A stretch of DNA of 64,000 nucleotides from Thelephora terrestris. Its lineage: Eukaryota; Basidiomycota; Agaricomycetes; Thelephorales; Thelephoraceae. The position numbers and the translations under genes are program-made. Numbering within the stretch: position 1 is the stretch's first letter; the number at the start of each line of letters is the position of its first letter. The stretch covers positions 1,426,001-1,490,000 of the forward strand of contig WIUZ02000009.1 of the NCBI GenBank assembly GCA_015956445.1, read 5' to 3'. A model generated the notes under the pieces. The model searched no databases and had not been told where the DNA came from. It saw nothing but the letters and a program-made list of their open reading frames with translations. Positions 1 through 64,000 of this stretch are shown here, one piece after another.

Positions 1-2
1 AA

Positions 3-1178
3 CGGTGGGAGGAAGGCCTGCGGAAGCTCTTTCAAGAATCGTTCACACGTCTCCCAGAGGAGCTCTACCACCAACATTTCCCACCGGACCATGGCGAAGA
101 ACGTCTCAAAGATATTTCACCCCACTGGGATTCGTGCCTGGACAATTCGACCACCCTCGATGATCTCATCCGTTCCCTCGAGGGTGCTGATCTAACCGAC
201 TCCGAGTTGTCAGCGGACTCGGATCCCCTACCTGTTACACCCAGAGCAAGACACCAGAGCTCCTCTCCTCTATCCGCCTGCTCCCTGAAACCTTTGAGCG
301 CTACTGCATCTTCCTTCGTACCTACCCCCGCCAAGTATTCACCATCGTCCATCTCACCATCCCCCTCACCCTCTCCCCCAGTGCTTGATATCATCAATTT
401 CCCAACCCTTCGACAAACAATCCTCTCTGCCCCAAGGAAAGACGATCGCGACAGTAAATCGCGGACCAAGCGGCAGTCAGTTCCATCATTTCTTGCCGAC
501 AAGGCCGACGCCCGCAAGTCAAAGACGAGGCAGCTTGTCGACAAGATGAAGTCCGCATATGACCCTCGCAAGCCAGACGAATTCATCCCCGTAGCCGAAG
601 ATTCACCCCCCGAAGATGCCTTCGGACCCGTTGAGCCTGTGGTGAAGTGTTATAAGAAACGATCGCGTCGTGGGCGAGAGTCAATCTCGACGGTTTCGAC
701 TGATGATATGAACTATTCATCATCGATGGACCTGTCAGCCCACCCACAACCCCCTGTCACCTCTCCCACACGTTCAGTCACGAACCGGCCGCCTGCGAAG
801 AACCCGAAACGCGCGTCGAGCCTTACCATGAACGTTCCGGTCCCCACGCAGACGCCGCCAACGCCAGCTTTTTCATCACCCGCGGGATCAGTATCATCGT
901 TTGGGGGGCCCGTTACACCGGGACCATTCGCGGTCCAGTTCCCACCCCCATCGGTACAACAGCCACCCCATCCCGTGTTTATGCAGATGCAGCAGAGGTC
1001 GCCACCCTTCCCGACACCTTTCTCGTATCCGTACGGGTTGCCTGGTACGGGGATGATCCCACCAGGGCCTTACCCTAATGCATTCGCTGGTCCCTATCCT
1101 CCGCCGCAGTTCGGAGGGTACCTCAACGGTAAGAGCGTGATCACCGGGTCAAGTGGGATCCGTCACGCTTCTTGGTGA
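3..1178 (+). CDS. 3' part of a Pro/Ser-rich hypothetical protein
   Basis: One uninterrupted frame runs from the window edge (base 3) to a TGA at 1176-1178, giving at least 391 residues; the true start lies outside the window. I do not recognise the family. The first 70 or so visible residues are mixed and acidic (FTRLPEELYHQHFPP), then comes a Ser/Pro-rich stretch, a Lys/Arg-rich patch (KCYKKRSRRGRES) that could be a nuclear localisation signal, and a Pro/Gln/Phe-rich tail (FPPPSVQQPPHPVFMQMQQ). This looks like a largely disordered regulatory or RNA-associated protein, but function is not shown. No intron is needed in the visible part. The next gene starts about 830 bases downstream on the same strand. 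Confidence 0.7.
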   Translation, partial: RWEEGLRKLFQESFTRLPEELYHQHFPPDHGEERLKDISPHWDSCLDNSTTLDDLIRSLEGADLTDSELSADSDPLPVTPRARHQSSSPLSACSLKPLSATASSFVPTPAKYSPSSISPSPSPSPPVLDIINFPTLRQTILSAPRKDDRDSKSRTKRQSVPSFLADKADARKSKTRQLVDKMKSAYDPRKPDEFIPVAEDSPPEDAFGPVEPVVKCYKKRSRRGRESISTVSTDDMNYSSSMDLSAHPQPPVTSPTRSVTNRPPAKNPKRASSLTMNVPVPTQTPPTPAFSSPAGSVSSFGGPVTPGPFAVQFPPPSVQQPPHPVFMQMQQRSPPFPTPFSYPYGLPGTGMIPPGPYPNAFAGPYPPPQFGGYLNGKSVITGSSGIRHASW

Positions 1179-2005
1179 ACATCCCATCTCCAGCACTACT
1201 CCCCAACGTTCATGACCACCCCCACTCCTCAATCACACTCTCAGTTCAGTATCCATCGTTGCACGAAATACATACACAACTTCACGTTCTTGCTTGTCCG
1301 GCCTTCTTCCGTATCCGATGTTCGGTATCGCTTCCGCTTTCTTTCCGTCCGCCTCTGGACGCATGCATAATCATCTTTGGCTTCACACCGTTTCGCGTTC
1401 TTGTATCGTTGTTCGTTTTCCGCGTGAAGAAAATACGGTTGACCCCCCTTGCATTTCTCGGTTTTGTTGATTTCCTCTCTGTGGGTCATCGTGACCGTTT
1501 CTGAAGCAATCTCTTCAACTCCCGAACTTTTTCAGCATGTAGTTAGCAAAAAAACGTTTAGTTCTCTTCTCGTCTTCCTCAACCAAAGCTTGTCTTTCGT
1601 CTCTTAGTTTTCTTTCAGAAATCGTTCTACCTATGATTTTGTTTATTATTCGGGGTCCCCAGTTTTTATGCGTCTAGTAAAAAGGGTACACTTACGATCT
1701 CCCTCTCAACCAATGTCACGACCTTTTCATCATCATTGGCGTCCATGCGGCCTATTTTTCTGTTCAGGGTTGGACAATGTTGACGTCATCAATCCCGTGC
1801 TTGCCGATGGTTCTGGGAGGCGTAGCAAGCGTGGGAAGAAATACCGGTTAGTTCCGTTAGGTCAGTAAGTGGCTGTCATCGGATACCACGTAGCGCTTCC
1901 TGGCTTTACGAACTCTGGGAGGTGACCAAGCCTGCCCACCCATTCACCGTCTCTCGCGTACCCCTCTCTTCCTTTCTACTCCAGGTTTGCGACGGATCAA
2001 CGGGG
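1179..2005. other. Intergenic region, no gene seen
   Basis: Pyrimidine-rich sequence between two plus-strand genes. It should hold the 3' UTR of the first gene and the promoter and 5' UTR of the glucosidase II gene. Short open frames here lack coding character or splice partners. Confidence 0.5.
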
Positions 2006-5000
2006 ATGCGCTCTCTGGCGGCCGCTCTTTGGCTACTCCTCCTGCTTCCCGCGCCATCTGTGGTGGCCGTGAAGGAGCAGGATTTCAAAAAATGCCATGA
2101 ATCCTCGTTCTGTCGACGTGGACGAGCCTTGGCGGATCGCGCGACCGAGCACGTAAAATCCGGTGAGAAGTGGAAGTCACCTTATTCGCTCGACGCATCT
2201 ACGATCGTGTTGGAGGACGGAGGGTCGAGGTTCACGGGCCGTGTGAGGAGCTCGCTGTATCCCGAGATCAAGTTTGAGTTGGACGTGAGGGTTCATGAGG
2301 ATGGTGTGGTCCGGGTGAGGATGGATGAGAAGGAAGGGTTGAGGAAGAGGTATGACGAGGCTGCCTCGTGGGCGTTGCTGAAGGAGCCCGTTCTGTCGCC
2401 TTCGTCGAAGTGGAGCGTAGGGAAGAAGGAGGTCAAGGTCGTTTATGGGGCGAAGAAGGATCAGGTGGAGGTCACGGTCGAGTTTGAGCCGTTGGTGGTG
2501 AGGATGAAGAGGAATGGGAAGGACCAGGTCGTGTTGAACGGCCAGGGTTTGTTGCATATGGAACATTTCAAGAAGAAGGTGGAAAAAGTCGAGGCAGAGG
2601 TGCCCGTAGTTGAAGGCGAGGAGACGCAGAAGGTCGTTCAGCTCCCTCCGAACTCCTGGTTTGAGGGTGTCACTGAGGACGGCTGGTGGGAAGAGACTTG
2701 GAAGACATGGACGGATACGAAACCGAAAGGTACGCCACATTCATGTCGCCCTTTGTATGACCGAGCTCATGCTAGTACAGGTCCCGAGTCTCTCTCCCTC
2801 GATATCAACTTCCCTAATCACGGCCACGTATATGGCATCCCGCAGCATGCTACCCACCTGGACCTGCCGACCACCAAAGGCGAGGGAGCATCATTCAATG
2901 ACCCATACCGGCTCTACAACGGCGATATCTTCGAGTACCCCGCTTCTTCTTCGTCCTTATCGTTGTACGGGTCAATCCCTATCATCCACGCGCACTCTGC
3001 AGATTCCACCGTTGCGGTCTTCGTCGCCGTCGCGTCTGAAACTTGGGTCGACGTCGCTCATCCCACACAAAAGTCGACCGAGACCCATTGGATCTCCGAA
3101 TCAGGTATCCTTGACATCTTCCTCCTCCCCGGACCCACCCCAGACCAGGTCTTTGGCCAATATGCGAGACTCACCGGAGCGGTCCAGCTTCCCCCTCATT
3201 GGTCTCTTGCTTACCACCAGTGTCGATGGAACTACGTTAGTTCCGACGATATCAGGGGTGTGCAGAAACGCTTCGACGAGGAGGATATCCCCGTCGACGT
3301 TTTCTGGCTCGATATTGAGTATTCGGAGGAACACAAGTACATGATTTGGGAAAAGAAGTACTTCCCTGACCCAATTGACATGCTCAATGATGTTGCGGCT
3401 CTCGCTCGCAAGGTAAAAAAGCCCGGTTCCATTTCGATTTTCTGGAAGCTGACTTTTCACAGATGGTTATCATCGTCGATCCACATATCAAGCGCACCGT
3501 CGATTACCCTGTGTACAAGGAGGGGCAAGAGCTCGACTTATTTGTCAAGAACAAGCAGGGAAACGAGTTCGAGGGGTGGTGCTGGAGTGGAAGTAGCGCT
3601 TGGATCGATTTCTTCAATCCGAACAGTTGGGAGTGGTATAAGCAGTTGTACAAGTTCAACGGAAGGGAAGACGGCAAGTGGAGTTGGACCGAGAGCACGA
3701 GCACTGTGCATATCTGGAACGATATGAATGAGGTCAGAAACCTCCTTTTACCCCGTTTCGTATAGGCTCATGCTGACTTTTCTTCCCCCGACAGCCGGCA
3801 ATCTTCAATGGACCAGAAATCACGATGGAGAAGGATTCAATCCACTACGGCGGTTGGGAACACCGAGACGTCCACAACATCAACGGCATGCTCTTCGCGA
3901 ACACCACGTCTCAGGCTGTCAAAGAGAGGACGACCCCTTACAACCGACCATTTGTCCTTACCCGTTCGTATTATGCTGGTGCTCAGAGGTTTGCAGCCAT
4001 GTGGACCGGCGATAACATGGGGACGTGGGAACACATGGCTGTTGGTATTCCCATGGTTCTCTCGAACAGTATCTCTGGGATGAGCTTCACCGGAGGTTTG
4101 TGACGCTGCCGTGTTTGGGACTCGAAGGCTGACCACGGTTATTGTAGCTGACGTGGGAGGGTTTTTCGGTAATCCGGAGCCTGAGATGCTGACGAGGTGG
4201 TACTTTGTCGGCGCGTTCTCGCCCTTCTTCCGCGCCCACGCCCACATCGATACCAAGAGACGAGAGCCATACTTGTTGGCCGAACCTTACAAGTCGATAG
4301 TTCGCGAGATCATCAGGTTGCGGTATAGTTTGTTGCCCGTATGGTACACCGCGTTCAGGGAGTCGAGCGTTACTGGGTTGCCAGTTACAAGGTGACTCTA
4401 GGATTGACTTTTCGAGTGATCGTCGCTAACATGAGGCCCCCAGACCCCAATACGTCGTTTTGCCCAAGAATGAGGCCGGGTTCTCCATTGACGATCAGTA
4501 CTATGTCGGTGCTTCAGGGTTGCTGGTGAAGCCAATTACCGAAGCTGGAATTACTGAGACTACCGTTCATATCGGCGAAGATCAGGTATGAGAAACAGTC
4601 CCCGAGGGAACCACATCGCAGACATCTGATTCTGTCGTAGGTTTATTACGACTTCTACACTGGGCATGCATACCGAGGCTCGGTCAAGGGCAAGAGCGTC
4701 ACCGTACCTGCGCCTCTTGAACGTGGACCTCTCCTCATCCGCGGTGGTTCCATTCTGCCTTCCCGTGACCGTCCACGCAGGTCCTCGGCACTCATGAAGC
4801 GTGACCCATTCACCCTCAAGGTCGCTCTTAGCCAGTCCGGCAACGCTAGTGGAGAATTGTACCTCGACGACGGCGAGTCTTATGACCACCGTGAGGGCAA
4901 CTTCATTTGGCGGGAGTTCGTCGCGGAGAGCACCAAGAAGACGGTCACGATCTCTAGCAAGGACCTCGCCTCGAGGAATCCCGATAGCGCTGTTGACGGG

Positions 5001-5252
5001 GTTGAGCTCGCGATTTACAATGGGGGCAACGCCTTCGCTAACGCCCTTGATGGTGTCCGGGTGGAGAGGATCGTCGTCCTCGGTCTCAAGAACAAGCCTA
5101 CTAAGGTTACTCTCGGCAAGGCTCATCTCGAATTCACCTTTAAAGATGGCATGGCTGCAGCTGGGAATAAGGAAGGTGTGGCGAGCAAGCTGACGGTAAA
5201 GAACCCTGGTGCTTTCATCACGAGCGACTGGTCGATTGTATTAGAGCTTTAG
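2006..5252 (+). CDS. GLS2: Glucosidase II catalytic alpha subunit (GH31)
   Basis: Encodes the ER alpha-glucosidase that trims the two inner glucoses from N-glycans during glycoprotein quality control. Exons: 2006-2729, 2781-3412, 3463-3732, 3795-4095, 4148-4391, 4444-4585, 4641-5252; introns of 50-62 bases, all GT-AG, phases agree, 974 aa. The ATG at 2006 opens a clear signal peptide (MRSLAAALWLLLLLPAPSVV), so it is preferred to the upstream GTG. The N-terminal part has the family's KKCHESSFCRR-like block (here FKKCHESSFCRRGRALA). The GH31 nucleophile motif WNDMNE spans exons 3-4, and the acid/base Asp lies in MWTGDN in exon 4. HYGGWEHRDVHN and PFFRAHAHIDTKRREPY are further family blocks. Length and domain order match known alpha subunits. 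No HDEL is seen; in this family the beta subunit retains the complex. Confidence 0.96.
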
Positions 5253-5419
5253 AGAATTAAAAGCCCAGTGTGTACGGTAGACTATTATAAGGCGAATAGG
5301 ATGATTATATAAAACACGCAGGACAAAATGGACACGTCAACCCGTTGGCCCGAGTTGTGGAAAGACAAGTATGCAGATGCAAGTCCGATCCCTGCAAATT
5401 TTCTGGGTTGGGTCGACTT

Positions 5420-6744
5420 TTACCACCTACCACATTCACTGGAGACCTTTCTGGTTGGTGGCCGGTGGTTGTAGTGAACCTCCTGGACCAGTGATCGCCA
5501 ACTCTCTTCATGAGACGCTTCGCGATCGACGACGACGAAGATATCCAGAGGGCAGTGTCCTTCCCTCTCGTCTTCCCACCTCTGCAAGGAAGCGTCTAAT
5601 TCCTCTTCGAACGAAGATCGGGCGTCCAGTACGGGTGTCGATTCTTGCGCCCGGAAGAATGGCTTTGATCCCGACTTTGGTACAAGAGAGGAAGATGAAC
5701 GTTTGAAGGGGAGTGAAAAAAGGAAGTGACTTGGAGAGGGGCGAATGACGGTGCGAGTAACGGTGTGGGTGGGATGCTCAAAGAAATCTGTGACTGTGCC
5801 AACTACTCTGGGGAGGCGAGAGAAGTCTGTGGGGCTGGGGGAAGGTGAAACCTCTGGCGAAGAATCGTCATAGCTGGAGCTTGATGTCTCTTGAAAGTTC
5901 GCCGAGTGAATTGAGTTGTCATTGGCGAACAAGTTGGTGAGATCGTGGTGTGCCTTCGAGAATATGCTCATTATGGGTGCAGAAGGCTTCTAAGTGAGGG
6001 TTGGCTGGTCGGTCGGAGTACCTAAGTGATAGCCACTTACACCATCGACTCCATTTTCTGAGAAGACCCGACTAAGTACTCTCTTAAGTGGAGGAATTCT
6101 CCGGGATAGCTTATCGGTGGGGACCGGTGGTAAGCCTCGCAATTGTTTTGGTGGAACCAGGGGTGCCTTGATCCCGATCTCGTATCTTTGGTTTTCGTAC
6201 GTGCTTGACCTGCGAGATCCGAAGTCATCGTGGTCTCGGTCTTCGCCGTCCGCATCGGATTCGAAGGCTGTATCTGTGTCCTGATAAATTCGCATCAGAT
6301 GATGAGTATCGTTGGATCTTGAAAATTGGGTACAACAAGACGCACCGATTCGCCCGATACATAACATGCCGTGCTGTGGTTTTGTAAATCCTCGGGTGAG
6401 CCTTTGACCGAGGCCGTGTCACCATAGCCTTCGGCAGGGGTTTCATAGGCTTCGGTGCACGGCGTAATCGATGGCCTCGATTCTGGCAGGGATGACTTGA
6501 GTACGGAGGGAGAGTGAAGGTATGGCCCAACACAAAGGGCGGAGACTTCTTCTACACATTCCTCGGGAACCGGATAGGCACGTCTGAGAACCGTGTTCAG
6601 GGTTTTTTCACAACTGATTTCGTCGGCCATGGGAATCGAAAACCAGTGAGCCGTGCACCATGCGAAAGCCGTGTAAAATAGACGAGTTCCTGGAAGCATG
6701 AACGCTTTGAAAAAGACATCGATGCCGTATAAAAGCTCGAACAT
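5420..6744 (-). CDS. Hypothetical Ser-rich protein, three exons
   Basis: Exons (minus strand, 5' to 3'): 6744-6346, 6280-6041, 5989-5420, joined by GT-AG introns of 65 and 51 bases (donors GTGCGT and GTAAGT) that both keep phase; 402 aa. I do not recognise the family. The N-terminus (MFELLYGIDVFFKAFMLPG) is hydrophobic and aromatic and may be a membrane-associated or signal-like segment. The middle is acidic then basic (DADGEDRDHDDFGSRRSS), and the C-terminal third is Ser-rich. The gene converges on the GH31 gene, 167 bases apart. Its start codon lies only 14 bases inside the edge of the duplicated segment, so its native promoter may have been replaced. Alternative: the real start may be missing. 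Confidence 0.65.
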
Positions 6745-6757
6745 TGGGGATGGTGGG

Positions 6758-9700
6758 TGAGTGCCGGTGCATGTTTCCCATCCCAGCTCTTATACTTAAG
6801 CGACAGCGATGGATTCACGTGTTGTGAGTGCAGTTTCCCAGTGATCAGCGATGTCAAGCGGCGTATTACTCACCATACGGATCACCTCAGGTCAACGTTG
6901 AGCAGCAATCGCGAGGATCGAAAACCGCCGAAGGACCGCTGACGGATGGCAACGAGGATGAGGCGTCTGATCTAGAGACTTGCGAGATCATAACGGCACG
7001 TCGCGTGCACCTTAATATCAGAATCGCGCCAGCTGTTACCATTGTCGTGGTGGGTACCATTCCAGGTGCGCATCAAGTGTGTACGCTAAGACTTTTGATA
7101 CAGCCCATGGCACGTCCCGTCAAGAACAGGGAGCCCTGACGGGGTCCCACCCGGGCACCTAGGAGTCACATGTTCCGTGTGTCTTGCCCCTGCACTTTCC
7201 AACGTGGGGTGCATTAGATGTAAAAATTAGCAAGACAGAGTTTTGTAAGCCCACGAACGGCAGAGCTTTCGGAAGGAGGTCGCGGCGCATTTCTGAAACG
7301 ACGGCTGGCACGTGCCACCGTGCAGGAGGGTATGCGGCATGGTGACGGTCGATGGCATCCCGGCCCGTGAACTGCGCGGGAAATGTACTTCTGCGTACGT
7401 TTATAGGCACTCAAGTCTCCGAATTTTAATTCATCCGCGTTCAAAATCCAATCATGACCTGCATACTACATGAACATCGAACATACCGGCACACTTCAAG
7501 GCAGCGTGGCGGGGTGGGTGGGACAATTGAGCCGCCATGATATGCGTGTATGTGCACGTCTGTCGCATCATTTGACTGCTCTGTACGGCTTGAAGTGAAC
7601 GGAGACTCGCGATTTCACGCTATTCCCGACTTCATCGCTAGGGATACTGGATGACTACCGTAAGTAGGCGCTCTTGATAAACGTCCCTGTTCAACCTGAA
7701 TTACAGAGTTTCTCGAATGGCTCTAGTACTGGCCGATGTCTAGGAAGGACCGAGGATCTAATCGTTTGAACCTTCGAGGCTTGGATGTTATGCTCCCTTT
7801 TGGCGCTTCACCCGCCCCTGCTCGAGAACCCCCAAACTCTTGCTGACCTCGCGTTTCTTGCCTTGACTGGGGTTGCCGCGTTTCACTCCACTATCTACCA
7901 TCCCTGAGCCATTCTTTTCCCCAGTCCTTGGAAATTGATCCGCAACCTTGTCGTCTATCCAACCTGGCTTCTCCAATGCCGCTTCAAACAAGTCAATCAC
8001 CTCCTGTGGCGACACCTGGGGTTCTGAGCCTGCGTCAGAGATCATCATCTCAAGTTGTACCTTAGCTACTCACCCTGCTTTCCCTTCCGCTCGGCGCTCT
8101 GTCTCTGTTCAAGATAGTCTGCGAAAAGCACCCAGAGATCCCAGAACAGCTCATTGAACGGCTTGCAAGCGAATTTCACTTCGTCAAGTGATTTTCTGTT
8201 TGTGTACATGTGTAGTTTGCCCGCGCCACCAATTACAATGTCGCTGCCATCTCGCTGTGGCCACTGCTGGTCAAAAATGGATTCCATGGGAATCACACCG
8301 GGTTGATCGTGTCTGACCCAGTGCATCGCCGTCCACATGAGGACAAAAAAATGTGACTCGAGATCGTCAGTTATCGCGTGACGGGACCCAGGAATAGTGA
8401 GCAATTTGGTGGACATGAACTGCCAGGTTCCCTGTAGATAGACATGAACACTGATGTTGTCGGACGTGAAAGCTTTCTCACCGTCCGAGGACCCTCCAAA
8501 TTCTCACAAATATCAACACCTCGACATAGATCCCAGTCGTTCAGCCTCCCCTCGTCATCAAGACCAATCATGACATTGCCAGGGCTTGCATCCCTGTGGA
8601 AGAGGTCAGCGTCTGAAAATGCGGCCGAGCATGCTGCATAGGTAGTCCAATCTCAGATCAGCGGAGAATTCGGTGGGCAATTGAGTAAACCCCAACCTTT
8701 GAGTGAGTGTGACATCACCAGGACGAGATGCCTCGAATTTGAGAAATCCGAGAGCGGTCTGCATAACTCCGCCTGCACCAATCGATAATGAACACGTCCT
8801 TGTACTTTGGTAGCAAGCGAGCCAAACAGACACGCCAGACGGTGAGTCAACCCTCGTTGTGCCCCTTGTACACACGTAGTTTTTGTAGGCGTGAGGGCTA
8901 CCGTGCCATAGTAGTGGTCGGCAGGGGTGGTCGGAACGACATCGGATGCGTGCTTGAACTTGACCAGGTAAGGTACTTTGGCCTTGAACAGCTTCTCGTA
9001 CCAAACGTGCTCGGGTTCGATCCCTGGCACATCGGGGCGCCACATGTCCTTGAGAAAAACCCACTCCTTCGTAGATAGATCCAGAGCCACGTGTCCTCGA
9101 GTACACCGGCCCACAATTCCCAGGTTATAGTCCAAAGCTTTCCCAACGATGTAATATGAGACCGTGTTGTCCGGATTGTGGACTCCGATTTGGTGTCGTG
9201 GGTAGATGTTGCGATCTCCGATGCTGGACTTCAGTGATTCGACACTGATCTCCGTCGCAGCAGCCTCGAACATTTTTATTTGTTCTGGCGTGGCGGGAAC
9301 AGCGGTGGGATCCAGACCACGCTGCTCGGGTGTCAGTTGGTTGAACCGCCGAAGGAAGTCGATGACCAGATCGGGGCGTTGAGAGCAATCGATCGCGGCG
9401 GAGACGACCGCGCCTTCTCTGTCCCAACGGATGAAACGGGCCTTCTTTCCACAGATGACCAGGCTGAAGGCAAACAGCCTGTGCTGATAAGCAAGTTGAT
9501 TAGTCGCGTACAGGAGGCATTGGCCACGGGTGTCATTGCCGTTGATCGAGTACCGCTCCTGCATTCCGCCATCGGGTAGGTCATAAAACGGGTCATTTTG
9601 ACTGTTGTGCTTGAGCTCGACGAACAATTCCATGCGGAGGAATGACGCCTCCGCACTAGATCCTCTTGGTAGCTCTGGTCCATCGTCTTTCGAAAGCTGT

Positions 9701-10641
9701 ATGGTATCGGGATCTTCAGGGAGATCTGGCACATTGTTCTTCAGGAAAAGCGTGATGTCAGGTTTGAGTGATGTTATGTGGTCGGCTCGATCCCCCGTGA
9801 ACTTCGCCTCATAGTTGGTGCACAAGCTGTTTGTAATGGTAGCCTACAGGGTCCAATGTGTATTAGCGTGCTGTTCACTGCCATAGAACGATGAAGGGGC
9901 TCACGAATGGACCATACATCAATCGTTCGTTGGTTTGTTCGTAGACCTTTCTGAAGTCGATACCATCGGGAGGGTTGCCAAAAGCTTGAGAGTTTATGGG
10001 CATAAAGGACGAGAGGAACTCGGTGGGGTCCATGGGACCTAGATAGTATCGTTCCATGTTCTTGCGCAACTGCTCTCTGCGCTCCTTGGCGGGCGGGGCG
10101 GGTTTGGCGCTGTACTGGATAGAGCCCCTTGGAGTTGGCTTGGGAGGGGTTGAGTGGTATTGCCTGGCGGCCATGTGAGAAGGGGCCGTAGCGGTGGGAG
10201 GGAAGCATTTGCTCACAGATATATAAGAGGGTTTAGAAACCTCCAATCGACACGTGGCGCGGCAAGGCAGGCGCAAGTCGCAGCCCCAAATCTCCCCAAA
10301 TCAGTACGAGATTGATTCGGATAAGATTATCGTCTGGCGAAGATCCTAGAGAAATACGAGGATGAACGTAATGCCCGTGGCGCACGGGTAGACGGATTGA
10401 ACAGTTGAACTTTGGGGTGATGGTCCAATCACAAGAGGCGAGTCGCGCACAAAAGATTCCCGATCCCGTCGCCGGGCGCCTAGCGCTTTGCGATTGGAGA
10501 AATGTGAGTCGACCCGACTACGATGGTTACTGACTCAGACCAAGATCGAGCTGAGGTAACACCAGAAGTGTTTTGCCTCGTGTATTCAACAGCATACGAC
10601 GATTATCTGCTATGATGCCCCCCACAAACCTAGTGTTATTA
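6758..10641. repeat. Segmental duplication, copy A (unoccupied)
   Basis: About 3.9 k that recurs in direct orientation at 44206-44288 plus 54541-58331. Homology begins at TGAGTGCCGG and ends near ACAAACCTAGTGTTATTA. It carries the FunK1 gene and about 1 k of 3' flank (6758-7787) in which I see no gene. The flank holds the unoccupied site of the Copia insertion, near 6833. Copy A has about 95 bases near 10518-10613 that copy B lacks; copy B has about 80 extra bases near 55345-55425. Confidence 0.93.
7788..10174 (-). CDS. Fungal-type (FunK1) protein kinase
   Basis: Exons (minus, 5' to 3'): 10174-9905, 9843-8697, 8633-8482, 8431-8074, 8029-7788; introns 61, 63, 50 and 44 bases, all phases agree; 722 aa. 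This matches the expanded FunK1 family of Agaricomycetes, whose substrates are mostly unknown. Family blocks in order: LFVELKH, CLLYATNQLAYQHRLFAFSL, ARFIRWDREG, FNQLTPEQRGLDPT, then the kinase half with YRLVQAELCRPLSDF. The catalytic loop is HRDASPGN at residues about 485-492 and the metal-binding motif is DWDL at about 505-508, followed by GTWQFMS and DDLESHFFVLMW. The lysine-rich C-terminus (KRQKGA) could be a nuclear signal. The ATG at 10174 is the first in frame. The donor of the second intron (GTTGGG) is weak. Confidence 0.9.
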
Positions 10642-11618
10642 GGGTCCTCGGGTAGCAGCCATGCCTTCCTTGCTCCCACGAAGTCGGCGGTATCAGTAGC
10701 TGACTGTACCCTGCCCGTCCCTGTACTCCGAGGCGGACATTATTGTAGATGTGGAAGGCCAATCGCGCGCCCGCTTCGCCACTGCCTCCGAGCTCAACCC
10801 ACCTCAAAAGGGGTTTCAATTACGGATTAAGCAGCCATTGTGTGATACGGCAGCGGGGTTTGCGATCTATATTACACGCGTGATAGGATGATATATGGAT
10901 ATAGCAGGATATGGCCCATACTCGATTGCATACGGAAACAATGCAATGTGTGGATGTCACGAAACGGCCAGGCCGTGAGGAATATCTTAATGGTGGCACG
11001 TTTGAAGGAACAGCGATAGGGAAGCGAGCAAGAAACCCCCGAGGAATGTGCCTTGAGTTTGGCACCTACCATGGGTCAAATATCTGCGACTCTGCACTAT
11101 TCCTGAGTCCACCGGGGATGCTGGATGACTGTCATAGATGGGCGCACTTGTGGGCACCGAGTGACTTCTCTGTGTAGCTTGGATTTCAATTTTTTTCGAA
11201 CGGCTCAAGTACTAACTGCGAGCCAGATCCAAAACCCGAACGGTACTCATACGAGCAGAGAAATGCCACAGGGATGAACGCGAGCACGGGAAGGTAGAAG
11301 GATCGCTGTTGCAGGTCTTTTGGGTTCGCAATTTTTGAATGCGACACCATCAGCTTGCCCATGCCCCCGGACGGTTCAGCTCCTCGTGGTGTACTGCCGC
11401 ACAAGAAATTGTGATAGCGGTTTTGCAGAGTCAACCCATTCCTTTTCTGTGGGATTTGCATCTTAATTCCTTCTGGTAGGCAATGGAGACCCTTCAGCCT
11501 ATACACCAAATGCCAGGAGAATAGATACATTGAGATGGAATCAAGGCCCAAGAGGATACGGGATGCGGGGGGGGATCGATTTCACATCATGATGATCCGG
11601 CCATCACACTTTCCGCTC
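10642..11618. other. No gene seen
   Basis: Between the end of the duplicated segment and the LYR gene. Several short open frames occur on both strands, but none shows conserved residues or splice partners. Confidence 0.4.
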
Positions 11619-11939
11619 ATGGTCAATCGACTCCCCCCAGGTTTGAGGAGTTTGTACCGACTCGTCTTGGGGGCAAGCTCAGCGTCGGTCTTACACGCCG
11701 GGCCAGCAACGCCTAGGCTGCGCGTCATGTGGAGGCCATTGTTCGAGATGGCGGCCCAAACGGCCCAGAAAGTTCAACATCCCTCGCCGACGGAGGACGA
11801 GGCTAGAGCCGCCGCCGAAGCTCAAGAATGGCTGAACAAATGGGAAACACGCAGTACGTCGAACATTGCATTCACGTAAGGCATCTTCTCTCGAGCTCAA
11901 CGAATCGCAACAGTGGATAACACGCTTTCGTTGCTATAG
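11619..11939 (+). CDS. LYR-motif protein, probably mitochondrial, with a premature stop
   Basis: Exon 1 from the ATG at 11619 (an in-frame ATG at 11589 is an alternative) to 11853, a 60-base GT-AG intron, then exon 2 from 11914. The first residues (VNRLPPGLRSLYRLVL) contain the Leu-Tyr-Arg motif of the complex I LYR superfamily, small mitochondrial assembly factors. The protein continues with RLRVMWRPLFEMAAQ and WLNKWETRMDNTLSLL, then meets TAG at 11937-11939. The next 20 codons stay open in the same frame (SSAVSRGLPHKLTRNLHTLF) to a TAG at 12000-12002 and look like the natural C-terminus, because I recall fungal relatives with DNTLSLL followed by an SRGLPHKLTRNL-like end. So the gene is either recently truncated or read differently at one codon. 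Confidence 0.6.
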
Positions 11940-12002
11940 AGCTCTGCAGTCTCCCGCGGACTACCCCACAAGTTAACGCGGAATCTGCACACTCTTTTCT
12001 AG

Positions 12003-23404: not shown

Positions 23405-24744
23405 TCATTCAATGGCAGCATCTGATACCAAAACAAAGTCATCCATTGACAGCTGGTCCTTGGACTGCTGGACGCTTGCCAAAGCGGTCTGCGCAGAGGC
23501 GGAGCCTGCGCTTGGAGGGTATTTTTGCTCATCGGCGTCCAAACATTTGACGAGAATCCTATTGCAATATCAGATACGCACAAAGGTGGGACATGACGTC
23601 GACTCACTCAGAGGCACTTAACCCGTTGCCTGATGCAGCGTTCTGACGGATTTCAGTAAGGGTCTTGTCAACGGACGTCCAGAAGGTATCCGATGGATCT
23701 TTGTCATAAACCTGTCGCTGAAGGTGGTGGTTGAGTGAAATTTATAACCGAACCGGATGACAACGCGGCACTTACAAGAAGCGCGAAACGGACAGCAACG
23801 GCCACCGAGGCACTCATGTCGCTCCTAAACCACTTCTCAAAAGCCTTTGCCAATTCTTTGAGGAGGCCTGTGATGTGGAGCCTATCTTCAACGGAACGGC
23901 GAATCTAATACATGGCGATTAGCAAGTAATGAAGGGCAAGACGTAAACACTCGCCACATCCTTCACATCAGAGCGTGCGTATCGGCACGAGGCCTTGATC
24001 TTTGACCGAAGGACTTTGTACGCCTCACCCTCAAAGTATCTCTTGTTGGTTCCTGACTTGGAACGGAGCCAATTCTCCGAGGACGGCTCGTTGGGTTGGA
24101 CGTCCAGCGTGAAAAAAGAGGGACTCACAAGGACAATTGCTCCTGGGCCCGTTTTCAAGTCCTTTCCCAAGGCTCGATATCGTGACAAGCTGGGAGACAC
24201 GATGACGAGTCTCGCACGGTAATCTATTTTGTCCTACAACCGAAGGTCTCAGCAGTGTGTTACAGGCGATCATGGCAGGGTACCTTGGTCTTTTTTGGAA
24301 GGTCCAGTTTTTCGCCAGTCTGCGATCCATCCGTTGCCGCAGACTCGAGGCGCGAGTAAGCCTCACTCATTTTGATGAGTGTGGCTTGCTGATAGATCAG
24401 AGCTGACCTCATGTCAAGCTCAATGCGCCACGTCAACATTGTGAATACCTGGTGAGGGGAGGTAATACCTGACTAAACCGGATGAGCGAATTTTCCCCGT
24501 TGGCGGTGAGCCGAAGGTTACGGGCGGTATTGACGGCGAACACGGCGATTGTGTCACGAGAGTTCTGGGTGCTGGCTTGATGTTGAGTGTTTCGGTTTCC
24601 AGTGCTATCTTGCAACTCCTCGGGATCGGTATCTGATGACATTTCACCATCACCGCCTGAGGATGTCGAGGTGTTCTGTTGCGTTGGTGGTATCAATGAG
24701 GTGTTGGAGGTGTCAGAGATGATGTCACTGAGGAAGCTGCTCAT
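23405..24744 (-). CDS. Companion gene of the DNA transposon (352 aa, unknown)
   Basis: Six exons on minus (5' to 3'): 24744-24449, 24407-24284, 24233-23967, 23904-23776, 23711-23623, 23558-23405; introns 41, 50, 62, 64, 64 bases; phases agree throughout. The N-terminus is Ser/Thr/Gln-rich (SSFLSDIISDTSNTS). The core reads RARLVIVSPSLSRYRALGKD and GPGAIVLVSPSFF, and the tail ends SMDDFVLVSDAAIE. I recognise no domain. It shares the short 24745-24849 region as a divergent promoter with the transposase gene, and both genes lie inside the same terminal repeats, so it is probably the element's second protein rather than a host gene. The donor of the third intron could also be 9 bases downstream (GTGGCG). 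Confidence 0.65.
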
Positions 24745-24849
24745 CTTTGCAGAGGGGGACGGTGGAAGTGGGGGCCAGAGGTTGAGTCGAATGAAGTTTC
24801 ACTTGATCGGGTGCAGAGCCGGAGCCCGCCATTTCTGGACTTCGTTTCA

Positions 24850-27800
24850 ATGACTGACCGGCCTGGATCCCGTCGACTGAGAGCAGCGACACCAGATTGT
24901 GAGTGAGGCACTCATCGTATATGCTTATCGAGGCTTAGAGTTTGCAGGTCTCGAACGGATTCCATCTGGGAACGGAAAACGTTCCGATGACAGGTTTCGT
25001 TGTACCGTCTGTATCGAGTATGGGTCAGACAACGAATCAAAGACATTTACCCCAAACAATAAGACCGCCCACCTTCAGACCACGAAACACAGGGTTTTGT
25101 TGAACACCCGTGCGCGAAAACTGGAGGAGGTAGAATCAGCGCGGGAACAAGCTCAACTTCCGCATTCGGTCCTCCTTCCACTGCCGGAGTTTCCGTCGGC
25201 CCATCCCACCGATTCAGATGACGCAACATCTGATATGTTTAAAGGCTTTCGTCGTCTTGGCCTTGCCTTTCTCGATGAAAGTGGAGCACAATTAGAGTTC
25301 TCTGCGGGGGCTGACTCAAGCGACGAGCGTAATCGAACGGAAAACGAACAGGATGAGGCTCCTGAATTTGATCATTCAGATGAGTCTGAAAGCGATGTTG
25401 CCAGCCAAGAACCTGGATGGACCGCGCAAGACAGTGGTGACTATTGGCCGTATCCTTCGAAAACCGTTAGTGAAAAATTACGAGCATCAGATACTTTGGC
25501 ACTTACACAATGAGACACCAGATGCTCGTCCTGGATATTCTCGATAACATGCCACATCTAAGGCTCTCTGACGATCACATGAAAACAGTCTTGTGGATGC
25601 TCGAGGAACTGAATGTACCAGACACGCCAAGTTTTTATGCGCTTCGTGAAACACAAAAGAAGCTTGCGGAGGAGATGGATATTCAACCACGTGAGCATAT
25701 CTCTGCACTCGGACAGAAGTTCCACGCCGTTGCTCCGGAAGATCTGCTAGCGCTGGTCAGTGATCCTTCTCGTTGAAATCGAATGAACTACTCACAGTTC
25801 ACAGGACTGGGCCAACCCGCACGTGCGAAATTCAATGTGTTTGTACCCAGAGGTTACATCCTCAATCAGCGAGTCATGGCAGGCAGGGAAATGGCGTGAC
25901 GAGGTCCCTCTCGACGAGTTGTCACCGATGTGGGCAGACTGGGAATCCTCGCCAGAGCGACACTTCTATGTCAATGAAGTTGCGTGCACCAAGGCAGGGA
26001 AGTACATCTTGCCGAAGCGATGGATTGTTGTCAATAAAAAGGAGTACGCCGAATGCAATCCTGTCTACTTCAGCGAACGTGTAAGTTGTATGAGAGTCAG
26101 CCTAATCTACATGCTGAGACCTTGCCTATAGAGAGGGAGGTATCGAGTCAGAACGTCCGAAATCATCCGCGTTCCAGTGGATCACCTACAGTTGACCTTC
26201 CCTGAGATTGAGGCACTCGGATGCGGGGGGTTTCAAAGTGAGTGGGTCAATGTACATCTCAAAACCAATGATTGATGATTCAAAAAGATTTTAGCCCGAA
26301 CCCAGTCCAAACCGTTGCAAAAGGCAGACCGGTCTTCAGTCTCCGGGTCATGCTGTGGGCTGACGACGTATCTGGGAACCGGAGTAAACAATACAACCCA
26401 CACATCAACATTTATATGAAGAACTTGAACATACCTAGCGAGAAACTTAAACAGCAATTTTTTGTTCGGTTTTGTTCAACGTCACCCAACATGAGCTCCA
26501 ACGAACAGTTTCGAGCATTTCTTGAGAACTGGTAAGCTCTGCCCCTGTTGTGACCCACCATACACTCACACACCAACAGCAGCCATGAGAAATACATACC
26601 AGCGTATGATTGTCTACTCAAACGTGAAATTTTGTTTCGAATCTTCCCGCACCACCTACCGGCCGACAACCCACAACAGGCAGAGTTGGCATCAGGTATT
26701 GGCAGGAATGGGAACCTGAACTGTATCCGAGATAAATCAGGTGGAATGAAGGAACAAAAAGAGAGTAACGACGTTTACCATGCTTTGTTTGCTGTGAGTA
26801 ATCATGAAATTTCCCAATGTAAAAATGATTTAATTGAGTCCTCCTGAGCCTGGGAAAATTCGCAGGATGGTGCCAGAGACTGTGCAAATAATCAAGCAAC
26901 AGATTTATTTGGCGTGCGAGGGAATCGCATGCAAGGTTTCTGATCTTCAGACCGAGACCGGCATCAAAGACCGAACAGCACAATACTGGATTGACCGTGC
27001 ATTGGAACGGTCATCTGAGCTCATGCGGCAACGACTCCATGAACCAGAAACAAAAGACCCCCGTCTCGGAGGGAAACTGAAGCCAGATGAAAGAAAACAA
27101 ATCAAGCAGATGATCCATTCTGAGGTCTCGGCAGAGGTGAGACGATGGGTGATCGAGCAACCACCGGAACGGTTCAACGAAATTCCACAAGAATCATGTA
27201 AGAGTTATGTCCTCCCTGACAGCAGGACCCTAACCAAAACTCATTGGAATAGACCTTCGCAATGAACTCCGCCCAGGAGATCACTATAACATTTTGTTTG
27301 GGTTCTCAGGCATGTTCATTTCCATTAAATGCCTGACGCTTGTGCAACACATCTAAAATAGAATCTGTACAGGATTGGATCCTCATCAGGACTCGTCAAT
27401 TGACCTGCTTCACACAATACTCCTTGGTCTAGACAAGTATGTGTGGCATAAGACAAGCAGCGCCTGGAACGAGAGGAATGGAACACTCTTTGCATTGCGG
27501 ATGGATTTAGCATCCTCGTTAGATGGCTTAAGCGGGTCACGCGAGGATGCTCGGTACCTCATCAAATACAAGAACAATCTTGTTGGACGGCAATTCAAGT
27601 TCATCCAGCAACTGGCCGTTTTTCACCTACGTCGAGACATGTGCAATGACCTTGTCTTTGACCTGTGGAAAGCGACAGGTGAACTTGGAGCTTTGTTGTG
27701 GTACCCTATTATCAATAATATGGAACAATATCTGGTGAGTAAAAGATGGTACACCGTCCATTCGTGTGTAGATTCAACATTCTATAGGCTGATCTCAATG

Positions 27801-29125
27801 TTCTGATTGCAAATGTCCTCGATAATTGGGCGAAGATTGACGCGAACCGCATCATCAACAAAATGAAACTTCACGTTCTAACACACTTGCCTGAAGACGT
27901 CCAACGATTTGGCCCACCAGGCTTATATATTGTCGAAGGGTTTGAAGGCTGGAACCGAATCTGGTGGCTTTGCAAGGTTGAGCGGATTAAACATCTTTTG
28001 AGTGGCAGTTTTTGGCAGGACAAGAGCTCAAAGGCCTATGTTCAAGCAGGTAAAGCTGTGTGGGGAATGTTTGAATCCGACAAAAAGCTACAACGACGCC
28101 TTGGTTGGAACCAGGCGCCGGGCTTGGCACCTGGAAAGTTTGCCTCTCGGTTGAACCGTGCCAATCATTCTGACCTCACATCCATCGCATAGGCTCTGTC
28201 AAGTTTATACCTGCAAAGAAACAGCCCAAGAACTGTACATGGGATGAGCTCTTTGACTCTGGGACCATCCCACCACCATGCCCAGATGGTATCGCCGTTG
28301 ATGAGTGCCTGTCAATTGGTGAGAGCATCGTCGCAACATCGGGAGATGTCTGCAGGGTTGGCTCATGGGTGTTTTATCGTTCGACATATGTGCGCCATTC
28401 TACTATGCTCTGAAGGATGGTATGCTAATGGATGTTCGCGTGTTTTGTTACAGGCAGAGACATATGTCTCAGAGAACGGAGAAGAGTCGGTCCGCCATCG
28501 CACCATGATGGGCCGGATCTTCAAGATTGCAGCATCTAAAGCACGTGTAGAGCACGTTATCATGGAAGTATTTGATATCTTGGAATCCAGGGACCATCGG
28601 TACGGGATGCCCTCAATGCACGCAAGCACTGATCAAAGGTACCAGGCGATACCGCCATCTGTGAGTTGTGAATGACCGCCTGGCACAACGTCACGGCTCA
28701 TTGCTATCAACTAGAACGTGTCGTTCCTCTTTAACGCTCAACACGACTGCGAAGGTGGGGAGTGTGGATATGAAGTTGATGAGGTCAGCACACAGAACGG
28801 TCAACCGACTCGGAGAGCAAGGATCGAAAGGAAGATTATGCACTCAGCCCATGACAAATATTTCATCAACCTGCACGCTCTTCACAACGCGTGGCGACTT
28901 CGTGAAGTCCTGCCCCGAAACCTTACGGAACCTGTGCCTTATGTTGATAATCGTGAGGAATTCCACCACGAAATGGCAAGAAAATTGCAGAAGGCAAACC
29001 CAAAAAAGTGTGCGAGGGCGAAGGAGAAGGCGAAGGACACGCACGAACGAAAGAAGCGAGTGGTTGATTCAACAGGGGGAATCGAAGACGTGCAAAGTGA
29101 ATACGAAGTATTTCCAGCGTTGTGA
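24850..29125 (+). CDS. Transposase of CACTA/Plavaka-like DNA transposon
   Basis: About 14 exons: 24850-24898, 24948-25465, 25522-25755, 25805-26080, 26132-26237, 26288-26531, 26580-26793, 26849-27197, 27253-27301, 27362-27734, 27788-about 28140, about 28198-28389, 28454-28660, 28715-29125; roughly 1200 aa. Near the N-terminus is a zinc-finger-like FRCTVCIEYG...HLQTTKH. Blocks I know from this basidiomycete transposase family follow in order: VLDILDNMPHLRLSDDHMK, WADDVSGNRSKQYNPH, CSTSPNMSSNEQF, DLLHTILLGLDKYVWH, LKYKNNLVG-like IKYKNNLVGRQFK, LHVLTHLPEDVQRFGPP, and the C-terminal NAQHDCEGGECGYEVDE...YFINLHALHN. All junctions keep phase except exon 11/12 (28140-28200), where only a 36-base intron would fit; one lesion or an unusual intron may lie there. 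Confidence 0.82.
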
Positions 29126-29289
29126 TACCGCCCGATATCTCTGGAATCCAACTGTAGATATCAACAATATATTTGAAATTGTTTGATATGTTTGTAACAT
29201 CCGTATGTATCAACGAAGCATCTAATCCTGTGGATATCCCCAGACGTCACCTGGGACATCAACTGGTATCGATTTCGATCGGCCGTGTA

Positions 29290-30107
29290 ACCCAGAAAAA
29301 AACACCACATTTCTAAAATTTCCTCAGGGCTCCCCCAATGATGAGATGGACTACACAGAGTCCAGCACCCTTGCTTAAATACCATAGTAACCCATAGTGT
29401 CTTGGGAATAGAACCTCTCACATAGTTGTCTTTTGGTGTGAATATGAAAGGTGTCAGCAGACTAAATTTTAAAACCCTTTTTCAATCCTCTTTCTGTCCA
29501 ACTTGCTCTACTCTCCTTATGCTCATTCCCTTCTCTCTTCCTCCTGTTGCGACATCATTGCAATTTCTCTCAATGTTTTAGGCATCCACACTTCTTTACT
29601 CTTTCCTTCTCTTCACAATCCAGTCACTGGACATCAGAAATTTGGTGAATTAATAGTGTACTTCAGACTATCTACAGATGTTGGACTTACGGTGGCTATC
29701 CTGACTCATTGGGATCCCTAAGAACTCCCAAACTCCTCCTGACTCATCAGGACATCTCCCTCAACCCCTCCACCATCTTCCTTTCCATGGGGCAAAGAAT
29801 CCCAGTGTGCCCTGTCGTTGGTGCTGTAGATCTTGCAAACATCTTGTGAGCCTCCTGCAGCATCTTCACCTAGATCTTGATGGTTTCATGTGGGGTATCT
29901 CTCATCCTGATGTAAGCCTCCTTGTATAGGAAGGTGGTGGAACCTCCTGCATCATGACATCATCTGGATACTCCATTTTGAAAATTCTTGGGTATGGTGG
30001 GGGCACTGGAATCAGCTCCTGATTCACCTGAGGTGGATCCTCCATTTGATCAGTGGTCATGACCTCCATCCCAAAGGATTCTTCTCTGCTTTATCCCCAG
30101 GAGGAAT
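29290..30107. other. Decayed sequence, no intact gene
   Basis: On the minus strand, 29900-30090 shows a broken frame reading NQELIPVPPPYPRIFKMEYP, rich in Pro and acidic residues like the tails of proteins in the TGTCAGG-ended elements. Nothing intact is seen. The stretch is probably old transposon debris. Confidence 0.4.
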
Positions 30108-30243
30108 TGTCAGGGTTGAAGTCCTGCTTACTGTTTATGGGGTGCTAGAGGATTAGCAGGATGAGGAGTGTCATGTCTGGGCTTGATAAAGGGGGTTCCT
30201 GGAGTAGGTGGGAGAGAAGGGATGATGTAAAGGGTGAAGGGGG
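30108..30243 (-). mobile_element. Fragment of a TGTCAGG-ended element (end plus 3' of gene A)
   Basis: Begins TGTCAGGGTTGAAG, matching the termini of the palindromic element at 37871-42431. On minus it encodes the last residues of the gene A family (PPTPGTPFIKPRHDT and PANPLAPHKQ). It is cut at about 30244 by the old Copia LTR. The rest of this copy is not recognised. Confidence 0.75.
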
Positions 30244-30596
30244 TATTGAACCGGAGGTCTGTGCCCAGAAATGGGTCAACCGGCTCCACCGCTTCAAGTG
30301 AGAGCTGATGCCGGAGAGCGCTGAATAAGCAACCCAAAGGGACGGTGTCACATCAGTGACCCGATCAATTGGTATGACGCGTGCATGCCTTAAGCTGCCA
30401 CACGGACCCTGCATCAGTCACACTGTATAGTTGTGACACCAATAGAGTGGATAGATATATACCACGCATGTGTACATAGATAAATCAATTGCTTCTCTCT
30501 TCATCTCCTCCACTAGCAACTATAAGAATCTCCCCTCAGGTAAGACTTAGAGTATACCCATGTAGTAGTATAGTATTATACCCTACCTGCTCAAAA
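30244..30596 (+). repeat. 5' LTR of the old Copia copy
   Basis: Aligns along its length with the 353-base LTR of the young element, with numerous differences. It is followed directly by GGTTATGAGCTCAGGC, the diverged primer-binding site. Confidence 0.85.
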
Positions 30597-31518
30597 GGTT
30601 ATGAGCTCAGGCTACGCCCTGTGTTCCACTCTGCACCTCAAATGGCTGTGCTTGGACAGGCTCTAATCTTACCTCAGTGTGCTCTAAAGGCTGCCACTGT
30701 GCTACCCATTGCGCAAAAGGGGACTTAGAAAAGGTTGACTCCTCTAAGGGGATGAACCAGTGATCAGTCACGCTGAGCACAACTCATATTCACAGACCCC
30801 ACACTGAGTTGCTAGCCAACTCAAAGGGGTGGGTAGTCAATTAACATCTGCCGGTGGTACGGACTGAGGCGATAGAGCAATGGACCCCTCACTAAAAGTA
30901 ATCCCAAAGAAGGAAGATCACTTTCTTTCTTTTGCTGCTTGCACCCAAAAAGCATACATGAACTGATGACTCTTGTTTTGGGTGTAGGCACTTCCACCCC
31001 CTAAACAAAAGAAAAATGTTGTCTCAACTCACCTCTCTTGTCCCCATCCTCAAAGGTCCGAACTATCAACATTGGGCCCCTACCAAAAGAGCTTCTTAAT
31101 GGCACAAGAACAGTGGAGACTGATGAAGAAGGGAAAACCCACCAAGAAGGTGCGACCACCAGTAGCAGCCGTTCCTGCCACCGATGATGCTGAAGAAATT
31201 CCGGCACAGGAGGGCAGCACCATTGACGTTGACAAAGAAAAACTCAAAACGTGGGAGGATAACAACTCCATGGCCTTGGGAAACATCTTCCTAAGGCTAA
31301 GCCCCGACATCCAGGCAAAACACAATCTGAAGAGGATGCTGGTGCCTTATTCCAGGCGATTGGGGCGGAGTACAGAAAACCTGGGGTGATGGGAGTCTAT
31401 TCAGAGTCCAAAAGCACTCTGAATATACAGATTCCCGCCAATGCGGATCCTATCCTGGCAATCAACAAGATCATGGCCCATTTCAGCTGACTTTCCAAAG
31501 CCCAGGCAGAGATCCCGG

Positions 31519-33501
31519 TGAACTAGCTGAACACTCCGGGTAGTCGGATACCCTAAAAAGAGTGTACAAGCAGTTGAGGTGGGTACCGGTTGAGTGTTGA
31601 GTTCTGTACGACCACCGGAACAGAAGATCTGCTCAGAGATGCCCGAAGATGTCTGGAGAATCGCCGGGGAAGACCGCGACGACTAGAGTAAGCGCGAGAT
31701 TCGAGACAAAGCAGAGGGGGATAGGAACCGAGGTTGCGGAGAGTTGCGATAGAGAATCACCGCGAAGTCGTAAAGTAGCTGAGGTAGGCTTTGGTAGGAG
31801 CAAGAGATAAGACACAGAGAAGCCGAGAACTTGACTTGAGAACTGGAGAGCGAACTGGAGAACTGGAGAACTCGGACTGAAACTGAACTGGGGGATCTAA
31901 GTCGATGCATTCCAGGTTATCTAAGACACAGTATATAAAGGAAACCGAAGACTCTCCTAAATAGGCAGTGTCGAGATAGTCTGTGAGAGAGAAGGGAATG
32001 GAAAAGCGAAACTAAGAGGAGCTAGGTAAGAGGGGTAACTACTAGGGGGGAACGATGACGAAGGGGTGACGACGGCACGAGAGGAAGCCGTGTCATAAAG
32101 GAGAAAACGCAGGGGAACAGGAATCGAGAGTGGAAGATAGCAACGGAGGCAAATGCCCGGAGAACGGAACAGCGCGGGGAATGGAACTGATCGATCGACC
32201 GGGAAGTTCCGATCGATAACACTGGGGGCAAGGGGTCAAATACCCGGTGGGTACATGCTGAACACATTGTGATCACAGTCAATAAGTGATCACAATGTGC
32301 CCAGTGGGGAAAATTTGAATACATTCAAAATGTGCCTGGCCATGTGAGTCCAATGTGCCCAGTGGGCACATTTTGATTGTGATCACAATGTACCCATCAA
32401 TGTGATCTCAATGTGCCCACTGGGGACATTTTGATTGTGATCACAATGTACACATCAATGTGATCTCAATGTGCCTGCTGTGCACATTTTAATTGTGATC
32501 ACAATGTTCCCATCAATGTGTTCTCAATGTACCCAGCTCATTACATAATAGTTTCTTTCACAATGTTGTCCACAATGTGTCCAGCATGTGGCTGAGCCAC
32601 TCATTCAAACTTCTTTCACAAAGTATCCAGTGATGTGTCTAGAATGTGTACAGCCATACACATAGTGATTTCTTTGAAAGCTCATGGTGAAATCAAACAA
32701 TATTGAGATTACATTGTGATTACTTCAAAAGGAACCCCCTGGGGACATTATGGACACATCACTGGGTAATCTTTGAAAGAATTTTGAATGAGTGGCTCAG
32801 CCACATGCTGGACACATTGTGGACAACATTGTGAAAGAAACTATTATGCAATGAGCTGGGTACATTGAGAACACATTGATGGGAACATTGTGGTCACAAT
32901 CAAGGTGTGCACAGCAGGCACATTGAGATCACATTGATGTGTACATTGTGATTGCAATCAAAATGTCCCCAGTGGGCACATTGAGATCACATTGATGGGT
33001 ACATTGTGATCACAATCAAAATGTGCCTACTGGGCACATTGTGATCAATTGTTGACTGTGATCACAATGTGTTCAGCATGTACCCACCGGGTATTTGACC
33101 CCTTGTCCCCAGTGTAAGGAATCGTGGGGATGAGAGCGCAGAACGATGGGATAACCGGAGATCGATGGCGGGAGGAATCGCTAACAATAGATAGCCATGG
33201 CGAAGGGCTAGAACGAGAGTCGAAACGAGGTTGAAAGGTGAGGGGAACGAGGCGTCGGGGATATCAGAGTTCCGGAGGGTCGGATAGCGTGTGGCAGATG
33301 GCAGAACGCGAGGATTCAAAACAGGGTTCCCGAGGGGAGGTGCAAAGCGGGGAAGAATGTCTGAGGAACAATAGAGGCGGTCCGGTGATCAGGGTGAAGG
33401 TTGCCTCGAGGCAGTCACGAGGCCAAGAAGAGTCCGGAACTCAATGGAGTCGAACGACCAATAGGAAGGAATCGGAGATTGAGAGTTTCAACGTCGCGAC
33501 A
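31519..33501. mobile_element. LTR-like insert (TG...CA, 4-base duplication) in the old Copia copy
   Basis: Starts TGAACTAGCTGAAC and ends GTCGCGACA. CCGG stands on both sides (31515-31518 and 33502-33505), and gag-related sequence continues across it. Without the hairpin element nested in it, it is about 1.1 k. TG...CA ends, a short target duplication, no coding region and an internal TATATAAAGG at about 31932 make a solo LTR of another retroelement the simplest reading. Confidence 0.6.
32220..33114. mobile_element. CACTA-like hairpin (foldback) element, copy 1
   Basis: An 895-base near-complete palindrome. Ends are CACTGGGGGCAAGGGGTCA and its inverse (one base different), flanked by TAA on both sides (32217-32219 and 33115-33117). 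The arms are built of repeated blocks around CACAATGTG, ATGTGATC and CCCAGTGGG, so smaller palindromes nest inside the large one. No coding capacity. CACT- ends and a 3-base duplication point to mobilisation by a CACTA-type transposase. Confidence 0.88.
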
Positions 33502-34230
33502 CCGGACTTCATCAAAGCTATGATGATCCTATCCTGGATGCCACCCTCCTATGATTACCTTGCCCAGATCCTCTGTTAGGCTGACAGCATCAGCAATGTT
33601 AGTGTCGCTGACCTAAGGAAAATGGTCAAACTGGCCTGGGAGCAGAAGTCTAGCTCCTGTCGTCCCAGACAACAAGCCCAAAAGTTGTCCAATGTACAGC
33701 ACACCCCTGGAAACTGTCAGGCCGACATGACCTCTGCAGTTCAATAGTACTCTTACTATCCAAACCTATCGCAATAAAGGGTCAAACACACAGTAAGAAC
33801 CTTTATGCAAACCCAGGGATATTGGAAGTCTCTTCACAGACTTAGATAGAAGGGAGGAGAAAGATGGAGACAAGGGGTCTTCAGGCACTCTTGCTCTTAG
33901 CACACAGCAGAAGAGGTCACAGAGAGTCTGAGATAACAAATCTAAGGAAGTACAAGTATATACACTTCTTAGATTTGTGACGTGACAGTGACAAGTAACT
34001 ACACTAATGATACAAACACAGACAAACATGGTCTGTGCTTTACATTGTTTTCCCTCAATTTGCTGGAGAGTCAGGATGGCTAGGAGAGGGAAGGGTCGAG
34101 AGGGGGTCCAGTGGTTGTACAGTGCCAACAAGCTCCTCAGGAAAGCGTAGGGAATTGTCGGGATCAAGTAGGGAGCCAGAGCAGGCAAGAGGGAACCAGA
34201 GTGAACGATAGCGAGACAAAGCAGAAGATA

Positions 34231-34390
34231 GGGAAACTGGAGCGACAATAGGGAGACAATAGCAACAATAGGGAGACAATAGCAACAATAGGGAGACAAT
34301 AGCAACAATAGGGAGACAATAGCAACAATAGGGAGACAATAGCAACAATAGGGAGACAATAGCAACAATAGGGTGACAATAGTGATGATA
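34231..34390. repeat. 20-base minisatellite, 8 units
   Basis: Unit GGGAGACAATAGCAACAATA. Six identical copies occupy 34251-34370, with a degenerate unit on each side. Open minus-strand frames across it are repeats of the unit and not real genes. Confidence 0.95.
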
Positions 34391-34720
34391 GGGAAGCTTC
34401 TGGAGACGATAGGGAGACACAAAATCTCCCTATTAGATAGAGGGGGAACTCATCGCAACTCTGGGGAATGGGGAACAACTCCAGTCGATTTTTGATTCTT
34501 GTCTAGCTAAGACAAAGGGAGACATATATATATCTAAGGGATCTCTGAGAAAGCTAGGGGAAGGATGATTAAGAATCCATGATGCGATGGTGAAGTCACA
34601 GGGGATAGGGGAATAAGCATGGAGAATGAATAAGCAACGAAAGGAGGAGAACTGAGAAGAATAGGGGAACATCGCGAAGAGTCGGGAACATTGGGAGGTC
34701 GAGAACATCGGGGGGGGGGG

Positions 34721-34788
34721 TCGCAAACGTCGGGACATCGCAAACGTCGGGACATCGCAAACGTCGGGACATCACAAACGTCGGGACA
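34721..34788. repeat. 17-base tandem repeat, 4 units
   Basis: Unit TCGCAAACGTCGGGACA, three identical copies and one with a single change, preceded by a G-run. Confidence 0.93.
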
Positions 34789-34860
34789 TTGAAAACATCA
34801 GGACATCAGGATGGTCGGGATGGTCGGGAAGTGCGAGGAATGAAAAATGTGGGGAAACCT

Positions 34861-35545
34861 GTTGATCCAACAGCTGCAGGAATGCAGCCACGACAACGTG
34901 GTGACTAATGCTACAAATTATCAACTGATAAACGAAAGTATGGCGACCAATAGCAATTTGAGAGCATTACAAAGCAGTTACCACTGTGGGAAACAATAGT
35001 ACTGATTGTTCGTGATTTGGGCAGTACAGCGATGTGTCATGATCAGTCCCGCTGGTACTGCAAACAGTATCTCAAGCAATGCGCGCAGGTGCTGATTTTA
35101 AGGTACTTCCATCAGTCGCTTTCGGTGCACTTTGAGTCCAAAAAAAATGCCAACTTCAGTACAACATGGACTTGCGCTCAGACACAAAGTCACTGATTTA
35201 TCAGTATGGGCAGGCGCACTTTTGGGTACTTCACAACAGTAATAAATTCACTCAGGCATTGATGAATAATAAACAAAAAATCACTTTTATTGAATATTAA
35301 GAATACACGAGTATAGGAAATATATTAATTACTCGTCATGCTCCAAAAGTGTTAGAAACATCAGGGGAGGTATAAAAAACACAGATTCTTGTGCTCGACC
35401 CCATAACACTGACTCAGGGATCAAGCAAGCCTCAACCCAAGAGCTGAAACTTCAACTAAGGTAGGTCAGAATGTTCAGAGAAACCCAGTCTACAAACAAG
35501 AGTGGTCGGAAAAAGTTCCTGTCAAAAGAATTAAGCTGGACGTAC
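34861..35545. other. No gene seen
   Basis: AT-rich sequence between the tandem repeats and the bromodomain exon. No intact frame, repeat pair or element end is visible. Confidence 0.4.
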
Positions 35546-35739
35546 CGACGGGCTCATAGAACGGGCTCGCAATAGCCCAACACTGCTTCCGATGGAGCTC
35601 ACTCAACAACTTACTGCAAAACGTCAACTGCTCCATGTTCAAATTATCCTTCGCCACCCTCGCCGTTCTTGACTTCTTGGAAACGTCGTACAGAAGATCC
35701 TTCAATGACGGTGGAAGGATTTCCCTCTTCAGTTGATTC
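35546..35739 (-). pseudogene. Stranded exon of a BET bromodomain (BDF1-like) gene
   Basis: The 194-base minus-strand frame reads NQLKREILPPSLKDLLYDV, then MEQLTFCSKLLSELHRKQ and ASPFYEPV. This matches the linker and start of the second bromodomain of fungal BET proteins (KREIHPPPPKDL..., EQLKFCSKIL..., ASPFYEPVD). BET proteins bind acetylated histone H4. The exon still has a canonical acceptor (GCCGGCAG) and donor (GTACGT), but no further exon with bromodomain sequence lies on either side. It is probably a fragment captured and moved by a transposon, not a working gene. Confidence 0.75.
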
Positions 35740-35760
35740 CTGCCGGCAGAAAATGAATTA

Positions 35761-36751
35761 TTTCTTCTGATGACCAGAGTTGACATAGAGGGGTGTTGAG
35801 GTCCGTGTCGCTTGGCTGGAGTGATGACCAGAGCAGGAGGGGCCATCCTCTTCCACCAGCTTACCCCAGAGCGTGTTGTCCCAAGACCTCCAGTAATCCT
35901 TGGGACGGTGTGCAAAAGGGGTTGGGTTTAGGTGGGTGAAATTTCCCAAATGGTGCACCTCGCGTGAAACAAGCTTCGAACCGTATGCGCGTCCCATTAA
36001 TCCCTCTCAATAGCCAGGGCCATCAGCCTGAGTTGACCGCGGTCACGAGAGTTGGGTCTAGGTGGTCTAAACACATCCTGATACTGCATAGTTGGCAACA
36101 GACGAACCAGTGGTGTAGTGCCACCACCCCACACCACAAGGACCGACATTTCACATGAGCACCTCCCCACAGTTGTCTCTGCGAATCTGGAAATGGATGC
36201 GGTGGGTCGGGGGCTGTCGGGGGAAGGGAACAGAGGGAAAACAGGGGAAGCGATAGGGGAAGGTACATGACATGGAGCCAAGATGCGAAGTCCAACTAAA
36301 TCAGCGCATGGTCATGGCCCGTGCACTCGCTCAAGCGCTCAATGCTCAGTAACTACAGTGAGTACGTGTGGTACTGGCGCATATTTACTTATCCTTCAGT
36401 GAAAATGTGTACTGATTCATCAATAACAAAAATTTGAGTTCATACGCGAGGTGATTGACACGCACTGATGGGCATGCACACGAGTTCCCACAGTGTACAA
36501 AGCATGACGTATCATGGGAATGTTTGGAAATGAATGTGGGTTGGCTGAGTAATAGCCAATAGCAAAAGGGGAGCATATGACTAAGGATAGGGGCATATGA
36601 TGTCATGTGGGTCATGCACAGTAAACAATAGAAAGGATGACTCAACTCCTGAGTCGTGGAAGGGGTGTGGTATTTGGTATATAACCAAGGGGGTTGGATG
36701 ATTTGGTCTCTCAACAAACCTCCCTTTGTTACACACACACACATAGCCAAC
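35761..36751. other. No gene seen; promoter-like TATA near its end
   Basis: No coding region recognised. TATATAACC at about 36678-36686 precedes a short open frame that starts at 36752 and may be the first exon of the unit read on plus towards 37325. Confidence 0.4.
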
Positions 36752-37324
36752 ATGCCTTGTGCTCAAACTTGTGTTCCTACCCACCATTCTTCCTCTTATT
36801 CTCCCGTCCAGGAGAATAACTTCAATATTGATCGCTTCTCTCACGCTCGTTGTGATCCTTCTCGTCCTTATCCCACTTTGGGAAACATCATGGACTGTAC
36901 CACTACCTGTTAGGATATTCAAGTTTCTTTTCAACCATTTCGGACATACCCTATATTTCCCACATATGTTTCATTTGACATATCCTTGATCATAAGACTT
37001 GTCCGTTTTCGTAGCAACCCGATTCACTTTTGTTACGGTCCGCTACTTATTTAGCTCGTGTTTCTGCTCGCTTTCACCTCAGTGTTCGCTTTACCTTTCC
37101 GCGCACTGAGGTCAGTCTACTTGTGTATTTACACTCTTATTCCCATCTGACTCGTAACTAGATTAGCTCTTGTCTATTCTAGGTCAGATTATACACCAGT
37201 GTTCGCTTTACCTTTCCGCGCACTGAGATTAGCTCTCGTCTATTCTAGACGAACTCCGTATGCTACCTTTGCCGGCTCACACTACCGCCGACCCTAATGA
37301 GGGTTTTACCGACTTAGGTTCGGG

Positions 37325-37816
37325 ATGTCGGTTGCCATATTTGGCATGTCTACTGATGTTTCGTTTTTAGGTTTTAGGGATTTTATCCAGGCTTCTCGTA
37401 GGGTGTCTCGGTGCAAGTTGGCACATATCGAGACAAACCCTTATGTGACCGAACTCCTTAATAGGGGTGTGGAGTTTGTTACGGAGACCAACAAGACCTT
37501 TAACTCCGTGTTAGAGGCCAGTGTTATCCACACGGGTAACATTGGGTCCATGTTGATGGATGAGGTTGCTCATGTTAATGAACATATTGATGGTCGTCGA
37601 GAAGAGATAGAGAGCTTGGAAGAATGGAAGGGGACTGCGCAAGATGTTCTCCATGGACATGAAGATTCCATTGTTCGGCAGTCTGCGGAGATCGATTTAT
37701 TGAAGGGAGAGTTGGTAACTCTCAAGGACTTAATCCGGGGTCTAGTTTCCCAAACTGGGAGACTGGAAGATGACAAGGTACAGGGACTGGGATTGAAGAT
37801 AATTGATTTTTTCTAA
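37325..37816 (+). CDS. Unknown coiled-coil protein, interrupted by the palindromic element
   Basis: An open frame of 163 codons: an N-terminal MSVAIFGMSTDVSFLGF, then a long heptad-like helical region (VNEHIDGRREEIESLEEW, SAEIDLLKGELVTLKDL). A likely donor (GTACAG, 37777) and acceptor (TTCCTTTAG, 37831) follow, and coding character continues up to the insertion at 37871 and again after 42431. I do not recognise the family. It seems to belong to a mobile element, perhaps the one starting at 33715. A direct repeat of about 30 bases (37080s and 37197-37227) lies upstream. Confidence 0.45.
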   Translation: MSVAIFGMSTDVSFLGFRDFIQASRRVSRCKLAHIETNPYVTELLNRGVEFVTETNKTFNSVLEASVIHTGNIGSMLMDEVAHVNEHIDGRREEIESLEEWKGTAQDVLHGHEDSIVRQSAEIDLLKGELVTLKDLIRGLVSQTGRLEDDKVQGLGLKIIDFF

Positions 37817-37896
37817 CCCTGTTCCTTTAGGTTCGCCTTACCCATCATGTCTTGGAGTTGACTGGAGAAGTGTCACTGTCAGGGTTGTGGGCCTGC

Positions 37897-38520
37897 TTAC
37901 TGTTTGGGGGGCGCTAGAGGATTAGCGGGGTAGGGTGTATCGGGACGGGGTTTGGAGAAAGGAGTTCCTGGGGTAGAAACGAGAGGAGGCGGGATATCAA
38001 GAGCGAGTGGTGACTCGGTTTGATATGGGTGAACGGGTGAGTGGTAGTCTTGGCAGAACTGGCTTAGTTGCTGCACGAAGGGGTCGAAGTCGTGATCGCT
38101 AAGACGTTCAAAGCTGGCGAGGTATTCTATAACCGAGTAAGGTAATTCAGTTGGGATCTCCCACCAAAGTACGATGATAGAAGGGCAATGGGTGTGAACG
38201 TTAGTGGTGAGATGGACACGGGGGGTGGGGAAGTAAAAGGCCGGACTTATACTAAAGTAGACGGTTGCTAGAACGCTCTTAGTAAAGTCAGAGTTCCAGA
38301 GGAACTGATGGTCAGCTCCTAACAGGAAAGGGGGAGTGGTGACTCCGGCGTCAAGAGCGGCAAAAGGACGATAATAGGGGAAATGGGTGAGTAGACCGGC
38401 GGTTCGGTTTACTTGAAGACTCCTGATGAGTTTATACTCCCAGATAGATCTCCTGGCGTCGGGAACGACGGGTCGTTGGACGGGACTAGTGGAGGGGAAA
38501 GGATTAGGGGCACTGAACAT
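37897..38520 (-). CDS. Gene A, left copy (207 aa, unknown)
   Basis: Uninterrupted frame, starting MFSAPNPFPSTSPVQRPVV. Blocks conserved with the right copy: DARRSIWEYKLIRSLQ, TTPPFLLGADHQFLW, and TNVHTHCP with IIVLWW. It ends NPLAPPKQ only 26 bases inside the element end. The leader has a 52-base intron (38539-38590) that is conserved in the other half, and a TATA-like box at 38668-38675. No family recognised; no signal peptide. The conserved Trp/His-rich core suggests a folded domain. Confidence 0.75.
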   Translation of the reverse strand: MFSAPNPFPSTSPVQRPVVPDARRSIWEYKLIRSLQVNRTAGLLTHFPYYRPFAALDAGVTTPPFLLGADHQFLWNSDFTKSVLATVYFSISPAFYFPTPRVHLTTNVHTHCPSIIVLWWEIPTELPYSVIEYLASFERLSDHDFDPFVQQLSQFCQDYHSPVHPYQTESPLALDIPPPLVSTPGTPFSKPRPDTPYPANPLAPPKQ

Positions 38521-39180
38521 ACACTGGCAGGAGGATTCCTGCTTTGAATGAGTCAGAAGAATAAGACGTGAGGAGAATTCCTCAGCTTACTTTGTTTATT
38601 CAAGTTTTGGGTAGAGGAGTACAGAAGAGATTGAGAATGGGGAAAAGAAAGGAACGAACGCTCTTCCTTATATACCCAGTCCTCTACATGATTAGTAATC
38701 ATACAATGAGTCAAACACGAGTCAACATGGTCTGTGCGTAGTTTAGGGCAGGGTAACGGTGTCAGAGGAGTGGGACTTAGGACGACTGATGGTAGACACA
38801 ACTAGGGGAACAATAGGGAGTGAATCGAGAGTAGTTAAATGGGATTTTTCGTGTTTCGTGGTAGCAATAGAAGGACAATGGGGATTTCCCATGATCGATG
38901 GGGAATTCTCAGGTTTCATGGTAGTAATAGAAGAGTGATGGGGATTTCTCTTGATTGATGGGGATTTCTCTGGGTTCGATGGGATCGCGATTGGGGCTAA
39001 GGGTGCGTTTGTCCTAATTGGGATTTAAATGGATAATGGCTCATTGTCTTCCCCTTTTGGCATCTCATGGAGTCAGACGTATATAATCCAGGGGGATTAT
39101 TGGTCTTTTCTTCTCATCGCCTCTTTTCCTCTCCCACAATTACCACTACCATCTTCCCCTCTTAAACACCCTCTACTATT

Positions 39181-39915
39181 ATGTCTGCCTTCGTTGCCAA
39201 CAATGCCTTGCTCAACGCTGCCACCACCCCCTTTGATTTCTCCCCGTCCTTCGAGACGGATGCTCCCTTTGACGTGGAGCAACACTTGTACGACACCCCC
39301 GCCAACATTGCTCAGGACAACCAGGTCGCCGTGGACTTCCTGACCACCCATAATGCTCCTGCTGCGTTCTGGGAGCAGGCTGGGTATGAAGATCCCAACA
39401 AGACTCGTCGATGGGCTCCTGGAGTTACTCCTCTTCAGGACGCGATGGAGCGAGAGAGGGAGGATAGGATTCTCAAGTTGGAGAAGAGGATGGATGTCAT
39501 GTATGTGGTCGTCAACAGTCTTAACGAAGACTTTTCTCACTTTGCCTTGGAACATTGGAAACCTTTCCAGGAATCTTTCCTCCGGTACTTCGGCCGTCAA
39601 TGCCATGGAGCCTACTGCACCGACGCAGCTCCTCACTCCCCCATCGTCCCTCCGCCATCTTCGCGATCAGGGAGTCCCTCTTCCTCAGTCCCCTCCCTGG
39701 AGTCCTGCTCCAATGCGTCAGATGGTGGAGAGGACCCAGAAGAAGCAAGGGCGCAAGAATCCGATGACTCGTACTGGTCAACGTTGTCGTCCCTCCGACA
39801 AGTCACGACAGGTCCGGATGAAGTTGAAGGTGGAAGTAGCGGGTCTCCAGGACCGCTATGGGTACGCATTAGTGAGCGGGGCGTTGACGGATGTGAAGCG
39901 GGAGATGGAAGATAG
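39181..39915 (+). CDS. Gene B, left copy (244-codon frame, unknown)
   Basis: Starts MSAFVANNALLNAATTPFDF after a TATATAA box at 39080-39086. Blocks shared with the right copy: DVEQHLYDTPANIAQDNQVA, WEQAGYEDPN, a coiled-coil-like DAMEREREDRILKLEKRM, and VVVNSLNEDFSHFALE. A Ser/Pro/acidic tail follows. A second, overlapping frame continues to 40078 with a Cys-rich end (HDVLGCRECW, YCPQSVYN) that is also conserved in the other half. How the two frames are used is not known. No family recognised. Confidence 0.6.
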   Translation: MSAFVANNALLNAATTPFDFSPSFETDAPFDVEQHLYDTPANIAQDNQVAVDFLTTHNAPAAFWEQAGYEDPNKTRRWAPGVTPLQDAMEREREDRILKLEKRMDVMYVVVNSLNEDFSHFALEHWKPFQESFLRYFGRQCHGAYCTDAAPHSPIVPPPSSRSGSPSSSVPSLESCSNASDGGEDPEEARAQESDDSYWSTLSSLRQVTTGPDEVEGGSSGSPGPLWVRISERGVDGCEAGDGR

Positions 39916-40278
39916 TCTGTACCATGACGTGTTAGGGTGCAGGGAGTGTTGGAGGGACCCGACGACTCGAGTGATGTCGTACTGTCCGCAGAGCGTATAT
40001 AACCCTCACCATTTCGCTCATTGTTGTCCTTTTGCTCAGGCTTGTGCCTGTGAAGTAGATCCTTTCGTCTTGGTTTGAGTTCGTAGTTGTTTGTCGTTCC
40101 CCCTGTACTATTAGCTTTGCGAATAAGATCAATGTCTTGAATTACTTGCGCGATCTTGGCTACTATGTCACGCGTTTGTGACAGTCACGAACACGTGACA
40201 TAGTACAGAAGATCACACAAGTAATTCAGGATATTGGTTTAATTCGTCATAATAATACAAAATGAGTAAAGAAAAGAA

Positions 40279-41149
40279 TTAAACTAGTAGAAAGGGGTCC
40301 ACCTGACAATCGCACTGAGAGGAAGAAATGCACCGATGAGTGAAATGAGACAGATTGTATACGCTCTTCGAACAGTACGTATACTTCCTCGACACCAGAT
40401 CAAGTTGGCAATCCCAACAACCCAACACGTCATGGTCCAATCCCTCGTCCATCTCCTGCCTCACACTCCCCATCGCATCACTCACTAACTTGGACCCATA
40501 CTTATCCTGAAGCTTTGCTATCTCCAGCTTCAGCCACATTCGAACTTGGCGACTCTGGCTCGACAGGCGACACCGCTGTCCAGAACGAGTCATCGGACTC
40601 TTGTGCGGCTTCTTCGATGACCTCTCCACCATCTGAGGAACTGGAACAGGACTCCAGGGAGGGGACTGAGGGAGAGGAACTCCCCGATCCCGGTGGAGTC
40701 GGAGGGACGACGGGGGAGGACTGAGGAGGGTCGGTGCAGTAAGCCCCTCGACACTGGTGACCGAAATATTGGAAGAGAGATGCCTGGAAAGGTCCCCAAT
40801 ATTCCAAGGCAAAGTGAGAAAAGTCTTCGTTAAGGCTGTTGACGATCACATACATGAGGTCCACCCGTTCCTCCAACTTAGCAATCCTACTCTCCCGCTC
40901 TCGCTCCATAGCGTCCAACAGAGGCGAAACGCCAGGGGCACGCATTACAGTTCGGTTGGGGTCCTCATACCCAGCCTGATCCCAGAACTGTGGAGGAGCG
41001 TGGTGGGCGGTCAGGAAATCCATGGCAACCCTGTTGTCATGGGCAATATTGGCGGGGGAGTTGTACAAGTGCTGTTCGACGTCATAGGGGGTGTCGACCT
41101 CGAAAGGGGAGGCAGAGACGAAAGAGGTAGTGGCGCCATTGAGGGACAT
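40279..41149 (-). CDS. Gene B, right copy (two overlapping conserved frames)
   Basis: The start at 41149 (MSLNGATTSFVSASPF) is chosen by alignment with the left copy. The first frame runs to 40502 with the shared blocks DVEQHLYNSPANIAHDNRVA and VIVNSLNEDFSHFALE. The second frame, ending at 40279, carries the Cys-rich end (HDVLGCWDCQ, YCSKSVYN). The same two-frame layout in both halves suggests it is a real property of the gene. Function unknown. Confidence 0.55.
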
Positions 41150-41787
41150 AATTTCAAAGATTTGCTGAGGAGGAATTGTTGTAGAAGGGTGGGAGTGGAA
41201 AAGAGATGATGAGGGGAAAAGACCAAGAAGTCCCACAGCCTAAATATGTCCAGGTCAATGGGACGCCCAAAAGGGTAACAACAACGTATCATTATTCATT
41301 GTTATCCCAGAAAGGATAAACAAACCCTCAGCCCCAATCAGTCCCATCAAATCTAAGAGAAATCCCCATCACTCTTCTATTACTACCATGAAACCTGGGA
41401 ATTCCCCAGCAATCATGGGAAATCCCCATCATCCTTCTATTACTACCACGAAACATGAGAAATCCCCATTGCACCCGTTTGACTTTTCCCTCATTGTTCC
41501 CCTATTTGTATTTACCATCAATCATCCTAAGTCCCACTTCCCTGACTCAAACCTCCTGCCCTAAACTACACACAGACCATGTTGATTCGCGTTTAACTCA
41601 TTGTATGATTACTAATCATGTAGAGGATTGGGTATATAAGGAAGAGTGTTCACTCCTTTCTTTTCCCCATTCTCAATCTCTTCTGTACTCTTCTACCAAC
41701 TGCTCAATAAACAAAGTAAGCTGAGGAATTCTCCTCACGCCTTACTCTTCATCTGACTCATTCAAGCAGGAATTCTCCTGCCAGTGT

Positions 41788-42411
41788 ATGTTCAGTGCTC
41801 CTAACCCCTTCCCCTCTACCAGTCCTATTCAATGCCCTGTCATACCTGATGCTCGTCGCTCTATCTGGGAGTATAAACTCATCAGAAGTCTTCAGCTTAA
41901 TAGAACCTCCGGTCTATTAGCTCACCACCCCTACTATCGCCCCTTCTCTGCTCTCGACGCCGGAGTGACCACTCCCCCATTCCTACTCGGAGCTGATCAT
42001 CAGTTTCTTTGGAGATCTGATCTTACTGAGAGCGTGCTAGCCACTGTCTACTTCAGTATCAGTCCATCCTTCTATTTTCCCACCGCTTGTATTCATCTTA
42101 CTACCAACGTTCATACTCATTGTCCGGCTATCATTGTTCTCTGGTGGGATATCCCTACTGATTTACCTCTCACTGTTATAGAGTATCTCAACAGCTTCGA
42201 GCAACTCAGCGGTCAAGACTTCGAACTGTTCATTCAACATCTAGTTGAATTTTGCAGCGACTACAACTCGCCCATCCATCCCTATCAATTCAAGTCTCCA
42301 CTCACTCTTGATATTCCCCCACCTCTCACTTCCACCCCAGGAACTCCTTTCTCCAAACCCCGCCCCAATACACCCTACCCCGCTAATCCTCTAGCGCCCC
42401 ACAAACAGTAA
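41788..42411 (+). CDS. Gene A, right copy (207 aa, unknown)
   Basis: Same length as the left copy and clearly related along its whole length (MFSAPNPFPSTSPIQCPVIP, SIWEYKLIRSLQLNRT, PPFLLGADHQFLWRSD, ending NPLAPHKQ). TATATAAG at 41633-41640, a conserved 54-base leader intron at 41716-41769 (GTAAGC...AAGCAG), and the stop codon 20 bases before the element end. A transcript must therefore run into flanking DNA for its polyadenylation signal, which is odd. Confidence 0.75.
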   Translation: MFSAPNPFPSTSPIQCPVIPDARRSIWEYKLIRSLQLNRTSGLLAHHPYYRPFSALDAGVTTPPFLLGADHQFLWRSDLTESVLATVYFSISPSFYFPTACIHLTTNVHTHCPAIIVLWWDIPTDLPLTVIEYLNSFEQLSGQDFELFIQHLVEFCSDYNSPIHPYQFKSPLTLDIPPPLTSTPGTPFSKPRPNTPYPANPLAPHKQ

Positions 42412-42699
42412 GCAGGCCTTCAACCCTGACAAGAAGTCCAGGATCTTCAGAGGAGGTGTCAGGAGCCGGAGTTTCAAGTTGAGGAAGAAGAGCCAATGAT
42501 TCCGGAACAGGCCGAGTCTCCACCTGCTCGGTTCGTAGCTTCAGTCAAAGGTCGTTTGGTGCCGATCAATGATGAAGTTATCGAGATTTAAGAGGGAGAG
42601 TTTTACCAGAACGTCGGAGTTGTCTGTTGGGACACTCCTCATCCTGGTAGGAGGATGACTCCTCTTATCACAGTCACGGATATGACCCTGCCAAGGAAC

Positions 42700-43650
42700 C
42701 AATGACATGCCTCCATTCTCTGGAGTACTCGTCGGCCACATTCCCTACGTCCCTTTCCCTCGGGATGCTTTGCAATGTTTTGCAATGTTTCTATACTCTC
42801 TACACCTCCCTACCCCTCCCTATGCATCCCTATACTTCCCTACATATCCGTTTATCTCCCTTCACCTCACTACTCCCTTCCCTATACTAACCTACTCGTC
42901 CTGATGCTTCACGACTTTCCCGATGTTTTGGTATCCTCTCTATCTCTCGCTACCCCCCCCTACCTCCCTATATTCCTCCCAACACTACACCATTTGCAAC
43001 CCCTCCCTATATCTTCTCCCAACTTCCCTATACCTTCGCAATATCTCCCTACACCATCCCCCTTGATCCCTCGATCCCTATGCTCAATCACTTCCTTTTG
43101 GTTCATTTCTCAACCACATCTCTTTCCTTGGTTGTACATTCCCTTTGATCCCTCGCCCTCCCTATGTCATAGACTTGTCATTAGGTCTTTTTACATCATT
43201 TAGTTTGTTCCCTCTTGCTTCCTTTGTTCTCAGAGCCTCCTAGATTAGTATATAAGCCTCTGTATTCGATAGACTCAGTGGAGATCAATCCAGGGGACTG
43301 ATTCCCATGTTTTCCTCTCCCTATTGTTCTCCTCTCGTTGTTGTTGTCTCCCTATAGTCTCCTGCATCTTCCCTATAGTCTCCTGCATCTTCCCTATTGT
43401 TCTCGTTGTCATACCTGCGTCCCTGCGTTCTCATTGTCGTCTCTAGCGTCCTGTCATCATCCCAAAGATCCCGACCTCCCGCAGTTCTCGTCGTTGTCCC
43501 AAAGTTTTCCCTCATTGCTCCCTCGTCTGTTTCATTGATTCCTCTCTGTTATCTTTAGTTATCTTTAGTTCCCTCTTGTTATCTACATCTCCCTACATGT
43601 CCCAACGTTCCCGACATTTCCCGACATTTCCCTACAGTTCCCTACGTGTC
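42700..43650. repeat. Degenerate CCCTA/CCCTAT-rich pyrimidine tract
   Basis: Nearly 1 k of imperfect repeats of units such as TCCCTATA and TCTCCCTA. Its character mirrors, in inverse orientation, the CT-rich minus strand at 33850-34860. Open frames across it are compositional. Confidence 0.7.
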
Positions 43651-43769
43651 CCTACGGAGCTAGGAGGCATCGTACGACCAAGAACCACCTTCATCGACGT
43701 TGACAGGGTACTCCATCTTCTCCCCATCGGACCTTAACCCACATAGCCCCTGTTCACCGATGGCCAGCA

Positions 43770-43955
43770 TTGGAGTTTGATCCGTATGCCGAGTTCGTTC
43801 CTGACTCGGAACCAAACTCTGATTCGGAGCCCCCTAATTATGATAATTTGTCTGATGTAGATCCAAACGAAGTTAGGGAGCAAAACTGGGCCAATGAGGA
43901 GTTGGTGAGGACGGCTTTGGAAGCGGTACAAAGGATTCGCAGAGATATTGATTAA
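43770..43955 (+). CDS. Short acidic open frame, unknown
   Basis: 61 codons starting MEFDPYAEFVPDSEPNSDSE and ending RTALEAVQRIRRDID. Strongly acidic, then a helical end. It has coding character, and the frame is open some way upstream, so it may be the last exon of a transposon gene whose earlier part is lost in the CT-rich region. Low certainty. Confidence 0.35.
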   Translation: MEFDPYAEFVPDSEPNSDSEPPNYDNLSDVDPNEVREQNWANEELVRTALEAVQRIRRDID

Positions 43956-44205
43956 ATAACTCTTTTGTACTGTGGCTTCTGGAATCAATCTTCTTTCTTG
44001 TTCTTCGCGTGTGATCCATGAGTTGTAAAACATAATGGTTTTCATAAGTCCAATCCAAGGGTCAGAATAATAAGTTGGTTGACTTCTGCAAGAGGTCAAT
44101 GCATGACACTTATTAATACATCCCTTGTTGTCAGTAGCCTGAATATCTACTAGTCATCCAGGGGCAATGGATGGCCAAGTAGGGGGGATCTTCATATGAA
44201 GGTCC
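43956..44205. other. Flank of duplicated copy B, no gene seen
   Basis: Short stretch between the acidic frame and the edge of the duplicated segment. No element ends recognised. Confidence 0.35.
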
Positions 44206-44288
44206 TGAGTGCCGGTGCATGTTTCCCATCCCAGCTCTTATACCTAAGCGACAGCGATGGATTCACGTGTTGTGAGTGCAGTTTCCCG
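44206..44288. repeat. Segmental duplication copy B, left piece
   Basis: Matches 6758-6833 and its continuation, up to the Copia insertion point. The last five bases, TCCCG (44284-44288), are the target duplication repeated at 54541-54545. Confidence 0.93.
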
Positions 44289-44641
44289 TGTTGAACCGAA
44301 GGTCTGTGCCCGGCAACGGGTCAACCGGCTCCACCGCTTCGTGCGAGAGCCGATGCCGGAGAGCGCTGTATAAGCGGCCCGAAGGGACGGTGTCACATCA
44401 GTGACCCGATCGATCGGTATGACGCGCGCGTGCCTTAAGCCGCCGCACGGACCATGCATCAGTCACACTGTATAGATGTGACGTTAATAGAGTAGATAGT
44501 ATATATACCCCTCATGTGTCCATAGATCAATCAATCGCTTCTCTCTCTCTCTCTCCCACTTGCACTACTATATCTTCCCCTCTCAGGTAAGAACTAGAGT
44601 ACGCCATGTAGTAGTATAGAATATACTCTACCTGCTCAACA
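44289..44641 (+). repeat. 5' LTR of the young Copia element
   Basis: 353 bases, TGTTGAACCG...CTCAACA, with a TATATATA box at about 44499-44506. Identical to 54188-54540. Confidence 0.97.
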
Positions 44642-44657
44642 GGTTATGAGCCCGGGC
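44642..44657 (+). promoter_or_regulatory. Primer-binding site, half-tRNA initiator Met type
   Basis: GGTTATGAGCCCGGGC directly follows the 5' LTR. It is complementary to the anticodon stem-loop of initiator tRNA-Met (GGGCTCATAACC with the CAT anticodon), not to a tRNA 3' end. Priming by an initiator-Met half-tRNA is known for Drosophila copia. The old copy has the diverged equivalent at 30597. Confidence 0.8.
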
Positions 44658-45053
44658 TACGCCCTGTGTTCCAGGCTGCGCCTCTGTGGCTGCGCTGTGA
44701 ACAGGCTCTAATCTTACCTTAGTGCGCCCTCTGTGGCTGCCACTGCGCTATCCACTGCGCAGGAAGGGGACTTAGAACAAAAAGTCAAAACCCCAAAAGG
44801 GGATGAAACAGTGATTGGCTAAGCTGAGCACAACACACATTCGTAGACCCCATAAGGGGAGGGTAGTCGATTAACATCTGCCGACGGTGTGGACTGAGGC
44901 AACATGCAATAAACCTCTCACTAAAGTAATCCTTAAAAGGGAAAGGCTAATTCTTCCCTCTTTCATTGCATTTGGCATAGAAGCGTTCATTAACTGATGA
45001 CTCTTATTTTTTTGGGCGTAGGCACTTCCACCCCCCAAAAAAACCAAAGAAAC

Positions 45054-48000
45054 ATGTCGTCTCAGCTTACCTCTCTCGTCCCCGTCCTTGAAGGTCCCAA
45101 CTATCAGCGATGGGCCCCTGCCGTCAGAAGCTTCTTGATGGCACAAGGACAGTGGAGACTGATGAAGAAGGGAAAGCCCACCAAAACGGTACGACCATAT
45201 GTAGCAGCTGTCCCTGCCACCGATGATGCTGAAGAAATTCCGGCACAGGAGGGCGGTGAAGACATTGACGAAGACGCGCTCGAAGCATGGGAGGAAAACA
45301 ATTCCAAAGCCCTCGGAAATATATTCCTGAGGCTAAGCCCTGATATCCAGGCAAAACACAAGACCGAAGAGGACGCTTGGGCCTTGTATCAGGCAATCGA
45401 TGCGGAATATGGGAAACCCGGCGTAATGGGGATCTACTCAGAGTTCAAAAGCGCTCTGGACGTACAGATCCCCGGAAATGCGGACCCCATCCCGGCGATA
45501 GACAAAATCATGGCCCATTTTGGTCGACTTGCTGAAGCCAATGCAGCAGTCCCAGATTTCATCAAAGCCATGATGATACTCTCCCGGATGCCCCCTGCCT
45601 ACGATTACCTTGCCCAGATCCTCTGCCAGGCCGACGACATCGGTAAAGTCCAGATCGATGAGCTAAGGAAAATGGTCAAACTGGCCTGGGAGCAGAAGTC
45701 CAGCTCCCGTCGCTCCGGACAACAAGCACAGAAGTTGTCCAACGTACAGCGCGCCCCTGGGAACCCAAATTTCCAGCAGCAGCAGCAGCAGCACGACGGG
45801 AGCCAGCCCCAGGGCCAAGGCCGAGGACGAAACCGTTGAGAACAAAGAGGAGGTAGAGGAAGATTCCAGCAACAGGCTCAGCAAACTGACGAGTCTCAAA
45901 TGCCACCTCCCCCTCCACAACCTCCGGTTCCCTCCAGCTCTAACATCTCGGTCTCGGATTATGGTTTTGCCTCCATGGCGGCTTTTCCCATACGCCATCC
46001 CCCCGTCCATCGTCAAGGCACAGGGGCCCCTTCCTTCTACCCCTCCGTACAGGAGGCTAGGGACCTCGCAGCACGCATAAGCGTGAAACCTTCGATTGAG
46101 ACCCTAAAAAGGCTGGAACGCTCTTATGAGCAGACAATCGATCCTCGCCCCCGCAAAAAGGCACGTACCCCGCCGGGCGAGGATGAAGTAAGCCTGGGAT
46201 GGTCGGATGATGAGATGGATGTTGCCCCCCCTGCGTCGGTTGCCGGTCCGTCTGGCCTTGGTGGAAGGTATGAAACAAATTTAGTGTTGAGTAACGAAAC
46301 TAACGACTCCACAGCACCTGAAGATAAGTCTAGGTCTTCAGTAGTAGCTTCCAAATATATTTGTTTTACCCTGTCTGCCCCGAGTGAAACTGAAGCTGTG
46401 TGGATGCTCGATTCCGGAGCATCCCGGCACTTTACTTTTGACATAAACGACTTCGTGGAGTACGAGGCTATTGAGTCCATTCCTTTAAGGACAGCGACCA
46501 GCTTCACGACGATTATTGGTAAAGGAACAGTGATCCTCCACATAAACGAAAAGGCCGTTCGATTAAGTCCTGTCTATCATGTCCCAGACATCTCCCATAG
46601 GCTGCTATCCCTTGGTCAGTTCCTCAGAAGCGGACTCCTCTCGAGGGGGAGTGCTCGCGAAATCTCACTCTATGAGGAAGAAACAGAACTTCTTACCTTC
46701 TACCCTCGAACCGAGGATGACAGTATTTACGTCATCAAAACCCTCCTCGGAGCGCAACTTACTGCTGCTAAAATTGAGACCATTTATAGTGCTGATTTTG
46801 AAATCATGCACCGCCGACTGGCTCACCCCTCAAAGGAAGTGATCCAAAAGGCTGGGAAACATGTCAAGGATTTTCCTCATGTCGAAATCCCAAAAGAGCA
46901 CCTCTGCACTGGATGTGCGCAAGGAAAGATGACAAATAAAACCTTTCCCCCATCCAACACCAGAGCAAGTGCCCCTTTCGAGCTGATCCATTCGGATCTA
47001 AAAACCTTCCCCATTGAGTCCTATCGCAAGTACAAGTACTCAATCGTCTTCTATGACGACTATACCTCACACGCCTGGACCATGAATTTGCGCACTAAGG
47101 ACGCTGCACTTATGGCTACCAGGCACTTCCTGGCTATGGTAGAAACCAAGTACCAGAAGAGAGTACGTCGGTGGATGTCCGATGCCGGGGGGGAGTACAC
47201 GTCCCTCACATTTACGACGATGCTCAAGGAAAAAGGGATTGAGATCCTCCAATCTATTCCGCATGCACACCAACAGAACGGTCGCGCGGAAAGGATCATT
47301 CGAACATTGATGGATAAGGCAGAATCCATGAGATTACAGGCTTGCCTCCCTCAATCTTGGTGGGAATTCGCCCTTGACCACGCAACTCACGTTTACAATC
47401 GAATGCCGAACCGTCGCCTAAATTGGCAGACTCCATTCCAACTATTGAATGGAAGTAAGCCTTCAATTGACCATCTTCGGGTCCTCGGCTGCGGAGCCTA
47501 CGTCTTCATCCCGGAAGAAGTACGGATAAACAAACTCGCGCCCCGATCAGAATTGATGACCTACCTAGGTACTCACCCGGGAGGAAAAGGATGGATCTTT
47601 ATGCGCGGACCTAACGACATCATTTTCTCCGCTGCTCAGGCCACCTTCGATGAGTTGCACTTTCCAAAGTGCCCAACTGCCAGTGTGCGGCGAAACACAC
47701 GGCTGCAGTCTACTGCGCCACCCCCACCCAGTCATCACTGTCATAAGGATGGTGACTGCCAGTGTCCCCTTCCAGGAGGACAAGAGGAAGATGACGCAGC
47801 GCGTCCCAAACCTACCCCCAAGCCTTCCCCAAAAGGCAAGGAACGTGCTATTGAGCTAGCACCACGGCCGCAGACGCCGGTGCAATCTAGAGCGCCCAGT
47901 TCGGAGCCGCCGAGATCGCCTACACCCAGCTCTAGCTCTGATTCCGGTCCTGAGGATGCACCACCCGCCCCACCAACGATTGTGCCTCCGTCACCTATTA

Positions 48001-48155
48001 AGACTCGGAGGCCTCAGCGTGAGCGGAAAGTACCGGCCAAGCCTGGCAATGTTTACGGCAGTAAACATCCGGTAGAGATAATTAAGTCTACCCGGCGTAT
48101 GAAGGATTGGAAGAAGGTTGTCGGAGATTTTTCCGTAGCACCTAGGCGCGGGTGA
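45054..48155 (+). pseudogene. Copia gag and pol 5' half (gag, protease, integrase)
   Basis: The gag-like part starts MSSQLTSLVPVLEGPNYQRW and ends in a Gln-rich stretch. The protease motif MLDSGASRHFT lies at about 46405. The GAG-pre-integrase block has HRRLAHPSKE and CTGCAQGKM. The integrase core shows HSDLKTFP, SDAGGEYTS and HQQNGRAERIIRTLMD (DDE). A Pro/Ser-rich spacer follows. Not intact as one frame. Confidence 0.9.
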
Positions 48156-48482
48156 AGTTCAGGAGCAATTCCCGGACCTAGCACGCGGCCACTTCCTGAG
48201 AGAGAATCCTCCGCTGAGGAAGAGACTGAAGCGGCGTCAGAGTCCGAAGATGAGGTTGAGAAGTCCGTTGAACCATCCGGATTCACCACCCCTGAGGAAG
48301 ACACTGACGCCCTTCTAGCTAGGCTATGCCGGGAAGGGGGAGTAGAACTCCAAAACCTCTTAATTTCGAAAGCCGTCTCACCAACCGCCAACGAAAAAAC
48401 TCCAAAAGAATGGAAATACCGAGACATCGCCACACTACCACAGGCAGAGCTCGAGGAATGGAGGACAGCCTGCAACGAAGAG

Positions 48483-49020
48483 TTGGAAGCTCTTCGCAGG
48501 CGCAAAGTATACGACCTGGTAGAGCGCCCTCGAGGCCGCAAGGTTATCAAAAACCGCTGGGTATTCGACCAGAAACCAGATGGTCGCAAGAAAGCCCGCT
48601 TAGTAGCAAAAGGCTTCTCACAGGTTGAGGGAATGGACTACGATGCCGTATTCTCCCCCGTTGTCCGATTCGAGACAGTGCGCCTAATATTTGCGATGGC
48701 CGCCCTCGGAGGATGGGTCCTCAAAGGACTTGATGTTCGAAATGCGTACCTATACGGCGAACTCGACGAGGAAATATACATGGAACAACCAGAGGGATTC
48801 GTAGCTCCAGGAAAAGAGACTTATGTTCTCCGCTTAAAGCGTGCCCTCTACGGACTGAAACAAGCCGGGCTCGCATGGTGGCGAGCCCTGAAACAGTCCA
48901 TGGAAAAGCTCGGATTCAAATCCTTGAGCTCAGATGCTGGGATCTTCATCTACCAGGATAAAGATGGAAGATTTGTAATTGCGTTAATCTACGTAGACGA
49001 TGCCATCTTTACCGGGCCCC
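48483..49020 (+). pseudogene. Copia reverse transcriptase, first part
   Basis: Shows ARLVAKGFSQVEGMDYDAVF, LDVRNAYLYGELDEEIYMEQ, RALYGLKQAGLAWW and the catalytic YVDDA. It ends at the TGTCAGG-ended insert; the remaining part is at 53190-54111. Confidence 0.9.
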
Positions 49021-49340
49021 TGTCAGGAACATGGTATTTTTAAACTTTTTATAACACGCTCTTTCTTCGAACTCTTCTTACCATTTCTTATGTTTTGAAT
49101 GCTTCACATTCCTTATCCATCACACCAATCATTCGAAACACACAAACGCGCATACATTCACGGCAATACGGAACAACTGGCTATACAATGCTTATACAAC
49201 GTCCTCAAAAGTCGACTCTATCTACGGCAGGCCTCGTGATCATCACCCTTCCATCCCGGAGATCGTAGTGCTGGCCCCTCCTCGCAAGGACCTCCCCGAA
49301 CATGGCGTCACCATCTTCGGCACTCAGCTGAACGACTAGT

Positions 49341-51788
49341 TCAAGCCGATAGGAAGAGACTCCTTCGAGCGAACCGATCAGCCTCCCAGATGTCACCGAA
49401 CTCTGGAACACCTGGTCCCACATCTCCATCACCGGGTGACTGCTCGACAGCACTATCGACGTAGTCGGCGAGCGACCCTCCGTCTCCCTCGTCACCCCCC
49501 TGGGTGGGATCCTCTCTGGCGAGTCGAAGCTCGTGGCGAAGCTGGATCTCCGACTCGACCTGTCGGTAGGGACGGTTGACCCGATAGCGGAACTCTCGTC
49601 CCCCACCTCGACCAGACTGGTCACCATCCGATTCAACTGGACGCGGGTATGGATTAGCCGATGGAGCCATGCGATGAGCAACACGGCGTCGAGAGCGTTT
49701 ACAACGCTGCCCTGTTGTCACCGGACGTACCTCTATGGCCCTCGGAGCATCTTCGGCCCGGTCTACCTCCATGACCTCGTCCTCGATCTTGACCAGCTGA
49801 CTGATCGGTTGCAACGGGCAACACAGACAGTTCTCCTTGTCGGACTCGGCCAACGTAGAAGCCGGAGCCGGAGTCGGGACGGGAACCGCATTCTCGATCG
49901 GAGGCGTCGCATAGGACGACGGGTTAGGCGATGGGAGTACCACCTCGTCGGCGTACTCCAGCTCGAACGGAACATCGGCAGTCCCCTGACCAACCAACTT
50001 CGGACCCTCCTTGCAGTTGCAGGTCTTATCACTGGGGGCAAGGGGTCACTTACCCAGCGATTACATTGTGATTACATTGTGATTTTTTAGACAATGTGTC
50101 CAGCCTGTGGCCAGGAGGTACATGCTGAGTTCTTTTACAAAGTACCCATCAATGTGACCACAATGTGGCCAGTGGATCCATCTTGATCACTTTTACAAAG
50201 TACCCATCAATTCGATCACAATGTGCCCTGTGGGTCCATGCAGGATACATTGTAAAAGTATCCATCAAAGTGGCCACTGGGCACTTTGTGAAAGAAACCC
50301 CTGGGTTCTTTCACAATTTTGCTTACAATGTGTCCAGCATACACCTGAGCCACTCATTCAAAGTTCTTTCATAAAGTATCCAGTAATGTGTCCACGAAGT
50401 ATTCAACCAGATACTCAGTGGTTTCTTTGAGAGTTTGTTGTGAAATCCAACCACATTGAGAGTTCATTGTGAAAACATTAAGAAGAACCTCCTGGGGACA
50501 TTGTGGTCACATTGCTGGTTACTTTTTGAAAGAACTCTCAATGAGTGGCTCAGGCACCCAGTAGGATAAATTGTAAACAATATTGTGAAAGAAAACCCTG
50601 GTTTCTTTCACAAAGTGCCCAGTGGCCACTTTGATGGATACTTTTACAATGTATCTTGCATGGACCTACAGGGCACATTGTGATCGAATTGATGGGTACT
50701 TTGTAAAAGTGATAAAGATGGACCCACTGGCCACATTGTGGTCACATTGATGGGTACTTTGTAAAAGAACTCAGCATGTACCTCCTGGCCACAGGCTGGA
50801 CACATTGTCTAAAAAATCACAATGTAATCACAATGTAATCGCTGGGTAAGTGACCCCTTGCCCCCAGTGTATCCTGCAAGGAAGCGACCTGTGCGGTCAA
50901 CACGGCCACCACGTCTTCGAGCTGTTCCGTCTAGGAAATGTCAGCTTCCATCATTCTAAACAAATGATGAAAGCGGCATTACCTTTGCATCCCTCCTGGC
51001 CAACGCCCCCTTAATGTTGTTATCCCTAACCTTCAGCCCGGCAATCAACTCTTGATGGTTAGCGACCATTGCTTCCAATGCCTCGTTCGTTCCCTGCTGG
51101 AAGGCGGCCAGAGTCTCCTTCATCTGAAGACCCTCCGCCGACAGACGTAGGACGTCTGCCTTCGCCTCCTTCACCTCGCGCTCCAAACGTTCAACCTAGG
51201 CAGTTTGGTTAGTCGAGAGTCATACTCGAATATCCAAACGGAGAACCTACTTTGCTCTCCCCCTCCCTAACGAGCGACCACAACAACGAGGTGGCGGCAG
51301 TGGCATGGCGGACAGCCCGAGGAACGGTTGCTCCGTGCTCCAACAGGTCCTGATCGTAGATCCCCCGTTGCAGGGTGTACCAGAGCTCCTTCTTGATCGG
51401 GTGCTCCAACTCCCCGAACCTACCCCTCATTCGGAAGACCACCTTCTCGGCGATCATGGTCCGGACCCAGAGCTCATCGTCCCAGGTCAATCCCATCAAA
51501 TGAGGGATCGTCTCCCTAAGACGTTCGGCGTCCACCTCGTTGACAATCTCCAAAATCTATAAGCCGTTAGCTCAACGTCTAAAGCCGATGCTGTACGACC
51601 TGTACCTAGAGGAAGGAGTTAGCGCTAATACAAGAAGCCCTAGCTCTCCCCCATACCTGATCATCCGTGGTATAGGGAGTCCCAGCCGCACAGGCGTAGG
51701 ACTTGCGGGCAGCGACACGACGGTCGATGCGAGAGATGGTGGAGATGCCGTTGGCGACCTTGTAGGTATGGTTGTTGGGGAAGGACAT
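49341..51788 (-). CDS. Unknown coiled-coil protein of the nested element
   Basis: Minus-strand coding pieces in order: 51788-51657 (SFPNNHTYKVANGISTISRI), about 51556-51251 (LRETIPHLMGLTWDDELWV, then GELEHPIKKELWYTLQRGIY), about 51195-50980 (a coiled coil, VKEAKADVLRLSAEGLQMKE), and 50029-49341 (a Pro/acidic/Arg-rich tail). Introns of the usual size fit between the first pieces. The hairpin element at 50030-50869 lies between the third and last pieces. The layout of structured head, central coiled coil and disordered tail recalls gene B of the palindromic element and the protein at 37325, though sequences are not clearly alike. Function unknown. Confidence 0.5.
50030..50869. mobile_element. 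CACTA-like hairpin (foldback) element, copy 2
   Basis: 840 bases, ends CACTGGGGGCAAGGGGTCA and exact inverse, flanked by TAT on both sides (50027-50029 and 50870-50872). A near-complete palindrome with the same kind of internal blocks (CACAATGTG, CCCAGTGG, TTTACAAAGTACCCATC). The interior has diverged from copy 1 while the ends are kept. No coding capacity. Confidence 0.9.
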
Positions 51789-51849
51789 GTTTTGGTAAGA
51801 TGATGGGGAAGTTGCTGGTGTTGCTGATCAAGGATGGCTCCAAGAAGAC

Positions 51850-53189
51850 GTCCTTCTTATAGCCTAGATCGGTGATCCTTCACGTGACCTACCTCGACGA
51901 ACCTCATTGGTCCGGGTCACATCAACTTCCGCCACTGTACCATCATCGTTGGCTTACTACATCAAGCTGACACCTCGGCCCGCGGGACGGCCTTGGAAGA
52001 ACTTCGTTCCGGAACGCCTAGAACGCGCGTGCACTAAAAATAGGTCTCAAGACCCTGATGACCCCTTTATGACATCATGAACCCCTTTTTATGACCCCTC
52101 ATGACTTTACGATTACAATCAACCCTGGACCCTGGAACACACACGTGGGCACGGGGTATCAACATTTGGACACTGTGCTTCTAATCGGATAGTAACCCTA
52201 TCTGATCTAGTTGCGCTTTGGAAGCAGAGTAGGCCCGAGCCGAGAACGGCGGCCGAAGAATATAATCCCTGGTGCCACTTAGGAAGAACGATATTCCCAG
52301 GTGCTATGCCTAATCAAGACTAGGTCTGATCAAGCGATTACGGTTGCAACTCCCAGGTTACTGCCTGTCCGTTGGTATCATACCACCTACCGACAACAAG
52401 GGATGTGTAGAGTTCCTTCGATCTCTAGCCAATCACAGAAGCTCAGAGACGGTGCTCACCTGACCCTTGGGTGTGGTCTAGATTCAGGTACGAACTTTCA
52501 TGACCCATGCCCCTATTTCTTTTAGGACTAGTGTTATCCTTACCCCTATGTTTCATGCGGACATTCCTTATCTTTTATGCAATCCTTCACACGCTAGTAA
52601 GGCCCTTTGTCCTTTATCTTCCCACGCGTCACATTGTTCGCTTCCCTTACTTAGCGTTCTCACACTCTTTATCTCCCTTTGTTCTGGACTTGATAAGGGT
52701 ATATTAGGGTATTGACGTCATGGCCACTCCTTTAGTATAAGTAGCAACTGTGGCTGTATCGTAGTACCTTAGTTTTGTTACCTCAGGAAATCCTCTGCCC
52801 TTCTCAGCCCAGTTGCAGTTAAGGACAAGTCAGAGTTTCTTGTTTGATCCAAGACATCCCCCATCTGCTCTCCCTCCCGCTCTGCGCATCGGCTGCGCCT
52901 CGTAACTATAGAACCCCAGCGTTCATATTAGAACACCTCGAGCGTCCAGTCGATCACCTGGTGGAGTCATCAATCCTGTTGTAGAGATAAACCCTTGCGT
53001 GTTAAACCGAACGAAGTACGGTTTAGGTTGGGTTTCTCTTTAGGATCTCGACCTGACTTGTAGTGACCTCGGACAACCTACCGGAAGAATAGAGACGTGA
53101 TCGTTCTCTCACAAGCTAGTTGGACTAGTGAGTACTCTGCGGAGTCGGCTCAGTGCACTGGTAGTTGTTGGGGTAGAGTGGCCCTGACA
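51850..53189 (+). other. Right part of the nested element, no gene assigned
   Basis: Holds a promoter-like TAGTATAAGTAGC near 52730 and CT-rich stretches, but no open frame with coding character that I can support. Confidence 0.4.
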
Positions 53190-54111
53190 GCCCCACACAG
53201 CGCTTACAGAGCAGCTCAAGGGGGAGTTTATGAAGATATGGGAAACCAGGGATTTAGGGGACCTAACTGATTTCCTCCGCATGAGGATCACCCGACATGG
53301 CAGCAAGATCTCCATAGATCAATGCGCCTACCTCCAAACGGTCCTTGAGCGATGTGGAATGCAAAATGCTAAAGTTGCAGCAACCCCTCTCCCGGCCGGG
53401 TATGTGCCGACTCCGTCGACAGAGGTAGCATGCCCGGAAAGACGAAGCAGGTTCCAAACCATAATTGGTTCCTTACTATACCTCATGCTGGGTACCCGAC
53501 CAGATATCGCCTTTGCGGTCACCAAACTTGCGCAATATGCTGCAAACCCATCAAAGGAGCACGTTGAGAAAGCGCTGTATATCTGCCGCTATTTAATCGG
53601 GACTTCCAAATATCGATTAACCTATGACGGAGATTCACGGGAAGGTATCTCAGCCTGTACCGACTCAGACTGGGCTTCAGACCCCACTCAGAGACGATCC
53701 CAAAGCGGATATTTTGTCCGAATGGCAAAAGGGCTCATCTCATGGACCTCAAGAGCACAGAAAACCATTGCACTGTCGTCCACTGAGGCTGAATACATGG
53801 CGCTATCCGATTGTAGCCGCCAAGTAGTCTGGATGCATACCCTTCTGGGGGAGCTCGGCTATGACCTTAAAGCCATCCCAATCTGCGGAGATAACCAGGG
53901 CTCGATCTTTATCGCCTCAAACCCGGTTACTGAAAAGAGGTCGAAACACATCGACATCCGCTATCATTATATTCGCGAGGTCATCAATGATGGATGTGTG
54001 GTAGTGTATTTCATTCCCGGAGATGACAATCCCGCGGATCTCCTGACAAAGAACCTTGGGGTCGTCAAACTCAGAAAATTTAGAGATGCCTTAGGCCTTG
54101 AATTCTTCTGA
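53190..54111 (+). pseudogene. Copia reverse transcriptase end and RNase H
   Basis: Shows LKGEFMKIWETRDLGDLTDF-like sequence, LGTRPDIAFAVTKLAQYA, then the RNase H blocks TDSDWASDPTQRRSQSGYF and LSSTEAEYMALSDCSRQVVW, and the end HIDIRYHYIREVI and DDNPADLLTK. Typical Copia C-terminus. Confidence 0.92.
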
Positions 54112-54175
54112 GCACATACCTCCAACTTACTACAGTCCAGTTCCCACCAATGAAGTTATACAGGGAGCTGTACTT

Positions 54176-54187
54176 AGTAAGGGGGAG
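54176..54187 (+). promoter_or_regulatory. Polypurine tract of the young Copia element
   Basis: AGTAAGGGGGAG immediately before the 3' LTR; the usual plus-strand priming site. Confidence 0.85.
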
Positions 54188-54540
54188 TGTTGAACCGAAG
54201 GTCTGTGCCCGGCAACGGGTCAACCGGCTCCACCGCTTCGTGCGAGAGCCGATGCCGGAGAGCGCTGTATAAGCGGCCCGAAGGGACGGTGTCACATCAG
54301 TGACCCGATCGATCGGTATGACGCGCGCGTGCCTTAAGCCGCCGCACGGACCATGCATCAGTCACACTGTATAGATGTGACGTTAATAGAGTAGATAGTA
54401 TATATACCCCTCATGTGTCCATAGATCAATCAATCGCTTCTCTCTCTCTCTCTCCCACTTGCACTACTATATCTTCCCCTCTCAGGTAAGAACTAGAGTA
54501 CGCCATGTAGTAGTATAGAATATACTCTACCTGCTCAACA
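54188..54540 (+). repeat. 3' LTR of the young Copia element
   Basis: 353 bases, identical to the 5' LTR, followed by the TCCCG duplication. Confidence 0.97.
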
Positions 54541-57500
54541 TCCCGGTGATCAGCGATGTCAAGCGGCGTATTACTCACCATACGGATCACCTCAGGTCAA
54601 CGTTGAGCAGCAATCGCGAGGATCGAAAACCGCCGAAGGACCGCTGACGGATGGCAACGAGGATGAGGCGTCTGATCTAGAGACTTGCGAGATCATAACG
54701 GCACGTTGCATGCACCTGAATATCAGAATCGCGCCAGCTGTTACCATTGTCGTGGTGGGTACCATTCCAGGTGCGCGTCAAGTGTGTACACTAAGGTTTT
54801 TGATACAGCCCACGGCCCGTCACGTCAAGAACAGGGAGCCCTGACGGGGTCTCACCCGGACGCCAAGTCACATGTTCCGTGTATATTGCCCCTGCACTTT
54901 CCAGCGTGGGGGTGCATTGGATGTAAAGATTAGCAAGACGGAGTTTTGTAAGCCCACGAACGGCAGAGATTCGGAAGGAGGTCGCGGCGCATTTCTGAAA
55001 CGACGGCTGGCACGTGCCACCGTGGAGGAGGGTTGGGGACCGGCATGGTCACTGGTGGCGGTCGATCGCATCCGGCGTGAACTGCGCGGGCACATGCCAC
55101 ATGTAGTGTGACTTCTGCGTACATTTATAGGCACTCAAGTCTCCGAATCTTAATTCATCCGCGTTCAAAATCCAATCGTGACCTGCGTACATCAACATCG
55201 AACATACCGGCGCACTTCAAGGCAGCATGGCGGGGTGGGTGGGTCAATTGAGCCACCATAATATGTGTGTATGAACACGTCTGTCGCGTTCTTTGACTGC
55301 TCTGTTCGGTTTGAAGTGAGCAGATTCGGTGGAAACTCGTGATTTTATAGGCTGGAATCCAGCCTTGAATTCAGAGGCGAGGAGGACGCGATATAGAAGG
55401 GGACGATACCTAGGAGAACGACGCCTGATTTCACCCCATCCCCGACTTCATCACGGGGGATACTGGATCGGACTATCGTGAGTTGGCGCACTTGGTAAGC
55501 GTCCCTATGCAACCTGAATTACAGCATTTATCGAATGGCTCTAGTACTAGAAATTAGGAAGGATCGAGGATCTAATCGTTTGGACCTTCAAGCTTCAAGG
55601 TTTGGGTGTTGGGCTCCCTTTTGGCGCTTTACAGACCCCTGCTCGCGGTCTGCCCCGTCGTGATCTGCCCCCAGGCTCTTGCTGATCCCGCGTTTCTTTC
55701 CTTGATTAGGGTTAACGCGTTTCGCTCCGCTATCGACACCCGAGTGAGGCATCCCTGAGCCGTTTTTCCCCCCAGTTACTAGTTGATCCGCAACCTTGTC
55801 CTCTATCCAACCCGGCTTCTCCAATGCCGCTTCAAACAGGTCAATCACCTCCTGCGGTGACACCAAGGGTTCTAAGCTTGCGTCAGAGGCCGTTATCTCA
55901 AACTGTACCTTCGCTGCTCACCCAGTTGACCATTCTGCTCGGCACTCTGGCTCTTATCAAGGTTCCTGAAAAGCACCCAGAGATCCCAGAACAACTCATT
56001 GAACGGCTTGCAGGCAAATTTTACATCGCAGATGATGTTCTTGTTCCGGTACATGTGTAGTTTCCCTGCGCCACCCATTGTGATTTCGCTGCCGTCTAGC
56101 AGTGGACACTGCTGGTCAAAGATGTATTCCATGGGAATCCTACCTGGTTGATCGTGCCTGACCCAGTGAAGTGCCGTCCACATGAGGACGAAAAAATGCG
56201 ACTCGAGATCGTCGGTTATTGCGTGACGAGACCCGGGATTAGTGAGCAATTTGGTGGACATGAACTGCCAGGTTCCCTGTAGATAGACGTAAAAACCGAT
56301 GTTGTCGGACGTGAAAGCTTTCCCACCGTCCGAGGCCCCTCCAAATTCTCACAAATGTCAACACCTCGACATAGATCCCAGTCGTTCAGCCTCCCCTCGT
56401 CATCAAGACCAATCATGACATTCCCAGGGCTTGCATCCCTGTGGAAGAGGTCAGCGTCTGAAAATGCGGCCGAGCATGCTGCATAGGTAGTACGGTCTCA
56501 GATCAGTGGAGAATTCGGTGGGCAATTGAGTAAACCCCAACCTTTGAGTGAGTGTGACATCACCAGGACGAGATGCTTCGAATTTGAGAAATCCGAGAGC
56601 GGTCTGCATAACTCCGCCTGCACCAATCGATAATGAACACGTCCTCGTACTTTGGTATCAAGCGAGACAAACAGACATGCCAGACGGTGAGTCAACCCTC
56701 GTTGTGCCCCTTGTACACTCGTAGTTTCCGTAGGCGTGAGGGCTACCGTGCCATAGTAGTGGTCGATAGGGGTGGTCGGAACGACATCGGATGCGTGCTT
56801 GAACTTGACCAAGTAAGGGACTTTGGCCTTGAACAGCTTCTCGTACCACACGTGCTCGGGTTCGATCCCTGGCACATCGGGGCGCCACATGTCCTTGAGA
56901 AAAACCCACTCCTTCGTAGATAGATCCAGAGCCACGTGTCCTCGAGTACACCGGCCCACAATTCCCAGGTTATAGTCCAAAGCTTTCCCAACGATGTAAT
57001 ATGAGACCGTGTTGTCCGGATTGTGGACTCCGATTTGGTGTCGTGGGTAGATGTTGCGATCTCCGATGCTGGACTTCAGTGATTCGACACTGATCTCCGT
57101 CGCAGCAGCCTCGAACATTTTTATTTGCTCTGGCGTGGCGGGAACAGCGGTGGGATCCAGACCACGCTGCTCGGGTGTCAGCTGGTTGAACCGCCGAAGA
57201 AAGTCGATGACCAGATCGGGGCGTTGAGAGCAGTCGATCCCGGCGGAGACGACCACGCCTTCTCTGTCCCAACGGATGAAACGGGCCTTCTTTCCGCAGA
57301 TGACCAGGCTGAAGGCAAACAGCCTGTGCTGATAAGCGAGTTGATTAGTCGCGTACAGGAGGCATTGGTCGCGGGTTTCATTGCCGTTGATCGAACACCG
57401 CTCCTGCATTCCGCCATCGGGGAGGTCACAAAATGGGTCACTTTGCGTGTCGTGCTTGAGCTCGACGAACAATTCCATGCGGATGAATGACGCTTCCGCG

Positions 57501-58331
57501 CTAGATCCTGCGGGTAGCTCCGGTCCATCGTCTTTCGAAAGCAGTGTGGTATCAGGATCTTCAGGGAGATCTGGCACGTTGTTTTTCGGGAAAAGTGTGA
57601 TGTCGGGTTTAAGTCTAACTGATGTTTCGTGATCAGCTCGATCCCGAGTAAATTTGGCCACATAGTTGGTACACAAGCTGTTCGTGATGGTAGCCTGCAG
57701 GGTCCGACGTGTGTCAACGCGCTGTTCACTGCCGTAGAACGAATCAAGAGGGACTCACAAATGGGCCATACATTGATTGCTCATTGGGTTGTTTGTAGAC
57801 CTCGCTGAAGTCGATACCGTCAGGAGGTTTCCCGAAGTCCTGAGAGTTGATGGGCATGAAAGACGAGAGGAACTCGGTGGGGTCCATAGGACCTAGATAG
57901 TATTGTTCCATGTTTTCTGCGCAACTACTCTCTGCGCTCCTTGGCGGGCGGAACGGGTTTGACGCTCCGCTGGATGGAGCCCCTCGGAGTTGGGGTCGAA
58001 TGGTATATCCTGGTGGCCGTGTGAGAAGGGGTCGTAGCGGTGGGAGGAAAGCATTCGCTCACAAATATATGAAGGGGCTTGGAATCGACACGTGGCGCGG
58101 AAAGGTAGAGGCAAGTCATATCCCCAAATCAGTGGCGCGCGAGTAGTACTGTAGACGTCGGATTGAATAGTTGAACTTTGTGGTGATGGTCCAATCACAA
58201 GAGGCGAGCCGTGCACACGAAATTCCCGATCCGGTCGCTGGGCGTCTAGCGCTTTGCGATTGGAGTTAAGTATGTGAGTCGGCCTGGAGTCGACCCCTGC
58301 CAAGATGCCCCCCACAAACCTGGCGTTATTA
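54541..58331. repeat. Segmental duplication copy B, right piece
   Basis: Continues the duplicated segment after the Copia element, colinear with about 6829-10641. High identity in the kinase exons, less in the flank. The stretch 54541-55587 holds no gene of its own. Confidence 0.93.
55588..58020 (-). pseudogene. FunK1 protein kinase, broken second copy
   Basis: Colinear with the gene at 7788-10174. The large central exon (about 57694-56542) is open and nearly identical, and the catalytic HRDASPGN and DWDL motifs are kept. The 5' exon is damaged: the ATG is ACG (about 58018-58020), a CAG codon is TAG near 57935, and a one-base insertion follows. The acceptor of the last intron has changed from CAG to CAA, so the natural junction to the C-terminal exon is lost. 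The mildness of the damage suggests recent loss of function. A shorter protein from an internal start cannot be excluded. Confidence 0.85.
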
Positions 58332-59493
58332 AATATACATCGCTATATCCCTCAGCGGCGAGGAGAACAGTTTTCACCAGTGCATGGGGGAACTTCGAGA
58401 TCGTTCGTCTAAGAGTTTCCCCACCACCGTTGTACTGCTTCTGAAAGGAACCACACTCTGTATGCTTCCCGCTGGAGAAATTTCTCACTAAATAAGGTCT
58501 CTTGTCGGCTGCGAAGCAGGTATGGATCACGTCGCTAAATCCGTGTCGACGACTTCAGGGTAAAACTCCCCAGTATCTCAGGACTTTCTATCTCGTTGCG
58601 CGACGAGCACATCTGGCACTGAGGTGGCCCCCGTTTGGCGTACAGGCCTACCGGTTTTTAGGCTCCTGGTAGCCAACGGCAGTTGGGTCCTCCCGCAAGG
58701 GGACTTCATAGTCTTAGCCTGTTCACTTTCTTAGTGGATTCCGAACGTCCTCGTGAATGGTTTGTGCGGACCTCGTCTGTCACTCGGGCATTTCTGGAAA
58801 TCTTCGGTGGTGCAATCTTGACGGATCTGGATGAGTTCCAAGACGATGTTGATCGTTGACCCCTGTAAGGCAATAGTGATGGACCACGATCACCACAGAC
58901 CGTGACAGCGACATGCCTCGGACCTACTTCCTACGCTAATCAGTACCCTCCCGTCGTCTGAGGACCCTGATCCAAACCAACGGTTCCACCCTCGGGGAAT
59001 TCCCAATCAGGCTACAAAGCGACGCAACAATCATAACATAAATCCTGCTTTTCCAATCCATACCCTGACTCCCGGGGATTCTACACCGTCAGCCGGAAGT
59101 ACTCGATATTCTTTTGCCTGTTCCGGACCATTGAAAAAATCAACCCAACCTGCTCAGATGCTCCTGTGATCTAGCGCAAGTGGCTCGTACTATCTAATCG
59201 CGATTCCTTTCGTGAAAGGATCTACCGAGTCACGGTGCCGTTCTGTTACTAAGTTGAGGCTGGCCGAGAAGATGTTGAAGTCATCGCCTCGATTACTGGT
59301 GAAACTTCGATACCGATAAACGTGGAAAAGTCGTGGTTGCACCACCAGGTATACGTGCCGAACACACGTGTCCTCCTGGTACATGAAGCAGGACTGGACC
59401 TTGCGGGGATCCGGCAATTCCTCTTTTTCCTTCCCTCACACACCATAAGCCCTCAGCGTTAAAACGCTAATTCACTATCTAATATCTAACGTC
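58332..59493. other. No gene seen
   Basis: About 1.1 k to the right of copy B. No coding character, RNA gene box or repeat pair that I can support. Confidence 0.4.
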
Positions 59494-60176
59494 ATGTCCG
59501 CTACGAGCTACTCCTACACAACCCTCGACGTCAGTTCCTTGCGTTCTACCGACCGCGGCTATGACGACACGCCTAATCCTGATTCGTGTTTTTTTGCCAT
59601 AGGCCGATGCCGAATTGAGTCGGCTGATTGGAACGTTGAGGCTTAATCCCAAGGTGCGGGCCCCTTCTGTGACTTGCGATGCGAAGGATGAATGAGACGA
59701 TGTTGTAAAGGACAGCGGAAGCACAAGTCGAGATCTCTCGATGGAGGTCGTGCGATCCGACGATCTTCCTCGAGGAAGTACCACATCAAGGCCGGAATGC
59801 CAATTCCACCCAGACGTACGTAGGCACTCAATAACCTTCCGCAGCCCTCCCTGCATATAGTCACTCACCCCACCATCTCACTTGACCACAGGCCACATCT
59901 CACTCTCACGTCGAACCCTTCGGATGTCCTCTCCTCCTCTCCATTTACTACCACATCGAAGCCTACCCAACCACCGGAGGCGCCTACCTAGACACAATCT
60001 TCACCCACAGAGCGTTGCTCCATGCTTCTCCTAGAGGGCACGAAGGCTGCGCGAGAGCTTTCAGTGACCTCGCGAGGAAGATCGACGATAGGGAGTGGAG
60101 GGCGGATAGGGAGTCTGATCAGGAAGCGGTGACCGCGTTTTTGAATGAAGCGATGACGGTCGCGACCTCGTTTTGA
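59494..60176 (+). CDS. Hypothetical protein (158 aa), four exons
   Basis: Exons 59494-59529, 59603-59653, 59711-59815, 59892-60176; introns 73, 57 and 76 bases, all at phase 0. Starts MSATSYSYTTLD; the last exon reads CPLLLSIYYHIEAYPTTGGA, then FTHRALLHASPRGHEGCARA, and ends in a charged helix. The small first exons rest on splice signals and phase only; exon 4 has strong coding character. No family recognised. Confidence 0.55.
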
Positions 60177-60593
60177 GGCCGACGATCCAACTTTTAACAT
60201 GCTGCTGATGACGAGGGTACGGCCGATCTACTTGCTGGGCACGTAGGTTTGCGATATCGTTTTGTGTATACCCAAGTACTGTAATAAGATTCCCCTCTCA
60301 TACTTTATGTATCTTTTGTACGATGCTCGTCCTAGTGACCAGTGATGTCGACTCTTATGCGTCTTCAGCAAAGGCGCCCAAAACCTTCCTTAAGCGGTCA
60401 TCTCAGCGTCCCGCGCAACTGCCGGTTTCGAAAAACGCCCACAGAAGAGCCCTTTCCCATTGATCCGCGCGCGTGCGATGACTATTCACAAACCTTTCGC
60501 TTCTACCTAACCTTCCGGTCCATGCTAACCTGTGAGCCATCGCGAATCCCTCCGGCCTCACTGCGGTGACGGACACTGATTATGGCTTTGCAG
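60177..60593. other. Intergenic or first exon of the next gene
   Basis: Two overlapping open frames near 60320-60470 (one reading DVDSYASSAKAPKTFLKRSS) could include the first exon of the membrane protein gene, but I could not find a junction that keeps phase. Confidence 0.35.
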
Positions 60594-61597
60594 TTCTAAG
60601 AGGCTTTCGGGGCATTAGAAATCCAACACGATGGGGCCCCGCTAGCGTCGACCCTCTCGCGGACATTCCGCCCGAAGGAAAAGTCCCAGACGCCGCCGTA
60701 CACCTCTCTCAAGCCTCATACCACCTCCGACCCTCGAGCCAATGTAGGTCCGTGTGCGAAAACGAACGGGTTCCCCCATTCTAACCTAATATACTCTCCC
60801 TCTTCTGCGTTCAAGGGACCCAGGACGACCAGGACCACTTCGACGAGGAGGCACGGCACCAAGCGAGGGAAAACCTGATCCAGTCGTGGAAGGATAGGTT
60901 GTCAGCGATTAGCTTGATTGTGGGTTTTTCACCCGTTCGATCTTCCCCCCTCCGCTGCGGAGCTGAATTGGCCTGCGCGTGCTTTCCAGACGACGTTCTT
61001 CGTGGCTACGGAGGCTCAGCTACTGAGCGCGACGGCGAGTAGCACCGGACACCCTTCAGCACTCGGGGATGCTGCAAACGCAGGTCTCACGGGAGCGTTA
61101 GTCATCCACTCCTTTGCAGGTATGTACCCAACTCACCACTGCCACACCCCTCACGATCCTATAAAACCAACTAACCCCGCCATCGACCAGCGATCGTCTC
61201 GTTCCTCGCGGCCTTCTTTTTAATCAGCCACACCCTCCGCGAAGCCAAACTCGAGCTCAAACTGGACTTCAACGAGACCGACTTCGAACGCACGGAATCG
61301 ATCCACGACACTCCCAACGGGCACCCACGCCATGTGCGCGAGCGTTCCGTGACGAAACACGACACGCGCATAATACACTACTGTCGCTTCAACTCGTCGT
61401 TACCTCCCGTTCGACTCCTCGAAAGGTGCAACCAGCTTTGCATGATGTTTACCGCTGCGGGGTTCACTTTGGAGATCATGGGGATTCTTTGTTACGCTTG
61501 GAATCAGATGGGTGTCGCAGTTAGCAGTTTCGCATCGGGGATCACGTTGGTCTGTCTCGTCACTTCTGCTCTAGTTATGAGGCCCACCTTTGCATGA
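60594..61597 (+). CDS. Multi-pass membrane protein, 5' end unresolved
   Basis: Exons 60594-60743, 60816-60919, 60990-61119, 61191-61597; introns 72, 70 and 71 bases, phases agree. Blocks: DHFDEEARHQARENLIQSWK, then TTFFVATEAQLLSATAS. Three hydrophobic segments follow: ALVIHSFAAIVSFLAAFFLI, MFTAAGFTLEIMGILCYAW and SGITLVCLVTSALVM. This layout (WKDRL...TTFF.ATEAQLL plus three or four helices) is one I recall from unannotated Agaricomycete membrane proteins; no function is known to me. No in-frame ATG occurs in the first exon, so an upstream exon must supply the start. It converges on the transpeptidase gene 118 bases away. Confidence 0.65.
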
Positions 61598-61715
61598 GAC
61601 CACACTCATATATCCTTTATATGCACCGGGGAGCTTATGAGATTGTATCACGATAATTCGATGTTGATCATTGCCTGCCGTTATGACAACTGGATTGAAC
61701 AAGAAAGAGAGCCAT

Positions 61716-64000
61716 CTAATAGGCGTATCCGCGACCTGCGGGCTTTCGTGGGTCGCTGAAAGCGTGGAACGTCCCATTGATCTTTCCAACGATGTGAGAA
61801 GTGCTCCCAGTGATGCCTTCGTAGGTGACATTATCTGTACAAAGCGTCAAGCTGCAGAAGAAAAAACAACTTTGCTGAACGCACAATTCAGACTCGCCAA
61901 GAAGCTCACGGTCCCGTTGTCGAACCCAGGTAGACCATCCGCAGGAGCCGGCAACTCGAAATACGTGACGTTCGTCAGCTGATCGTGCCACCTCGACGTG
62001 TGAACGGAAGCGTTCGGAGTCAACCCTTGGTCGAGCGTGTAGTGTAAGTTCTGCAAGGTGGCGGTGATGATCCTCGATCCACCGGCGGCGCCGGTCGCGA
62101 TTTTGAACTCTCCGGTCTCGAGGTCTTCGGCGATCGAGGAGGCGATCGAGGACTGCGGGCGTTTCCCGGGGTAAATGAAGTTAGCGGGGGAGGGAGCGAA
62201 ACCGAAAGCGTTCGTTAGCCCGGGGCCTGCGAAAAGCGGTTGCTAGAGTGAGAAAAGTGAAGAGAGAGGGGGGTTGGGGATGCTTAACTGGAGAAGTCGT
62301 CCATTTCGTCGTTCAGGATGATGCCGTCTGGAGTCATGAGGTTCGAGCCCCAGTAGAGGTTTATAGCTGCATGCGATGACCGACTGTTGGCGTAAACTGA
62401 GGACGGCCGGTGAACGACTTACTTTTAGTGAGCGAGACGACGGTACCCCACTGATCGGCAGCTGCCAAATGGGAGGTGCCATGATCGTCCAAGACGATAT
62501 AATTAGACGGATTGTACTGTGTGAGATTCAGCCCCCAGAGCACGGAAACGCTGGAAAGGGAGCAACGTACGTAAGGGGCGGGGTAAGTCGTGCTGTCGTT
62601 GATCAATGCCCGGACTTTCTCTACCTCGGGCTCCTCAAGGAATTCGCTGAGTTGACACGTATCAGCACGGTCGCCAAGAATCAAAGGTCACTTTACCGTT
62701 CGAGTGAGGAAACATTGGCGGTATACGCAGGGTCTCCGTACCACGTCCTCTGCCCATATCCGAACCTCGTGGCTTCGATCAACCTATGAGCGACGATATC
62801 GTACGCGGGATCGTCGACCTTGGCCGTTGCTGGCCACGCTTCGAAGACTTTGAGAGCTGAAAGCACGACAGCGCCAGATGAAGGAGCGACGGTGGAGAAG
62901 ATGCGGTTGCCGCGGTAGGTGATGTTGACCGGTGTCCGGGTGAGAGCTGAGTAGTTTTTGAGGTCGTCTAAAGTTATGATGCCACCGTTCGACGTGGCCG
63001 CTGAAAGAAACCCGCCCTTCGGTATAGTGCACACAAGACGTGGAGGACCGAGAAGAGACTTACTTGAAACGATGTTCTCTGCGATGGACCCGGTATAGAA
63101 CGCGTCGGCACCTTGTTGGGTAATACTATAAACGGAATAATTGAGGACAAGGCGTGGAAGAGAAACCGTTCGAGACCAACATTTCGAGGGTATTTGCGTA
63201 TCTCTTTCGGTAAGCCGTGTCTCCTTGCTGAAGGAGGATTCCGTTCGGGGCGTACACTTCCGCCCAGAGGGGATCGGTCGTTAAGAACGGGTAAGTGTCT
63301 GCAGGGCGGCAGGTCAAACACCGTTTTATTGCAGCAATGCTGTAAGGAACCAGCGTCCCCCACCGTTGTTCAGCTCGGCCGCGAGATCTTGATTCACCGT
63401 AAACCCGCACCGGGCCAACTTTATCGCCCCTTCAAAAAGTTTCGGCCAAGGGAGCCTTCCGTATTTTTGATGCAGGAGCTCCCACCCGCGCAGCTCTCCA
63501 GGAACGCCGACGGCTGCACCGATAAGTCAATTCGGTTCAACAAAGTGAATGTAGGGCTGGGAGTGAACGAACCGAGTCCGCCAATCGTAGAAGCAGTTGG
63601 ATCCGTGGAGTTGACGTACATCCACAGGTTGCTCGCTCCGGGGGCAGTTTCACGGAAGTCGACCTCGGTGATTCTCAGCGATCGTCTCATGGAAGAAGCA
63701 GGTCGACGGGAGTACCATGTCGTAAGAAACCTTTCCGTCTCCGACGGAACGTACTGAGGTCGATGTAAGCGAAGTTGGTGAACTCGACGCGTCTTTATGG
63801 TGCTTACAATCCGAATCCGCCCCCACCGATACCGGAGTGGTAGGCCGCGATGACACCAACACACAAAGACCCGGCAATGATCTGTGATGGATGAGGGTGA
63901 CGCATTTTAGCCATCACATGCTGAAAGCACGAGACCTAACAAACTCACAGCATCTACCGCGCTTCCACCTTGGGTGAGCAGCTCGACTCCGATCTCTGAG
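61716..64000 (-). CDS. GGT: Gamma-glutamyltranspeptidase, 5' end outside window
   Basis: Glutathione-degrading N-terminal-nucleophile hydrolase, normally secreted or vacuolar. Exons (minus): over 63949, 63881-63808, 63753-63716, 63663-63573, 63513-63364, 63298-63167, 63111-63064, 63000-62697, 62633-62571, 62516-62423, 62366-62289, 62226-61894, 61834-61716. Family blocks in order: SEIGVELLTQGGSAVDA, VIAAYHSGIGGGGF, VDFRETAPGASN, GVPGELRGWELLHQKYGRLP, YRKRYANTLEML, GADAFYTGSIAENI, TPVNITYRGNRIFSTVAPSS, DDHGTSHLAAAD (catalytic Thr in GTSH), LNDEMDDFS, and GAAGGSRIITATLQN. Introns are 52-67 bases. One junction (63808/63753) is one base out of phase with any GT-AG pair I tried; elsewhere phases agree. 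Confidence 0.92.

Follow-up and report, generated by a model that had tools for sequence, protein, structure and literature searches.

The 4.56-kb feature described here consists of two copies of one transposon family: a younger unit, winL, is inserted in inverted orientation within the last 6 bp of an older unit, winR. The feature lies in a 64,000-nucleotide stretch of a Thelephora terrestris contig (the window), and its parts are listed in Table 1. The original prediction held it to be a single palindromic mobile element. The inverted halves are indeed present (junction 40183/40184), as are the AGAAG motifs on both outer sides; gene A has exactly 207 codons in both halves and ends 20 bases from the unit's TGTCAGGG terminus, its TATA box and leader intron are found in both, and gene B reads towards the centre in each. 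The palindromic element itself does not survive, as one unit sits inside the end of the other and both have target duplications of their own: the halves are separate insertions because the inner 5-bp duplication, GTCAC, which had been overlooked, is distinct from the outer AGAAG. Two ordinary elements landed side by side, which the prediction had named as grounds for giving it up, is what we find, in the stronger form of nesting.

Excision of winL in silico yields TGTCACGAACACGTGACATAGT, the intact end type known from single copies, and winR without the insertion measures 2249 bp. Both halves are complete units of a kind that occurs singly elsewhere in the genome, so that the single-half versions suggested for a search exist; aligned in inverted orientation, the halves share ~75–76% overall identity (24–25% divergence) and come from different lineages. 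A true palindromic (foldback) element moving as a 4.56-kb whole, the reading that inverted halves between two AGAAG motifs invite, is refuted by the inner duplication, the restored end, the many single units and the divergence of the halves: there are two nested duplications, not one pair around both arms.

Table 1. Positions, within the window, of the two units, their genes and two further elements
Feature	Position	Strand	Details
Outer target duplication of winR, left copy	37866..37870	.	AGAAG
Detached 6-bp tip of winR	37871..37876	-	TGTCAC
Target duplication of winL, left copy	37872-37876		GTCAC, inside detached winR tip
Younger unit winL	37877..40183	+	2307 bp, TGTCAGGG...GTGACA
Gene A of winL	37897..38520	-	207 codons
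Leader intron of winL A	38539..38590	-	GTAAG...GCAG
TATA box of winL A	38668..38675	-	TATATAAGGAAGA
60-bp tandem repeat	38853..38982	.	between divergent genes of winL
Gene B of winL, intron-retained frame	39181..39915	+	244 codons
Candidate alternative intron of winL B	39501..39570	+	70 nt, GTATGT...CCTTTCCAG
Second exon of spliced winL B (predicted)	39571..40078	+	overlaps retained frame up to 39915
Right terminal dyad of winL	40166..40183	+	TGTCACG-CGTT-TGTGACA
Target duplication of winL, right copy	40184..40188	.	GTCAC
Rest of older unit winR	40189..42431	-	
Gene B of winR	40279..41149	-	retained frame 40505-41149, 215 codons
TATA box of winR A	41633..41639	+	
Leader intron of winR A	41716..41769	+	GTAAG...GCAG
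Gene A of winR	41788..42411	+	207 codons
Outer target duplication of winR, right copy	42432..42436	.	AGAAG
Copia	44289-54540		TGTTGA...TCAACA, duplication TCCCG
Element 2	49021-53189		ends TGTCAGGA...CCTGACA

The unit family in the T. terrestris genome

The unit is ~2.3 kb long, runs from TGTCAGGG to GTGACA between 5-bp target duplications and has two genes diverging from a non-coding centre. Patterns for its left end, A leader, B core and right end matched the genome 313, 307, 313 and 280 times, respectively (reversed-pattern controls: 0, 0, 8 and 0); because the end patterns were built from the family itself, the counts are too low for deleted and strongly diverged copies. Since the four counts are about equal, internally deleted derivatives look rare. 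Eight of 10 systematically sampled copies have both ends, at 2222–2317 bp, and these results support, short of proof, the view that nearly all copies are full length. At the sampled loci the 207-codon A was found in only 6 of 10, and B or its second frame, B', is broken in several.

The predicted mobility is borne out by perfect 5-bp duplications at 27 of the 31 units with both ends recognisable (chance expectation about 1 in 1024), a count that leaves aside units, L023 and L024 among them, in which an end could not be recognised; two more match at four of five positions. Judged from these 27 perfect duplications, the copies look young. This evidence for age is indirect, because many source lineages outside the sample could also account for copies that keep their duplications but have no close sister.

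Most copies differ by 10–18% and look mosaic, the nearest copy among 30 being at 76–89% identity with gaps counted as differences (which lowers the values for L031 pairs through L031's own insertion). How far two copies diverge in A does not predict their divergence in the block that contains most of the B N-part (r -0.01 and -0.07), and a tract of at least 300 bp at 97% or more is common to both members in 8 of 435 pairs, despite an overall identity of 72–89%; between the A and B' blocks a correlation of 0.29–0.38 indicates that some linkage is left and that recombination is uneven. This pattern supports, if it does not prove, recombination between copies.

Strong purifying selection between copies keeps both genes. 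Excluding pairs with dS ≤0.02 or not computable, median dN/dS is 0.075 for A (253 pairs), 0.061 for the B N-part (246 pairs) and 0.058 for the B' tail (214 pairs), at a median dS of 0.85–0.97, values near 0.9 being close to saturation. The low ratio is not by itself frame-specific because the opposite-strand control frame of A is also low (0.156); the third-position pattern, unlike the ratio, is frame-specific. The predicted selection on both copies stands for the two lineages, winL–winR dN/dS being 0.119 in A and 0.165 in the B N-part; it is a property of the ~300-copy family, not of a palindromic pair. Nor do the units resemble MITEs, which have no coding capacity and carry internal deletions: A and B are under selection and the part counts are about equal.

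Two candidates for a long autonomous version, L029 and L030 (5.68 and 5.54 kb), proved to be ordinary units with a different element, element 2, nested inside. We met no larger relative with a known transposase. For a viral origin, no relative was found in viral_contigs, and the best BFVD match had E 0.099; P0010 has no relative in genome_contigs.

Genes A and B

Both genes remain unrecognised, as originally stated: neither matches Pfam or NCBIfam above cut-off. For A, PDB sequences, fold searches and BFVD likewise gave no match of note. Its structure model is moderate (pLDDT 71.9), and in its alignment (13 rows, several of them fragments) D70 alone among the acidic residues is nearly invariant. 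We claim none of the sub-threshold matches: a dehydrogenase model for A of winR (E 0.041), two family models that each match a single A member (E 0.068 at best) and one PDB chain against the A profile (E 0.29). An E2/UBC fold gained no clear support, with an hhalign probability of 0.1 against three partial E2s from the same genome; in Foldseek the only E2-related entry was an Atg10, at rank 9 (E 0.72, TM 0.20). The splice sites of the winL A leader intron lie within short hairpins, for which the observed covariation (0.063) is exceeded by two slid structures (0.073, 0.067).

Gene B probably yields two products, depending on whether a candidate 70-nt intron is retained or removed; the support comes from comparison of the copies and falls short of proof. 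Removal of the interval takes B into a second frame, about 100 codons being read twice, and gives predicted products of 275 aa with a Cys/His-rich C-terminus in winL and of 266 aa, ending near 40279, in winR. The interval is exactly 70 nt long with a YAG acceptor in 30 of 30 copies, its donor is GTATGT or GTACGT in 29, and the spliced frame is complete (266–277 aa) in 20. Because the donor GT lies within the codons of a Met-Tyr pair that hardly varies, coding accounts for part of its conservation. Synonymous divergence of B' is 0.33 in the overlap versus 0.97 in the tail, and constraint on the retained frame in the overlap rests mainly on this reduced rate because its own dN/dS there is 0.85. 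A +1 ribosomal frameshift, our first reading, now ranks second to the intron (TCCCC occurs near the frame switch in 30/30 copies). An internal start was rejected: among 30 copies the candidate codon is ATG in 11 and ACG in another 11, while the remaining 8 have neither. The B structure model is poor (pLDDT 55.6) and unusable for fold search; a sub-threshold Fn3_ELFN match to a winR B frame (E 0.21) is not claimed.

Movement of the unit and rival readings

DNA transposons usually leave genomes full of deleted, gene-dead copies, as the transposase acts on any matching end. We lean towards a DNA-level transposon with 5-bp joining of the integrase type, its enzyme probably acting in trans and A and B serving as accessories that favour their own unit in cis. 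The unit would move as DNA, because it retains the leader intron and because, with its genes divergent, no single transcript could cover it from end to end. A DDE enzyme of the integrase type, working with a 5-bp stagger, would join its TGTCA...TGACA ends to the target. Movement in trans is possible, and supply of the joining enzyme in trans seems somewhat likelier than its encoding by A or B because an apparently unrelated family, element 2, shares the TGTCAGG ends and 5-bp duplications. A and B may prefer the unit that encodes them, for instance by binding its ends, as part of a donor complex or by countering silencing; such a preference would account for the rare spread of decayed and deleted units. 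If a purely trans enzyme acted on the ends, internal deletions should be common and A and B should decay; judging from the counts, there is little of either.

Element 2 has its own 5-bp duplications at three sites and at least 135 matches in the genome (38 of 909 first-look candidates scored). It runs from TGTCAGG to CCTGACA and shares the TGTCAGG ends with the A/B unit, but is about 3.3 kb long and has open frames with a coding pattern on one strand only. None of the 150 best A matches listed falls at its window copy, and a marginal similarity of one of its frames to B' (E 0.34) is not claimed. Plavaka (PF18759, 132 matches in this genome) was rejected as enzyme donor because its duplication length differs (2–3 bp versus 5 bp here); 12 Plavaka loci, covered to 1.5 kb on each side so that ends were possibly missed, held no TGTCA...TGACA pair with matching 5-mers.

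A less probable reading, which we hold only tentatively, is that A and/or spliced B is an unrecognised recombinase and the unit autonomous, the two together cutting and joining the TGTCA ends; A is then pictured as a compact alpha/beta fold (helix, five strands, two helices) and B as a coiled-coil protein whose C-terminus is rich in Cys and His. That parts of both genes are about as numerous as the ends, that dN/dS is about 0.06–0.08, that neither gene matches Pfam or NCBIfam above cut-off, nor A any PDB or BFVD entry of note, and that no larger relative with a known transposase was met all fit this reading, against which stand D70 as the lone nearly invariant acidic residue of a partly fragmentary alignment, the moderate and poor structure models, and element 2, which shares ends and duplication length with only marginal B similarity and no A match listed. 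More doubtful still is its extension, in which A and alternatively spliced B are a transposition machinery unrelated to the known DDE, tyrosine, serine and HUH recombinases and found a superfamily of TGTCAGG-ended, 5-bp-duplicating fungal elements, with recombination between copies keeping a hyperdiverse, largely coding-intact set in one genome. We disfavour as very improbable the proposal that the units are solo LTRs of a retrotransposon with gene-bearing long LTRs. TG...CA termini and 5-bp duplications are of the LTR type, as in the Copia of the window, but with perfect duplications of their own at 27 of 31 units, all would need to be solo; the unit is taken up by a pair of divergent genes, of which one has a leader intron, and none of 435 compared pairs is near-identical, unlike the LTRs of one insertion. 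Moreover, of 144 rve integrase matches in the genome, 112 are over cut-off, and none of these lies between the members of the 46 pairs of units spaced <15 kb among the 150 best A matches listed, which show neither paired LTRs around gag-pol nor an autonomous partner.

About 300 units, seemingly nearly all full length, with two constrained genes and no recognisable enzyme make an unusual natural case, and the family suits the question of how a DNA element favours its own genes. Were A or B catalytic, they would represent a new enzyme class; if not, they are a well-preserved example of accessory proteins that an element needs if a foreign enzyme is to mobilise it.

Comparison with known systems

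VANDAL (VANC) and Spm (TnpA) encode helper proteins that are not the catalytic transposase; their families also include autonomous elements in which a transposase is recognised. No autonomous member was found here, and we compare the proposed accessory role of A and B by analogy, claiming no likeness in sequence. Plavaka elements (CMCT, mushrooms), which are present in this genome, resemble the unit in their termini, TGT..ACA in PlavakaA, and differ in their duplications of 2–3 bp (PMC12730594); A and B do not match the Plavaka model. Ginger2/TDD elements have integrase-like enzymes, TGTNR termini and duplications of 4–5 bp, 5 bp in TDD-4/5 (PMC2836005). Their Gypsy-integrase-like transposase (H2C2 and DDE) is not recognised in the A and B products, which have no Pfam match over cut-off, the RTATAY target is not seen in the unit's duplications, and the terminal inverted repeat is about 50–180 bp in Ginger2 versus only about 5 bp (TGTCA/TGACA) here; the TGTNR-type termini (TGTCA) and the 5-bp duplication length match those of the unit.

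Nested structure and ends of the 2.3-kb units

The inverted halves, the AGAAG flanks, gene B and both A genes of 207 codons described in the original prediction are all present in the window; the palindrome itself, however, gives way to a nested insertion of one ~2.3-kb transposon unit into another. The left unit (winL) is bordered at both sides by a GTCAC duplication of its own, and its removal restores the end of the right unit (winR): without winL and one GTCAC, winR reads AGAAG-TGTCACGAACACGTGACATAG...CCCTGACA-AGAAG. By this arrangement, winR inserted first, and the younger winL later, in opposite orientation, into the terminal dyad of winR. The unit at locus L027_159 is 79% alike to winR, the other 21 copies compared 73–76%. 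Units interrupting units of the same family are also found at loci L022, L024 and G000:C2:1344337-1348862, and so self-insertion within the family seems to be recurrent.

As judged by comparison of copies, units start with TGTCAGGG and finish with GTGACA, with a 5-bp duplication just outside. Among the sampled loci, both ends can be recognised in 31 distinct units, and the duplication is perfect in 27 of these and matches at four of five bases in two more; the remaining two are winR, in which the nested insertion has moved the duplication partner away, and L016, with a mutated left tip.

Selection on gene A and two candidate products of gene B

Across 23 copies, A has a median dN/dS of 0.075, the N-terminal part of B one of 0.061, and the tail of B', the reading frame next to that of B, one of 0.058, with median dS of 0.85–0.97 across the three. 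Within blocks of A (20 copies), conservation is 0.68–0.81 at third codon positions and 0.91–1.00 at the first two; A is 207 codons long in 17/23 copies. Its leader intron is readable in 23/23 copies and is 51–57 nt long in 29 leaders collected with a pattern that demanded intron signals. The intron donor lies within one hairpin and the acceptor within a second, putative one, and 97.4% of pair cells are standard. The intron hairpin has three compensatory double changes, each in a single sequence, a number matched by 1 of 500 shuffles, slid versions having at most one such pair; against the hairpins, two slid structures score above the observed one in covariation. The acceptor hairpin is almost invariant.

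In B, the constrained frame changes to B' near window position 39629, and in winL both frames are open up to 39915. Synonymous divergence of B' is 0.33 in the overlap versus 0.97 in the tail, a drop of the kind that double reading of the same bases would produce. Intron-type signals delimit an interval at 39501–39570 that is exactly 70 nt in 30/30 copies, with GTATGT (24/30), GTACGT (5/30) or GTACAT (1/30) as donor and YAG as acceptor in all 30. The acceptor glutamine codon is CAG in 30/30 copies, as compared to the upstream exon with its 60 CAG and 74 CAA codons; the donor is weaker evidence, since its GT overlaps Met and Tyr codons that hardly vary between copies. Without the interval, the B N-terminus runs on into B', yielding 266–277 amino acids in 20/30 copies, and the predicted spliced protein carries a conserved C-terminal Cys/His cluster. 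Judged by this conservation, gene B seems to give two products, with the interval retained or spliced, that in winL would have the first 107 residues in common.

Copy number, divergence and recombination

We searched the genome (40.6 Mb, 60 contigs) using the left half as DNA query and detected 52 matches, many full-length (40 of 400 candidates scored), the best full-length match to winL being 83% alike. Allowing up to 3 mismatches, we counted 313 left ends, 307 A leaders, 313 B cores and 280 right ends (reversed-pattern controls: 0, 0, 8 and 0, respectively); these near-equal numbers of distant parts suggest that few copies are internally deleted derivatives. In a systematic sample of 10 loci (every tenth of 100 listed exact left ends), both ends lie 2222–2317 bp apart in eight, seven of these with a perfect duplication, and a 207-codon A is present in six of the 10. 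In a tblastn search with the A protein P0010 (378 candidates), the aligned part is stop-free in 144 of 150 scored matches, which were selected for similarity.

Copies look young by their target duplications, almost all of which are intact, despite wide divergence from their nearest relatives, which are only 76–89% alike with gaps counted (30 copies) and at most 90% with gaps left out (23 copies). Block distances of A and the B N-terminal part are uncorrelated (r -0.01 and -0.07), those of A and B' correlate at 0.29–0.38 and, inside A, those of its two halves at 0.58; stretches of at least 300 bp at 97% or more are common to 8/435 pairs of copies. This mosaic pattern fits recombination between units, and many old source lineages, forming a large pool, may also contribute to the diversity.

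Neighbouring repeats and relatives

Features of the window
Feature	Coordinates	Strand	Ends and duplications
winL	37877–40183	+	GTCAC at 37872–37876 and 40184–40188
winR, part right of winL	40189–42431	-	AGAAG
Element 2	49021–53189		TGTCAGGAACATGG...GGCCCTGACA ends; 5-bp duplication GCCCC
Insert in element 2, 840 bp	50031–50870		
Copia element	44289–54540		identical 353-bp LTRs (TGTTGA...TCAACA); duplication TCCCG
Tandem arrays, 58 bp	32286–33051		
Degenerate 10-bp tandem tracts (CTCCCTACAC and CTACATTTCC types)	42796–42873; 43583–43655		
Coiled-coil-like open frame	37325–37816		
Direct copies, ~3.7 kb	6836–10511; 54541–58281		

Element 2, ~3.3 kb without its nested insert, interrupts the reverse transcriptase frame of the Copia element and has 135 genome matches (38 of 909 candidates scored). 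Several open pieces on the minus strand have a coding pattern (three copies) and look like exons of one gene. Its insert is 86% alike to its own reverse complement, with repeats that by eye resemble the 58-bp arrays. The coiled-coil-like frame adjoins or encloses the winL/winR pair, by eye seems resumed to its right at about 42432–42590, and may be a further repeat gene. The two diverged direct copies lie either side of the window middle, and pieces of them are 88–90% alike.

For TGTCAGG ends with target site duplication we found no paper, most subscription journals lying outside the coverage; literature on Thelephora transposons or fungal 5-bp duplications, mainly at the level of titles and abstracts, yielded no title on the winL/winR family. 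Searches at the protein level gave relatives of A and B exclusively from T. terrestris records and database proteins without a stated organism, those of A extending down to 37% identity.
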